Part shown: piece after piece, positions 1 through 46,835 of the stretch | Layout of the letters: each line of letters begins with the position of its first letter | How positions within the stretch are numbered: position 1 is the stretch's first letter | IMG/VR virus record: IMGVR_UViG_3300037475_000076 | Location: 1-46,835 of that record | From: a virus | Strand: one strand, 5' to 3' | DNA: 46,835 nt | The notes under the pieces: model-generated | Database searches by the model: none | What the model was told of the DNA's origin: nothing | What the model saw: the letters and a program-made list of their open reading frames with translations, nothing else | Made by a program: the position numbers and the translations under genes

Positions 1-127
1 CCTTCAACCACAAGGTAGCCAAGACCGCAGACGAAGATTTTCTTCAGCAGCTCAGAGACTACCTTGGGGGAGCAGAAACACCGATTTTCTACAAGGCAGA
101 CGGCTCGATTGACCGGGAAAAGACTCT
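1..127. repeat. Left copy of 127-bp exact terminal repeat (circular genome junction)
   Basis: Bases 1-127 are identical to bases 46709-46835. A gene that starts at 46693 continues in frame through the repeat to a stop at 168-170, so the two ends join. The length of 127 equals a common maximal assembler k-mer, which favours a circular assembly artefact over a biological terminal repeat. Unique genome length is then 46,708 bp. Confidence 0.95.
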
Positions 128-170
128 GGAACAGCCCTGCTACTGGAATTTCAAGGATAGTTCGCTATGA
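1..170 (+). CDS. Small lysis-region protein, 3' part (gene crosses the assembly junction)
   Basis: This is the continuation of the reading frame that begins at ATG 46693. Joined across the junction it encodes 61 residues, ending in the residues CYWNFKDSSL, with the stop at 168-170 overlapping the next ATG at 167. The protein is acidic in its first half, has no membrane segment and no motif I recognise. It lies between the endolysin and the small genes leading to the holin, with 4-base overlaps on both sides, so it is co-transcribed and translationally coupled with the lysis genes. Function unknown. Confidence 0.75.
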   Translation, partial: FNHKVAKTADEDFLQQLRDYLGGAETPIFYKADGSIDREKTLEQPCYWNFKDSSL

Positions 171-382
171 AATGCACCCAAGTGAAAGCTGGCGAGTGGG
201 TTCAACCTGTACGCCGCAACTACATCATGCAGTGCTGTGATTGTGGCCTTTTGCACCGCATGAACTTTCGCATTGTGCAGGACAAAAGAGGCCGCAATTT
301 TATTCAATTTCAGGCATTCAGGGCCACGCATAAAGAAGCGAAGGCCATAACAAGTTTCCGCAAAAACAGGAGAAAACCATGA
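167..382 (+). CDS. Small basic protein with a Cys pair, lysis region
   Basis: 71 residues, strongly basic, with a CCDC cluster near residue 23-26 and a His shortly after, suggesting a metal site or a zinc-ribbon half. The ATG overlaps the stop of the upstream gene (ATGA at 167-170), and its own stop overlaps the following ATG at 379. No membrane segment is present. Position between endolysin and holin suggests membership in the lysis operon, but the role is unknown. Confidence 0.7.
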   Translation: MKCTQVKAGEWVQPVRRNYIMQCCDCGLLHRMNFRIVQDKRGRNFIQFQAFRATHKEAKAITSFRKNRRKP

Positions 383-552
383 TTAAAGCAATTTTGATCT
401 CACTCGTAAGCGGCGGCGTGGCTACTTCACTCGCTGAATACTTTCTCAACTATAACCTGATTGATCTGCTCAAAGACAAAGTTTTGGCCCTTTTCGGCAA
501 AGCCAAAGCAGAAGAGCAGAAGGCCGTCACTGAAATTAAGAGGAAATTCTAA
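379..552 (+). CDS. Small protein with N-terminal hydrophobic segment, lysis region
   Basis: 57 residues, starting at an ATG that overlaps the previous stop (ATGA) and ending in a TAA that overlaps the ATG of the holin gene at 552. The first 16 or so residues (MIKAILISLVSGGVAT) are hydrophobic and are followed by a charged amphipathic stretch rich in Lys and Glu. Such an N-terminal anchor plus a charged helix fits a membrane-associated lysis accessory (a holin modulator or inner-membrane spanin piece), but this is inferred from context only. Confidence 0.65.
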   Translation: MIKAILISLVSGGVATSLAEYFLNYNLIDLLKDKVLALFGKAKAEEQKAVTEIKRKF

Positions 553-962
553 TGGCATTCGATCCCATAACAGCCGCTCTCGATCTAGGGGGCAAGGTAA
601 TTGACCGCATCCTGCCCGATAAGGCTGCTAACGATGCAGCAAAAGCCCAACTCCTGCAAATGCAGACAGCCGGCGAGCTTGCCCAGATCACCGGACAGCT
701 TGAAGTGGACAAAACCGAAGCTGCCAGCAATAGCATTTTTGTAGCAGGCTGGCGACCGTTCATCGGATGGGTATGCGGATCAGCCCTTGCCTATCAGTAC
801 ATCATTTCCCCGGTTGGGCAATGGCTTTCCGCGCTATTCGGCCACCCTGTATCTGCCCCTGTGCTGGATATAGGCCAGCTCATGACGCTTTTATTGAGCA
901 TGTTGGGCATGGGAGTACTGCGGAGCTACGACAAGACCACAGGGAACGCTAACGGACACTGA
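552..962 (+). CDS. Holin, three-TM gene-transfer-agent type
   Basis: 136 residues. The centre carries the hallmark of the GTA-type 3TM holin family (Pfam GTA_holin_3TM): an amphipathic N-terminal helix, then a Glu-Ala-x-Ser patch followed by FVAGWRPFIGWVCGSALAYQ around residues 63-82, and two further hydrophobic segments (about 83-100 and 105-122). Proteins of this family insert in the inner membrane and let the endolysin reach the cell wall. It is the last gene of the lysis cassette that begins near 45285 on the other side of the junction and is coupled to the upstream gene by a TAATG overlap. Transcription meets the convergent minus-strand operon just 2 bases downstream. Confidence 0.85.
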   Translation: MAFDPITAALDLGGKVIDRILPDKAANDAAKAQLLQMQTAGELAQITGQLEVDKTEAASNSIFVAGWRPFIGWVCGSALAYQYIISPVGQWLSALFGHPVSAPVLDIGQLMTLLLSMLGMGVLRSYDKTTGNANGH

Positions 963-964
963 TT

Positions 965-1363
965 CTATGGCGCCTCCTTCGGCGGGACAGTGAGCGCCGT
1001 ATCCTTCGCGGCCCATTTCGCAATCTGCCTGTACTCCATATTCCACGGATACTCGCCGCCACAGGTCAGCACGATCTTACGCAGTTTATAGTAGAAGCCT
1101 TGGCTGTGCCATTCCCGATCATTGGCCTGTCTGCCTGATGACCGGCCCGTCTCTACGTGGTCAAGGTAATGGGCGAACTCATGCACGACCGTCTTAGCTT
1201 TGGGCGACCGTGACAGGCTGATAGCTTTCTTGCTGGGGTAGTAGTAGCCGCGCCGATTACGCGCGTTGAATCTGAGGGCTGGCGCTTTCACCTTAAAGGT
1301 TTCGGCCAGCAGTTGAACCAGAGCTACGGCATCCTGCTCCGTCAATACTTCCATGTAGTTCAT
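965..1363 (-). CDS. Small HExxH (SprT-like) metalloprotease-fold protein
   Basis: 132 residues from ATG 1363, which is preceded by a strong GAAGGAGGT ribosome site and overlaps the stop of the upstream 56-residue gene (ATGA). Residues 59-66 read VVHEFAHY, an HExxH zinc-protease signature (H61, E62, H65), followed by an EWHSQGFYYKL segment at 84-94 that can give the third ligand, as in SprT/WLM-like small metallopeptidases. The frame stays open upstream to 1561, but that extension overprints the upstream gene and is unlikely. Last gene of the minus-strand unit, tail to tail with the holin. A protease acting on host or repair proteins is plausible but untested. Confidence 0.75.
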   Translation of the reverse strand: MNYMEVLTEQDAVALVQLLAETFKVKAPALRFNARNRRGYYYPSKKAISLSRSPKAKTVVHEFAHYLDHVETGRSSGRQANDREWHSQGFYYKLRKIVLTCGGEYPWNMEYRQIAKWAAKDTALTVPPKEAP

Positions 1364-1530
1364 GCGACCTCCTTCACATCGGAGATCGCCACGCGGTGCC
1401 GCTTGGGTGATACCAGCTCTTGCACCACAGCCCATTTGTAGCCAGAGCGGATAAGGGTAGCGTGATACCAGCCGCCTAGCCTTGGGTGCCAGTACCGTAT
1501 AATCGTCTTGGTCGTTTTCTGTTTTGGCAT
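1360..1530 (-). CDS. Small basic hypothetical protein
   Basis: 56 residues beginning MPKQKTTKTIIRYWHPRLGG and ending with SDVKEVA. It is encoded in a different frame from the long open frame above it and is the better gene model here: it has a sensible composition, an ATGA overlap with the metalloprotease gene and an embedded strong ribosome site for that gene. A TATAAT box lies about 30 bases upstream. Rich in Trp, Tyr and basic residues, which would suit nucleic-acid binding. Function unknown. Confidence 0.65.
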   Translation of the reverse strand: MPKQKTTKTIIRYWHPRLGGWYHATLIRSGYKWAVVQELVSPKRHRVAISDVKEVA

Positions 1531-1559
1531 TGTTAGATTGCTCCATACAATCTACATCC

Positions 1560-1588
1560 ATTATAGAAAACGACTTTTGCGTTTTCGC
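1560..1588 (-). promoter_or_regulatory. Candidate promoter for the metalloprotease unit
   Basis: On the minus strand a perfect TATAAT lies at 1565-1560, 30 bases before the ATG at 1530. The region 17 bases upstream (GCGAAA) matches a -35 box poorly, so an activator may be needed. Two near-identical 17-base repeats lie further upstream. Confidence 0.45.
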
Positions 1589-1591
1589 CTG

Positions 1592-1608
1592 TATTCATGC
1601 GGGTTTGA
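1592..1608. repeat. Direct repeat unit A upstream of the metalloprotease promoter
   Basis: TATTCATGCGGGTTTGA recurs at 1666-1682 as TATCCATGCGGGTCTGA (two mismatches), 74 bases away and in the same orientation. A shared CGCCT motif also lies 5' of each copy. They sit upstream of the TATAAT box and may be sites for a regulator. Confidence 0.5.
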
Positions 1609-1665
1609 CGCTCATCTCTACGCCAGCGAGAGGACTTTCGCCTACTTGACTTGAGAAATCCACAG

Positions 1666-1682
1666 TATCCATGCGGGTCTGA
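1666..1682. repeat. Direct repeat unit B upstream of the metalloprotease promoter
   Basis: Second copy of the 17-base repeat described at 1592, with differences at two positions. It abuts the terminator hairpin at 1684-1718. Confidence 0.5.
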
Positions 1683-1683
1683 G

Positions 1684-1718
1684 AATGAGAAAACGCGCAC
1701 TCAGAAGAAATGCGCGTT
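1684..1718 (-). terminator. Rho-independent terminator of the long minus-strand operon
   Basis: Read on the minus strand, AACGCGCA (1718-1711) and TGCGCGTT (1699-1692) form a perfect 8-bp stem with an 11-base loop, followed by TTTTCTCATT. It lies about 80 bases beyond the stop of the last gene of the operon (1799-2035) and separates it from the next unit. The rest of 1564-1798 holds only the two direct repeats and no credible gene. Confidence 0.6.
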
Positions 1719-1798
1719 GAAACTAAACCAAATATATTTGCTAAAACTGCTTTTTCTAGTTCTGCCCCGCCATTGACCTTATACGCTCCTCTGTGCCC

Positions 1799-2035
1799 TC
1801 ACCCGCGCTTCAATCTTTCAAATGTTCCGTAGCAGTCGCATCCGGGCAAGCCGGCAAAGCACCTGTATTCGTGGTATTGTTTCCAGTGTGCTAGTTCGGC
1901 GGCGTTGGCCTTCCGTGAAAACTGAAACGCCTTACAGCCACAGAAACACTTAGGTTTGTGCTGAGAACGGTAATCGCCGCAAAAACAACTATCAGAGCCA
2001 TGCTCTTGTGGAATCATTACCAGCGTGTCGGCCAT
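1799..2035 (-). CDS. Cys-rich small protein
   Basis: 78 residues with eight Cys, arranged as CFCG, CFCGC and CFAGLPGCDC groups plus several His: a probable zinc-binding protein, perhaps two zinc knuckles. It is the last gene of the long minus-strand operon and starts inside the 3' end of the preceding gene (44-base overlap, different frame). No family recognised. Confidence 0.6.
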   Translation of the reverse strand: MADTLVMIPQEHGSDSCFCGDYRSQHKPKCFCGCKAFQFSRKANAAELAHWKQYHEYRCFAGLPGCDCYGTFERLKRG

Positions 2036-2258
2036 ACTCTCCGCTATCCCCGCTATCCTTACCTGCCAGCTCTGCCTTGGACTTCTTGCGCTGAACTATT
2101 TCGGCTGTGGTTCCCTGAAAGAATGAGTAAGTCTTTCCGCAAGCCTTGTTTTCGCATGTAACTGTGAACAAATCATTCCAGTGAGCATACGCATACATTG
2201 GAATCTGGCGTTCGGCTCCGCAATAGGGACACTTTTCTGTTTTGGGTAAGTTTGCCAT
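1992..2258 (-). CDS. Zinc-ribbon protein
   Basis: 88 residues. Two Cys pairs, CPYC at residues 10-13 and CENKAC at about 35-40, flank a short beta-rich stretch, as in a single zinc ribbon; the C-terminal half is charged and low in complexity. The start ATG is six bases from the stop of the upstream gene. It could bind nucleic acid or a host protein. Function unknown. Confidence 0.65.
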   Translation of the reverse strand: MANLPKTEKCPYCGAERQIPMYAYAHWNDLFTVTCENKACGKTYSFFQGTTAEIVQRKKSKAELAGKDSGDSGEYGRHAGNDSTRAWL

Positions 2259-2263
2259 TCCCT

Positions 2264-2473
2264 CTACCGTCCTTTCATGCCCGTAGGCTGGGCCGCGCTT
2301 GAAGCGTAAGCGTTGGCACAGGCCGCGCTACAAAATTTCATACCCATAGTTGTGGCTGATGTCTTTCGCTGAAATTGACCTCCACACCGAGCGCACTTGC
2401 CATATTCAGGCTGTTCCTTAATCTTGTGCTTTGTAGGCACGCGAAAAACGTGCAAACATTTAGGGCACTGCAT
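2264..2473 (-). CDS. Zinc-finger protein with CPKC / CARC / FCSAAC motifs
   Basis: 69 residues. MQCPKC at the N-terminus, CARCGG near residue 28 and FCSAACANAY near 48 give three metal-binding half-sites; the last resembles MYM/TRASH-type treble clefs. Entire protein is basic. Probably a DNA- or protein-binding factor of the early minus-strand operon; no specific role can be assigned. Confidence 0.65.
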   Translation of the reverse strand: MQCPKCLHVFRVPTKHKIKEQPEYGKCARCGGQFQRKTSATTMGMKFCSAACANAYASSAAQPTGMKGR

Positions 2474-2514
2474 CTAGTCCATCCTCATCTCTTCCACTAC
2501 TGGAAAGCCACGCC

Positions 2515-2652
2515 TCATCCCTTGACTCGAATTTTCATTCCATTTGGGCGTGGGCGACTGTGATCCCGAACTCCCTTATTTCGCTTGCCAGCGTTGCGCA
2601 TTTTCATTCGTGCTCGGCGGCGATGCATGCGGCTAATTCTGCGCTTTTTCAT
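2515..2652 (-). CDS. Possible very basic 45-residue peptide (weak)
   Basis: A frame starting at ATG 2652 encodes 45 residues of which nearly half are Arg or Lys. It overlaps the end of the upstream gene by 20 bases. The composition could be real (nucleic-acid binding) or a frame artefact: a second frame here reads CATLASEIREFGITVAHAQM without a start codon, which looks more protein-like and may be the remnant of a degraded gene. Treat as uncertain. Confidence 0.25.
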   Translation of the reverse strand: MKKRRISRMHRRRARMKMRNAGKRNKGVRDHSRPRPNGMKIRVKG

Positions 2653-3055
2653 TGAGCCACATATCTTCCCGTCCAGCCTGTACCATTCCATCGTGGCGAC
2701 CACGTTCATAGGCTGCGTTCTCATGGCGACGACGCTCAACTACTTCAATGAGTTTGTATGGAGGGGCTTCCATCAAATGCTCACCATTGCGGTCGTAATC
2801 GGTGACAAGTCCTATAATGCCAGAGCCGCTGCCATGTCCACAGCAGCAGCCGCTAGTTTTGATACCAGCCGCCCAGAGAGCTTGCAGGGCTGGCACTAAG
2901 CAGGCATCAATAACGAAACATTGCCGACCTTCGCCATCAATGGCATATTCGCCACCATCGAAAACCTCTGGATTGTCAGCCGCCGAACAAAGCGGATCGG
3001 CCTTAATAAAATCTGGTATTGGCACCAACACCGTGCTATGCGACTTACACATCAC
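2633..3055 (-). CDS. Hypothetical protein with a CCCGHGSGSG cluster
   Basis: 140 residues. The middle holds KTSGCCCGHGSGSGIIGL at about residues 66-83, a compact Cys-His-Gly cluster that looks like a metal or active site and that I recall from small phage proteins of unknown role. It follows the membrane protein gene with an ATGA overlap at 3052-3055, so the two are translationally coupled. No known enzyme family assigned. Confidence 0.65.
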   Translation of the reverse strand: MMCKSHSTVLVPIPDFIKADPLCSAADNPEVFDGGEYAIDGEGRQCFVIDACLVPALQALWAAGIKTSGCCCGHGSGSGIIGLVTDYDRNGEHLMEAPPYKLIEVVERRRHENAAYERGRHDGMVQAGREDMWLNEKAQN

Positions 3056-3708
3056 ATCACGCTCACTTTCTGACTCTCAGCAATCTTGTGGCCCAAGCTC
3101 ACGCGGAACTCGCCCAAGCGTACCTTTCTCATTGGCCCTGCTACCCAGATCAGATAGGCCGCAACAACTCCCAACGGATACCAGTGCCTTGCTCCATCCC
3201 AGAACGTCCACAGGATCGTGAAAACAAGATCACTGCCCACCATCACCATAAAGCCTGCCGTGATGCACTTCCATGTTGAGTCCAGCCGGTCTTTGCGTGA
3301 AACCCAGCCCACAAACACCATTCCCAAAAGAATCATGTTCGCAGCTATCTCTCCATCCAAGAGCTTGTCTTTCAGCGTTTCTCCGTTCGCGGAAAACACC
3401 GTAATCAAAGATCCAGCGGCCAGAGAGAGGAAAGCGGCTGAGATGGTAGCGAAGGACTTTCGGCGCTCGGCAACGAACATGCCACAGATGGAGCAGGCCA
3501 GCCAGATCAGCATCAACTCTTTGATGGCAATCTGTGACCAGGATGCGGTAACGTAGCGCGGACCGCCGAAGAGAAAAATCAGGGCCATGTCAGAAATTGC
3601 AGAGACGTAAAAAATGGCGGCGAGGAGTTTGTTACTTTTCAGGTAGAGGACAGTGCCGATGCACTCAAGCAGAAATTCGGCCGCCCACGGAGAGTAAGCG
3701 GCCATCAT
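3052..3708 (-). CDS. Multi-TM membrane protein
   Basis: 218 residues with about seven hydrophobic segments (near 8-22, 28-47, 58-79, 86-105, 120-136, 148-169 and 175-191), short polar loops and a basic C-terminal tail, so an inner-membrane protein. Nothing identifies a transporter or enzyme. In a phage early operon such a protein could act in superinfection exclusion or membrane-based defence or antidefence, but this is speculation. Its ATG sits next to the stop of a small gene with a signal peptide. Confidence 0.7.
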   Translation of the reverse strand: MMAAYSPWAAEFLLECIGTVLYLKSNKLLAAIFYVSAISDMALIFLFGGPRYVTASWSQIAIKELMLIWLACSICGMFVAERRKSFATISAAFLSLAAGSLITVFSANGETLKDKLLDGEIAANMILLGMVFVGWVSRKDRLDSTWKCITAGFMVMVGSDLVFTILWTFWDGARHWYPLGVVAAYLIWVAGPMRKVRLGEFRVSLGHKIAESQKVSVM

Positions 3709-3712
3709 GCTT

Positions 3713-3865
3713 TCACCTCAAAGGACAAAGCGCCGGCGGAGGCAAACAGCGTGGGCCGTCCAGATTCGATTGCTGTTTCAGTTTGCGGGTGTGAGATGCA
3801 TGGCACGCACCCCAAGAAGTAACGGCGAGAACGGTAAGAATTGCAAATAAGCGTAGGGTTTTCAT
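3713..3865 (-). CDS. Small exported protein, possibly frameshifted
   Basis: From ATG 3865 the frame gives 50 residues beginning with a clear Sec signal (MKTLRLFAILTVLAVTSWGA, then CHA). After about residue 25 its composition becomes poor (Pro and Arg rich). The -1 frame (open over 3705-3902) continues with a better sequence, QTETAIESGRPTLFASAGAL..., and ends with an ATGA overlap onto the membrane protein gene. Either a -1 frameshift joins the two halves, or the gene is broken, or the longer frame is used alone as a 65-residue protein. I see no classical slippery heptamer. Confidence 0.45.
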   Translation of the reverse strand: MKTLRLFAILTVLAVTSWGACHASHTRKLKQQSNLDGPRCLPPPALCPLR

Positions 3866-3873
3866 GCCCCTTA

Positions 3874-4182
3874 TTATCGCGGATTAGGGTTAAGGTTGTC
3901 ATCTGTTTTTATTCTCCCCCGGCCAAACTTCGATTCCAGCCGTTCAACTTCCAACGACCACTTGTAGTGCTCTTGGGCATCCCATACTCTTGGCGTAGGC
4001 ACATTCCCGCCGTCCACCTTGCGTTTGTTGCGGTAGGCTTCCAGTAGCTCGATTAGCTGGGCATTCTGCTCTGCCGCGAATTTGAGTAAGCGTTCCGATT
4101 GCGGCATTGAAGGGTTGCGGTTTATAAAGTCATAGGCTTTTTGTCTATCTGGAGGAATCGCAATCGGTGCTAACTTTTCCAT
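3874..4182 (-). CDS. Hypothetical protein, helical
   Basis: 102 residues, mostly predicted helix, rich in Glu, Arg, Asn and Leu (for example LLKFAAEQNAQLIELLEAYR at about 32-51, an amphipathic helix that could form a coiled coil). No Cys pairs, signal or membrane segment. Cytoplasmic protein of unknown function in the minus-strand operon. Confidence 0.6.
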   Translation of the reverse strand: MEKLAPIAIPPDRQKAYDFINRNPSMPQSERLLKFAAEQNAQLIELLEAYRNKRKVDGGNVPTPRVWDAQEHYKWSLEVERLESKFGRGRIKTDDNLNPNPR

Positions 4183-4224
4183 AGTTTCCCTCTGCTCGCT
4201 TTCTTGGGCCTCACCGGGGGGCCA

Positions 4225-4377
4225 TCACTCTCCGTCGATCACATTTTCCCAGTTGCCCCCGATGCGCGCCCAGACGGTTCCGCAATCTGGGCATTCAAAA
4301 GATTCTCCCTCTCCGCTGAATTCGAGCTTAAACGGGAGGTTTTCTTCGCAGCACGTCCGTATCTCCACTCGAGCCAT
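4225..4377 (-). CDS. Small zinc-ribbon-like protein
   Basis: 50 residues from ATG 4377, with CC at 9-10 and CPDC at 29-32 (GESFECPDCGTVWARIGG), a typical mini zinc ribbon. A GGA-rich stretch lies just 5' of the ATG. The frame is open upstream to 4440 but that part overprints the preceding gene. It overlaps the 3' end of the 4239-4526 frame by about 140 bases, so one of the two gene ends must be overprinted or wrong. Confidence 0.55.
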   Translation of the reverse strand: MARVEIRTCCEENLPFKLEFSGEGESFECPDCGTVWARIGGNWENVIDGE

Positions 4378-4526
4378 TTTTCTTCCATCCTTTTCCGACA
4401 TCCTTCTGCCTGTTTTGCTGTTGTATGTTTGTGCCCACAAGTGCCAGCTTGCCGAGTTTGTAGCTGAAAATATTTCTCAACCATCTTGAACTTCTGAACT
4501 TCGATCACTTTTACCGGATTCGCCAT
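4239..4526 (-). CDS. Hypothetical protein, basic, with CGHKH motif
   Basis: 95 residues. The first 55 or so look genuine: a beta-rich start, then CGHKHTTAKQAEGC, a Cys-His pattern able to bind metal. The remaining 40 residues are Ser/Arg rich and coincide with the good zinc-ribbon frame of 4225-4377, so the true C-terminus may be shorter (through a frameshift) or simply overprinted. Confidence 0.5.
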   Translation of the reverse strand: MANPVKVIEVQKFKMVEKYFQLQTRQAGTCGHKHTTAKQAEGCRKRMEEKWLEWRYGRAAKKTSRLSSNSAERENLLNAQIAEPSGRASGATGKM

Positions 4527-4568
4527 TGCTACTTCTCCCTCCTAACGGGCCGGCTGGGCAGCGCCCGG

Positions 4569-4901
4569 TTACGCGAGTGCTTCTTGTGCCTGTTTAAGCA
4601 CTCTGGTTAGCCGGACAGATTGCTCAACGAATGCCGTCATGTTGCCATCGTCTTTCGTGTTGCGCACCAACACGCCATCCTCGACCAGCTTCAACATGTG
4701 GCCTAGAGCGGCCTTGGCAGGATTCAGTTGTGGCTTTTCGCCGCGTTCATGTCGGATGATTGAATTTGGTGGGCCATCATCAAGCCCTGTTTTCATTGCG
4801 TCGTGCGCGGCGGCTTCCGCAACATCCCGCGTGAAGAAGTCGCAAGCGTAACAATACCAACCATTCTGCTGGTCGCCGTTAACTACATGCTTCTTGCTCA
4901 T
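4569..4901 (-). CDS. Hypothetical protein with N-terminal zinc-finger-like motif
   Basis: 110 residues. WYCYACDFFTRDVAEAAAHD at residues 15-34 has the C-x2-C ... H spacing of a small zinc finger. The C-terminal half is a helical segment (PAKAALGHMLKLVEDGVLV and a Leu/Val-rich helix) that could mediate oligomerisation. Part of the run of tiny metal-binding proteins on this strand. Role unknown. Confidence 0.65.
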   Translation of the reverse strand: MSKKHVVNGDQQNGWYCYACDFFTRDVAEAAAHDAMKTGLDDGPPNSIIRHERGEKPQLNPAKAALGHMLKLVEDGVLVRNTKDDGNMTAFVEQSVRLTRVLKQAQEALA

Positions 4902-4947
4902 TTTTGTTCCTTCCCTTCCTTGGTTATGGGAGCGTACCCCGGCTCAA

Positions 4948-5139
4948 CTATTCCGATTCCAGTGAGCGCTTTACGGCATGGATACTCGGCAGCAATTCTC
5001 CGCCATCACTCTTACCCTTCGGAACATAACGCCAGCCTCCAACCTCTTTTTCGATTGAGCCGACGCGCTGATTCTCCAGATACACGCCAACCTGGATGAT
5101 TTCGTTGTTGCCGTTCTTGATTTCTTTGTACACGATCAT
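4948..5139 (-). CDS. Small hypothetical protein, beta-rich
   Basis: 63 residues; short strands (EIIQVGVYLENQRVGSIEKE, then GGWRYVPKG) followed by a helix. Similar small proteins that modify a residue-rich beta sheet occur in many phages, but no family can be named. Its ATG overlaps the stop of the upstream zinc-ribbon gene at 5136-5139. Confidence 0.6.
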   Translation of the reverse strand: MIVYKEIKNGNNEIIQVGVYLENQRVGSIEKEVGGWRYVPKGKSDGGELLPSIHAVKRSLESE

Positions 5140-5372
5140 TTTTTACCTCGCTTGGGCTTACCCTTGGGCCGTCCCTCCAGTTTCTTCGGCCTGTCCCAAT
5201 CCATCGCCCTGCATTTCCGGTTAGGGCATTGCTTTGGGCGTAGTTCTGGTTTCAGGATGGCCTCAAGGTTGTCAATCTGCCACCTGTGCTTACAGTGACG
5301 GCATTTCCACTTGCGGACTGTTTCCTCAACAATGGGTGTCATGCCCTCGGATTTTAAAGCAATCCCACTCAT
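5136..5372 (-). CDS. Zinc-ribbon protein with basic tail
   Basis: 78 residues with CRHC at 24-27 and CPNRKC at 49-54, one complete zinc ribbon, and a Lys/Arg/Gly-rich C-terminal tail (KKLEGRPKGKPKRGKK) likely to bind nucleic acid. Overlaps by 4 bases with genes on both sides (ATGA), so it is tightly coupled in the operon. Confidence 0.7.
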   Translation of the reverse strand: MSGIALKSEGMTPIVEETVRKWKCRHCKHRWQIDNLEAILKPELRPKQCPNRKCRAMDWDRPKKLEGRPKGKPKRGKK

Positions 5373-5644
5373 TTACGCTCAACTCCTAGAACCACTTTCC
5401 TGTACCACTCTGATTGCAGAATCTTGTCGCCCAGCTCATCAATTTGCGGACACAGCCTGAGGTCTCCGTCGCGCTCAATGATGTTGTCTCTCAGTACCGC
5501 CAACGCTACTGCCAGCGTATGAATCTGGTCTTCCGTCAACCGAGGCAAGATCGCGCCATCGCTGCCTAGTGGACATCCGTCGCGGTGAAACATAATGCGC
5601 AAGCAGATTCGGCATCGGCGCGGATCGTCAACTCTCATTGCCAC
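5369..5644 (-). CDS. First gene of the long minus-strand operon, Cys-rich N-terminus
   Basis: 91 residues from GTG 5644 (or 89 from ATG 5638). CRICLRIMFHRDGC at about 11-24 is a metal-site candidate; the rest is a helical domain (TEDQIHTLAVALAVLRDNII). It is the promoter-proximal gene. No Shine-Dalgarno sequence precedes either start, and the predicted transcription start lies at about 5645, so the message may be leaderless. It may be the master small regulator or antidefence protein of the operon, but this is inference from position. Confidence 0.65.
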   Translation of the reverse strand: MAMRVDDPRRCRICLRIMFHRDGCPLGSDGAILPRLTEDQIHTLAVALAVLRDNIIERDGDLRLCPQIDELGDKILQSEWYRKVVLGVERK

Positions 5645-5651
5645 GATTTTT

Positions 5652-5681
5652 ACTTTAGTACAACTGCCTAAAGTCTGTCAA
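5652..5681 (-). promoter_or_regulatory. Minus-strand promoter overlapping an inverted repeat (operator)
   Basis: On the minus strand TTGACA (5681-5676) is followed after 18 bases by TAAAGT (5657-5652). The -10 region is part of an inverted repeat ACTTTAG (5652-5658) and CTAAAGT (5668-5674) with 9 bases between, so a dimeric repressor bound there would block the promoter. Predicted start of RNA is within one or two bases of the GTG at 5644. Confidence 0.5.
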
Positions 5682-5721
5682 GCCCTCTTGAAAATATTTC
5701 TGTGGACATTAGCGCAAAAGC

Positions 5722-5728
5722 CTAAAGT
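5722..5728. promoter_or_regulatory. Third CTAAAGT site in the divergent region
   Basis: GCCTAAAGTGTG at 5720-5731 repeats GCCTAAAGTCTG at 5666-5677, exactly 54 bases away in the same orientation (about five helical turns). With the inverted copy at 5652-5658 this gives three CTAAAGT elements between the divergent minus operon and the integrase gene, which fits cooperative operator binding. The rest of 5732-5800 shows no gene. Confidence 0.4.
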
Positions 5729-5803
5729 GTGCAATAATTCTCTCCGGCTCAGGCAGCTTATACATTTCATACCCCGCTGCCCCGAGTCGCAAGACCGATA
5801 AAA

Positions 5804-5834
5804 GTGACAAAAATTCATGGTTAATTTTTATAAA
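5804..5834 (+). promoter_or_regulatory. Weak candidate promoter of the integrase gene
   Basis: GTGACA (5804-5809) and TATAAA (5829-5834) are 19 bases apart; an AAGGA ribosome site follows at 5833-5837, eleven bases before the ATG at 5849. The spacer is longer than ideal, so this is a weak or regulated promoter if real. Confidence 0.3.
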
Positions 5835-5848
5835 GGAAATCAACGACT

Positions 5849-7051
5849 ATGCAGCATTCATCTACCCTCAGCCTTTGGGCTGTTCCATCGCTTCCCGATC
5901 CTTCACAAAAGAAACCAGTTCACTCCGCAAGAAATCCAGCTACTAGCGTTCTGCCAGAGTTAGTACCACAAGATTTTGCGGTAGCGAAGCAAAAGCAAAC
6001 TGTTTTAGAATTCGGTGCATTCAGGTCAGACGAATTCGCCCTTCGTGCTGACCAGACGAGGGCCATCCTCATGCAATCTCCACACGAGTTACAGACGATG
6101 CCATTTGAAGCAGCCGCCGCAGTCTGGCTGGAGCTGCATAAAGAAGACATTAGTGAACGTACATTTAAGGACTATGAGTTTTACATCCGTTCACTATCCA
6201 AGAAGTTCAAAGGGACGAAGCTATCAGAGATTCACATAGGCCATGTCATGGAATTCCGCAAGGAACGCCAGCGCAAAGACCCCAAGGAAGGCAAGCGGGG
6301 GGCCGGGGCATGGTGTATTAACCATGAAATCAATACCCTGAAGCAGATCATGGAAATGGCCGGGCTGTGGGACTTAATCGAGAAGCATTACAAGCCGCTA
6401 AAAGTAAAGGAATCCGGACCGCCGCGCGTTCTGACGGTTGAAGAGGAAGAGAAGTTTTTCCGTGTGGTCTCCAGCAATCCAAACTGGTCAGTAGCTTATT
6501 GGGCTACCAGCCTGACAAACAATACGACCGCTCACGGCATCGAACTGCGGCGGATTCAACTCAAGCATATCGACTTGGAGCATAAGCCTCCCTTGTTGAT
6601 GGTGGTCTCCAACAAGACCGATTTCAGGCCGCGCAATATCCCCTTGAACTCAGTAGCCTTTAAGCAGATGACGCGGCTGCTGAAAAGAGCAAAGGAATTG
6701 GGAGCGTATAAGCCCGACCATTTCCTGTTCCCGTTCCGAATCAAAAAGGGCGAGTATGACGTTAACCGCCCAGCCAGCCCGTTCTTTATTCGCTCTGCTT
6801 TCCGTTCCATGCGCAAGGTCTTGGGGCCAGATTACGACTGGCTTAAACCAGGGACACTAAGAAACCAGTGTTTTACCAAGCTGTTCGAATCGGGTGCCGC
6901 CGATGAGACCGTGATCTCGATTGGCGGACACTCCGCCATCAAAATGAGTCGGTATTATTCCCGCATCCGCGCGACCGCGAAGCTGGACGCACTGGAGAAA
7001 ATCGCCCCGAAGTCTACGGGCAAGCGCAAGGATGTGGAAAATGCCGGATAA
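5849..7051 (+). CDS. int: Tyrosine integrase with altered catalytic boxes
   Basis: 400 residues, a usual length for phage integrases. A SAM-like core-binding domain lies at about 84-180 and the catalytic domain at about 195-385. Identifiable residues are the beta-hairpin Lys K256 (SNKTDFRPRNIPL), Arg-II R338 in GTLRNQ, His-III H361 in GGHSAIKMSRYY and the Tyr at 369 or 370. Two positions depart from the family: where Arg-I normally sits (NTTxRGxE type motif) the sequence is NTTAHGIEL, with His229 (codon CAC 6533-6535), and the HxLRH box reads GTLRNQ without the His. The gene lies beside an attP that is a tRNA 3' fragment, so it should catalyse phage integration and excision. Whether the enzyme is fully active with these changes is open. 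Confidence 0.9.
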   Translation: MQHSSTLSLWAVPSLPDPSQKKPVHSARNPATSVLPELVPQDFAVAKQKQTVLEFGAFRSDEFALRADQTRAILMQSPHELQTMPFEAAAAVWLELHKEDISERTFKDYEFYIRSLSKKFKGTKLSEIHIGHVMEFRKERQRKDPKEGKRGAGAWCINHEINTLKQIMEMAGLWDLIEKHYKPLKVKESGPPRVLTVEEEEKFFRVVSSNPNWSVAYWATSLTNNTTAHGIELRRIQLKHIDLEHKPPLLMVVSNKTDFRPRNIPLNSVAFKQMTRLLKRAKELGAYKPDHFLFPFRIKKGEYDVNRPASPFFIRSAFRSMRKVLGPDYDWLKPGTLRNQCFTKLFESGAADETVISIGGHSAIKMSRYYSRIRATAKLDALEKIAPKSTGKRKDVENAG

Positions 7052-7097
7052 AACCAGAGTTGTTGATTCTAAAGCGAATAAAGTTTTCACTTTGCCA

Positions 7098-7125
7098 TTG
7101 ACATCCAATATCCAAATTGGATACT
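7098..7125 (+). promoter_or_regulatory. Promoter with embedded palindromic operator, RHH gene
   Basis: A perfect TTGACA at 7098-7103 is followed after 16 bases by GATACT (7120-7125, a partial -10). Between and overlapping them is the perfect palindrome ATCCAA-A-TTGGAT (7110-7122). The RNA would start near 7132, five bases before ATG 7137. The layout is that of an autorepressed gene. Confidence 0.5.
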
Positions 7126-7136
7126 CTAACGAAACA

Positions 7137-7313
7137 ATGAGTAAAGGGAAAACCAAATCCAAGATCATGCCGAAGATAGCCATTGTGCCGACCGCTGAGG
7201 AGATGGAAATTGTCAACGCCGGTCGCAAGAAGCATGGTCTAAAGAGCGCGAGTGAAATTCTCCGCATGGCCCTCAGGCGTTTTGCTGAGGCTGAAGGACT
7301 GAAAGCAAGTTAA
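7137..7313 (+). CDS. Ribbon-helix-helix (CopG/Arc-like) DNA-binding protein
   Basis: 58 residues from ATG 7137. A basic N-terminus leads to a short strand (KIAIVPT), helix A (AEEMEIVNAGRKKHG) and helix B (SASEILRMALRRFAEAEG), the RHH fold that binds operators as a dimer or tetramer through its strand. The frame is open upstream and could start at 7032 or 7041 overlapping the integrase end; I prefer 7137 because it lies directly behind a promoter-like TTGACA with a palindrome. With no CI-type repressor recognisable in the genome, this protein is a leading candidate for the lysogeny regulator or for control of int/excision. Confidence 0.75.
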   Translation: MSKGKTKSKIMPKIAIVPTAEEMEIVNAGRKKHGLKSASEILRMALRRFAEAEGLKAS

Positions 7314-7318
7314 CCCGA

Positions 7319-7438
7319 GTTTTGGGCTTCTTCGGTAAAAGCGGTTTACGACCCATCGCCTTGTTTCTGTGAGCAACGCCCTTTTAAGGCGTGGGTCGTG
7401 AGTTCGATTCTCACCGCGCTCACCATGAAGCCCAAAAC
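7319..7438. repeat. 12-bp inverted repeat flanking the attP core
   Basis: GTTTTGGGCTTC (7319-7330) and GAAGCCCAAAAC (7427-7438) are exact inverted copies that bracket the tRNA-derived core. GCGGTTT-type words recur inside and beside them (7341-7347, 7450-7456, inverted at 7435-7441). These are reasonable arm-type integrase binding sites; some may instead form hairpins in RNA. Confidence 0.5.
7371..7425 (+). other. attP core: 3' part of a tRNA-Lys(TTT) gene
   Basis: The stretch folds as the 3' portion of a tRNA: end of the D stem GAGCA (7371-7375), anticodon stem ACGCC/GGCGT around the loop CTTTTAA (7381-7387, anticodon TTT), variable loop GGGTC, T stem GTGAG/CTCAC around TTCGATT (7403-7409), the 3' acceptor strand CGCGCTC, discriminator A and CCA (7423-7425). 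The 5' acceptor strand and the 5' half of the D arm are missing, so this is not a functional tRNA gene. Beside an integrase this is the classic attP core that rebuilds the host tRNA gene after integration. Confidence 0.85.
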
Positions 7439-7459
7439 CGCAAGGAATAGCGGTTTTGG
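7432..7459 (+). promoter_or_regulatory. Hairpin holding the ribosome site of the HNH gene
   Basis: CCAAAACCGC (7432-7441) and GCGGTTTTGG (7450-7459) form a perfect 10-bp stem; the 8-base loop AAGGAATA carries an AAGGA Shine-Dalgarno sequence, and the TTG start of the next gene (7456-7458) lies in the 3' arm. Folding would hide the start codon, giving possible translational control. It may also be an integrase arm site. Confidence 0.5.
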
Positions 7460-8082
7460 ACGCTTCTACCCACAATACGCAGAGTGCAGCCCTTCGGCCA
7501 AAAGGCTATAGCAACACGCCCGAAGCCGTTCGCTCCCGCTCCCGGCGGGAATACCTCAAAAGCTACCAAGCAAAGTGGATAACCCAGAGACGGCAGGAAT
7601 GGCTCTCCATGAATGGGCCGTGCTGCAAGTGTGGCTCATGGGAACGCCTTGAAGTAGACCACAGAAACCCAGAAGAAAAGCATCTCAACCCTCGCGCTCT
7701 CTGGAGCCTTTCCCCTCAAAATCCACGCCGAATCGCGGAACTGGCCAAGTGCCAAGTTCTATGCCACGAGTGCCACAAAGAAAAAACCCGCCCACTACTC
7801 GCCGCAAAAGCCGCAAAAGAAGCACTTGTACGACCGAGAAATAGAGCAGGAAAGTGGATTGCCAAAGAAGGAGTTCTGCCCGTTTACGCGGAGCAGGCTG
7901 GCTCTTGGATTCCTATGGAGGATTTCAATGAGCAGACGCAAGCCAATGAGCCGAAAGAAATTAAAGATCACTTTAGCCAGAACTATGGCGTTTCTGACAT
8001 TCCTGATGAGGTTTTTAGAGTTCATTCACTCATTTCGCAAGTAGGCAATCCGGCCCCCACATTGAGTTTCAAGAAAGGGTAG
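7456..8082 (+). CDS. HNH endonuclease family protein
   Basis: 208 residues from TTG 7456, the only start codon upstream of the domain; a start at the first ATG (7609) would remove conserved sequence. The HNH/zinc module spans about 50-110: CCKCG at 56-60, VDH at 67-69 and CHECH at 103-107, with two CxxC pairs binding the structural zinc and His69 in the catalytic beta strand. The C-terminal 90 residues are unlike HNH and may bind DNA or another protein. It is the first plus-strand gene after attP, so in a prophage it would lie at the opposite end from int. Confidence 0.75.
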   Translation: MDASTHNTQSAALRPKGYSNTPEAVRSRSRREYLKSYQAKWITQRRQEWLSMNGPCCKCGSWERLEVDHRNPEEKHLNPRALWSLSPQNPRRIAELAKCQVLCHECHKEKTRPLLAAKAAKEALVRPRNRAGKWIAKEGVLPVYAEQAGSWIPMEDFNEQTQANEPKEIKDHFSQNYGVSDIPDEVFRVHSLISQVGNPAPTLSFKKG

Positions 8083-8089
8083 GAAGGAT

Positions 8090-8833
8090 ATGAGACGAGG
8101 TAGTGAACCTAAATTTGTTGGTGATATTGGCGTGGATTTGTCCGCTGATTTCACCGCTGAGCACGAATGGGGCATCAAGCAGATTCAACAAGCGTTCGGG
8201 ATTACCAATGGGCTTTCCATCTATGGGCTGGAAAAGCGCATTATCCGCAATGTTCCGACCACCCTTGGATGGATTTCTGGCGACCTCAACAAAACGCCAG
8301 TGCAGGGGTTTTTCTTTACGCCATACGAACGCGATGGCGCGCAGATTCTCAAGCATTACGCCAGCGAACTATCAACATGGAGCAATACGCTGGCGGCGGC
8401 ATGGAGTGACGGTGATTTTGCTGTCATAAGCATGGATGCAGGGGAACAAGAAAAACTTCGCACTCTGTTTGAGCGCATTCTGGCGAAAGACGCGGCGATA
8501 TTCCTTGCTGGCGGCGGCGTGTTCCAAAATGCGGGACTGAAAATTGCCATCGCGTCAAAACTGCCAAAAGAGACGCTGGCGATGTGGGAAAAATCTGACC
8601 GCGAAGCGCATGAAATACGTCAAGAGGTTGAAGCCAGCGGAATAGAGAAAGAGCTTGCCGATGCTGGCAAACGATACTTCGCCCTGAGTCCGCGCCGTAA
8701 AGATGGCAAGCTGATTTTCTGGCTTAACCCAATGGAGCAGCAACGGAACTACTTTGGATGGTTTGATTTGGATGCGTTGCGCCAGTGGGCAAAGGGCGAA
8801 GGTCCAATTCCAATGCAAAAGGTGGGCGCATGA
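8090..8833 (+). CDS. Hypothetical protein, 247 residues
   Basis: A soluble protein of mixed helix and strand, with no signal, membrane segment or Cys motif. A Gly-rich turn (IFLAGGGVFQNAG at about 143-155) and a helical Glu/Arg-rich segment (165-200) are the main landmarks. The ATG follows the HNH stop by 7 bases with an AGGA-type ribosome site, and its stop overlaps the next ATG (ATGA). I do not recognise the family. Large for this neighbourhood and promoter-proximal in the early block, which is where phages often place host-takeover or antidefence genes. Confidence 0.7.
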   Translation: MRRGSEPKFVGDIGVDLSADFTAEHEWGIKQIQQAFGITNGLSIYGLEKRIIRNVPTTLGWISGDLNKTPVQGFFFTPYERDGAQILKHYASELSTWSNTLAAAWSDGDFAVISMDAGEQEKLRTLFERILAKDAAIFLAGGGVFQNAGLKIAIASKLPKETLAMWEKSDREAHEIRQEVEASGIEKELADAGKRYFALSPRRKDGKLIFWLNPMEQQRNYFGWFDLDALRQWAKGEGPIPMQKVGA

Positions 8834-9129
8834 CACCCAATCCATCGACACCTGAAGCCACACGCGCCCCGTTCGAGTTGCCTTTGCAGGGTGGCGATTA
8901 TGGCGACGACATTCTTGACGATGCAGGCCAACTGGTATTGAACCTCTACGGAGATGAACGCGCTAAGGAAACCAGAGCGCAGCGTGATTACGTTGTCCGC
9001 GCCGTCAACTCCTACGATGACATGCTCTCCGCGCTGAAGCACCAGCTTTTTAGAAACCATGAATTTTCCTACGCCTGCGACGAATGCGCTGCGGGAATGA
9101 AGGTCATTGAGAAAGCAGGTGCCCAATGA
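8830..9129 (+). CDS. Hypothetical protein, acidic
   Basis: 99 residues from ATG 8830, which overlaps the upstream stop (ATGA); an upstream in-frame start at 8785 would overprint the previous gene. The sequence is acidic in the middle (DYGDDILDDAGQL) and has a CDECAAG Cys pair near residue 84. Ends with another ATGA overlap. Function unknown. Confidence 0.6.
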   Translation: MTPNPSTPEATRAPFELPLQGGDYGDDILDDAGQLVLNLYGDERAKETRAQRDYVVRAVNSYDDMLSALKHQLFRNHEFSYACDECAAGMKVIEKAGAQ

Positions 9130-9506
9130 CCCTCACTCAAGCAGAACTTTTGGTTCGTGAACGCTGGGGAAGATTAGGGCTGAGTCCAGAAGAATTCCCG
9201 CGTGTGTTCAGCAGCGATGTGGACAACATGCTTGAAGAAGCAGCCAGCACACAGAACATTTTAGACGTTGCCCCGCAACAAGACCAACCAACAAAGGCGG
9301 TGAACCATGAGAGCGGAGCGGGAGAAGTCAGGCTTAAGACTGGCGATGGTTGCGCCCGAAAGCCGCTCACCAATACCAACAGTGATACCCACTTAACCAG
9401 GAAAAACACGAGTGCTTACTTAGGCGGCGGGTGCCCGTCGTACTCGCCGCTCTACTTACTCGCCTCAGAGATTGTGGGCTTAGTTACGAAAGGATATGAG
9501 CAATGA
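9126..9506 (+). CDS. Hypothetical protein
   Basis: 126 residues, coupled at both ends by ATGA overlaps, which is the main support. The N-terminal 45 residues look like a folded helical unit (TQAELLVRERWGRLGLSPEE); the rest is polar and Thr/Asn/Gly rich and may be disordered. Function unknown. Confidence 0.5.
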   Translation: MTLTQAELLVRERWGRLGLSPEEFPRVFSSDVDNMLEEAASTQNILDVAPQQDQPTKAVNHESGAGEVRLKTGDGCARKPLTNTNSDTHLTRKNTSAYLGGGCPSYSPLYLLASEIVGLVTKGYEQ

Positions 9507-9934
9507 GCACTGAAAACATTGTGAAGTTTTTGCAGACAGCGTACACGGATGAGAAATTGGCCGCTCTCTTGGCACACGCTCAGGATGGCAAGCTCTCTTA
9601 TCGCTCTTGCTGCTGTCTTGTCGGTCTGGCATCGGCGGAGCATCCCTTCAAACAGATAGACGAGTTTGCTGTAGAGGAACATTTCAGCCATCCGCTTGAC
9701 TTTGGACGCCATGAAAGCCCAGATGCGTGGGCCATTAGTGATGCATATTGCGTTCTTGGGAAAGACGATGCCGAACGCCGTGAACGCCTCATCCCGCTCA
9801 TTCTTGCCGAGATGGAACGCCGCGAGTTGGCCGAGCAATACCGCCTTGAAGAACTAGCCGCTGCCGAAGAAGGCGAAGCCATAGAAGCCAGCAATTTGCC
9901 CGATCCGAAGTTTGAAAGCAACGGGAGGTACTGA
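9503..9934 (+). CDS. Hypothetical helical protein
   Basis: 143 residues. A Cys cluster (SCCCLVG at about 35-41) precedes a helical C-terminus with a long Arg/Glu heptad-like helix (ERRERLIPLILAEMERRELA) ending in acidic residues. No known domain. In the early operon, translationally coupled upstream. Confidence 0.6.
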   Translation: MSTENIVKFLQTAYTDEKLAALLAHAQDGKLSYRSCCCLVGLASAEHPFKQIDEFAVEEHFSHPLDFGRHESPDAWAISDAYCVLGKDDAERRERLIPLILAEMERRELAEQYRLEELAAAEEGEAIEASNLPDPKFESNGRY

Positions 9935-9937
9935 GCA

Positions 9938-10444
9938 ATGTCAGAGTTTTTGAGCAGCATTAAAGCAGGCGACTACATAAAGACGCAGTATCGCAGCGAG
10001 AAGCCACGCGTTCGCAAGGTGGGCAAAGTGACGCGCACTCAGATCGTCGTAAGCGAATGGTACTGGGGAGACAAGCCTGATATTGACAGGTTTCGCATTT
10101 CTGACGGGTTACGCATTAATGGCTACGAGAGATGGTATGACCGCACTCAGATCATTCCCGATCTCGTATCGCAAGAAGAGATAGCCGCATACGAGGCCAA
10201 CATAGCAGAGAGCGCACGCTTCAGGGCAGAGCGTAAACGCCTAAATGAGATTGAAGTTTGGGCTAAGGACAAATTGTTCTCCCTCTTCGGTGAGCGCATT
10301 CCTGCCGACAACATCAAAGTGCAATTCAGTTCAAGCGATGGATTGAAAACTGGCTTCTTTGAAATCAAGTGCGAAAAGGTGAGCGAAGAAGTTCTGGTTT
10401 CAACCCTTGAAGCAGTTGCCGCGAAGGAAAGGGTTGGCGCATGA
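9938..10444 (+). CDS. Hypothetical protein with SH3-like N-terminus
   Basis: 168 residues. The first 70 residues look like a small beta barrel (AGDYIKTQYRSEKPRVRKVG, then TRTQIVVSEWYW), followed by a charged helix (residues 88-115) and a mixed C-terminal domain. Such a beta barrel plus helix could bind nucleic acid. Stop overlaps the next ATG. No family recognised. Confidence 0.6.
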   Translation: MSEFLSSIKAGDYIKTQYRSEKPRVRKVGKVTRTQIVVSEWYWGDKPDIDRFRISDGLRINGYERWYDRTQIIPDLVSQEEIAAYEANIAESARFRAERKRLNEIEVWAKDKLFSLFGERIPADNIKVQFSSSDGLKTGFFEIKCEKVSEEVLVSTLEAVAAKERVGA

Positions 10445-10773
10445 AGCCCCTCTTCGATCCCAGCCTGATCTCTCTGGACAATGCCATGGAGGATTTCATG
10501 TTAGAGACACGGCGAAACAACGAACGGAATTTCTCAGATACAGAAGCAGGAGAGCTTTGGGCAGACGCTCACATGAGATTCCATTTCCCTAAGCAGTTCC
10601 CGGCCAAAGAAACCGACTCCGAGGCTGACCGCAAGTTCATTGAGAGCGCGGAAAAGATCATTGCGGCAAATCGGCCGAAGCAGCAGCGTTTTAGCTGGGC
10701 AGGAGTGATTGCTCTTTTGGCTGTGGCTGCGGTTGTGATGTTGCTGACCTATTGGGCAGTGGAGGGCTTCTGA
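10441..10773 (+). CDS. Hypothetical tail-anchored membrane protein
   Basis: 110 residues. The first 80 are soluble and helical; a single hydrophobic segment at about 84-104 (WAGVIALLAVAAVVMLLTYW) ends four residues before the C-terminus, so it is probably a tail-anchored inner-membrane protein with a cytoplasmic head. Role unknown; candidate for membrane-based exclusion. Confidence 0.6.
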   Translation: MKPLFDPSLISLDNAMEDFMLETRRNNERNFSDTEAGELWADAHMRFHFPKQFPAKETDSEADRKFIESAEKIIAANRPKQQRFSWAGVIALLAVAAVVMLLTYWAVEGF

Positions 10774-10774
10774 G

Positions 10775-10981
10775 ATGGCAGTTACGGAGCAATTTTCTTG
10801 CGATACGTGCGGCAAACTCAAGCAGACAACGAATCACTGGTTTCTGGCTGTTTGGGATGGTGCCGCTATTACGGTTCGTCACTGGACTTCAGTGCAGGAA
10901 TCGAATCGCCATGGATTCAAACATTATTGCGGCCAAGAATGCGTGATCAAAGCAGTTAACGAGTGGATGCAGAGCGAATAG
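10775..10981 (+). CDS. Small zinc-binding protein
   Basis: 68 residues with CDTC at 9-12 and a second site HYCGQEC at about 50-56 (C-x3-C), fitting one zinc finger of treble-clef type. Begins one base after the previous stop. Similar small zinc proteins recur in this phage. Function unknown. Confidence 0.6.
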   Translation: MAVTEQFSCDTCGKLKQTTNHWFLAVWDGAAITVRHWTSVQESNRHGFKHYCGQECVIKAVNEWMQSE

Positions 10982-11026
10982 TCGGGCGGTGAGCGAGTAC
11001 CTGAGCAAACAGACTGGAGGAAAGTG

Positions 11027-11239
11027 ATGGCGAAATTCAGAAAGAAACCAGTGGTTATTGAGGCAATTCAGTGGCGCGGCCCAGAGGACGATTTGGAGTT
11101 ATGCCGGTTTGTGCCGCATGACAAATGGTGCCGCAACAGTGAAGGTCAGCCGTGCATTAAGACTCTGGAAAGCGGCAATGGTTTCCATATCGCGTCTGAG
11201 GGCGACTGGATTATCAAAGGCGTGAAGGGCGAATTTTAG
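11027..11239 (+). pseudogene. 5' part of a PGDYG-like phage protein gene, cut by the IS element
   Basis: From ATG 11027 (GGAGG ribosome site at 11016-11020) the frame runs MAKFRKKPVVIEAIQWRG ... GDWIIKGVKGEF and then stops at a TAG (11237-11239) whose last base belongs to the insertion element. The missing end, YPCKPDIFAATYEPAE, is found right after the element at 13284-13334. Before insertion the gene encoded 86 residues, a size and sequence typical of small phage proteins with the GDWxIxGxxGExYPCKPDIF pattern. Product is probably truncated and inactive. Confidence 0.85.
11231..11238. repeat. Target-site duplication, left copy
   Basis: GAATTTTA, identical to 13278-13285. Eight bases is the usual duplication length for IS1595-family elements; removing one copy plus the element restores the interrupted gene. 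Confidence 0.92.
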
Positions 11240-11261
11240 GGAATTATATACTTAAATCCCT
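11239..11261 (+). repeat. Left terminal inverted repeat of the IS1595-type element
   Basis: Starts GGGAATTATATACTTAAATC; matches the reverse complement of 13255-13277 at 20 of 23 positions. Its innermost base is the first base of a TTGACA box. Confidence 0.9.
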
Positions 11262-11289
11262 TGACAACAGTGCGGGAGTCAAGTATATT
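11261..11289 (+). promoter_or_regulatory. Promoter at the left end of the element
   Basis: Perfect TTGACA (11261-11266), 17-base spacer, TATATT (11284-11289). It drives the passenger gene and transposase. The -35 begins at the inner edge of the terminal repeat, so transposase binding to the repeat could repress it. Confidence 0.7.
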
Positions 11290-11308
11290 TAAAGGCATGG
11301 AGGACGTT

Positions 11309-11632
11309 ATGGTAATCACACAAAAAACCCTCGCCAAAGAGATAAAGGCGCGGGAACATGCCGATGGACGCTCAGACCATTTCCGCGTCGAGGAACGGAA
11401 CGCCACTGTAATAATTGAAGGTACATGGATACGCGCAACTGGCCCACACAGAGCTTGGAAGTACCTGTACTTTCTCAAGTTTGACGGCCAGCCCAAAGAG
11501 GGCGGGTACGACAGGCGTGATTCATTTGTCGCGTGGGCCATCAATAAGCTCAGACTGCCTGAGTTTGCGAATCGTTCAATGGCTGGTGCTGGCCTTCGGG
11601 ATAACAATGGCCGTTCCGTGGAGGAAGAATGA
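11309..11632 (+). CDS. Passenger protein 1 of the element (upstream of transposase)
   Basis: 107 residues from ATG 11309, chosen because GGAGG (11299-11303) precedes it at good spacing; ATG 11297 would be leaderless. Beta-rich centre (NATVIIEGTWIRA, KYLYFLKFDG) and an aromatic/basic patch; no known domain. Its stop overlaps the transposase ATG (ATGA at 11629-11632). Possibly a regulator of transposition or a cargo gene. Confidence 0.65.
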   Translation: MVITQKTLAKEIKAREHADGRSDHFRVEERNATVIIEGTWIRATGPHRAWKYLYFLKFDGQPKEGGYDRRDSFVAWAINKLRLPEFANRSMAGAGLRDNNGRSVEEE

Positions 11633-12549
11633 GTCGCTCGACAATCAGCACATTCCAACTTTTCGAGATGTTCCCGACTGCCGAATCTGCGCGGCTCTAT
11701 CTTGAGTCCCGCCTTTGGCCCGATGGCCCTGTCTGTCCCGCTTGCAAGGCCAGCGAAAGAATCACTACCCGCAAAGGTGGCTTCTATCGCTGCAATGCTT
11801 GTCAGATCGACTTCACCATCAGAACGGGAACTATCTTTGAGCGTTCCCATGTCCCGCTTCACAAGTGGCTTTATGCCATGTACCTGCTGGTTACAGCCCG
11901 TAAGGGCATCAGTTCGCTGCAACTGGCGAAGGAAATCGGCATCACGCAAAAGAGCGCGTGGTTTGTTCTCCATCGGATACGTGAGGCTTGCGGAGGCCCG
12001 AAGCTCACAAAATTGAAGGGCATCGTGGAACTTGACGAGTGTTTCATCGGCGGCAAGGAACGGAACAAGCATGAGCACAAAAAACTGAAAGCTGGTCGCG
12101 GTGCTGTCGGCAAAACTGCTGTGCTTGGAATGCGGGAGCGTGACGGTCGCACCATCCTTGCCCCGATGAATGAGCGCACTATGCAAGCCGTCACAGAGCA
12201 GATTCACAGCAACATCGAACTTGGTACGCAACTCTATACCGATGACGGTATCGTGTTCTCTGACCTTGACGGTCTGTTTTTCAAGCATGAATCCGTCAAT
12301 CATTCGGCTGGCGAGTACTCGCGGGGAGTGGCTACCACTAACAGCATTGAATCCGTTTGGGCGGTGCTCAAGCGGGGAGTTTACGGAACCTTCCATCACA
12401 TCAGCCCCAAGCATGTTGGCCGCTACACGGATGAATTTGCATGGCGGCTGAACGAAGGCAATGTAAAGAACCACACAACCGAGCGGCTGGACAGCATGGT
12501 TGGAGCCATCAGCGGAAAGCGGCTGACTTACGAAAGGCTGACCGCATGA
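11629..12549 (+). CDS. IS1595-family (ISXO2-like) transposase
   Basis: 306 residues. N-terminal zinc ribbon with C36, C39, C55 and C58 (VCPAC, RCNAC), a helix-turn-helix-like region at about 95-118 (LAKEIGITQKSAWFVLHRIR), then the DDE-type ISXO2 domain: D136 in VELDECFIGGK, D205 in LYTDDG, and the third acidic or Asn position in TTNSIESVWAVLKRG (N238/E241) followed by K248. It acts on the terminal repeats to move the element. Reading frame intact. Confidence 0.93.
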   Translation: MSRSTISTFQLFEMFPTAESARLYLESRLWPDGPVCPACKASERITTRKGGFYRCNACQIDFTIRTGTIFERSHVPLHKWLYAMYLLVTARKGISSLQLAKEIGITQKSAWFVLHRIREACGGPKLTKLKGIVELDECFIGGKERNKHEHKKLKAGRGAVGKTAVLGMRERDGRTILAPMNERTMQAVTEQIHSNIELGTQLYTDDGIVFSDLDGLFFKHESVNHSAGEYSRGVATTNSIESVWAVLKRGVYGTFHHISPKHVGRYTDEFAWRLNEGNVKNHTTERLDSMVGAISGKRLTYERLTA

Positions 12550-12716
12550 AACTACGCCATACGCCCGGTAAAGATGCAGCATTCCATCACGGCATAACGA
12601 TTGACCGTGAACCGCCGAAAGAACTGGACGCGATTGCCGATGTGGTTCTGAACTATCGGCCAAAATCAAAACAACCGAAGCCGCGCAAGCGGAAGAAGAC
12701 GAAAAAACAGAAGTAA
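12546..12716 (+). CDS. Passenger protein 2 of the element
   Basis: 56 residues from ATG 12546, overlapping the transposase stop (ATGA). N-terminal part is acidic/neutral (REPPKELDAIADVVLNYRP), the last 20 residues are almost all Lys, Arg, Pro and Gln. Short basic-tailed proteins of this style follow IS1595 transposases elsewhere as far as I recall, so it may assist transposition by binding DNA. Confidence 0.65.
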   Translation: MKLRHTPGKDAAFHHGITIDREPPKELDAIADVVLNYRPKSKQPKPRKRKKTKKQK

Positions 12717-12729
12717 ATTGGAGGGCAGC

Positions 12730-13038
12730 ATGAGAGTACAGATTTCGCAACTTGGCGGCAGTTTTGTGGTGAAAGATAAAAATGGAGATGTGGCAGCGAT
12801 CAGGCCCGATAAAGAGACAGCGGAAGCTTGCGCGTTCCAACTGTGGAAGATTGAGACTCTTCATCCATTGGCTGAAAAACTTAGCCAGCACAATGGGCAG
12901 CCCTACAGCGGAGACATGAAGCGTTCGCTGCATCAAGCAGCCATTCGGCTTGGAGTAGGGGATGATTACGACCGCAAAATGGCAGACGTGGTTCTCATTG
13001 AACTGGAATCCGAGAACCAAGAAGAAAGGCGCGCCTAA
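12730..13038 (+). CDS. Passenger protein 3 of the element
   Basis: 102 residues from ATG 12730 with a GGAGGG ribosome site. A short beta unit (FVVKDKNGDVAAIRPD) is followed by a helical domain ending in acidic residues. No known family. Stop overlaps the next ATG (TAATG). Confidence 0.6.
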   Translation: MRVQISQLGGSFVVKDKNGDVAAIRPDKETAEACAFQLWKIETLHPLAEKLSQHNGQPYSGDMKRSLHQAAIRLGVGDDYDRKMADVVLIELESENQEERRA

Positions 13039-13241
13039 TGCCCGGAGAAGTAAGCCGCTCAAATCCGGGGCCGCCTGATGACTCGCCTTACGTACCAAGT
13101 TGGTGCTACGACCCACCGGGGCCGCGCATGTGTAAGTGCGGTGACCATGAGGGCTACCACAACGACCAAGGGCAATGCCTTCGCAGTGGTCGTTGTGGCG
13201 GCTGTCGGTGCTCCGGTTTTGTTGAAGTGAAATCGTCATGA
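13038..13241 (+). CDS. Passenger protein 4 of the element, Cys-rich
   Basis: 67 residues; CKCGDHEGYH and CLRSGRCGGCRCSGF give seven Cys and several His in the C-terminal half, a probable zinc-binding module. Ends 36 bases before the right end of the element. Function unknown. Confidence 0.6.
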   Translation: MPGEVSRSNPGPPDDSPYVPSWCYDPPGPRMCKCGDHEGYHNDQGQCLRSGRCGGCRCSGFVEVKSS

Positions 13242-13254
13242 CTTTTAAGGAGTT

Positions 13255-13277
13255 AGGGAGTTATGTATGTAATTCCC
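13255..13277 (-). repeat. Right terminal inverted repeat of the IS1595-type element
   Basis: Reverse complement starts GGGAATTACATACATAACTC. Reading outward on the plus strand it contains GGGAG (13256-13260) and ATG 13263 in frame with the 3' remnant of the interrupted gene. Confidence 0.9.
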
Positions 13278-13334
13278 GAATTTTACCCCTGCAAACCAGA
13301 CATATTCGCTGCCACATACGAACCAGCGGAGTGA
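13263..13334 (+). pseudogene. 3' remnant of the interrupted PGDYG-like gene, fused to an IS-supplied start
   Basis: The remnant proper begins at the second target duplication (13278) and reads EFYPCKPDIFAATYEPAE to the TGA at 13332-13334. The element's right end provides a ribosome-site-like AAGGAG/GGGAG and an in-frame ATG at 13263, so a 23-residue peptide could be made from the remnant. Function is very unlikely, but the junction is tidy. Confidence 0.75.
13278..13285. repeat. Target-site duplication, right copy
   Basis: GAATTTTA, same as 11231-11238. The last four bases belong to the codons TTT and TAC of the interrupted gene. Confidence 0.92.
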
Positions 13335-13376
13335 ATTTTGGGCGGGAGCCGGAAAGCAATAACGGAGGACGAAACG

Positions 13377-14195
13377 ATGGAAACGCAGATTGAAGCACAG
13401 TTTGAAGTAGTTTCACCCGAAAAAACAAACGCGATTGAGCGCACACCGGCAATGCCACCTGTGGCCATTGCGCCGATTGCCAATACATCCATCGCAATTA
13501 TGGACCGCCTGATTGAACGGGGAGCCAGCCTGGAGCAGATGAAAGACGTGATGGCCTTCATCCGCGAACAAGAGGCCCATGAAGCCGAGAAGCTGTACAA
13601 CGCGGCAATGTCAGCATTTAAGGCCCACGATATTCACGTTGGCAAAGACAAGAGCAACAAGCAGTACGGCTCGAAATATACGTCTCTGGGAAACCTAATC
13701 AGCACTGTAACGCCTTTCCTGAGTCAGCACCGGCTGAGCGCAAGCTGGACAATCGACCAGTCCGCCGCGCCAGCGATAAAAGTGACCTGCATTATGAAGC
13801 ACGAAGCGGGTCATTCTGATTCGGTTTCCATGGTCTGCGGGCCTGATAAATCCGGCTCAAAAAACCCAATTCAGGAAATTAAATCAGCGATCACTTATTT
13901 GAAGGCGTGCACGTTTGAATCCATCTGCGGGATCGCTTCGAGCGATGCCAACCTGGACGATGACGGCAACGCGGCTGGCGCGAATAGTGCAAAGCCCACG
14001 CAGCGCATGGACGAAACCGAATACAAGGAACGCTGCGCATTCTTCCCGAAATGCAGCACTGTGAAAGAGTTGCATGACCATTGGCACGCCTCATACGGAG
14101 AGGCCAAAAAGATTGGCGACAGCACGGCGATGGAAGAGTTCAATCGCCTGAAAGATGAGCGTAAGAAGTCGCTCTTGAAAGACGTGGTGCGCTAA
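13377..14195 (+). CDS. erf: ERF family single-strand annealing protein
   Basis: 272 residues from ATG 13377, preceded by GGAGG at suitable spacing. The core at about 95-195 matches the ERF superfamily: an HVGKDKSNKQYGSKYTSLGN start, then beta strands and GSKNPIQEIKSAITYLKACTFESICGIASSD, in which GSAxTYxRRY-type sequences are usual. C-terminal part is a helical, charged tail. ERF proteins anneal complementary single strands and help circularise or recombine phage DNA. It pairs with the YqaJ exonuclease gene directly downstream (TAATG overlap), giving a Red-like recombination module. Confidence 0.85.
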   Translation: METQIEAQFEVVSPEKTNAIERTPAMPPVAIAPIANTSIAIMDRLIERGASLEQMKDVMAFIREQEAHEAEKLYNAAMSAFKAHDIHVGKDKSNKQYGSKYTSLGNLISTVTPFLSQHRLSASWTIDQSAAPAIKVTCIMKHEAGHSDSVSMVCGPDKSGSKNPIQEIKSAITYLKACTFESICGIASSDANLDDDGNAAGANSAKPTQRMDETEYKERCAFFPKCSTVKELHDHWHASYGEAKKIGDSTAMEEFNRLKDERKKSLLKDVVR

Positions 14196-14944
14196 TGAAC
14201 GTCTTAGGAATTTACTATCCGCAGCCTGAGTGGTATCAGGCCCGCTTGGGACTCATCACGAGTTGCAAGGTAAACGATGCCATAACCCTCAGGCAGAAGG
14301 GTGGCACTCACGATCTGGCAGCACGGCGCAAGCTGAAAATGGAGATTATTGCCGAAATGACCACTGGCAAAACTCCAGATCACTACGTTTCCGCTGCCAT
14401 GGATTGGGGAGTAGACAATGAACCCAAGGCGCGCAAGGAATATGAGTACCGCACAGGCCTAGAAGTTGAGCAGTTGGGTTTGGTGATGCACCCGACTAAC
14501 CCGCGTGCAGCAGCGACCGCAGACGGATGGGTGGCTCCGAATGGCATCCTGGAAATCAAGTGCCCTGAAACCTACACGCATCTTGAATACCTCGCTACCG
14601 GGGCAATACCAAAAGAATATCTCGATCAGATCAACTGGCAGATGGCTTGCTGCGGCCCGGAAATCGAGTGGTGCGACTTTGTTTCCTACGATCCACGGAT
14701 TGAGCATGAAGACCTGCAAATGCTCATCATCCGGCATGAACGCGACGACAAGCGCATTGCCGAGATGGAAGAAGCAGTGAATCAGTTCCTCTCGGAAACC
14801 ATTGCTCTATTTGAGCAGATCAAGCGCGGGGCCAAACACCAGACGCTCGAAGAAAAGTTGCGCGACAGCCTCAAAGCGACCGGCAAGTACACGGATGCCG
14901 AAATGATGGACATGCTCAGAGACGAAGGAATACAAGTTCCGTGA
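14195..14944 (+). CDS. YqaJ/lambda-Exo-like exonuclease
   Basis: 249 residues. Motifs follow the YqaJ viral recombinase domain: WYQARLGLITSCK at 13-25, E76 in GVDNEPKARKEYE, D110 in ATADGWV, E120-x-K122 in GILEIKCP and Q145 in DQINWQMACCG. These are the PD-(D/E)xK active site residues that bind two metals. The enzyme degrades duplex ends to give single strands for the ERF protein just upstream. C-terminal helix is charged. High confidence in family, inference for pairing. Confidence 0.9.
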   Translation: MNVLGIYYPQPEWYQARLGLITSCKVNDAITLRQKGGTHDLAARRKLKMEIIAEMTTGKTPDHYVSAAMDWGVDNEPKARKEYEYRTGLEVEQLGLVMHPTNPRAAATADGWVAPNGILEIKCPETYTHLEYLATGAIPKEYLDQINWQMACCGPEIEWCDFVSYDPRIEHEDLQMLIIRHERDDKRIAEMEEAVNQFLSETIALFEQIKRGAKHQTLEEKLRDSLKATGKYTDAEMMDMLRDEGIQVP

Positions 14945-15348
14945 AACGCCAGAGCAAGCCGCCCCAAAGAAGGACGAAGCCCAGACGGAAGCGGCCTGAG
15001 TTATTCGGTCACACGCATGGGCTTAGGTTGCGCGGCAAAGCCAAGACGGAGCAGCGCAGAAAGTTGTTTGAGCGGAGCGTTGGTAGATGCGAGGCCAGCA
15101 CTGGAGAAATGATTTGCCAACATGAAGGCGTTGGACTTTATTTCCGCTGCGGCAAGCGGATCACATGGGAGTCAATGGAATGGAGTCACAACCGACACGC
15201 GGCGAACAAGTGCGACTGTCTGGAGTGCGGGATAGCGTCATGCAAAGAGTGCCACCAGAGGCGGCACAATCCGAAACCATGCCCAAAGAAGCCGAGTTCA
15301 CAGAGCGACTGCTTGAGGGATTTAGCGAGCTTTTCAACCGGAAGATAG
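14941..15348 (+). CDS. HNH/NinG-like Cys-His-rich nuclease-type protein
   Basis: 135 residues from GTG 14941 (GTGA overlap with the exonuclease stop). A very basic N-terminus leads to RRKLFERSVGRCE, then CGKRITWESMEWSHNRHAAN and CLECGIASCKECHQRRHN, the Cys-Cys-His pattern of HNH or recombination NinG-like proteins. It may be a structure-specific nuclease of the recombination module. The last 30 residues overprint a good alternative frame (15279-15398), so the real end could be earlier or joined by a frameshift. Confidence 0.6.
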   Translation: MKRQSKPPQRRTKPRRKRPELFGHTHGLRLRGKAKTEQRRKLFERSVGRCEASTGEMICQHEGVGLYFRCGKRITWESMEWSHNRHAANKCDCLECGIASCKECHQRRHNPKPCPKKPSSQSDCLRDLASFSTGR

Positions 15349-15398
15349 CAGAAGTAGTTAGCAGGATGGCAAAGGATCACTACGGGAACAAGGAATGA
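15279..15398 (+). CDS. Possible 39-residue helical protein
   Basis: From ATG 15279 the frame encodes MPKEAEFTERLLEGFSELFN and a further amphipathic helix to the TGA at 15396-15398. It looks much more protein-like than the tail of the overlapping HNH frame. Either a tiny gene, or the true C-terminus of the HNH protein after a frameshift. Confidence 0.4.
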   Translation: MPKEAEFTERLLEGFSELFNRKIAEVVSRMAKDHYGNKE

Positions 15399-15414
15399 AT
15401 GAAGGGGGATTTTG

Positions 15415-15855
15415 ATGGCAACTTACAGGACGGCAGGCGAGCCGATTCGCCAAAAAGTAAACCAGTATCAGGATGATCCAATTCAGAACCGCAGCCTGTC
15501 TGACATGTGCTGGAACGGTATTCATTGCAATCACCGCAATTCTATTGGCGACATTGTCGGCTGTTCCGGCTGGAAAGACCGCTGCAAGAAATGTGTTGAA
15601 ATTCAGTGCCGCGCCAAGTGTCCCTGCGCCTGCCATGAACGCTGCGAGTGTCTATGCCATGCCGATCCCGGCAAAGAGCGCATCGTTAAAGACCGTCACG
15701 CCAGCGAATCAATCATTGAAAAACACGGAACGGTAGAGATTGCCGGGAAACAGTGCGACTTCAAGAGTCGCAAGGACGTGCAGTGTAAGGCGATGGCAGC
15801 GAAAGATTCTACCAAGTGCCTGCTTCATGGATTTGTGCAAACGAGCAGAGATTAA
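15415..15855 (+). CDS. Cys-rich hypothetical protein
   Basis: 146 residues from ATG 15415 (AGGGGG ribosome site). About fifteen Cys, with CKKCVEIQCRAKCPCACHER and CECLCH in the middle and single Cys in the first and last quarters; likely binds several zinc ions. No known family. Confidence 0.65.
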   Translation: MATYRTAGEPIRQKVNQYQDDPIQNRSLSDMCWNGIHCNHRNSIGDIVGCSGWKDRCKKCVEIQCRAKCPCACHERCECLCHADPGKERIVKDRHASESIIEKHGTVEIAGKQCDFKSRKDVQCKAMAAKDSTKCLLHGFVQTSRD

Positions 15856-15880
15856 GTTTGGCGGCGGGGGAGCGGAGAGC

Positions 15881-16633
15881 ATGACGGCAACAGCGATTGA
15901 AGTTCAAGAGAAACCGATTCTATTTTCAGGCCCGATGGTCAGGGCGATTCTTGATGGCAGAAAAACGCAATCGCGGCGAGTAGTTAAGCCGCAGCCCGGG
16001 CCATGCGATCACAAACTCAACGAGGAATACGAAGGCCATGCTATCCCCACAGAATTTTTCATGATGGATGCTGGCGATTGGGCGTGTCGAACTTGTGGCA
16101 ATGGGGTGCGCCTGACGCGGAATGATGCGGTTGGCATTATATGCCCTTATGGCAGGCCGGGCGGCAATATCTGGGTGCGGGAAGCATGGCAATACTACGG
16201 CGGCGATGAGTACCTTTACCAGAAGAGCCGTCAATCGGTCGCCTATAAAGCCACATGGGACAGCGACAAATGCCTATGGAAAGAAGGTACAGCCGAGCCA
16301 ACAACATTTGATTACTGGCCTGAAACGTGGCGGCCATCCATCCACATGCCGCGCTGGGCCTCGCGGATCACTCTTGAATTGACCAAAGTGAGAGTTGAGC
16401 GGGTACAGGAGATTAGCGAAGAGGAATCCATTGCCGAAGGTGTGAAGGCATTCGACGGAAGCGCAAAGGGTTGCTTCGCTGTACTCGGAACAACCGCAAT
16501 AAGCGGCACTACTGCTAAGGAATGCTATCAGCGGCTCTGGGACTCAATCAACCTCAAGCGCGAAGGCGGCAAGTACTCATGGGCGGCTAATCCGTTTGTT
16601 TGGGCTATTGAGTTCAGGAGAGTAGTTGGGTAA
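15881..16633 (+). CDS. ASCH/PUA-like domain phage protein
   Basis: 250 residues from ATG 15881. Begins with PILFSGPMVRAILDGRKTQS RR (about 11-33), then IWVREAWQYY, RPSIHMPRWASRITLELTKV and a C-terminal WDSINLKREGG ... NPFVWAIEFRRV, a pattern common to phage-encoded ASCH-like proteins. ASCH domains are PUA-related and are thought to bind RNA or modified nucleotides. A CRTCG motif lies in an insertion. Exact role unknown. Confidence 0.75.
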   Translation: MTATAIEVQEKPILFSGPMVRAILDGRKTQSRRVVKPQPGPCDHKLNEEYEGHAIPTEFFMMDAGDWACRTCGNGVRLTRNDAVGIICPYGRPGGNIWVREAWQYYGGDEYLYQKSRQSVAYKATWDSDKCLWKEGTAEPTTFDYWPETWRPSIHMPRWASRITLELTKVRVERVQEISEEESIAEGVKAFDGSAKGCFAVLGTTAISGTTAKECYQRLWDSINLKREGGKYSWAANPFVWAIEFRRVVG

Positions 16634-16642
16634 TATGACCCA

Positions 16643-17107
16643 ATGCAAAGAAAACATCCGAAAATCATTAATGGCGAGGAATGTTGGCTATGTCCGACCT
16701 GCCAACGCTGGGTTCCCCGCCGAGACTACTATGAGAGAAAGCGCAGCTGGAATGGGCTTGGTACGCAGTGCAAGAAATGTCACGGAGCGGGTGCTATCCG
16801 AACCCGCGACCCCGAGAATCATCGCAAAAAACGCCGTGAATCAATGGCGCGTGGCCGTGCTGCCAATCCCGAGAAGTTTCGAGAACGGGAACGAATTTAC
16901 TCGCGCAAACGGGAATGGTCACCCAAGCGTGAAGCTCGCTATCTGCTCAATCAAGCCGTCAAGCGGGGAGAGATACTTAGGCCGAGCAGGTGTACGCGCT
17001 GCGGACAAGAGAGGAAGCTACAGGCGCATCACAAGGATTATAGCCGCCCTTTGGCAGTCGAATGGCTCTGCACTCTATGCCATGGAGATGAGCACAGGAA
17101 GCGCTAA
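16643..17107 (+). CDS. HNH-type zinc protein
   Basis: 154 residues. N-terminal CPTC (17-20) and CKKC (43-46) form a recognisable zinc-ribbon preceding a long basic linker; the C-terminal part CTRCGQERKLQAHHKDYSRP and CTLCHGDEHRKR has the HNH finger layout with HH as the central residues. Possibly a homing-type or recombination endonuclease. The overlapping frame at 16626-17135 is a shadow. Confidence 0.7.
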   Translation: MQRKHPKIINGEECWLCPTCQRWVPRRDYYERKRSWNGLGTQCKKCHGAGAIRTRDPENHRKKRRESMARGRAANPEKFRERERIYSRKREWSPKREARYLLNQAVKRGEILRPSRCTRCGQERKLQAHHKDYSRPLAVEWLCTLCHGDEHRKR

Positions 17108-17172
17108 ACCGAAGTACGAGGGGCCAACGGCATGAAATCTGGAGTCCGCACAGACCGGGCCGGGAAGTAAGC

Positions 17173-17532
17173 ATGAACCAAGTCGCTTTTACTGTTCCTC
17201 TGGTTCCGCCGAGCGTGAACCACTACGTAAAGCACACACGATCAGGGAGGCACTATGTCACTAAAGAAGCTAAAGCGTTCAAAGCGGCCACAGGAATTTT
17301 TGCCAGAGGTAAGCATGTTTCTTCCTCCTGGTACGAGGTGGAAATTGCAATCTTCCTTGCTAAGGGACAAAGAGGCGACGGGGACAATTTCGGCAAATGC
17401 GTTCTTGATTCTCTTGTTGCCGCAGGGGTCATCCATTCGGACGCTGCGGTCAAAAAAGTATCAATCACTAAAGATCGCGATTGGGAAAACCCGCGCACAG
17501 AAATAACAGTAAAAGCGATTCAGGAAGTCTGA
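17173..17532 (+). CDS. rusA: RusA-like Holliday junction resolvase
   Basis: 119 residues, same length as E. coli RusA (120). The signature GDGDNFGKCVLDSLVAAGVI at 68-87 and D90 in HSDAAV give the acidic residues D69/D71 and D90 plus K75 that match the catalytic set in RusA. It would resolve four-way junctions made by the ERF/exonuclease pathway and in replication. The interval before the gene (17108-17172) holds only a 12-codon open frame. Confidence 0.92.
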   Translation: MNQVAFTVPLVPPSVNHYVKHTRSGRHYVTKEAKAFKAATGIFARGKHVSSSWYEVEIAIFLAKGQRGDGDNFGKCVLDSLVAAGVIHSDAAVKKVSITKDRDWENPRTEITVKAIQEV

Positions 17533-17561
17533 AATTTTGGGCGTAATGAGGGAGAAGTAGG

Positions 17562-18623
17562 GTGGCATTTTTAGAAATTGACGGGATTTTGAATGGTCGG
17601 CGGTTGCGTAAGTGCTCGCCCACTGCTCACTGGCGTTATGGGTACTATCTGTTGCTTTCCAATGGGTACAGCCGGATCGAAATGGACTTTGAGTCTATCT
17701 CTTATCGTCTGGTTTCCTTCCGGGGAACAGCTCCTACGCCTCAAGAAATAGAAGCTGAATTTGTTGAGTACGAAAAGCATCACCTGGTTTTCGTTTATGA
17801 GCACAATGGCCGTAAGTGGGCGCAGTTCGACACTCCCAACTCTGGATCCAAGGAATGGAAGACCGCAGTCGATCTGAAAAGCCCGATGCCGCCGGAGCCA
17901 CGCTATTCAGAATGGCTTACAGAGCAGCATGGCGACCAATGGAAAAAGTTTCACTGGTATAACCCTGCACACAAAACAAAGGGGATAAGGCAGGTTCCGA
18001 CATGGCCTAAGTCAACTATTGACCAAAATTTGGCCAAATCTCAGCCAAGCGATGACCAAGATTCTGCCTTAGGTTTAGGTTCTGGTTTAGGTATAGGTAA
18101 AAATACAAAAGAAAAACCTTCCAAGCCATCCGCTCGCAAAGCTCGCGGCCCAAAAACTACCGACATCAGGTATCACCACTTCGTAGACATCCTGCACCGC
18201 TATTGGGACAAGTTCACAAAGCCGAAAATTAGGTTTGAACTCTGGTTTGATAGAGCAGGTGGCAAGCAACTAAAAAACATTCTTGCTCGCCATTCAACCA
18301 TGACGGTTGAGGATTTTACGCACTGCGTAGCCAACCGCGCGCGGAGTCCGGGCGTGAAGCATGAAGAGCCGTTTTATCTCTGGGGCGGTCACATTCTGGA
18401 ATGGGTTGGAGGGCCAAAGGGCAATGGACAAGTTAGCAAAGACGCAGAGCGCAACGCTAGAAATAAGGCGGAAATCATACGCGGAATCACAGGCCAAAAC
18501 CCTAGCGGAAATGCTGTACATAGTGGGCCAGCAGTACCGGAAAGAGATCACGGCGGAAGTGACCGCGTTTTGGAAGTTGTCGCTGATAGATCGCGGGCGG
18601 CTGTCGCCGGAACAGATACGTGA
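17562..18623 (+). CDS. Phage replication initiation protein (winged-helix N-terminus)
   Basis: 353 residues from GTG 17562. N-terminal about 120 residues are rich in Tyr and Trp and look like a wHTH-containing origin-binding domain (HWRYGYYLLLSNGYSR, then PQEIEAEFVEYEKHHLVFVY). A low-complexity SALGLGSGLGIGKN linker at about 168-180 is followed by a basic helical domain. This is the build of lambda-O-like initiators, whose gene contains the origin; a cluster of TTAGGT words lies in the linker-coding part. The last 66 residues overprint the next gene by 200 bases, so the real end may be earlier. Confidence 0.7.
   Translation: MAFLEIDGILNGRRLRKCSPTAHWRYGYYLLLSNGYSRIEMDFESISYRLVSFRGTAPTPQEIEAEFVEYEKHHLVFVYEHNGRKWAQFDTPNSGSKEWKTAVDLKSPMPPEPRYSEWLTEQHGDQWKKFHWYNPAHKTKGIRQVPTWPKSTIDQNLAKSQPSDDQDSALGLGSGLGIGKNTKEKPSKPSARKARGPKTTDIRYHHFVDILHRYWDKFTKPKIRFELWFDRAGGKQLKNILARHSTMTVEDFTHCVANRARSPGVKHEEPFYLWGGHILEWVGGPKGNGQVSKDAERNARNKAEIIRGITGQNPSGNAVHSGPAVPERDHGGSDRVLEVVADRSRAAVAGTDT
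18066..18110 (+). other. Candidate replication origin: TTAGGT repeats plus A-rich stretch
   Basis: TTAGGT occurs at 18069, 18075 and 18087 and ATAGGT at 18093, spaced 6, 12 and 6 bases, followed by an A-rich segment (18098-18115). The repeats encode the Gly-Leu linker of the initiator. Iterons within the initiator gene beside an A/T-rich unwinding segment are the arrangement of lambda-type origins. Alternatively, they are only the codon pattern of a repetitive linker. Confidence 0.4.
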
Positions 18624-18954
18624 AGGGTTTAATGCTCACTTTTCCAACCCGCAGAAATGCGACTGGCCTCCTCAGCCGGGAGATATTTTTGGCGGCGTAC
18701 CGGAGATGCCGCAGCCAGGGAATGCAACGTTGGACGAAATGCGGAACCTGAAAGCGCGAGAGGCCGGCGGAGAAAAGTTTTACGGAAAAGCAGACTTGGC
18801 CGCTGACTTTTTGAAGCAGGTTGAAAATGCAGCTCCGAAAAAGTCAATGCCGAACGTGCGAACAGTATTCCCTGACATAGATCCAAACAAGAACGCAGAG
18901 AAACTTCGCCAGCAAGCGGAGACTTTACTTAAATCCCAAACGAAAGGAGATTGA
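18424..18954 (+). CDS. Replication-associated helical protein (possible helicase loader)
   Basis: 176 residues from ATG 18424. Sequence YRKEITAEVTAFWKLSLIDR at about 37-56 and GRLSPEQIREGFNAHFSNPQ at 57-76 resemble phage proteins adjacent to O-like initiators. Mostly helical, with an acidic/basic mixed C-terminus. It overlaps the 3' end of the initiator gene by 200 bases in another frame. A DnaB-loader or replisome role is inferred from position only. Confidence 0.55.
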   Translation: MDKLAKTQSATLEIRRKSYAESQAKTLAEMLYIVGQQYRKEITAEVTAFWKLSLIDRGRLSPEQIREGFNAHFSNPQKCDWPPQPGDIFGGVPEMPQPGNATLDEMRNLKAREAGGEKFYGKADLAADFLKQVENAAPKKSMPNVRTVFPDIDPNKNAEKLRQQAETLLKSQTKGD

Positions 18955-19054
18955 TGCCTATTAGCGAATAAAACCGGCCAGACACTTGAGTATTTTTCGA
19001 CTAATCCGGGCAGGTTTCCAGCCGAAGCCGCCCGGAAATAAAAACAGGAGATTT

Positions 19055-19276
19055 ATGGAATTCAAAGAAATAGATATTCCGCCGAAGAAAAATGACAAAA
19101 AGAAAGAGATGTGGGATGCGCTTGCGGATGCCCTAAAGCAAACCTCTAAAGCCTTGGAATTTCCAACAACGACGGGGCAGGGACTAGCGGTAGCAATGAG
19201 ACATCGTGGCGTATATGTCAAGGTGCAGAGATTAACGCCTGAGACTGTTGCCGTGTGGAAAGTTGAGGCGCGGTAA
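19055..19276 (+). CDS. Small hypothetical protein
   Basis: 73 residues from ATG 19055, preceded by AGGAG. A Lys/Asp-rich start (PPKKNDKKKEM), a helix and a beta hairpin (RHRGVYVKVQRL, TVAVWKVEAR). TAATG overlap with the next gene. Function unknown. The 100 bases before it (18955-19054) hold no gene I can support. Confidence 0.6.
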   Translation: MEFKEIDIPPKKNDKKKEMWDALADALKQTSKALEFPTTTGQGLAVAMRHRGVYVKVQRLTPETVAVWKVEAR

Positions 19277-19476
19277 TGGGAGAACTTGAGAAAGCAGTGA
19301 GACAGGTAAGGGCATTCATGATCGACAAAGCGTTGAAAGAATCGCACGGTAACAAGTGCTGGGCTGCGCAGAAGCTGGGCATTCACCGGAATACATTGCA
19401 ACGGCAAATGGATGAGCTGGGCGTGTTCAATCCGGTGATTCAACGCAGATACCGCGAAAAACAACAACAGCAGTGA
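19276..19476 (+). CDS. Fis-type helix-turn-helix protein
   Basis: 66 residues. Residues 17-48 (DKALKESHGNKCWAAQKLGI, then HRNTLQRQMDELG) match the Fis-family HTH found at the C-terminus of NtrC-like activators and in Fis itself. As a free-standing protein it is probably a nucleoid-like or transcriptional regulator acting on phage or host DNA, perhaps a late-gene switch. ATG overlaps the upstream stop. Confidence 0.75.
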   Translation: MGELEKAVRQVRAFMIDKALKESHGNKCWAAQKLGIHRNTLQRQMDELGVFNPVIQRRYREKQQQQ

Positions 19477-19489
19477 CGGGGCGGCAGAG

Positions 19490-19609
19490 GTGACGATTCC
19501 CGAGCGCAAGGCTGAATATGGCACGCCAGAATACTTCTTGTTGCAGCGATTGCGCGCCGCCCTCACCCCTGAGCCAGCGTCTCAGACAGCGGAGGAGAAG
19601 AAGTCTTGA
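19490..19609 (+). CDS. Short hypothetical protein
   Basis: 39 residues from GTG 19490: MTIPERKAEYGTPEYFLLQR then an Ala/Pro/Glu-rich tail. The stop (19607-19609) overlaps the TTG of the following gene, and the composition looks genuine. Too short for family assignment. Confidence 0.45.
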   Translation: MTIPERKAEYGTPEYFLLQRLRAALTPEPASQTAEEKKS

Positions 19610-19839
19610 CGGATGAAGAATGCCGCGAAGAAGTGAAGACGTTGATTCTCTTCTATGAGAAACGCGGAGCGGATTGGTTAACGGCAGCAGAATTCGTGCT
19701 TAGTCGGCACAGTGGAAGGATTGATTATGTCATTGGAAAACCAAGATTCGGTCAGGTCGGATTCGGCAGACCGAGAAATTCCAGATCGGCGAACGGCAGA
19801 GGCAGCAGAGTGGCTGTCACAGCAGAACGCGGGATTTGA
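19606..19839 (+). CDS. Hypothetical protein with a TTG start
   Basis: 77 residues from TTG 19606 with GGAGGAGAAG upstream. The first 40 residues (REEVKTLILFYEKRGADWLT) form a convincing helical unit; the last 37 are Arg/Gly/Ser rich and overprint the start of the next gene, which begins at 19727. The true product may be shorter. Confidence 0.5.
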   Translation: MTDEECREEVKTLILFYEKRGADWLTAAEFVLSRHSGRIDYVIGKPRFGQVGFGRPRNSRSANGRGSRVAVTAERGI

Positions 19840-20320
19840 CACACCAACATTCTGGCTAGTCGCCGGACTATTAGCTAATTTCAAAGCCGCGCCCCCATCC
19901 TCATCATCGGGAGAGAGGGCCGAGAACTGTGATTGGCCTTTTAGCGGAGTTTGCCAAGGTGATGATGAAGCCTGCCTAAAAGCGAACAGGTGCTTAAAGA
20001 ACCTGCCAGCCGCGCCCTCCCCTACGCCCTCAGTGTCCACGCCGGAGTTATCCGATGCATTGCTATATCTTAAAGCCAGAAAGGCTCTGCGTGATGCAAA
20101 TTCCGCGCCCTCAGTGTCCACAGAGCCGCGCTGCCCGAAGTGTGGAAATGATGGAAAGGGTTTAGGCTGCGCATTGGTTGTTGGCGTGAACTGCGTCAAG
20201 TGCTGGGCATGTGCTACCCGATTTGAGATTAAACATCTGGCCGACTTCTCCCAATTCTTCCGCGCCCGATCCTCAGGAGATGGAGGGCCAGAAGGCGGGG
20301 CCGCGAAGGAAAACAAATGA
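19727..20320 (+). CDS. Hypothetical protein with C-terminal zinc ribbon
   Basis: 197 residues from ATG 19727 (GGAAGG upstream). A helical N-terminal part, a Ser/Pro-rich middle containing two copies of the short word SAPSVST/PTPSVST, and a C-terminal ribbon CPKCGNDG and CVKCWACATRF. Probably binds nucleic acid. A repeated DNA word (CGCCCTCAGTGTCCACG/A) encodes the SVST motif twice. Function unknown. Confidence 0.6.
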   Translation: MSLENQDSVRSDSADREIPDRRTAEAAEWLSQQNAGFDTPTFWLVAGLLANFKAAPPSSSSGERAENCDWPFSGVCQGDDEACLKANRCLKNLPAAPSPTPSVSTPELSDALLYLKARKALRDANSAPSVSTEPRCPKCGNDGKGLGCALVVGVNCVKCWACATRFEIKHLADFSQFFRARSSGDGGPEGGAAKENK

Positions 20321-20688
20321 TTGACGATCTAGGCAAGCTATCCAAACATCTGGACGAAGTAGCAAGGAAATGCGATTCGGAAGACGGGAGAGAACCTGTG
20401 AGCGCAACCAAACTGTCCAGAGAAATTGCAGAGCAGATTAGGGAAGAAGCTTATCACCTGACTTCTGATGCTTACTTTGACACAGACAAGGCCGGCGAGA
20501 TCATCTCCTCCGCTTTAGAAGCCAGAGAGCGGGACGTGCGGGAGTTGATAGATGCGTGGAATATGCTTCATGAGCGTGGCGTTGCCATCTATGCAACTAC
20601 CAGCGTTGTAATTGACCGTGATGCATACATGAGAACGGAAAATGCCGTAGCCAAGCTGAGAGCTGGCGAGCCACATAAGGAGAAGTGA
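20317..20688 (+). CDS. Hypothetical helical protein
   Basis: 123 residues, mostly helix, rich in Glu, Arg and Ala (AKLSREIAEQIREEAYHLT-like helices), no Cys. ATGA overlap with the upstream gene. Small early protein, no family recognised. Confidence 0.6.
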   Translation: MIDDLGKLSKHLDEVARKCDSEDGREPVSATKLSREIAEQIREEAYHLTSDAYFDTDKAGEIISSALEARERDVRELIDAWNMLHERGVAIYATTSVVIDRDAYMRTENAVAKLRAGEPHKEK

Positions 20689-20690
20689 AT

Positions 20691-21056
20691 ATGGGATTTA
20701 TACCAAGTTCCCCTGATGTTGAAGTTGGATTGTTGCAATCGGCAACTTTGCCGCATTCATTTCGCAAGTGCGAACTAATAAAAGCGGATAAGTCGCTTAA
20801 AAATGTTAACTGGACTGTGCTATTTGGAACGCGAATAGAATCGCAGCCTCCCATCGTTGGCAGGTTTGTAATATCCGGAGAAACGGTGGTCGTATGTCTT
20901 TTCCACTTGCCGGAAGTAAGCTATTTGTTCCCGCGCTACAAAAATGGAATTGCAGTAGAAATGGGCACTCCTGAAGAGGCGAAAGATGCTTTTTTATCCT
21001 TATCAAAGCAGCCCCCATTGGGGTTGAGAGCTGGCGAGCAGAAAGGGACTGAATGA
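20691..21056 (+). CDS. Hypothetical beta-rich protein
   Basis: 121 residues from ATG 20691; a GTG at 20685 is also possible. Alternating strands such as NWTVLFGTRIE and GRFVISGETVVVCLFHLP suggest a small beta sandwich. Stop overlaps the next ATG. Function unknown. Confidence 0.55.
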   Translation: MGFIPSSPDVEVGLLQSATLPHSFRKCELIKADKSLKNVNWTVLFGTRIESQPPIVGRFVISGETVVVCLFHLPEVSYLFPRYKNGIAVEMGTPEEAKDAFLSLSKQPPLGLRAGEQKGTE

Positions 21057-21262
21057 GCAGACAGTTAGACGCGATTTACAAGAACGAGCAACGCATCAAG
21101 GATTTCAAGTATGGCTACCGGCAAGCTATGCTAGCAGCAGCAGACTACATCGACGGCTGGGATGGCCAGGAATGCCAATATCGTTTGGCGGATCTGCTGC
21201 TGATGAAATTTAACCAAGTGAGCCGGAAGAAACCGAGAAAATCGCGTAGCAGAAAGGACTGA
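21053..21262 (+). CDS. Small basic helical protein
   Basis: 69 residues with helices (EQRIKDFKYGYRQAMLAAAD, then YRLADLLLMKFNQV) and a Lys/Arg/Ser-rich tail (SRKKPRKSRSRKD) likely to contact nucleic acid. Coupled by ATGA to the upstream gene. No family recognised. Confidence 0.55.
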   Translation: MSRQLDAIYKNEQRIKDFKYGYRQAMLAAADYIDGWDGQECQYRLADLLLMKFNQVSRKKPRKSRSRKD

Positions 21263-21265
21263 GCC

Positions 21266-21448
21266 GTGAGCCTGCTTTGTAAATGCAAACATCCTATCCC
21301 CAATGTTCCGCCGTTCCAGTGGCAGTGTGTTAATTGTGGCCTGCCGAGATATGACATTGTAGCGATTGGAACTACGTTCGTAATGGACGAATCTTTCGGT
21401 GATAGTCCAACCGGGGCCGAGATAGACCACTTCAGGAGCCACAAATGA
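21266..21448 (+). CDS. Zinc-ribbon protein with GTG start
   Basis: 60 residues from GTG 21266. CKCKH at 5-9 and CVNCG at 21-25 make one zinc ribbon; C-terminal half is acidic. Stop overlaps the next ATG. Part of the run of tiny metal-binding genes 21266-22194. Confidence 0.6.
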   Translation: MSLLCKCKHPIPNVPPFQWQCVNCGLPRYDIVAIGTTFVMDESFGDSPTGAEIDHFRSHK

Positions 21449-21738
21449 GCGCGGGTAGATATGTTGGGAAAGATGTTTTTGGCAATAAGGTTTTTATGGC
21501 GAGCACAAGCCGCGTTGCAGCGCAGCGCGAGAATTGCGACCGCCTTCTGCTTATCATCGGCGATTACATGGGGTGGGGCGGTGACATCTCCCATGTTTTC
21601 ATATCTGATAGGTCAACCTTTGGGGATTTCAACTTGGAAGATTCTCAGCTCAAAGCGATTTCACAAAAAATTGGATTAGCTGTTGCACAAGCTGATTATC
21701 TGCACGAGGTTGCGCTGAGAATGGGGCCAACCCAGTGA
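21445..21738 (+). CDS. Hypothetical protein
   Basis: 97 residues, neutral, mixed helix and strand (GKDVFGNKVFMAS; LLLIIGDYMGWGGDISHVFI). ATGA overlap upstream and GTGA overlap downstream. No motif known to me. Confidence 0.55.
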   Translation: MSAGRYVGKDVFGNKVFMASTSRVAAQRENCDRLLLIIGDYMGWGGDISHVFISDRSTFGDFNLEDSQLKAISQKIGLAVAQADYLHEVALRMGPTQ

Positions 21739-21902
21739 CCTTTACCAGCGGATACCTGCAAGAAGTAAGAGGGGATCTGGACGGCCCACCGTGTCACGTT
21801 TGTGGCGCGATTATGGTGCCACGCAAAGAGATGATTAACTGCGGATTTGTCCAAAAATACTGGCTCTGTTTGAGCTGCGGAACAGATACGAGGCCATCAT
21901 GA
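21735..21902 (+). CDS. Small zinc-ribbon protein
   Basis: 55 residues from GTG 21735, overlapping the upstream stop. CHVCG at 20-24 and CLSCG at 45-49 with a beta-rich link between: a complete mini zinc ribbon. Stop overlaps the next ATG at 21899. Confidence 0.6.
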   Translation: MTFTSGYLQEVRGDLDGPPCHVCGAIMVPRKEMINCGFVQKYWLCLSCGTDTRPS

Positions 21903-22039
21903 GCGCGGGATTTTGGGAAACTCCTCTTGGATATAAAACGCATGAGCACTTATGCTCACGCCAACACCATGCTCCAGCATGTTTGATGGAAATGATTGCC
22001 GAAGCTATTGAAATTATGGCCGACGAGGTGTCCCGATGA
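21899..22039 (+). CDS. Small hypothetical protein
   Basis: 46 residues, His/Met/Glu rich with two Cys (HLCSRQHHAPAC), coupled on both sides by ATGA overlaps. Possible metal binder. Too short for family assignment. Confidence 0.5.
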   Translation: MSAGFWETPLGYKTHEHLCSRQHHAPACLMEMIAEAIEIMADEVSR

Positions 22040-22194
22040 AACGCTCAGAGGCTTGCTCAGGATGCAAAGTAAAGCCGGTGCGCGGACCTAACCAGCGCTA
22101 CTGTAAGGATTGCCACAATGAAGCCGAGAAGCTTCGCCAGAAGCAGATTCGGGAAGACGCTAAGGCATTCCGCGCTGCGGCTAGTTCCACGTAG
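22036..22194 (+). CDS. Small zinc-finger protein
   Basis: 52 residues. CSGC at 7-10 and YCKDCH at 22-27 form a zinc finger, followed by a long charged helix (EAEKLRQKQIREDAKAFRAA). The build is like short DksA/TraR-type zinc proteins, though much smaller. Last gene of the 21053-22194 block. Confidence 0.55.
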   Translation: MKRSEACSGCKVKPVRGPNQRYCKDCHNEAEKLRQKQIREDAKAFRAAASST

Positions 22195-22392
22195 AACCTG
22201 CCATCTGAATTCCAATTGGAACCCACTATTGCGCTACTAATAGCGTTCGTGAGAACCTCAAACCACTTAACCCTAAGCTTCTTCATTTGCAGGCGTGAGC
22301 GGGGGTGAAATCTCTCGCACATGGAAACACGCGATAACCTTGACGCATTCAAGGATTAGCCCCGGTAACGGGTAGGGCAGACTCATCTTAAA
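22195..22392. other. Gene-free, structured intergenic stretch in the early operon
   Basis: No convincing gene. It holds a perfect palindrome TTCCAATTGGAA (22210-22221), a hairpin CGCTA-CTAA-TAGCG (22232-22245), a hairpin CCTTGA-CGCAT-TCAAGG (22338-22354) and a GNRA-looped hairpin CCCG-GTAA-CGGG (22361-22372). Four local structures in 200 bases suggest a regulatory or structured RNA segment, or an operator followed by a transcript leader. No poly-T tract follows any of them, so no simple terminator is claimed. Confidence 0.45.
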
Positions 22393-22614
22393 ATGCGCTT
22401 GAATCTACAATACGATCCCGAGATGTGCAGCGTTATCGGATGCAGAAAAAAGGCTACGCACAAAGCAAAATCACTGCAATCTGATAGCTGGAGTGGATTT
22501 TGTTCTCTGCATAAATTACAAGGTGCGGGTCTAGCGGCAAAGGCGAATGCTACTATTTGCCGCAATCACATTGTCCGTTCCGATGGACACACTGATAAGC
22601 TATTAATCCCCTGA
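22393..22614 (+). CDS. Small Cys/His protein upstream of the terminase genes
   Basis: 73 residues. CSVIGCRKKATHK at about 12-24 and FCSLHK at about 37-42 give a C-C-C-H zinc pattern of the kind seen in small phage HNH-related or GcrA-like proteins. Stop overlaps the next ATG. Function unknown. Confidence 0.6.
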   Translation: MRLNLQYDPEMCSVIGCRKKATHKAKSLQSDSWSGFCSLHKLQGAGLAAKANATICRNHIVRSDGHTDKLLIP

Positions 22615-22949
22615 TGCCCTCAATCGGCGTACTCGAAGCCAACCAAAAGCCCACAGAAAAGCCCACACGGAGAATAAAACGCTCTGGTGGGCAATCGCTC
22701 GTCAATCGTGGTTTGGCGATCTGGCTGAAGGATAATGTGCTGCTTCAAATGTTCGAAATCAGGTTGCCCGTGAATAGCGCACAAATAAACGGATCTCACT
22801 GTCGCGAGCACCGAGTGCATAACTACATTCCCGAAAAGCTCCCTGCCAACATAGACCACAGATTAGGTTTGACCGTGCAAGCTCCAGTATTGGCAAATCA
22901 GGTTAGATTCAGGCCCGTGGCCGACCAGAGAAGCTTTCCAGCGTATTGA
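22614..22949 (+). CDS. Weak hypothetical protein
   Basis: 111 residues from ATG 22614, coupled (TGATG) to the preceding gene, which is the main support. Composition is Arg/Asn/Val rich without recognisable structure. A second frame over the first 110 bases reads WWAIARQSWFGDLAEG without a start codon. The segment may be a decayed gene between the early block and the terminase. Confidence 0.35.
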   Translation: MPSIGVLEANQKPTEKPTRRIKRSGGQSLVNRGLAIWLKDNVLLQMFEIRLPVNSAQINGSHCREHRVHNYIPEKLPANIDHRLGLTVQAPVLANQVRFRPVADQRSFPAY

Positions 22950-22950
22950 A

Positions 22951-23328
22951 ATGGCAGACGAACCCAACAAGGGCGGAAGGCCGCAAATTGAGATTGACGC
23001 AAAACTAGTTCAAGAACTTGCCAATGCTCAACTGACAACCGCTGAAATTGCAAAGATTTGCGGATGCTCCAAAGACACCATCGAGAGACGTTTTGCGGCT
23101 TCTCTAAAAGAATGGAAAGACGAGGGGGTAGGTTCGGTTCGCCGAAGGCTTTATCAATCAGCTCTCGGACAGATCAAAGGCGCAAGCCAGACAACTGCCC
23201 TGATTTTCTTTCTGAAGAACTATGGCGGATTGGCGGACGTGACGCGAGATGAGCAGCGAAAGCCCCTTGATTTTGGTGACCTCCCAACCCCAACCAGCCA
23301 GCCTGGAACAACTGGTAAACCCAACTGA
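22951..23328 (+). CDS. terS: Terminase small subunit (putative)
   Basis: 125 residues. An N-terminal helix-turn-helix (LTTAEIAKICGCSKDTIERR at about 30-49) is followed by a helical oligomerisation region, the usual plan of small terminase proteins that recognise the packaging site. It sits directly before the large subunit and overlaps it by 80 bases in another frame. The Pro/Thr-rich tail may contact TerL. Assignment rests on the HTH and position. Confidence 0.7.
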   Translation: MADEPNKGGRPQIEIDAKLVQELANAQLTTAEIAKICGCSKDTIERRFAASLKEWKDEGVGSVRRRLYQSALGQIKGASQTTALIFFLKNYGGLADVTRDEQRKPLDFGDLPTPTSQPGTTGKPN

Positions 23329-24799
23329 GCGCCAGCGTGAATTCCTTAAAGCTATTGCCGAAAAAGACTTCGTGCTTTATGGCGGAGAAGCCGGAGGGGG
23401 AAAGTCGTACATCCTTCGTTGGTGGTTGGTCACTTATCTCATCTGGCTTTATCGCGTATTAGGGCTGAGAAACGCTGCTGTAGGCCTGTTTTGCGAAGAT
23501 TATCCAACACTAAATGACCGGCAAGTTTCCAAGATTAAATACGAATTTCCTGAGTGGCTTGGCAGGTTGCGCGAAGGATCTGTCCACAACTTCGTGCTCA
23601 ATCCGGAGTATGGCGGAGGAATCATTCGTCTCCGCAACCTTGATGATCCCAGCAAATACTATTCTGCGGAATTTGCGGCTATTGCAGTTGATGAGCTTAC
23701 GCGAAACCCAAAGGCAATCTTTGACGATCTTCGGTTTCGGCTACGTTGGCCTGGCGTGGAAAGACCAAAATTTGCTGCTGGCACAAACCCCGGCGGACCT
23801 GGACACGCTTGGGTTAAGAAATACTGGATTACCAGAGACTATCCTCCAGAGCTGGAATCAATCAAAGATCAGTTTGTTCTTGTCCGAGCCAAAGCCAGCG
23901 ACAACCCACACATTACCAAGGGATACCATGAGCGCTTGCTTACGCTTCCGCCAGATATGGCGAGAATGGTTGCTCGTGGCGATTGGAACATTTACACCGG
24001 CCAGTTCTACCCGCAGTTTGAAGAAAAGCGCCATGTCATCACAGCGGATGAAGCCGCCAAGGAAATCAAGCCTTGGTGGACACGCTGGATTGCTGGCGAT
24101 TGGGGATATGAGCATCCGCACGCGATTTACTGGTTTGCTCAGAGCGAAACAGGCAAAGTCATCATCTACCGCGAATTGTGGGACAGGCGAGTGGGCGAAA
24201 CGGAGTTGGGTCGGAGAATTACTGAAGCCACGCCTAGAGACGAGAAGTTACGCTCTTTCGCATTCTCTTGGGATGCAGGCAAGTTAAGCCCACGAAGTAA
24301 GCCGAATCTACCTAAATCCATGATGCAGCTTGTAGCAGACGCATTGGGGCCACATATCCCACAACCTCATCCGGCAGACTCTTCTCCCGGTTCACGTATC
24401 AGCGGTGCAAGACTCTGGGGTCAGCTACTTGATTCCGATATGGTGCAAATCTCCGATGTCTGCCCAAAGCTGATTCAGTGCCTACCAACTCTCATCAGAG
24501 ACGAAGAGAACCAGGAAGACGTGCTAAAGGTTGATTTCTCAGAAAACGAAGTTGGCGACGATCCTTATGACGGCTCACGTATGGGACTTCAGCACATGGT
24601 TAACACGCCAATGCTGCCTGTGACAGTCATTGCTGAGCGCAGAGTAGCCCAATACGCAGCCGAACACGGCAAGGAAGTAGAAGACCTCGACATCAACTCA
24701 GTCGCCCAATTACACCGCAGAGCCACAGTACAGGAGCAGCGTAGGCGTGGCGCACGTAGAGGCGGTCTAGGGCGTGTCTGGCGACCGCAGAACAACTAG
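23249..24799 (+). CDS. terL: Terminase large subunit
   Basis: 516 residues, normal size. Walker A GGEAGGGKS at 45-53, Walker B AAIAVDELT with D148/E149, coupling motif AAGTNPGG at about 176-183, then the RNaseH-like nuclease: D284 in AGDWGYEHPHA, D342 in SWDAGK and an acidic DDPYDGSRMG near the C-terminus as the third metal-binding acid. The C-terminal tail is Arg-rich. It powers DNA packaging into the prohead and cuts the concatemer. The 774-base frame at 23514-24287 is a shadow. Confidence 0.93.
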   Translation: MSSESPLILVTSQPQPASLEQLVNPTERQREFLKAIAEKDFVLYGGEAGGGKSYILRWWLVTYLIWLYRVLGLRNAAVGLFCEDYPTLNDRQVSKIKYEFPEWLGRLREGSVHNFVLNPEYGGGIIRLRNLDDPSKYYSAEFAAIAVDELTRNPKAIFDDLRFRLRWPGVERPKFAAGTNPGGPGHAWVKKYWITRDYPPELESIKDQFVLVRAKASDNPHITKGYHERLLTLPPDMARMVARGDWNIYTGQFYPQFEEKRHVITADEAAKEIKPWWTRWIAGDWGYEHPHAIYWFAQSETGKVIIYRELWDRRVGETELGRRITEATPRDEKLRSFAFSWDAGKLSPRSKPNLPKSMMQLVADALGPHIPQPHPADSSPGSRISGARLWGQLLDSDMVQISDVCPKLIQCLPTLIRDEENQEDVLKVDFSENEVGDDPYDGSRMGLQHMVNTPMLPVTVIAERRVAQYAAEHGKEVEDLDINSVAQLHRRATVQEQRRRGARRGGLGRVWRPQNN

Positions 24800-24808
24800 G
24801 AGAACCTA

Positions 24809-25213
24809 ATGCCATCACAATTACAGCCGCCTTACCTCAACACTCCGCTATCACAAGTTGTATCGCTTGACGCTGGCTTTGTGCTTACCGTGGTCAATGC
24901 TTTGGCTGCGGGCGGATCAGGAACGGCCAATTCGCAGATATTCACCGTGCCTGAGGAGTTTGGCACTGGCGGATCGACTCTGACGCTTACGGCTGTACCA
25001 AACGGCGGAGTGACTACCGTGACGGTTGACATTGAAGTCTCAACTGATGGCGGCACGACATGGCAGAAGAAGCATGTAGGCGTTGCTCTTATCGCGTCCA
25101 GCGTATCGACTCAAGCGGCAGAACCAAACCTTCAATCTGGAATGCTTTACAGAATCAACCCAACCACAGTAACCGGCGGCACTTCGGTAACGATCAATGC
25201 AACGGCTAATTAA
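24809..25213 (+). CDS. Hypothetical beta-rich structural protein
   Basis: 134 residues rich in Thr, Val, Gly and Ser, with alternating strands (TLTLTAVPNGGVTTVTVDIE). Similar proteins in phage late regions are decoration or adaptor-type virion proteins. Located directly after TerL, with AGGAG nine bases before the ATG. No signal peptide. Confidence 0.6.
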   Translation: MPSQLQPPYLNTPLSQVVSLDAGFVLTVVNALAAGGSGTANSQIFTVPEEFGTGGSTLTLTAVPNGGVTTVTVDIEVSTDGGTTWQKKHVGVALIASSVSTQAAEPNLQSGMLYRINPTTVTGGTSVTINATAN

Positions 25214-25433
25214 CTGGCTTAAAAGGCTTTTGGGCATCACCGATCTTGAAGCCAAGGTGCGCGACCTGGAGCGTCATTTTGTGACCAAGCGCGGCGATAA
25301 CGGCGAAGTTCTGGAAACCCTTGCGGACGTGCCATTGGACAAACGGAAAGAACGCGCCATGAAACCACGCGGCATGAGTTTAGCCCAGCGTAAAGCATGG
25401 CTGGAAGAGACGGACGGAGGACGCATTGCCTGA
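25197..25433 (+). CDS. Small hypothetical protein
   Basis: 78 residues from ATG 25197, overlapping the previous gene by 17 bases. Basic amphipathic N-terminus (MQRLINWLKRLLGI) then charged helical regions. Between terminase and portal genes; may be a packaging or assembly accessory. Unrecognised. Confidence 0.55.
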   Translation: MQRLINWLKRLLGITDLEAKVRDLERHFVTKRGDNGEVLETLADVPLDKRKERAMKPRGMSLAQRKAWLEETDGGRIA

Positions 25434-25755
25434 AGACAGAATAACTGCTGCCCTACGCGGTAAGCCAAGCTGGAATAACAGCGATATAGGCAAAGGCGCG
25501 AGCACCATCTACGAGCGCGGCAAGGATCAGGAACCGGGTGACGGCACAGCACAAGCAGGATACGTCACTCCCGATCTTGGGCCGTTCGAGTGCGAGAACT
25601 GCATTCACTTTGACGGCCAATCCCAATGCAATCATCCGACAGTTCAAGGCGACCCTGAAGTACAAGGCAATGTAGAGCCGGAAGGTTGCTGCAATTTCTT
25701 CAAATCAGACCACAACGAAACCCAAGCCGAAGAACACGGCGAACAGGAGCAATAA
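25426..25755 (+). CDS. Cys-containing phage protein of the CxNC-HF type
   Basis: 109 residues from TTG 25426. FECENCIHFDGQSQCNHPTV at about 54-73 and GCCNFF at about 87-92 give five Cys and two His in a pattern seen in many podophage genes located between terminase and portal, possibly an iron-sulphur or zinc site. C-terminal tail is acidic and His/Glu rich. Function unknown. Confidence 0.6.
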   Translation: MPEDRITAALRGKPSWNNSDIGKGASTIYERGKDQEPGDGTAQAGYVTPDLGPFECENCIHFDGQSQCNHPTVQGDPEVQGNVEPEGCCNFFKSDHNETQAEEHGEQEQ

Positions 25756-26082
25756 ATGGCATACGGAATGAACCCACAACGCGCCAAACACATGGGACAA
25801 GAGCACGGCGCAGAACATAAGCCAGAAACCCACGAAGAAGCTGAACATGGCTCTGGCGGTAATGGCGTACATATTCACATTCATTCACACGCAAAAGGTG
25901 CAACGGTTCACATCATGCACCATGACGGCCAGCACGAGAAGCACGAGCACAGCACGGGTGACGCGGAAGGAATCGCGGCTCACATCCATGAGCACATCGG
26001 CGGAGAGCCGGGACAGGATCACGGCGGCTCGTCTGGTCAGAGTGACGAGGACGAATACGGCCTCGGAGGGCCGGGAGTTTAG
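25756..26082 (+). CDS. Histidine-rich protein
   Basis: 108 residues with more than twenty His, in clusters such as GVHIHIHSHAKG, HIMHHDGQHEKHEH and HIHEHIGG. No Cys; Glu/Gly rich otherwise. Such density implies binding of Ni, Zn, Cu or Fe ions, or pH-dependent behaviour. It is placed in the packaging/structural operon immediately after the CxNC protein (stop and ATG adjacent) and before the first signal-peptide protein. Virion component or metal-handling assembly factor; not otherwise recognised. Confidence 0.7.
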   Translation: MAYGMNPQRAKHMGQEHGAEHKPETHEEAEHGSGGNGVHIHIHSHAKGATVHIMHHDGQHEKHEHSTGDAEGIAAHIHEHIGGEPGQDHGGSSGQSDEDEYGLGGPGV

Positions 26083-26120
26083 CACTTAAATTCAACGGGC
26101 AACAGCCCAAGGAGAAACAA

Positions 26121-26987
26121 ATGAAACGCTTTCGCACAATCCTTTTTACCGTGCTGGCGGCCCTTCTTGTGGCTGCCCCAGCATTCGCCCAAACATTCCC
26201 TGGAAACCCGCAACAGAATAACCCTGCTCATCGCATTGGGGGCATCTTCTACGCTCTGGGATATAGCAACTGGCAGGCCACCATCATCTCCGGCAATACG
26301 TCAACCGGGTCCGGAACCTCAATCGTCGTCTACGCTGGCCCTTCAAGCTGTGTCGTGTTGGCGGATGGAGCCTGTATCGCTTTGACCAGCGTTTTCAATA
26401 CCAGCACTCCAGTTGCAATCAATGACGGAAACGCTGAAACCATCACCCCTACAGGAGTAAGCATTGGTTCATGTCCGGCTGGCAATTTGGGAGTAGGCGG
26501 AACGGCTCTTTGTGCCACCCTGACTGCAACGATTAACAACACACATGGCCAAAGCGCACCTGTTAACTCTGGCGATTTGGGTATTGAAGAAGCAATTACC
26601 GATGCAGGCGCGCAAGGCGGCGGAACAGTGTTCTGGATGGTTGATACCGGGATTGTCACGCTCAGCACCAGCGGATTGACTACAACTACAACCGTGAAAG
26701 TACCAACGAACTTCTACGGCATTGGCGCGGCAGCTCGTGTCACAACCACGATCACTGTTACCGCAAGCTGGGCAGTGGGAATCTCCGGTTCAACATCTGC
26801 GTTCTGCTCTGCCAACTCAACCCTAACCGCTGGAACTACGTGTCTTGCTAACCAGGCATCCCCGGCCAGTGTTGGAACCACTTCTGCTCTGACCGCGATC
26901 CTGATTACTGGCGCGACTTCTAACCCCGGAGCGGGCGCAGTAAAAGTTCGCGTCTGGGGATTCACTCCGGTACAGCCTGCCAGCTAA
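26121..26987 (+). CDS. Exported or virion-associated protein with Sec signal peptide
   Basis: 288 residues. Begins with a textbook signal: KR, hydrophobic core TILFTVLAALLVAAPAFA (6-23) and AFA cleavage site, then a Thr/Ser/Gly-rich beta protein with paired Cys. Composition resembles phage decoration/fibre or surface proteins. A signal peptide in a late structural operon is unusual, because virions assemble in the cytoplasm. AGGAG precedes the ATG. Confidence 0.7.
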   Translation: MKRFRTILFTVLAALLVAAPAFAQTFPGNPQQNNPAHRIGGIFYALGYSNWQATIISGNTSTGSGTSIVVYAGPSSCVVLADGACIALTSVFNTSTPVAINDGNAETITPTGVSIGSCPAGNLGVGGTALCATLTATINNTHGQSAPVNSGDLGIEEAITDAGAQGGGTVFWMVDTGIVTLSTSGLTTTTTVKVPTNFYGIGAAARVTTTITVTASWAVGISGSTSAFCSANSTLTAGTTCLANQASPASVGTTSALTAILITGATSNPGAGAVKVRVWGFTPVQPAS

Positions 26988-27148
26988 TGCCTTGGCTGTC
27001 CAAGCGACAAGCCCGCTGGGGTCATTCTCTGGCGGGCCGTAATGGCATGTTTGCGACGAACGCGCAGCTTACCGCAGCAGCCAAGACGTTGCGCGACCGT
27101 TTCTTTACCGCAAAGAAAAACTCCCCACTTCCGTTGTCTATCGCTTAA
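26987..27148 (+). CDS. Small basic protein before the portal
   Basis: 53 residues (MPWLSKRQARWGHSLAGRNG ...) from ATG 26987, coupled by TAATG overlaps on both sides. Basic, no Cys. Possibly an assembly cofactor of the portal; no family recognised. Confidence 0.55.
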   Translation: MPWLSKRQARWGHSLAGRNGMFATNAQLTAAAKTLRDRFFTAKKNSPLPLSIA

Positions 27149-29589
27149 TGACCGACGAAGAACAATTAGCCGGAACAGATGAGCTTGGAGAAGGCTCTGA
27201 GCCTGAAACCGCTAGCGATGATCCGCTAGAAGGGCAGGAAGACCTCCAGAAAGCCCTGCTCACGCTTTATCAGAAGTGTTCTGCCGAAGACCGCTATCCA
27301 CGCCTTATTGAAGTCAAAGACGTGAAGCAGGCGGAAAACTATTGGGCTGGCAGGCAATACGATTGGTGGTCTAAATCGGAACAGACTTGGAAGCCGATCA
27401 CGACCGCAACGGGCGGAGTTGGACAGGGTATTGAAGCCGATGACATGCCACGGTTTCAGTTTGTAACCAACATCTATCAGGCCAGAGGCTTGATGATGAT
27501 TGGCGCGGTAGCGGGCGCACCGCCAAGATTGAGATTCTTCCCGAATGATGCGGATGACAGCAAAGACCTTGAAACCGCTGCTGGGCGAACGAAGCTAACA
27601 AAGCTGATTGAGCGCTGGAATCCTCCGCAGTTGATGCTTCAGGAAGAGACTTACCACGCATGGACAGGCGGATTTATAGCTTGGTGGACGCGCTATGTAA
27701 AGAATGGCGAAAAGTACGGCATTGATTCGGTTCACTTGCTCTCACAGGGAGCAGTAGATGCTGAGTCCTCGATAGTATGTCCGGAATGTGGATGGTCTGC
27801 TCCAGCCGACCAAGCTGTTCCGCCAGTTCCATGCCCTCAATGCGGACATCCGTTAACCGAAGAGAACGTGAGTGAGGAAGGCCCAATCCCTACGCCGGAA
27901 GAAGGCGGAACACAAGACGTTCCTAAGGGCCGTCAGATCATATCGGTTTATGGCGCATTGAATTGCAAGCGCCCACAACACACAAAATCGCAAAGCCAGT
28001 GGCATTACTTCTCTATCGAGGACGAAATCCACTACTCGACGTTGCGCGCTGCGTTTACGGAAAAAGCAGAACAGATCAAGCCGGGCATGGGTTTTGGTGC
28101 GGATGATGTTTTTGAGCGTAACGCACGTCTTTCGCTTTCCGAAAACGCAAAAGCTCCCACACAAACCTCTCAGGCGATGGCCAATTTAGTTACTACGGCC
28201 TTTGTGTGGTTCCGTCCTACAGCGTTTTGGATGATTGACGACAAAGATCAGAGAGAAAAATTGCTTGAGATTTTCCCGCGTGGTTGCCGGGTGGAATTTG
28301 CAGGGCTGGTTTATTGCACGTCTGAAGCCGAATCAATGGACGACGCGATTGTGAGCTGTCATGCCATGCCAGGAAGAGGCCAGCACAGGCCCGCCGTAGG
28401 GACTTCAACCATGTCGGTGCAGGACCGCGTTAACACCTTCACCAACATTGAAGCCGAGACTTACGAATACGGAATCCCAATCACTTATCGGGCAGCAGAC
28501 ACATTCTCATCTGAAGCCGATGACGACCAAACTGCGGCACCAGGATTAGAAATCGAAGTCGCACTAACACCGGGGAGTGACATACGCCAGAGGATCATGC
28601 AGGTAAGGGCTGATTCCGTCTCGCCGGACATGGCAAAACACACTCTGGATTTAATGGGGCCGGTAGCCGATCAGATGTCTGGAACTTATCCAGCATTGAG
28701 CGGCGCTGGCGGGGATCAGGGCGCACCCGACACACTAGGACAGCAGGCCATGCAGCGGGATCAGGCAATGGGCAGAATGGGAATCTTCTACGTTCCATTG
28801 AAGCAGGCTCATGCCGATGTGATGACGCTTTCCTGCCGTTCTTTAGAAGCGCATTCCGATGGCGAAGTAAAGATTCCGGTATTTGGTCAATCGGGTGATT
28901 TTGAGTCTGAATCGGTTGACGTAACTGCTCTTGAAGGCGAAGCAGAAGCCTATCCAGAAGGCGATGAGAATTTTCCGGAACTGTGGAACCAACAGCGGGC
29001 AACCATGATGCAGATTATGGACACGCCATACGGCCAAGCTCTAGCAAAAGAGCCGGGGAATGCTGAGTTGTTTGGCAAGATGACCGGAATACCAGAGTTG
29101 AAGATTCCCGGTCTCAATTCATGGCGCAAACAACTCAAGGAAATTTCAGAACTGACCAAAATCCCCGAAGGCGATGACCTGCTTGCTGGAATAGCGCCAT
29201 CGGTAGAAGTTGATTCTGACGATTTCCACGATATTGAATCGGCATGTTGCAAATGGTGGATGAACGCCGAACCGGGGCAGAAGATGAAGCGCGAAAACCC
29301 TATGGGATGGCTGGCCGTTAAGCAGCATAAAGCCCAACATGACGCGCAGATTCCTCCTCCGCAGCCCGCAGAGAAGCCAGCGACCGCCGGAGTGACGGCA
29401 GCATTGAAAGACATGCCACCTGAAGCACAGGCTCAGTGGCTCGAAAAAGAGTTAGGCATCAAGGTTGACGCAAATGCTTTCATTCAACAGATAGCGTTTG
29501 AAAAAGCCAAGAAGCCAGCACCGAAACCCATGCCCGGTTCGCCGCAACCGGACGGGAAGCAGTTACCTCCAGCGGCAGGAGTGCAGTAA
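27148..29589 (+). CDS. Portal protein (podovirus type) with a zinc-ribbon insertion
   Basis: 813 residues. Position after terminase and before scaffold and capsid, length, and the acidic N-terminus followed by YQARGLMMIGAVAGAPPRLRF-like core and a long helical C-terminal barrel mark it as the portal, the twelve-subunit ring through which DNA enters. At 211-232 there is a complete zinc ribbon (C211, C214, C229, C232: CPECGW, CPQCGH) in a loop region, which portal proteins of model phages lack. The C-terminus is Pro/Lys/Ala rich. I could not tell the exact family. Confidence 0.75.
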   Translation: MTDEEQLAGTDELGEGSEPETASDDPLEGQEDLQKALLTLYQKCSAEDRYPRLIEVKDVKQAENYWAGRQYDWWSKSEQTWKPITTATGGVGQGIEADDMPRFQFVTNIYQARGLMMIGAVAGAPPRLRFFPNDADDSKDLETAAGRTKLTKLIERWNPPQLMLQEETYHAWTGGFIAWWTRYVKNGEKYGIDSVHLLSQGAVDAESSIVCPECGWSAPADQAVPPVPCPQCGHPLTEENVSEEGPIPTPEEGGTQDVPKGRQIISVYGALNCKRPQHTKSQSQWHYFSIEDEIHYSTLRAAFTEKAEQIKPGMGFGADDVFERNARLSLSENAKAPTQTSQAMANLVTTAFVWFRPTAFWMIDDKDQREKLLEIFPRGCRVEFAGLVYCTSEAESMDDAIVSCHAMPGRGQHRPAVGTSTMSVQDRVNTFTNIEAETYEYGIPITYRAADTFSSEADDDQTAAPGLEIEVALTPGSDIRQRIMQVRADSVSPDMAKHTLDLMGPVADQMSGTYPALSGAGGDQGAPDTLGQQAMQRDQAMGRMGIFYVPLKQAHADVMTLSCRSLEAHSDGEVKIPVFGQSGDFESESVDVTALEGEAEAYPEGDENFPELWNQQRATMMQIMDTPYGQALAKEPGNAELFGKMTGIPELKIPGLNSWRKQLKEISELTKIPEGDDLLAGIAPSVEVDSDDFHDIESACCKWWMNAEPGQKMKRENPMGWLAVKQHKAQHDAQIPPPQPAEKPATAGVTAALKDMPPEAQAQWLEKELGIKVDANAFIQQIAFEKAKKPAPKPMPGSPQPDGKQLPPAAGVQ

Positions 29590-30963
29590 ATGTTTAAACA
29601 TCTCATTCTTCCTTGGCTACTTCCGATCTTTGGCATGTTCTTTTCTGCTGGGGCTGATGCCCTTGGAGCAGGCGGCGGCGAACCTGGCGCGGTAATTGAA
29701 TCCGGAGCAGAGGGCGATCTTGGCTATGGTTCCGATGTTGAAGACACCGGAGCCGAAGAACACGCCGATCTTGAGACAAAAGTTGAAGATAAGCCAGTTG
29801 CCGACAAAGAAGAGCCTGAAGCCTCAGAGTTTCGCGTTCCCGTTGGCCGCCGGATGGTGGGCTTGGTCAACAAATACCCCAAGCTGAAAGAAGCCTTTGC
29901 CACTCATCCGGAACTGCAAAAAGAGCTTGAACCTGTCTTTCGCCGGGAAGCTGCTTTCCGTGAAGTCTTTCCCACGGTTGCGGAAGCAAGACAGTTACGT
30001 GATGCTCTGCCGAACGGTTTGCAGGACCTTCAGCAGCTTCAATCTGACCTCAAAGAGACGGAGCAGCTCGATTCCGATTTCTACACCAAAGACCGCGAAG
30101 GAAATTATCCAGGCCATGCCAGGATCGCTGAAAACATGTTCCGCGATGACAAGGAAGCCGCTGTTTCGTTCTTCCGTGGCCTCCCGAAGCAATGGGCGCA
30201 ACTTGACCGCTCAAGCTACAACGAAGTCATGGGTAACATCGTTGGCGCGACAATCGCCAATTCGCGTGAATTTGAAATTCTTGACGAGGCCATTCAATCC
30301 GGCGATGCCAAAGCCATCGCTGCTGCGGCACACAAGATTCTGGGCTGGGCAGGCGGATATTTAAAAGGCAAACCGCAGCCGTCAGAACAAGAACAGCAGC
30401 TTCAACGTGAGCGCCAGAACTTCACCAAGGAGCAGCAAGACCGCGATAAACAGGACGGCCAGAAGTTCCATTCCAGTTTTGTTGCGGAGTCCAAAAAACT
30501 TCAGTCCAACATCATCAAAGGCCATCCGGCGGTTAAGAAACTTCTGGAAAACAAAGTAATTCCGGATGCCAAAAAAGCAGACATCATTGAGCAGGTACGC
30601 AAGAACGTAGAAAGCCTCTTGGGTAAGAGTCCGTCATTCATGAGGAAATTGCAGCCTGCTTATCAATCAAGAAATCTGGATGAAGTAGTCAACCTGCAAA
30701 AAGCGGCATGGTCGCAGCAGTGGTTATTGAATCGGATGGTGAGGACAGTTTTCAGCAAGGAAATACCGCAGTTGGTACAAAACAACCGGGAAACAGTGAA
30801 GCGCCGCGCTGGTGCGCCTCCTGTAAGCAGGCCCGGAAATACTGGCGACAAGAAAGACGCTCCCCAAGGCCCCAAGCAGATTGGTGGACGTTGGTACAGA
30901 GATGGCGGCAAGGGAGCGCCATTTTCAACCGCTGAAGTGTTGGCGGGAAAGCATTTGCTTTAA
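29590..30963 (+). CDS. Scaffolding protein (putative), unusual hydrophobic start
   Basis: 457 residues, begins next to the portal stop. After residue 26 it is strongly acidic (Glu/Asp/Ala/Gly) and then helical with coiled-coil-like Gln/Lys-rich parts (QRERQNFTKEQQDRDKQDGQ at 273-292), and ends in a basic segment, the standard composition of scaffold proteins. Residues 1-26 (MFKHLILPWLLPIFGMFFSA ...) look like a signal peptide or membrane anchor, which is odd for an internal head protein. Alternative: a secreted protein, but position between portal and capsid argues for scaffold. Confidence 0.65.
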   Translation: MFKHLILPWLLPIFGMFFSAGADALGAGGGEPGAVIESGAEGDLGYGSDVEDTGAEEHADLETKVEDKPVADKEEPEASEFRVPVGRRMVGLVNKYPKLKEAFATHPELQKELEPVFRREAAFREVFPTVAEARQLRDALPNGLQDLQQLQSDLKETEQLDSDFYTKDREGNYPGHARIAENMFRDDKEAAVSFFRGLPKQWAQLDRSSYNEVMGNIVGATIANSREFEILDEAIQSGDAKAIAAAAHKILGWAGGYLKGKPQPSEQEQQLQRERQNFTKEQQDRDKQDGQKFHSSFVAESKKLQSNIIKGHPAVKKLLENKVIPDAKKADIIEQVRKNVESLLGKSPSFMRKLQPAYQSRNLDEVVNLQKAAWSQQWLLNRMVRTVFSKEIPQLVQNNRETVKRRAGAPPVSRPGNTGDKKDAPQGPKQIGGRWYRDGGKGAPFSTAEVLAGKHLL

Positions 30964-31085
30964 AGCAGTTCCGGCATAAGCGATTTACGAGCAAAGTGAA
31001 CGCCTTTCTAACCGGGCCACGTTCCCCCGGCTCCTCGTGTGGCGATTGCCAATCCCAAAAATTTTGACATCACGAGGATAAATCT
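30956..31085 (+). promoter_or_regulatory. Leader of the capsid gene with a possible ribosome-site hairpin
   Basis: A perfect palindrome TGCTTTAAAGCA (30956-30967) spans the scaffold stop. Further on TCCTCGTG (31032-31039) can pair with CACGAGGA (31071-31078), which contains the Shine-Dalgarno sequence of the capsid gene (GAGGA, 8 bases before ATG 31086). The 8-bp stem would hide the ribosome site. No other gene is seen in 30964-31085. Confidence 0.45.
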
Positions 31086-32342
31086 ATGGCACCTCCAGCA
31101 AATATTCAGAGCGTAGCCCTGCAACTGGAAAAGGTACGCAAAAACGTACCGACAGCCTATGAGCAGGAGCACGTTCTACTCGACATGATCGACAAGCGAG
31201 GCGATGTAATTGACGCCTCAACCCGAAACATCCGTTTGCCTCAGCTCATTCGTCCAGGCGGGAAATTCTCTCAGGGAACCGCTGACTTTGACGATATGGG
31301 ACGTGGCTCCGGTTCAACCTGGGACGTAGGGACACTTTCAACCCTTCAGTTCCGCTTCGCCTTTGAAGTATCAAAGCTCGCTGAGTATGCGACCAAGGGC
31401 AATGACAAGGCAGTGGAAGATGTAGCTGTCCGCGAAGTTGCTGAAGCAATGAAGATGTTCAAGCGGGCCTTGGATTGCGTTTACAACACAAACGGCACCG
31501 GCCAGCTTGATAGCATTGCGGCAATCAGTGGAACCACGCTCACAGTTGCCAATCCTAACATTTTCTTCTTCAACCAGGACATTCAGGTTTACCCCACTGG
31601 CCTTGCTTCAGCCGCGCGCGGTCTTTGCACCGTAACCGCTGTTGATCCGCTGTTGAAAACCATCACCGTGAACGCTTTGCCCGCTGGCACAATCGTTGGC
31701 GATGCTCTGGTAATCAACATTTCACAGGGAGCAGGCGGAGCCAACCCGGTATCGCTCGAAGGTCTGCTGTACAACCACGTTGATTCGGCCTCGGGATCTT
31801 GGAACAACCTTGCCCGGTCAACTTATCCTGAAGCCCTGAAAACCCCGCACGTTGCCGCTGGCGGAGCGACCATCACTCCTGCCCTGAGACGCTTGGGAGA
31901 AAACAAACTCCGGCGCGTTCTGGGTGTGGATTTTGATGAGCCTCTGGTTACGTTCATGAACGTAGACCAGGAAGCCGCATGGGAGAACGTAGGCATAACC
32001 GTGACTACGAACATCCAAGCGCAGATTTCCGGCGAAAACTCACAGGACATGTTGAAGCGCCGTCCGCCGAAGACCTTTGGCGGCATTCCTATCAAGACTT
32101 CGATTCATGCCACGATCCAGCGCATTGACGTAATCGCGTTGAAGCATTGGGGGCGCGGCGTGACGAAGGAAGTTGACCTGTTTGAAGAAGGCGGGCAGAC
32201 CGTGTTTCAGCTCTATGGGCAGTCAGGCGGCTTGCTGGCTGGCTATATCAGCTACTTTGACACGGTTTTCAACGTGTTCATGGATCAGCCGCGCTTCGGT
32301 ATCTTCTGGGACGGCCTGGCTCTCCCGGTTGGCGGGTACTAA
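31086..32342 (+). CDS. Major capsid protein (putative)
   Basis: 418 residues. Position after scaffold, size, neutral composition with many Gly/Thr/Val residues, and a following terminator indicate the major capsid subunit; the helix-and-strand order (long N-terminal arm, TRNIRLPQLIRPGGKF, then a P-domain-like section, GEFQ/GGIPIKTSIH near 330) fits an HK97-fold coat. No cleavage site or delta domain is obvious. One long dedicated leader with a possible RNA hairpin suggests high, controlled expression. Confidence 0.75.
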   Translation: MAPPANIQSVALQLEKVRKNVPTAYEQEHVLLDMIDKRGDVIDASTRNIRLPQLIRPGGKFSQGTADFDDMGRGSGSTWDVGTLSTLQFRFAFEVSKLAEYATKGNDKAVEDVAVREVAEAMKMFKRALDCVYNTNGTGQLDSIAAISGTTLTVANPNIFFFNQDIQVYPTGLASAARGLCTVTAVDPLLKTITVNALPAGTIVGDALVINISQGAGGANPVSLEGLLYNHVDSASGSWNNLARSTYPEALKTPHVAAGGATITPALRRLGENKLRRVLGVDFDEPLVTFMNVDQEAAWENVGITVTTNIQAQISGENSQDMLKRRPPKTFGGIPIKTSIHATIQRIDVIALKHWGRGVTKEVDLFEEGGQTVFQLYGQSGGLLAGYISYFDTVFNVFMDQPRFGIFWDGLALPVGGY

Positions 32343-32353
32343 CTATTAACCCT

Positions 32354-32380
32354 GTGGTGGGTTTAGGCCCACCACGTTTT
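32354..32380 (+). terminator. Rho-independent terminator after the capsid gene
   Basis: GTGGTGGG (32354-32361) and CCCACCAC (32368-32375) form a perfect 8-bp stem with a TTTAGG loop, followed by GTTTT. Probably a partial terminator that lowers expression of downstream genes relative to the capsid gene. Confidence 0.7.
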
Positions 32381-32403
32381 CAACTTTATTCAGGAGAAAT
32401 TCG

Positions 32404-32823
32404 ATGCACGTAACTACCAAAGATGTTGATGAGAAAGGCACACACATCCTCACGTCAGTGCTTGAGGGTGATGGCCCGATTGCTCTGGCATCGGAGAAAG
32501 CCAAATTGTCTGCCACGGTCATTTCTGTACAGCGCACCGATTCCGGCGGCGTGAAAGTGCAGACTGCCTTAACCATTTCCGAACCCGCGCCGGAAGTCGC
32601 ACCGGAGCCTCTGAAGCCGGAGGATGAAGCAGTTGCCTATCTCGTAAGCAAGGGCTTTGCTGCGGATGCTGCTGTTGTCCACGTTGGCAAATTCGGGGCA
32701 ACCCGCGTTTTGGCCCAGCGTGACGCGGAGAAGGTTGCCGCAGACAAGCAGTTGGACGATGAACTGTCTGCCCTGCTTGCGCCAAAGAAAGAAGATGAAA
32801 AACCAACCGGGACAATCAACTAA
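32404..32823 (+). CDS. Small virion-region protein
   Basis: 139 residues; a beta-rich N-terminal half (HILTSVLEGDGPIALASEKA) and an acidic, Ala/Lys/Pro-rich C-terminus. AGGAG before ATG. Follows the capsid gene, as head decoration or completion proteins do. Function not established. Confidence 0.55.
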   Translation: MHVTTKDVDEKGTHILTSVLEGDGPIALASEKAKLSATVISVQRTDSGGVKVQTALTISEPAPEVAPEPLKPEDEAVAYLVSKGFAADAAVVHVGKFGATRVLAQRDAEKVAADKQLDDELSALLAPKKEDEKPTGTIN

Positions 32824-33492
32824 ATGCGGTCGTCAAAAGAAACACCGGAGCACCGCGAATGTCCGGAGCACGTTACCGAAGCTCTTCGCTTAGCGGGCGG
32901 AACAAACCGCTTTGGTGAGCCAATGTTCCGTGTTGTCTGGGGATTCAACCGCATTGTCCCCATGACAGGCCAGTGGGAAGAGTGGGGCCGATATGGGGCG
33001 ACACTGCGCGACAAGCTGACCAGTTACACGGAAACGCGGGAATTTATCAAGCTCGACAAGAGCGTGATAGAAACCCGCATGGTTCCCAAATACCTTCCCG
33101 GTAACTGCTGGCATTTGGAAATGTGGCGACCGCCAGAAGAGTACGGTTCTCCGGAAAATTGGCGCAAGGCTGGAGAAGAAGTCCTTCAGGGTATGACGGT
33201 TGACACTGCGGGGCCGTTTCCAGCAAGGGGAGAATACGAATTGTGTTATCCGCTCACCGATGACGCGAGTTCGCATGGAAAGCCCTTGCCACTTGTGGCT
33301 GATGTGGTTGCGGAAATTGTTGCCCAGATTCGTTGCGGAGCGGAGCGGTTCAACTTTCAGCAACGGAGAGCCGCGATTGAGCAACGGGAGATCAGGAAAG
33401 AAGAAGGTTTTGTTAAACGCACATGCGACATCCTGAAAGACGGTATGCCTGCATTTGCGGGAAATGAATTTGTTACCAAAACTGTGCAATAA
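32824..33492 (+). CDS. Hypothetical protein, late region
   Basis: 222 residues, basic and aromatic-rich (FRVVWGFNRIVPMTGQWEEW, GNCWHLEMWRPPEEYGSPEN). Such proteins lie between capsid and tail adaptor genes in several podophages but their role is not known to me. ATG directly follows the upstream stop. Confidence 0.6.
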   Translation: MRSSKETPEHRECPEHVTEALRLAGGTNRFGEPMFRVVWGFNRIVPMTGQWEEWGRYGATLRDKLTSYTETREFIKLDKSVIETRMVPKYLPGNCWHLEMWRPPEEYGSPENWRKAGEEVLQGMTVDTAGPFPARGEYELCYPLTDDASSHGKPLPLVADVVAEIVAQIRCGAERFNFQQRRAAIEQREIRKEEGFVKRTCDILKDGMPAFAGNEFVTKTVQ

Positions 33493-33522
33493 GCACTGAA
33501 AACGAGCCTAGGAGGGCTGCGA

Positions 33523-34407
33523 ATGTCTCAAGCAAAAATCATTATTAATGTGAGCGCGGAAGAACACTCCCACTCCAACGGACTATCGGGAACCTTGGTT
33601 GTTCCTGCCAAGACAGCGAATGAGGAGTTCGCCATGCTGGTTGTCTATCCTACCCCTGAGATTCAGGATATTGGCGACCAGAGAAAAACCGTTCATTGGC
33701 TGAAGGCAGGGCCGCTGGCAATGGATGTTGTAGGACTTCGTTCCGATGCGGCCGCTCACACAATGGGATCGACTGGCACAAAGGAAAAATGGGGGCTTCT
33801 GTTGTGCGAAGCGGAACCGGACGTTCCCAAAGAGCTTCTGTCCGCACAGGAATTGGAAATCGAGTTCCTTGACGATAACGCTCCTGATTACAAGATGCGG
33901 AAAGACAAGAAGTCTGGAGCTATCGTGCAGGTGGACGTGTCGCCTGTGGAAATCCAGGAGAGGAAATCTGAGCTATCGGCGGCGGTTGAAACGCTGCGGA
34001 AGAAGTTTGAACGCCATTGCAGAACGCTGGTCCAGGCAAAAGAAGTCGCACTGGCCAAAAAGAACCTTCTGAAGGAAGATGCGCGCCTTGTGGCGGAAGG
34101 TGATGCTTATTGGGCAGGAAACGAGCAGGACAAAAAGAACATCAACGCCATTCATCGGCGGGCCTGTATTCGTATGGGCCAAGAACGACCGTGGTGTTAC
34201 GTTCCGCAGAATTTGATTGATTGCCCTGGATGCGGAGCGAAGATCAAAGAGAACATTCTTTCCTGTCCGCATTGCGCCGGATTCCTTGATGAAGGTATTG
34301 AGGAACTGAGGGCAATGAAGCCCAGAGACAGGGCTATGAAGATGTACCCGGAACGCTACGCTGATCCGGTGCAAGCTTCAGGAGTTCCGAAGCAGCCCAG
34401 AGCGTGA
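33523..34407 (+). CDS. Hypothetical late protein with C-terminal zinc ribbon
   Basis: 294 residues. Beta-rich N-terminal domain, a helical middle (ERKSELSAAVETLRKKFERH, coiled-coil-like), and a zinc ribbon CPGCGAKI and CPHCAGF at about 237-256 near the C-terminus. GGAGGG ribosome site. Virion-associated or assembly protein; family unknown. A minus-strand gene overlaps its last 30 bases. Confidence 0.6.
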   Translation: MSQAKIIINVSAEEHSHSNGLSGTLVVPAKTANEEFAMLVVYPTPEIQDIGDQRKTVHWLKAGPLAMDVVGLRSDAAAHTMGSTGTKEKWGLLLCEAEPDVPKELLSAQELEIEFLDDNAPDYKMRKDKKSGAIVQVDVSPVEIQERKSELSAAVETLRKKFERHCRTLVQAKEVALAKKNLLKEDARLVAEGDAYWAGNEQDKKNINAIHRRACIRMGQERPWCYVPQNLIDCPGCGAKIKENILSCPHCAGFLDEGIEELRAMKPRDRAMKMYPERYADPVQASGVPKQPRA

Positions 34408-34542
34408 TATGCCCCAATACTCTCCTGGTTCTTGCCAATGAAGATCACGGCAATCTTTGAGAATAAAACCACAGGAAATGCAGCGGCGGTCGTTACTGTA
34501 ATCACCGGGAATTCTTTCTACGACTTCATGTTTGCATTCCAT
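34378..34542 (-). CDS. Lone minus-strand zinc-ribbon gene inside the late operon
   Basis: 54 residues from ATG 34542: starts MECKHEVVERIPGDYSNDRR, then CISCGFILKDC, and ends in GLLRNS. The C-x-H, CxxC and DLHWQEPGEYWG pattern is much more protein-like than the opposite-strand 43-residue frame (34438-34569). It occupies the only sizeable gap of this operon on the opposite strand, which is the position of a 'moron', a gene added to the phage with its own expression. No clear promoter or ribosome site seen. Confidence 0.6.
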   Translation of the reverse strand: MECKHEVVERIPGDYSNDRRCISCGFILKDCRDLHWQEPGEYWGISRSGLLRNS

Positions 34543-34556
34543 AGCCTGATTTTACC

Positions 34557-35333
34557 ATGCCAGTCTTAGCCTCATCCGCTTACAACACCTGTGAAGACGT
34601 TCTGACGCGAATCAGGACGATCTTGAACGATTCAGAAGTCGTGGGCGGCGACATCATCACAGATTCCGCGCCATTTACTTTTGACTTGCTTAACGCTGGA
34701 TTTGAAAGAGTCCAGCTTGAGCTTGCCAAGTATGGCGTGGAAGTCTCAACCACAGACGTTTGGATGATTGGCCTTCCGACTGTGCCAACGGTTGACCCGG
34801 AGGCGCGGATGATTATTGATGATTCAGGCTGCAACATAATTTACCCGAATGGTGTAGGGAACACGTTGGCTAGTACACCACGGCTTCCCGATGACCTGAT
34901 ATTGCCGCTTCGTATTTGGGAAAGACAGAACGGAACAACGAACGCTCTTGGGCTACCCATGAATCAACCGAATGGCGGGCTTACGTCGTGCTCTCAGGGA
35001 ACCTACCTTAACGAATGGGAGTGGAAGAACGACGGCATCCGATTTCGTGGAGCAACTCAGTCTCAAGACATAAAGGTTTTGTATGAAAAACACCTTCAGA
35101 AGTTAGTTGCCCCTACTGATCCTGTTCCGATTCGCGGCGTAGTGAACGCAGCAGCTTATTTTTCATCGAAGATTTTTGCCGACAGCCGGGGAGCCGCGAT
35201 TGCTCCAGAAGCGAAGGCTTCGGCAATGGAAGAAATTTTCCTTTTGCAGCAGATTTCAGTCCGTAGAAGGCAGAGAAAACAGGTTCGCAGAGGTCCATAT
35301 TCAGGCCGCGGCGGAAGACAAAGATTTCTATAA
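34557..35333 (+). CDS. Tail adaptor / head-tail connector protein (T7 gp11-like position)
   Basis: 258 residues. Begins with a helical domain (ASSAYNTCEDVLTRIRTILN) as in tail adaptors that dock under the portal, then beta-rich sequence with GLPMNQPNGG and a basic Arg-rich tail (RRRQRKQVRRG). Gene order capsid, adaptor, small protein, large tail protein is that of short-tailed phages. Function inferred from order and features. Confidence 0.65.
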   Translation: MPVLASSAYNTCEDVLTRIRTILNDSEVVGGDIITDSAPFTFDLLNAGFERVQLELAKYGVEVSTTDVWMIGLPTVPTVDPEARMIIDDSGCNIIYPNGVGNTLASTPRLPDDLILPLRIWERQNGTTNALGLPMNQPNGGLTSCSQGTYLNEWEWKNDGIRFRGATQSQDIKVLYEKHLQKLVAPTDPVPIRGVVNAAAYFSSKIFADSRGAAIAPEAKASAMEEIFLLQQISVRRRQRKQVRRGPYSGRGGRQRFL

Positions 35334-35342
35334 GGAGAAATT

Positions 35343-35753
35343 ATGGCAGCTCAGGTACAAATCACCAACGTGGATGCCAGCACTCAAAGCATCTACGTCA
35401 CATTCAATGTCGTTTTGTCTGGCAGTTATCCTACCGGCGGAGACCTGCTAAACTTTGCGACCGCTACCGCTGATCCTCAGTTTGTTGGATTGCTGGCAGC
35501 GGTTGAAAGCTCAAGCCTGATAAATATTGATGTATGGAGCATGGGCGGCGGAACTATCGGAGCGTCCAACCTGGTTAGCTATGATCCGGTTGTTACCAAA
35601 AGCGGCACGCCAGCAACGATCAACCCAGCATCGGGCATTAAGTTGAAAGTTTCCGCCCTGAGTGCCACTACAGAACATGCAGCGGGCGCTTACGAGTCTC
35701 AATATACCGGCGACATCATCACCGGCATGGCAGTATTTACCAAACTCATCTAA
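35343..35753 (+). CDS. Small beta-rich virion protein
   Basis: 136 residues; AQVQITNVDASTQSIYVTFN followed by Gly/Ser/Thr-rich strands. No signal peptide. AAGGAG 6 bases before ATG. It resembles minor tail or head decoration proteins; precise role unknown. Confidence 0.6.
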   Translation: MAAQVQITNVDASTQSIYVTFNVVLSGSYPTGGDLLNFATATADPQFVGLLAAVESSSLINIDVWSMGGGTIGASNLVSYDPVVTKSGTPATINPASGIKLKVSALSATTEHAAGAYESQYTGDIITGMAVFTKLI

Positions 35754-35756
35754 TCC

Positions 35757-38747
35757 GTGCTATTTCCAGATTTAATTGATGTTCCAACGGAAGTGTTTGG
35801 CGGATATTGTCCCGCCATTCCTCCGGCTGATCTGTCTCCCGGAGCTGCGTCAATTGCTCAAGACGTAATTTTTCCACAAGGGGCAGTCAGAAGCCGGGGA
35901 GGGCTGAAAAATGCCTTCAACGTCTCTCCTGTCCCTGTGAATGCTTCCATCAATGGGCTGAAAAGCTATATCACACCATCTTTGGCACAAAGACTCATGG
36001 CTTGGGACTCTCTGGGGAATCTTTACAAAGAAAATCCACAGGGAACCTTGAGTCAGATTTTCTCGCGGCCATATACAAACCTGTTTTATCAGTCAAACAC
36101 GCAATTCGGCAGGGAGTATCAGGCATTCTTTAACTCTCTAGGCGGGTTTGATATTCCACGCCAGTTTGACGATACGAATTGGGATCGCGTCTCACAGGTT
36201 GGCCCCGGCGCTCCTCCTGTGGTGGCTGATGAGCTTTTGAGCTTTACGGTTGCTGCGGCTGGTGTGCCGGGATTGGGACAGGAATCTACGAGCGCGGTAG
36301 CAGGGCCGAATGGCTATGTGGAAACAGGCAATATCGTCACAGTCACGCTGAGCGCGGGAGTTGCTGGATTGGCCGCTGGGGACACTGTTGTGATCGCTGG
36401 CACAGCAACAGCTTTTGATGGGACATGGCCCGTTTCGGCGGTCCTTAGTGCGACCGTATTTCAATACATCAATCCCACACTTGGAATCGCTGCATCGGGC
36501 GGAGGTACGGTCTCTTTTCAGTTGACCATCGTAACCACCACGGCTGCAAATTCTTTTGTTTTAGGCCAGCTTGTGAAGATCGCTGGAGCCGGGGTCGCCG
36601 GATACAACGGAACATGGACAATCAGAAACATTATTAGCAATACAAGTTTTGCGGTGGTATTGAATGTCACAGGATTGGCCGCTTCTGGCGGCGGCACGGT
36701 TTCAGCGGCGGGAAGCATCTCTGCCGGAAGACATCAAATTAGCGTAGCGTTTATCACCCGGCAAGGGTTTATCACTATGGCTTCGGTTACAGGGTTCTGG
36801 AATTCCGCCGGAAGCCTCAGGGCGATTGCGTCTCAGATTCCTACAGGGCCAGCCAATATTGTTGCCCGTTTGCTTCTCTTTACTCCAGCAATAACCGCTC
36901 CCGCGCTAACGGGAAATTTCTTTTCCCTGCCCAATGGTTCAACTCAGATATTCAGTTCAGCCATGCTGATAAGCGACAACGCCACAACGACAGTAACGGT
37001 TGATTTTAGCGACACGGTTTTGCAGGCAGGATTCTCCGCAAATTATCTCTTCAGCCAGATCGAACTGGGCGAATCGGCTTTCAATATCGGCTATAACTCG
37101 CGTGGCGTGTGGCTGGGAGAACGAAACAAAGTCTCAAACTTTGTAAATCTTACCTTTGACGGAGGGTTTAGCTTTAACTTCCTGTCACTGGTCAATGTTC
37201 CTCTAGGTTGGACGCTTGATCCGACAAACGGGCTTGGTGCAGCATCGGCAACGGCCTCCGGCTTATCTGCTGACTGGGGAAATGCTTACGCTATTGTGGG
37301 CGACGGAGTTGGAGCAATAAGAGGGCTGATAACGCAGACTGCCTACAAAGATTACCTTGGCGTAGCACAGATTCAATCAGCTACTTCATATTCAGTGAGG
37401 GCGAGAGTTGCCAGAAACAATACATTGGTGCAAGGCGCTCTGCATATCAATTTAAAAAGTGCCAGCGGAGGAACGACCGCCGGATTGTCCGTAACAGCAG
37501 CCCAAGTTGGTACATCTTACGCTGAATTTTCCGCAGTCATTACGGCTGCAATAGCTTCTCCGCCAGCAGATTTAGTCCTTCAGGTTTACGCGGACGGAAC
37601 GCCAACCAATAACGGCGTTTTCCTTGTGGACTCGATTGAGATTTACCCGACAAACAACCCGTTCAATTATTCCACGGCAAGGATTTCGCACGCCTTCAAC
37701 CCTGAGTCCTTTGATTCTGTGACCGGGCAGGTTCAAATCAGAGCCAACGACGGGCAGGCACTCAGAGCCGGGTTCCCTCTTAGGAATAATCTCTACTTCG
37801 CCAAAGACCATTACCTCTGCTATGTGACCGATGATGGAATCAACGAACCTTCTTCATGGGCCGTGAATGAGGTTTCCGCCACGATAGGAATTTGCGGGCC
37901 GAACGCCTGTGACTGGACGGAAGAGTGGGCGGTGTTTGCAGAACGGTCAGGACTCTACATCTGCTGGGGTTCCGATCCGGTAAAAATCACGCCAGAAATT
38001 CAAACCGACGCTTCAGGAACAGGGAAAGTTTCCTGGGCTTCGATTGATTGGACTTTGGGGCATACGGTCTGGGTAAGAATCAATCGAGCGGACAAGATGA
38101 TTCTTGTGGGCGTTCCTTTAGTTGGCGGTGGGCGCACAGTCTTTATGTTGGATTATAAGTGGCTGGATTCAGCCCAAGACATTGCCAGTTCTCCGCTGAT
38201 TACCTACTCCGGCTTTACGGGCAAGATTCTTTCTCACGGGCGCGGAAGACGCTGGGCGGTCTGGAATATCACAGCAAATTCAATGACATTTGCCGAACGC
38301 TCAGACGGAACCGCGCAACCGTTCTTCGGCAACGGAACGGCCAACGGAAATATTTACCAGCAGTTCGACTGCTCAGTTCAAGCTTCCGATGACGGCGTAG
38401 CAGTTCCCTGGAATTATCAAGGTTACGGGTGTCCTTCTCAGGTTGAAGAACAAATGTTCCAGTTAAGCGCACATAGAAAACTAGCTGGCTACATGAAATT
38501 CAGGGCGATTGGCGTAGGACTCTTGCCGCTGGCGGTTTCCACAACTCAAAGAGCAACGCTTCTCAGGGCATACTCACTTTCTCTTGTTCCAACGGGCGAT
38601 GGTGAAAGACCTATCAACATGGGCGGCGAGAGGTTCTTTGTCAACATCGGAACGAACACCGTTGTGGGAAGTTGGTTTCAACTGGAAAAACTTGTTCTGT
38701 GCGTAAGGAAAAATGCTGCGATTCCGGTTCGAGGCTTATCGGCATGA
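35757..38747 (+). CDS. Large tail (nozzle/tubular) protein with internal beta repeats
   Basis: 996 residues from GTG 35757. The N-terminus (DVPTEVFGGYCPAIPPADLS) and the long beta-propeller-like sequence with repeated Trp and Gly residues match the large tail tube/nozzle proteins of podoviruses (T7 gp12 or P22 gp10 position). Residues about 195-315 hold a tandem repeat whose units end in AASGGGTVS (about 247-255 and 311-319) and share GxWPV/GTWTI strands: Ig-like or beta-sandwich insertions of the kind exchanged among phage tail proteins. C-terminal stop overlaps the next ATG. Confidence 0.75.
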   Translation: MLFPDLIDVPTEVFGGYCPAIPPADLSPGAASIAQDVIFPQGAVRSRGGLKNAFNVSPVPVNASINGLKSYITPSLAQRLMAWDSLGNLYKENPQGTLSQIFSRPYTNLFYQSNTQFGREYQAFFNSLGGFDIPRQFDDTNWDRVSQVGPGAPPVVADELLSFTVAAAGVPGLGQESTSAVAGPNGYVETGNIVTVTLSAGVAGLAAGDTVVIAGTATAFDGTWPVSAVLSATVFQYINPTLGIAASGGGTVSFQLTIVTTTAANSFVLGQLVKIAGAGVAGYNGTWTIRNIISNTSFAVVLNVTGLAASGGGTVSAAGSISAGRHQISVAFITRQGFITMASVTGFWNSAGSLRAIASQIPTGPANIVARLLLFTPAITAPALTGNFFSLPNGSTQIFSSAMLISDNATTTVTVDFSDTVLQAGFSANYLFSQIELGESAFNIGYNSRGVWLGERNKVSNFVNLTFDGGFSFNFLSLVNVPLGWTLDPTNGLGAASATASGLSADWGNAYAIVGDGVGAIRGLITQTAYKDYLGVAQIQSATSYSVRARVARNNTLVQGALHINLKSASGGTTAGLSVTAAQVGTSYAEFSAVITAAIASPPADLVLQVYADGTPTNNGVFLVDSIEIYPTNNPFNYSTARISHAFNPESFDSVTGQVQIRANDGQALRAGFPLRNNLYFAKDHYLCYVTDDGINEPSSWAVNEVSATIGICGPNACDWTEEWAVFAERSGLYICWGSDPVKITPEIQTDASGTGKVSWASIDWTLGHTVWVRINRADKMILVGVPLVGGGRTVFMLDYKWLDSAQDIASSPLITYSGFTGKILSHGRGRRWAVWNITANSMTFAERSDGTAQPFFGNGTANGNIYQQFDCSVQASDDGVAVPWNYQGYGCPSQVEEQMFQLSAHRKLAGYMKFRAIGVGLLPLAVSTTQRATLLRAYSLSLVPTGDGERPINMGGERFFVNIGTNTVVGSWFQLEKLVLCVRKNAAIPVRGLSA

Positions 38748-38938
38748 TGAAGACCTGCACCAAATGCCCAGAGTGGGCGCAGTGGCGCATGAGAAAGCCG
38801 CGCTTTAATGACAAGGAAGAGATTACCAGCTGGGACTTGATAGCAGTGCTTTGCGGAACACACAAAAAAGAGCAGGAAGAGATCCCGGAAAACAAGACCA
38901 TGAGATTTGATTTTGTGGGAGCTGTGGCGTGCCTCTGA
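38744..38938 (+). CDS. Small zinc-binding late protein
   Basis: 64 residues from ATG 38744 (ATGA overlap with the tail gene stop). CTKC at 5-8 and a single Cys further on, plus His-Lys-rich middle; half a zinc ribbon. Unknown role in virion or assembly. Confidence 0.55.
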   Translation: MMKTCTKCPEWAQWRMRKPRFNDKEEITSWDLIAVLCGTHKKEQEEIPENKTMRFDFVGAVACL

Positions 38939-39174
38939 TTATCCCCAATCTCGGAGGGATATTTAAGGACGATCCCAAGACTGGTGAGGCATTACAGAAA
39001 ATCCAGACTTACGCCAACCATGCCGCTCCAATCGTGGCAGGCAACGCGATAGTTGCTCAATCTCCAACGACTACACCGCCACCAAGCCAGCAAACAACAT
39101 CACCTAATACAGGATCGAATCCAAAGCAAATTCCGCCACCAAGGACAAGCACGCCAAGGCCAGATCAGACATGA
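38929..39174 (+). CDS. Pro/Thr-rich late protein
   Basis: 81 residues from GTG 38929. Hydrophobic beginning (PLIIPNLGGIF), helix, then a tail of Pro, Thr, Ser and Gln that is surely disordered. Small Pro-rich proteins occur beside ejection proteins in podophages. Stop overlaps the next ATG. Confidence 0.55.
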   Translation: MPLIIPNLGGIFKDDPKTGEALQKIQTYANHAAPIVAGNAIVAQSPTTTPPPSQQTTSPNTGSNPKQIPPPRTSTPRPDQT

Positions 39175-39563
39175 GCATCATTGTCAGACCGTTTGAAGAA
39201 AAAGACAAACCAGCGATTGAAGCGATGCACGCTGGAATGAAACTCGATTACGAGAAACCTGACTGGAATTCCATGCTGGTATCAGCCGTGGTTGAAGTCG
39301 ATGGACAACTGAGCATGGCGGCGTTTCTGAGAAAAACGGCTGAAACGTACATGCTTTTAGATCCTGAATTGGGCAGCAAAAAAGGACGTTTAGGGCAGCT
39401 TTTAATGCTTCATCGGGAATTGATGATCCCAGCTCGTAAAGCAGGATTTAACGATGTTGGAGCTTTCCTCCCGCCGTCTCTGGAGCCTCATTTCGGAAAA
39501 CTTCTGATGCACATTGGATGGAAGAAAGCGTTATGGCCGCATTACTTCATGGAGCTTAAATAA
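39171..39563 (+). CDS. GNAT-fold acetyltransferase-like protein
   Basis: 130 residues. IIVRPFEEKDKPAIEAMHAG opens as GNAT proteins do (strand, then helix A); VSAVVEVDGQLSMAAFLRK gives the central strands and GRLGQLLMLHRELMIPARKA stands where the acetyl-CoA loop and helix follow, though the R/QxxGxG/A motif is degenerate. In T7-like phages an acetyltransferase-like gene lies in the same place (around gp13). It may be an assembly or internal virion protein without enzyme activity. Confidence 0.65.
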   Translation: MSIIVRPFEEKDKPAIEAMHAGMKLDYEKPDWNSMLVSAVVEVDGQLSMAAFLRKTAETYMLLDPELGSKKGRLGQLLMLHRELMIPARKAGFNDVGAFLPPSLEPHFGKLLMHIGWKKALWPHYFMELK

Positions 39564-40087
39564 TGGCACGCGGGCAATCACAGGCAGCCGATAAAAACCT
39601 TGCAAAGACCAACGCCGTTGGCGATGCGTCCCAAAGCTCTGCAAACGCTTTAGAGAGCAAAGTAATTCCGGGATACACGTCACTGATGGATACCGGATAT
39701 TTGTCGCCCGAGGACAAGAACGCGGCCACGGTAAGCGAAATGGGATCAGCAACCCAGCCGTTCGAGTCCATGAATTTCAAGCAGGCAAACAATGCTGCTG
39801 TTACGCGAAACGATTCCAATTTGACCGCTGGGCAGGACCAGTTGGCACTGGAAGAAGGCAGAACAGCCGGGGACGCTGCGGCCAAGCTGCAAGAAGAACA
39901 AATGAAGAACCAGGAAGCAGGAATGTACGGCCTGACCAATCTGAAATCTCAGGATCAGCAAGAAGCCGAACACATGTACGGATTGGGGCCGTCAACGCTG
40001 AGCGCAAGAGCTGCGGGCAAGAGCGGCGACGAAAACGCATTGGGCTGGGCGCAATTTGGCGCTAAGGCTGCCGGAGTGGGGGTGTAA
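39563..40087 (+). CDS. Putative internal virion protein A
   Basis: 174 residues, nearly all small polar residues and Ala/Gly/Gln, helical repeats (SSANALESKV; AKLQEEQMKNQEAGMYGLTN), no signal and no large hydrophobic stretch. Position and composition match the small ejection proteins of podoviruses. TAATG overlap with the next gene. Confidence 0.55.
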   Translation: MARGQSQAADKNLAKTNAVGDASQSSANALESKVIPGYTSLMDTGYLSPEDKNAATVSEMGSATQPFESMNFKQANNAAVTRNDSNLTAGQDQLALEEGRTAGDAAAKLQEEQMKNQEAGMYGLTNLKSQDQQEAEHMYGLGPSTLSARAAGKSGDENALGWAQFGAKAAGVGV

Positions 40088-41493
40088 TGGCCGACATTGA
40101 TTACGAGCCTGTAGTTAGTCCGGAAGAAGAAGAGGAACGCAGACGGAAAGAAGGTGATTATCCGCCTGTGCCGCCTATCTCTGTGCCTCAGTCCGCAACG
40201 AAGGAATACGGGCCTCCTGCTCCGGACGTTCCGCCTGTTGTACCCGTTTCTACAGTTAATCCTTCCGCTCCGCCGGTAAAGATGAGCGCCAGCCCAACAT
40301 TCAAGAGCATGGCAGATATGGCCCCTGTTCCGTCTGTTGGCGGGCCGCAGCGTCCGCAGTGGAAAGACTACGCGCCTCCAGAGCCTCACGGATGGTCAAA
40401 GTTCGGTCATATCATGGCCAGCTTCTCTAAGCCATTGAATGATTATTTCAATGTGCGCCCAGAGAAAGAAGCGGAAGAGAAGTACAAGGCTGCGACCTCC
40501 GAATATGAAGCACCATTCAAAGAAGAACAGGAAACCGCGACAACGGGAGAGGCGAACGCCAAAGCAGAAGAATCCAAAGCCCATGCCGATGCTCTCAGAA
40601 ACCCACAGCCAAAAGAAGGCGTAACGCCAGAAGAAAAGACCATCCACGATTTAATGACCGGAGAGAATGGCGGGCCTCGCGTGAACCCGCAGACCGGGAA
40701 ACCGTACTCCTACATGGAAGCCTATACCGCTGTGAAACAGGCGGCACAGGACACAAAGCCAGACAAAACGCCTAACGACTTCGATCAATTCCTTTCAGAT
40801 TGGCTGAAAGATCGCAACGCTCCAGATAATGCCCATAATCGACTATTGGCTCGTAAAGAATGGGCTACTGCTGGGCAAGCGCCGCAGCACGATCCCCGCC
40901 AGATGATAGTAGGGCCAGACAACAAGGTCATAGAACTAAAGCCGGGAATGACTGTTCCAGATGGAAGCAAAACGGTCAATGGAGAGCTCACACATAAGCC
41001 TAGCGCCGATGAACAGAAGCGGGCCGACCTGGTTGAGAATTTAAACGAGAATCTCGATCAGCTAGAAGACATCGTAAATCGCCGTCCTGATTTGTTTGGC
41101 AAAATCGCCGGGCGCACGACGAAAGCAAAAGAATGGCTTGGCAGCGATGACCCTGACATTGCCGCGCTGAAAGGCATCGAAGACCGGCTTGGGATGGTTC
41201 AACAGTCATCACATGGCATGAGAAGCGCTCAGCACGTGGAAGCCTCTGCAAATTCACTACTAAATGGTTTCAAGAATGGTGCCGATGCTATGAAGCGGGC
41301 CATTTCTGATGCCAGAAATAGCGGCAAAACTTTCACGGAAGACGCACAACGCGCCAAAGGCGAAAAAGTACCAGAACACGCTAAGCCGAAAGATTTAGGG
41401 GCCGCGCCAGAAGGTTCTAAAGAAGGGCGCACCGGCACATTACCGGACGGAACAAAAGTTGTAGTCAAGGGCGGCAGACTCGTCGCTCAGTAA
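40087..41493 (+). CDS. Putative internal virion/ejection protein B
   Basis: 468 residues. N-terminal 115 residues are Pro-rich and acidic; the rest is highly helical with Ala/Lys/Glu/Asp repeats (for example NLNENLDQLEDIVNRRPDLF at about 318-337) and a Gly/Lys C-terminus. Typical for internal core/ejection proteins that leave the head with the DNA. No lytic enzyme domain seen. Confidence 0.55.
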   Translation: MADIDYEPVVSPEEEEERRRKEGDYPPVPPISVPQSATKEYGPPAPDVPPVVPVSTVNPSAPPVKMSASPTFKSMADMAPVPSVGGPQRPQWKDYAPPEPHGWSKFGHIMASFSKPLNDYFNVRPEKEAEEKYKAATSEYEAPFKEEQETATTGEANAKAEESKAHADALRNPQPKEGVTPEEKTIHDLMTGENGGPRVNPQTGKPYSYMEAYTAVKQAAQDTKPDKTPNDFDQFLSDWLKDRNAPDNAHNRLLARKEWATAGQAPQHDPRQMIVGPDNKVIELKPGMTVPDGSKTVNGELTHKPSADEQKRADLVENLNENLDQLEDIVNRRPDLFGKIAGRTTKAKEWLGSDDPDIAALKGIEDRLGMVQQSSHGMRSAQHVEASANSLLNGFKNGADAMKRAISDARNSGKTFTEDAQRAKGEKVPEHAKPKDLGAAPEGSKEGRTGTLPDGTKVVVKGGRLVAQ

Positions 41494-41502
41494 TTCTCTC
41501 CT

Positions 41503-42912
41503 GTGAGCACTCAGCAAATAACTTGGGATGATGCTGCGGTTAAGGCTGCGCCCCAGATCAAATGGGACGATGAACAGCCACGCGACCGCGTAGCAGATAG
41601 CCTTGAGAACGCAAAGATCAGCCCGCCTGAAACTGGCTGGGCTGCTTCTATTGACCGCTTCAAGAACAAAGTACGCGATTTCATGGGAGCGGATCATAAG
41701 CCCGCCGGAGATGTCATGGGCGGAGCCGTACTGGGGCCGTTAAATGCTGCTCATGGAGCCGCAATCGCTCCGGATCATCCCGCACGCGGAGCACATGAAG
41801 TAATCAGCGGAATTGGACAGACAGTAGCTTTGCCGATGGCGGTTGCTAATCCTGGAACGATGGCTTATGCCGCTCCCGCTGTGGCTGCTCAAACCGGCGT
41901 CACTTCAGGGCTGAAGGGGCTAGGAGTTGATGAGGATTATGCGAATCTCGCAGGAGACGCTGCGGGAATGTACGCCGGAGCAAAAACCTTAAACCCTAAC
42001 GCCATGAAAATCCCGTTCCGCAAGATTGCACAAACGGGCATGGCAATCAATGAAGGAATCCCGGTATTAAATCAATTCAACAAACTGGCTGAAGCGCCGG
42101 GGAAGATCAGAAAGATATGGAGCAAGCCAGAAGCCCCGCCAGTGGGAGCAGGTACAGCATCCGGGCCTGTACCTTCCGGGGAGGCACCCGCCGAGGCATC
42201 GCCCGCGCCTTATAGATTAAGCGGCAAGCAGATTCAAGATGCAAAAACGGTCACACCGCGCCAGATAATTGGGCCAGAGAGACAGCTAACTTCTGGCGAA
42301 GCTCCAGTTCAAGCACCTGCTAAGCCAGTCGCCAGAGCAGAGCAGCCCGCCGTGTGGCCTCCGGAGCGTCCGTCTGTTATTCAGCCCAAGCAATTCAGAG
42401 GACACGCTGATTCGCTTGAGGACAAAGGCATTCAAGAGCAGATGCGGGAAGACCTTGAGAACCACGGTCGTTCCGCATTTTCACAGCAAAAACGTGATTG
42501 GTTTGCCCGCAACGTACCGGGATCTTCAAAGGGCGATTTAGTCGCAAAGGCCAAAGGTGAAATTGGCGTAGAACGTCCAGTTCATACCAACGGTTCTGGA
42601 GAGTCCCCAGCTTCACAGGAAGCAATCAACAGAGTCTCCAGTGAGAAATCTCAAGGCGTACAGCGGTTCCGGATTGATACCCGCAGCGGAAAAGAAACGC
42701 CGTTGATTGGCGTGGATGCCGTAGACGCAAAAGCAGGGCCGTACGACCGCATCATTAAGCGCGGGCCAAAAGGTGAGGAAGTAGTTGACGAAGGCCCGAA
42801 GGCCAGACCGCCAAAACAAACTCCGCAAGTTGCCACCAACGACAATCTGGAAAGCGTTCTAAGCAGGGCCACAAAAGGATTGAAGCACCGCTCCGCTAAG
42901 GCGGGCGACTAG
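41503..42912 (+). CDS. Putative internal virion/ejection protein C with hydrophobic middle
   Basis: 469 residues from GTG 41503. N-terminus acidic; a Gly/Ala-rich hydrophobic region at about 67-150 (VMGGAVLGPLNAAHGAAIAP; AGMYAGAKTL) can insert in membranes, as expected for proteins forming a conduit during DNA ejection; C-terminal half is polar and basic. Ends five bases before the next gene. Assignment from composition and order. Confidence 0.55.
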   Translation: MSTQQITWDDAAVKAAPQIKWDDEQPRDRVADSLENAKISPPETGWAASIDRFKNKVRDFMGADHKPAGDVMGGAVLGPLNAAHGAAIAPDHPARGAHEVISGIGQTVALPMAVANPGTMAYAAPAVAAQTGVTSGLKGLGVDEDYANLAGDAAGMYAGAKTLNPNAMKIPFRKIAQTGMAINEGIPVLNQFNKLAEAPGKIRKIWSKPEAPPVGAGTASGPVPSGEAPAEASPAPYRLSGKQIQDAKTVTPRQIIGPERQLTSGEAPVQAPAKPVARAEQPAVWPPERPSVIQPKQFRGHADSLEDKGIQEQMREDLENHGRSAFSQQKRDWFARNVPGSSKGDLVAKAKGEIGVERPVHTNGSGESPASQEAINRVSSEKSQGVQRFRIDTRSGKETPLIGVDAVDAKAGPYDRIIKRGPKGEEVVDEGPKARPPKQTPQVATNDNLESVLSRATKGLKHRSAKAGD

Positions 42913-42916
42913 AAAG

Positions 42917-43102
42917 ATGCCAACACTCGATACCACTCCCACATTTGTTTTAGCGATAGGAGCCAACGGGCAATTAACCGTTTCTCAGTTGGTCGCCGGG
43001 GATTTAACCAGTGCAACCCTATCACAACTTTTCACTGCTCAGCGAGACATTGCCGGGGCCACAAAACTGCTTGAAGCGGAGATTATCAAGAACATCTTAT
43101 GA
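42917..43102 (+). CDS. Small late protein before the tail fibre
   Basis: 61 residues; short strands (FVLAIGANGQLTVSQLVAGD) then a helix. Stop overlaps the ATG of the fibre gene (ATGA), suggesting coupling, perhaps a fibre connector or chaperone. Unknown family. Confidence 0.55.
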   Translation: MPTLDTTPTFVLAIGANGQLTVSQLVAGDLTSATLSQLFTAQRDIAGATKLLEAEIIKNIL

Positions 43103-45033
43103 GAAACCTATTTAAACCTCTTTCATGGTCTGCTATTTTTGGCCTTTTGCTGATCCTGCTTTTGTTGCAGGTAAAAGACTGTTATGCGCAGAATGCGCGC
43201 TTTGATGGCGTGGTACAGGCCAGAAGCGGCTTACCGGCTCCGGGAGCCTTTGTTGCCGTTTGCGTCCACCCCTGTACGGTTCCAAGCAATGTTTCAGTGA
43301 GCAATCCACCGTCTGTTTTGGTGGGCCTGTGCTCATCGGCTTCAGATGCCGTCTGCACAAGTCCAAACCCTGTGACGGCAGACGGGCTGGGAAATTACCA
43401 CTTTTACGCGAAGCCTGGAAGATACGATTATGTTTACTACGGATCAGGGCTAACAGCTTCAACGCTGTCAGACCAGATATTGCCGTGCGATCCGTCAAAC
43501 TGCTCGATTTCCGGCACTGCCACAGTTGGGGGAACGCTGGGGGTAACAGGGGCACTCACGGGATCAAGCGCCGCATTCACTGGCACCAATCCTTTACAGG
43601 TAAACTTCTGTGATAAGTGGATAGCACCGAGCCAGAACATTCAAACCGTCCTAAACACTTGTACGAGTGGTGGGCATTTCTTTCTTTCGCAAGGGGTATA
43701 CGCTCAGAGCGCAAATCACATCACACTCAAATCTGGGCAGGAGTTGATTGGGGCTGGGCAGTTTGCCACAACGATCACCTGCACTGGGGCAGGCGCATGC
43801 ATCACGCTTGATTCCACGACCACGGCAGTAGTCGAAGATTTACAGGTGCAGATTGACACCAATGCAGCCGCGCTTTGCTTAGACATGCAGAATACGACTG
43901 CTGACAGCAAATGGAATCGCATTCTTGGCGTGCAATGTCAGACCAGTTCAGGAACTCTGACGGCGGGACAAATTGGATTTCGGATGATGGCATCAACTAA
44001 TTTTGCCCTCTACTGGAATACCTTTGTTGCCGTGCAGGCGCTCAATCTTGAGACAGGATTTCAGCTTACGAATTTAGGCGCGTTCACAACGAACGGAACG
44101 AACGACAATAAATTTTATAGCCTCTCGTGTCACTTCTTTACAACGTGCATGTCGATCACGAAATTCGCGACAGAGAACCAGATTTACGGTCTTACGGGTT
44201 CGGCTTCCGGAAACGTGGCAAATAATACCCTCCTAGTCGTTGGCAACAGTTCAAGTGCTGCAAACTGGAATGCGGTTTATGGGCTGGTGGCTGATACGGG
44301 GACAGGTGGGCAGGCATATCAAATCACTTCAGGAGTAAGTCACACGCTTTTAGATGATGTAGTGGACGCAGCGGGCAGGGCCTCGACGAACGCAGGCACG
44401 GCAACCATAATTCACGGATTCCGAAACGCAGCCTCACAGGCTGATTTGTACCCCAATGGAACGGCTGGGAATCCCCCCATTGGAGATTTGGCAGCGCCGA
44501 CCACCGGAATATTTTTTAGTTCTGGTGGAGTAATGGAAGTCTCAACTTTAGGAACGGCTCATATTGCTTTTGGTACAGCGGGGCCGAGGGTGGGCAGCAC
44601 CGATGGACACTGCTTTGCTTCGGCTGGTGATCCTAATGGCACAACCGACACCTGTACCGGGCGTGCCGCTGCGGGCATAGTAAGTGCCGATACAACTACG
44701 CCAGGGAATGCCCTCGGTAGTTTTGAAGGTAGAGCTTATATTTCCAGCGGAACAGCAGCAGTCCTTACGGGAACTGGAGCATGTGCCACATTCAGCACGC
44801 AAACCGGAGGATCATCAGTAGGCAGGGCGACTTGTACGGGAACAACCGGGGCCAGCACATTCATAATTACGCCGGGAATAACGGCCCCAAATGGCTGGGT
44901 TTGTGAGGCGTTTGACCAAACCACGCGGGCCAATCTACTGCAACAGACTTCGAACACGACCACGGCCTGCACCCTTACATCAACTTCAGTCACACAGAAT
45001 GATGTGATTGTGTTCAAGGCTGTGGCGTTCTAA
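43099..45033 (+). CDS. Tail fibre/spike-like beta-helix protein with Sec signal peptide
   Basis: 644 residues. Residues 1-31 form a signal peptide (basic start, hydrophobic core WSAIFGLLLILLLLQV, then CYAQ). Next comes a beta-sandwich with FDGVVQARSGLPAPGAFVAV and GNYHFYAKPGRYDYVYYGSG (carboxypeptidase-regulatory-like, Cys-paired). From about residue 170 the sequence FLSQGVYAQSANHITLKSGQ and LIGAGQFATTITCTGAGACI follows the pectate-lyase-like beta-helix of tail spikes that bind or cut surface polysaccharide. It is the last virion gene, where T7-like phages carry the tail fibre. A signal peptide on such a protein is unusual. Confidence 0.75.
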   Translation: MRNLFKPLSWSAIFGLLLILLLLQVKDCYAQNARFDGVVQARSGLPAPGAFVAVCVHPCTVPSNVSVSNPPSVLVGLCSSASDAVCTSPNPVTADGLGNYHFYAKPGRYDYVYYGSGLTASTLSDQILPCDPSNCSISGTATVGGTLGVTGALTGSSAAFTGTNPLQVNFCDKWIAPSQNIQTVLNTCTSGGHFFLSQGVYAQSANHITLKSGQELIGAGQFATTITCTGAGACITLDSTTTAVVEDLQVQIDTNAAALCLDMQNTTADSKWNRILGVQCQTSSGTLTAGQIGFRMMASTNFALYWNTFVAVQALNLETGFQLTNLGAFTTNGTNDNKFYSLSCHFFTTCMSITKFATENQIYGLTGSASGNVANNTLLVVGNSSSAANWNAVYGLVADTGTGGQAYQITSGVSHTLLDDVVDAAGRASTNAGTATIIHGFRNAASQADLYPNGTAGNPPIGDLAAPTTGIFFSSGGVMEVSTLGTAHIAFGTAGPRVGSTDGHCFASAGDPNGTTDTCTGRAAAGIVSADTTTPGNALGSFEGRAYISSGTAAVLTGTGACATFSTQTGGSSVGRATCTGTTGASTFIITPGITAPNGWVCEAFDQTTRANLLQQTSNTTTACTLTSTSVTQNDVIVFKAVAF

Positions 45034-45152
45034 CGCTTCTTGCGAAATGGCAGGATGTTGTAATCCCTAGGATAGAGCCAAGCGACAAAGCAGATTGACC
45101 CAAGCCAGAGTGAACCAATGACGGAGAGAGCGATTATTTTCCAAATTTCCAT
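45030..45152 (-). CDS. Small single-TM protein on the minus strand
   Basis: 40 residues from ATG 45152: MEIWKIIALSVIGSLWLGSI then CFVAWLYPRDYNILPF and basic residues. One membrane segment (4-26) with a basic cytoplasmic tail. It overlaps the fibre stop by four bases on the opposite strand and follows another minus-strand frame with ATG adjacent to that frame's stop. Looks like a small holin- or toxin-like membrane peptide; role unknown. Confidence 0.55.
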   Translation of the reverse strand: MEIWKIIALSVIGSLWLGSICFVAWLYPRDYNILPFRKKR

Positions 45153-45428
45153 TTATTTTTCCTCGAATCGGAGCGTTCCAACAGGACATTGAAAACGCTC
45201 CGTGCTAAAGGAGAGTTCAATTTCCTTTTCAGCCGGAACATTCTGCCCCAAAGCAACTAGAAACGCAATCGCCCAATATTCGCCATGAAAAAACTCATTC
45301 TCTTTTCCGTGATCCTTTGCGGTTGTGCAGTTAAACACGCGCCGAAGTTTCAGCCCACGCCAGCAGAAGAACAACTGATGCGCGATTACTACGGCAAGCC
45401 TTACCTTGACGCCCCGAAGGGGTGGCAT
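45153..45428 (-). CDS. Minus-strand protein opposite the lipoprotein gene (start uncertain)
   Basis: The last 48 residues (from about 45300) look like a folded protein: HGEYWAIAFLVALGQNVPAE and STERFQCPVGTLRF. The upstream part up to 45428 is antisense to the lipoprotein gene 45285-45491 and less protein-like; no ATG lies at the boundary, so the start is unknown (GTG/TTG codons exist). Together with 45030-45152 it makes a two-gene minus-strand island between virion and lysis genes. Confidence 0.4.
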   Translation of the reverse strand: MPPLRGVKVRLAVVIAHQLFFCWRGLKLRRVFNCTTAKDHGKENEFFHGEYWAIAFLVALGQNVPAEKEIELSFSTERFQCPVGTLRFEEK

Positions 45429-45491
45429 TGGGTGTGCTCAGACTTAAACATTCCCAGCGAACGCTGCTACATCGACAAGGATAATCAATGA
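45285..45491 (+). CDS. Small lipoprotein
   Basis: 68 residues. N-terminus KKLILFSVILCGC is a lipoprotein signal with lipobox L11-C12-G13-C14, so Cys14 is probably lipidated and the protein anchored in a membrane of the envelope. The mature part is polar with one more pair of Cys. First gene of the lysis region; could be an outer-membrane spanin component or a superinfection-exclusion lipoprotein. Confidence 0.65.
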   Translation: MKKLILFSVILCGCAVKHAPKFQPTPAEEQLMRDYYGKPYLDAPKGWHWVCSDLNIPSERCYIDKDNQ

Positions 45492-45640
45492 ACTGGCTGT
45501 GCAGTTTCTTCAACTACTGCTGGAAACATCGCAAGCCGATGGGCTGGGACGGATACGTGAGCTACGTCTGCCCTGAGTGCGCAAAAACAGAAGATTACAT
45601 AAATGGCATTCATACCTACATTCATAACGGCTTCATTTAG
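45488..45640 (+). CDS. Small Cys-rich protein
   Basis: 50 residues (MNWLCSFFNYCWKHRKPMGW, then VCPECAKTEDYI), overlapping the lipoprotein stop (ATGA). CPEC and two earlier Cys suggest a zinc finger. Sits in the lysis region with no known role. Confidence 0.55.
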   Translation: MNWLCSFFNYCWKHRKPMGWDGYVSYVCPECAKTEDYINGIHTYIHNGFI

Positions 45641-45774
45641 CCAGCGCCCGGACAGGTCGTTTTCCCCGGCCTGCCCGGACTAACCCCCCAAGCATCATCT
45701 GCCGAGGCTCGGAAGGCTGCGGGGAATGGTAATTAAGCGAGCCTGATTCAGCAACTCAGGACAAAACGCCACCC
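45641..45774. other. Structured intergenic stretch, no gene
   Basis: CCGGACAGG (45648-45656) can pair with CCTGCCCGG (45670-45678) with one mismatch and a 13-base loop; a second small hairpin CCGAG-G-CTCGG lies near 45703. No T tract, so a terminator is unlikely. No open frame of interest. It might hold a promoter for the lysis genes, but I find no good -10/-35 pair. Confidence 0.35.
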
Positions 45775-46020
45775 ATGACCGACTACCAATTTCACGTAAC
45801 CACTTTTCTGACCATCTTGGCGATGGCCGCAACCGTCATTTGGACATGCTTGTTAATCAGCAGCAAGGTCAGCCGCGCCCTCGGAACATTTGAGGCCGTG
45901 CTAAAGAACTTCCCGCCGCATCGCCACATTAACGGAACCATCGTTTACCCAGATGAATACGAACCAACTGCGGTACAAACTCTTTACCCCAATGGGCAGA
46001 GTAAAGGGGCAGGCGCGTGA
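45775..46020 (+). CDS. One-TM protein, possible inner-membrane spanin or holin partner
   Basis: 81 residues. Hydrophobic segment at about 10-29 (FLTILAMAATVIWTCLLISS) near the N-terminus, then a short charged part. Its end overlaps the following lipoprotein gene, the arrangement of two-component spanins (inner-membrane plus outer-membrane partner) located next to endolysin. However, the periplasmic part is short for a spanin, so a second holin-type protein is the alternative. Confidence 0.55.
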   Translation: MTDYQFHVTTFLTILAMAATVIWTCLLISSKVSRALGTFEAVLKNFPPHRHINGTIVYPDEYEPTAVQTLYPNGQSKGAGA

Positions 46021-46202
46021 AACTTTCAGTGCTTGCTCTGCTGGCCTTGCTCTCATTGGGCTGTGCGCCAAAGAAGCCAGTCCGCATCCCTGACGGTATT
46101 CCCTTGCGCATCCGCTACAACCCAAACAACTGCAAACGAGAGATTGACCAGAGCGTAACCTGCAAGGCCAATTTCTCGCCGCTGATCGTGAGGATTCCAT
46201 GA
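46017..46202 (+). CDS. Small lipoprotein, possible outer-membrane spanin
   Basis: 61 residues from GTG 46017 (overlap with the upstream stop). KLSVLALLALLSLGC ends in a lipobox-like LGC with Cys16; the mature part is short and basic with one Cys pair. A lipoprotein of this size behind a one-TM gene and directly before the endolysin (ATGA) fits an o-spanin that links outer membrane to inner membrane in lysis of double-membrane hosts. Confidence 0.55.
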   Translation: MKLSVLALLALLSLGCAPKKPVRIPDGIPLRIRYNPNNCKREIDQSVTCKANFSPLIVRIP

Positions 46203-46696
46203 GCGTAACCCAATTTGCTCCTGCCTTCGAGTTCCTGATGAAGCATGAAGATCCAGGCTTGACAGGGAAAGTAACCAACGATTCCGGCGGCGTGACGCGC
46301 TGGGGCATTTCCCAGAATGCCTATCCCGATCTGGATATTGCCAACCTTCCATTGGAAGAAGCGGCCAACATCTACAGACGGGATTACTTTCAGCCGATCC
46401 GTGGCTATGACTATCTCTCGCAGAATGTCGCCAACAAGCTGCTGGACGCGGCGGTAAACATGGGCGTGCACATGGCCGTGAAGCTGGCCCAAGAATGCGC
46501 AAACCTCTGCGGGCAGGAAGTTCACACCGACGGAGTAGCCGGGACTTTCACGGTAAACGCTATCAACGCCATTAATCCGATTCTGTTTCTGGATAAATAC
46601 CGGGAACTGCTTTCGGCGCATTACCGCGACATCGCGGCAGCACGCCCGGATGAAGCCCAGTATTTGAACGGATGGCTCAGGAGGGCCAGCGCATGA
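46199..46696 (+). CDS. Endolysin, GH108-type N-acetylmuramidase
   Basis: 165 residues. The N-terminal HEDPGLTGKVTNDSGGVTRW segment (16-35) and GISQ match the glycosyl hydrolase 108 motif, with Glu17 as the likely catalytic acid; the second half (NKLLDAAVNMGVHMAVKLAQ, then TDGVAGTFTVNAIN) is the small peptidoglycan-binding domain found behind it. It cleaves the glycan strands of the cell wall after the holin opens the membrane. No signal peptide, so release depends on the holin. Stop overlaps the next gene's ATG at 46693. Confidence 0.88.
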   Translation: MSVTQFAPAFEFLMKHEDPGLTGKVTNDSGGVTRWGISQNAYPDLDIANLPLEEAANIYRRDYFQPIRGYDYLSQNVANKLLDAAVNMGVHMAVKLAQECANLCGQEVHTDGVAGTFTVNAINAINPILFLDKYRELLSAHYRDIAAARPDEAQYLNGWLRRASA

Positions 46697-46835
46697 ACAC
46701 AACCGAATCCTTCAACCACAAGGTAGCCAAGACCGCAGACGAAGATTTTCTTCAGCAGCTCAGAGACTACCTTGGGGGAGCAGAAACACCGATTTTCTAC
46801 AAGGCAGACGGCTCGATTGACCGGGAAAAGACTCT
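46693..46835 (+). CDS. Small lysis-region protein, 5' part (continues at position 1)
   Basis: ATG 46693 overlaps the endolysin stop. The 16 bases up to 46708 are unique; bases 46709-46835 repeat 1-127, and the full 61-residue frame is completed at 170 on the left end of the window. See the entry at 1-170 for the features of the protein. Confidence 0.75.
   Translation, partial: MNTTESFNHKVAKTADEDFLQQLRDYLGGAETPIFYKADGSIDREKT
46709..46835. repeat. Right copy of 127-bp exact terminal repeat
   Basis: Identical to 1-127. See left copy; together they show that the window is a closed circle opened inside the small gene after the endolysin. Confidence 0.95.

Follow-up and report, generated by a model that had tools for sequence, protein, structure and literature searches.

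Transporter insertion sequences (tIS) of the IS1595 family were reportedly described by Siguier, Gagnevin and Chandler in 2009. Passenger-bearing elements of this kind are known, including ISNha5, which carries a regulator (PMC11891212; PMC3129680). In phages, insertion sequences have been described as rare (PMC8136500), and transposases are very rare (0.3-0.5%) among recombining phage genes (PMC10879196).

We analysed a window of 46,835 nucleotides, which is the entire 46.8-kb virus record IMGVR_UViG_3300037475_000076, and found within it an element that shares features with each of these systems. Like the IS1595 transporter IS, it combines a zinc-ribbon IS1595 transposase, inverted repeats, an 8-bp duplication and passengers unrelated to transposition. 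Its lineage differs from them in residing mainly in viral contigs and in having cargo that is apparently obligatory and fast-changing (a comparison that did not extend to ISfinder), as well as in possessing a conserved basic companion ORF and a half-repeat in the promoter. As with insertion sequences in temperate phages (PMC8136500; PMC10879196), carriage by phages is tied to gene exchange; however, the elements in those accounts are presented as rare and generically bacterial, whereas here one lineage, with its own pool of cargo, is spread over hundreds of viral contigs. In related elements, the cargo includes the gene families of phage morons and counter-restriction genes (orphan methyltransferases, Mom, Dam, Lar), but here these genes lie on a small transposon between inverted repeats and are not fixed phage genes. 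None of these families was recognised in the window's own element. On the basis of sequences that are all metagenomic, we consider it likely that this is an intact, probably active IS1595 transporter IS whose lineage moves mainly among phages and occasionally into bacterial chromosomes.

The element and its insertion site

An IS1595-type transposon with extra genes had been proposed to lie within a phage gene, and this is borne out by the repeats, the duplication and matches to PF12762, PF12760 and NF033547. The element is 2,039 bp long (11239-13277, exactly as in the preliminary description) and sits whole inside the phage gene. The ORF list confirmed four small extra genes, on the same strand as the transposase and overlapping or closely spaced. 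The features are as follows.

11027-11239, plus strand: phage gene resembling phrog_419/1810, broken by the insertion; the first base of the element completes its TAG stop
11231-11238: left copy of the target duplication, GAATTTTA, a perfect match to 13278-13285
11239-11260, plus strand: left terminal inverted repeat, 22 bp, GGGAATTATATACTTAAATCCC, 19/22 identical to the right repeat
11261-11289, plus strand: promoter-like site, -35 TTGACA at 11261-11266, -10 TATATT at 11284-11289, spacer 17; placement repeated in related elements
11274-11288, plus strand: candidate operator GGGAGTCAAGTATAT, corresponding to the inner half of the repeat in inverted orientation, 13/15 match to its own repeat
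11297 or 11309-11632, plus strand: ORF-A, cargo, 111 aa, or 107 aa from ATG 11309, which is preceded by GGAGG; overlaps the transposase start
11629-12549, plus strand: IS1595-family transposase, probably of DDE type, 306 aa, with N-terminal zinc ribbon (PF12762, PF12760, NF033547)
12546-12716, plus strand: ORF-C, 56-aa basic companion protein (alignment and HMM); its ATG overlaps the transposase stop (ATGA)
12730-13038, plus strand: ORF-D, cargo, 102 aa; GGAGGG ahead of ATG 12730
13038-13241, plus strand: ORF-E, cargo, 67 aa, Cys-rich (CxCGxH...C...C..C.C); its start overlaps the ORF-D stop (TAATG)
13256-13277, minus strand: right terminal inverted repeat, reverse complement GGGAATTACATACATAACTCCC, 19/22 against the left repeat
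13278-13285: right copy of the target duplication, GAATTTTA, forming a perfect 8-bp pair with the left copy

The perfect 8-bp duplication was thus recovered as first described. The inverted repeats, originally given as 23 bp, are present but were taken as 22 bp with 19 matches; one further base brings the count to 20/23. The consensus terminal repeat of the lineage is GGGAATTATATACTTGACTCCC, and this repeat pair is common to the 120 elements that we delimited by both repeats, 88 of which are flanked by perfect AT-rich 8-bp duplications. The first set contained 93 unique elements (65/93 with perfect duplications, A+T 84%, pattern NWWNNWWN), and a held-out set from a second scan contributed 27 more, 23 of them with perfect duplications.

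The transposase matched the IS1595 (ISXO2-like) catalytic domain (PF12762, E = 3e-41, 141 bits against a cut-off of 27), the N-terminal zinc ribbon (PF12760, E = 3e-9, 37 bits against 25.4) and NF033547 (E = 9e-55, 186 bits against 75). Among candidates for the catalytic DDE-type residues, D136, D205, N238 and E241 are invariant, and K248 nearly so, in 13 members of the lineage. Plasmid-borne relatives are at most 43% identical among the matches listed. With its catalytic domain, zinc ribbon, terminal inverted repeats and 8-bp duplication, the element shows characters of the IS1595 family.

The insertion cuts off the last 16 codons of the phage gene, which continue beyond the element to a TGA at about 13335, and the new TAG stop consists of the final TA of the duplication and the first G of the element. 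When rejoined, the gene encodes an 86-aa product with matches in 752 phage records, and in 717 of these the match spans at least 80% of that product; on these matches the interrupted gene is a genuine, widespread small phage gene.

The carrier is probably a temperate tailed phage. The window encodes a tyrosine integrase (5849-7051), an ERF annealing protein and a YqaJ exonuclease (13338-14944) and a terminase-like protein (23249-24799). For five of the largest late-region ORFs (27148-45033), Pfam gave no match at E <= 0.001. No phage relatives were returned by a search with the ERF protein, and one, at 88% identity, by a search with the terminase. In L224, a phage related to that of the window (terminase 55%), a 21-codon stretch at 936-998 resembles the transposase C-terminus and is perhaps a remnant of the lineage.

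Companion gene, promoter and cargo

ORF-C is the only conserved extra gene, and it is specific to the lineage. In the alignment it has a core motif, LDAIADVVLAYRPKPK, followed by a Lys/Arg tail. Its HMM matched 85 of the 93 elements, in every case on the transposase strand and in 80 downstream of the transposase, as well as 32 of 33 held-out loci; there were no matches in 599 kb of flanks or in four plasmid relatives. A search of plasmids and phages with the ORF-C consensus gave no match under a low-complexity filter that may have masked the tail. The extra genes had originally been regarded as cargo or helpers. They are in fact of two kinds: Lys/Arg-rich ORF-C accompanies the transposase almost universally, and the other three are variable cargo. 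From its conservation and position, we infer that ORF-C is a transposition helper. In one MAG-borne element (L084) an additional 59-aa ORF (MRRTRDWNLQVEWKPQDCWIGAFWRR...) at 4915-5094 lies between the transposase and the companion, and represents another cargo position.

The promoter-like site is an 11/12 match, and its -35 box begins at 11261, directly adjoining the 22-bp repeat, which agrees with the preliminary description in placing it at the inner edge of the left repeat. By count alone one such site is not above chance (shuffles mean 1.9), so support for the promoter comes from where it lies and from its being conserved in related elements. The inverted half-repeat GGGAGTCAAGTATAT falls in the interval between the -35 box and the final base of the -10 box. 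Half-repeats at 12/15 or better were found in 19 of the 93 elements, compared with 0.4 expected in shuffles; a clear operator of this type is thus present in only about one fifth of elements. The half-repeats resemble the terminal repeats of the element in which they lie more closely than those from elsewhere in the set (0/300 permutations), in a test that is lenient as the sequences are related. Because the promoter overlaps the inverted half-repeat, the arrangement suggests autorepression by the transposase. In other members TTGACT occurs within the terminal repeat itself and could serve as the -35 box.

Four viral contigs encode relatives of ORF-E at 61-67% identity, and the DNA examined around these relatives contains neither a transposase nor a repeat. 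Hence the notion that the passengers might be phage genes present at this locus without the transposase holds in part: relatives of ORF-E do occur in this way, but at other loci. Searches with ORF-D of viral contigs, of phages and of 297 Acidobacteriota genomes returned no relatives, and there was no family match; a similarity to a microcompartment protein (E = 0.005), in which no stretch passed by itself, was not accepted. ORF-A had no family match and no accepted relative in phages, and what it shares with L002, the nearest relative of the window's element (transposase 97% identical), is limited to its final 17 codons. A weak match of ORF-A lay in a frame judged spurious, running opposite to another gene, and was not counted as a relative, nor did we accept a weak similarity to a ubiquitin-like protein from bacteria (E = 0.07). 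Family searches found no modification or anti-restriction families in the window's own cargo. Single-sequence structure models of the cargo were poor (mean pLDDT 61 and 63), with no solved-structure match.

DNA similarity between the window's element and L002 is confined to positions 1-84, 347-1465 and 2009-2039 of the element (core 87% identical), and both cargo slots therefore differ. L002 shares the ends, the transposase and the companion, but lacks ORF-D and ORF-E and retains only the end of ORF-A. The five-gene cassette first envisaged is consequently not a fixed unit, as different DNA occupies both slots even at 97% transposase identity. Relatives do share both end repeats with the window's element, but the passenger order differs. 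In its nearest relative, ORF-A, ORF-D and ORF-E are missing or different, and ORF-E also occurs without a transposase, as expected of the passengers of a transporter IS.

No bare element was found among the 120, all of which carry at least 539 nt in addition to the transposase. Within the first set, 42 elements have cargo solely upstream, 32 solely downstream and 15 on both sides, and passengers other than the companion, as called mechanically from ORFs, are nearly all unique among the 93. The transposase genes of L006 and L008 are 90% identical in DNA, and yet their cargo and the side on which it lies differ. Some cargo genes have relatives that are ordinary genes in the flanking DNA of other phages: the L009 methyltransferase (49%, flank of L012/L013), the L059 cargo (46%, flank of L070) and the L045/L064 PAPS reductase (about 50%, flank of L058/L060). 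L009 and L015 are two different lineage elements with different cargo on one 60-kb phage contig (IMGVR_UViG_3300048824_000144).

Functions were assigned to a minority of cargo genes. Recognised counter-restriction families are found in other members, in contrast to the window's element, in which none was recognised. C5 cytosine methyltransferases are carried by L010, L011, L049/L055/L057, L100 and L107, and by similarity L009; N4/N6 methyltransferases by L005 and L046; Dam, just under the cut-off, by L040; Mom by L008; and the Lar restriction-alleviation protein by L044. PAPS-reductase-like cargo was found in L045 and L090, and by similarity in L064 and L051. Enrichment was assessed in 50 carrier contigs (2.61 Mb) with two outside profiles, PF00145 and PF01555, by mapping coordinates to elements. 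Six of 35 methyltransferase genes lie inside elements, against 1.3 expected by element length (P = 0.0017) and 0.7 by non-transposase length (P = 5e-5). With strict cut-offs the figure is 5/32 (P = 0.006 and 0.0003, respectively). Methyltransferases are thus about 5-9 fold enriched inside elements.

It could be speculated that this phage-adapted transposon lineage is a vector for counter-defence genes, hopping between co-infecting phages and prophages. Its cargo would always be swappable and DNA-shielding, and would include small anti-defence proteins that have escaped recognition, ORF-A, ORF-D and ORF-E among them; the basic companion and the transposase-repressed promoter would be dedicated parts of it. 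We offer this fuller reading only tentatively.

Distribution of the lineage and alternative explanations

A phage-borne copy had been thought unusual. We found instead that the lineage is common in viral contigs and scarce in sampled host genomes, and so phage carriage is not unusual here. The transposase query identified 153 viral contigs with relatives, of which 80 were kept (63-97% identical), and a family profile identified 341 transposase relatives in viral contigs. Viral identity of the carrier contigs rests mainly on the IMG/VR classification, since the terminase PF03237, a narrow marker, was found in only 14 of 50. A preference for insertion between genes was not clear, with 31 of 40 insertions in ORFs against 34.5 expected.

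One alternative is that an ordinary bacterial IS1595 transporter IS has landed in phages, which would then be passive vehicles for neutral baggage. There are indeed chromosomal copies, which in the tree are interspersed with viral ones, and passenger genes were already known in IS1595 elements (PMC11891212; PMC3129680). However, the query that found 153 viral relatives found only 49 loci in one-per-species genomes, despite a collection of 257 Gb; the per-base rate in viruses would be about 14 times that in genomes, or more, assuming that viral contigs average 20 kb or less. Among the 297 genomes of the Acidobacteriota sample, the lineage occurs in the seed genome only. A control plasmid IS1595 transposase gave 121 matches in the same viral collection, only 3 of them at 60% identity or more, and a number of the remainder fall on contigs where the lineage studied here had already been found. 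That every element has extra DNA and that methyltransferase cargo is enriched also argue against neutral baggage. We therefore regard this alternative as unlikely.

In the tree, 99/93 support separates the lineage from IS1595 transposases of four plasmid elements. The intermixing of viral and genome copies indicates that it crosses between viruses and genomes. A strictly phage-only lineage, in which the genome copies would be prophages, was rejected because copies in bacterial genomes are mostly flanked by chromosomal genes. Judged by these distributions, the lineage is phage-enriched but not phage-only. Two further relatives were noted in MAGs: L116 (2148-6884, Caldilineaceae) is a 4.7-kb element with a perfect duplication, large cargo and a weak companion match, and L118 (4001-7872, Leptospirales) is a distant relative with large ORFs beside the transposase that resemble type I restriction-modification genes; the N6_Mtase and Methylase_S matches of the cargo scan may belong to this element.

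Another possibility is that the window's element is a dead relic, immobile, and that its passengers are phage genes trapped nearby. It is present as a single copy in the virus record, and no movement was observed. On the other hand, its two ends, its duplication and its reading frames are all intact, and related copies occupy many different sites. The one close phage relative (terminase 88%) has no insertion and lacks the passengers beside its ERF/exonuclease genes; together with the perfect duplication, this points to a past insertion of the element. A relic is thus very improbable. Least probable is that all four extra genes help the transposase in transposition or regulation: they are co-directional and coupled and ORF-C is conserved beside the transposase, but the near-uniqueness of the others among the 93 elements, their absence or truncation in L002 and the existence of ORF-E relatives without a transposase leave a helper role for ORF-A, ORF-D and ORF-E disfavoured.

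Proposed mechanism and significance

For an active transporter IS moving mainly among phages, we propose the following mechanism. The transposase would excise or copy the element and insert it in AT-rich DNA. A single transcript would arise from the promoter abutting the left repeat, and the transposase would also bind the inverted half-repeat in this promoter and so limit its own expression. ORF-C, produced by translational coupling, may aid the transposase, acting as a small protein that binds DNA or helps to build the complex. Cargo would be gained or exchanged by recombination between elements with conserved ends and core; it would be drawn from the phage accessory gene pool and kept for its benefit to the carrying phage, which in many members may be protection of DNA from restriction.

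No description of the lineage was found in the open-licence literature, with ISfinder outside the comparison, and a large lineage that, from its sequences, appears to move mainly among soil and environmental phages is apparently undescribed. A lineage that is never bare, is rich in methyltransferases and occurs in hundreds of viral contigs would let unrelated phages trade counter-defence genes. Its 22-bp repeats provide a search handle, as any gene between them is a candidate anti-restriction or host-takeover gene, and many unknown small phage proteins thereby become testable. The near-universal companion peptide poses a new question for transposase biology.
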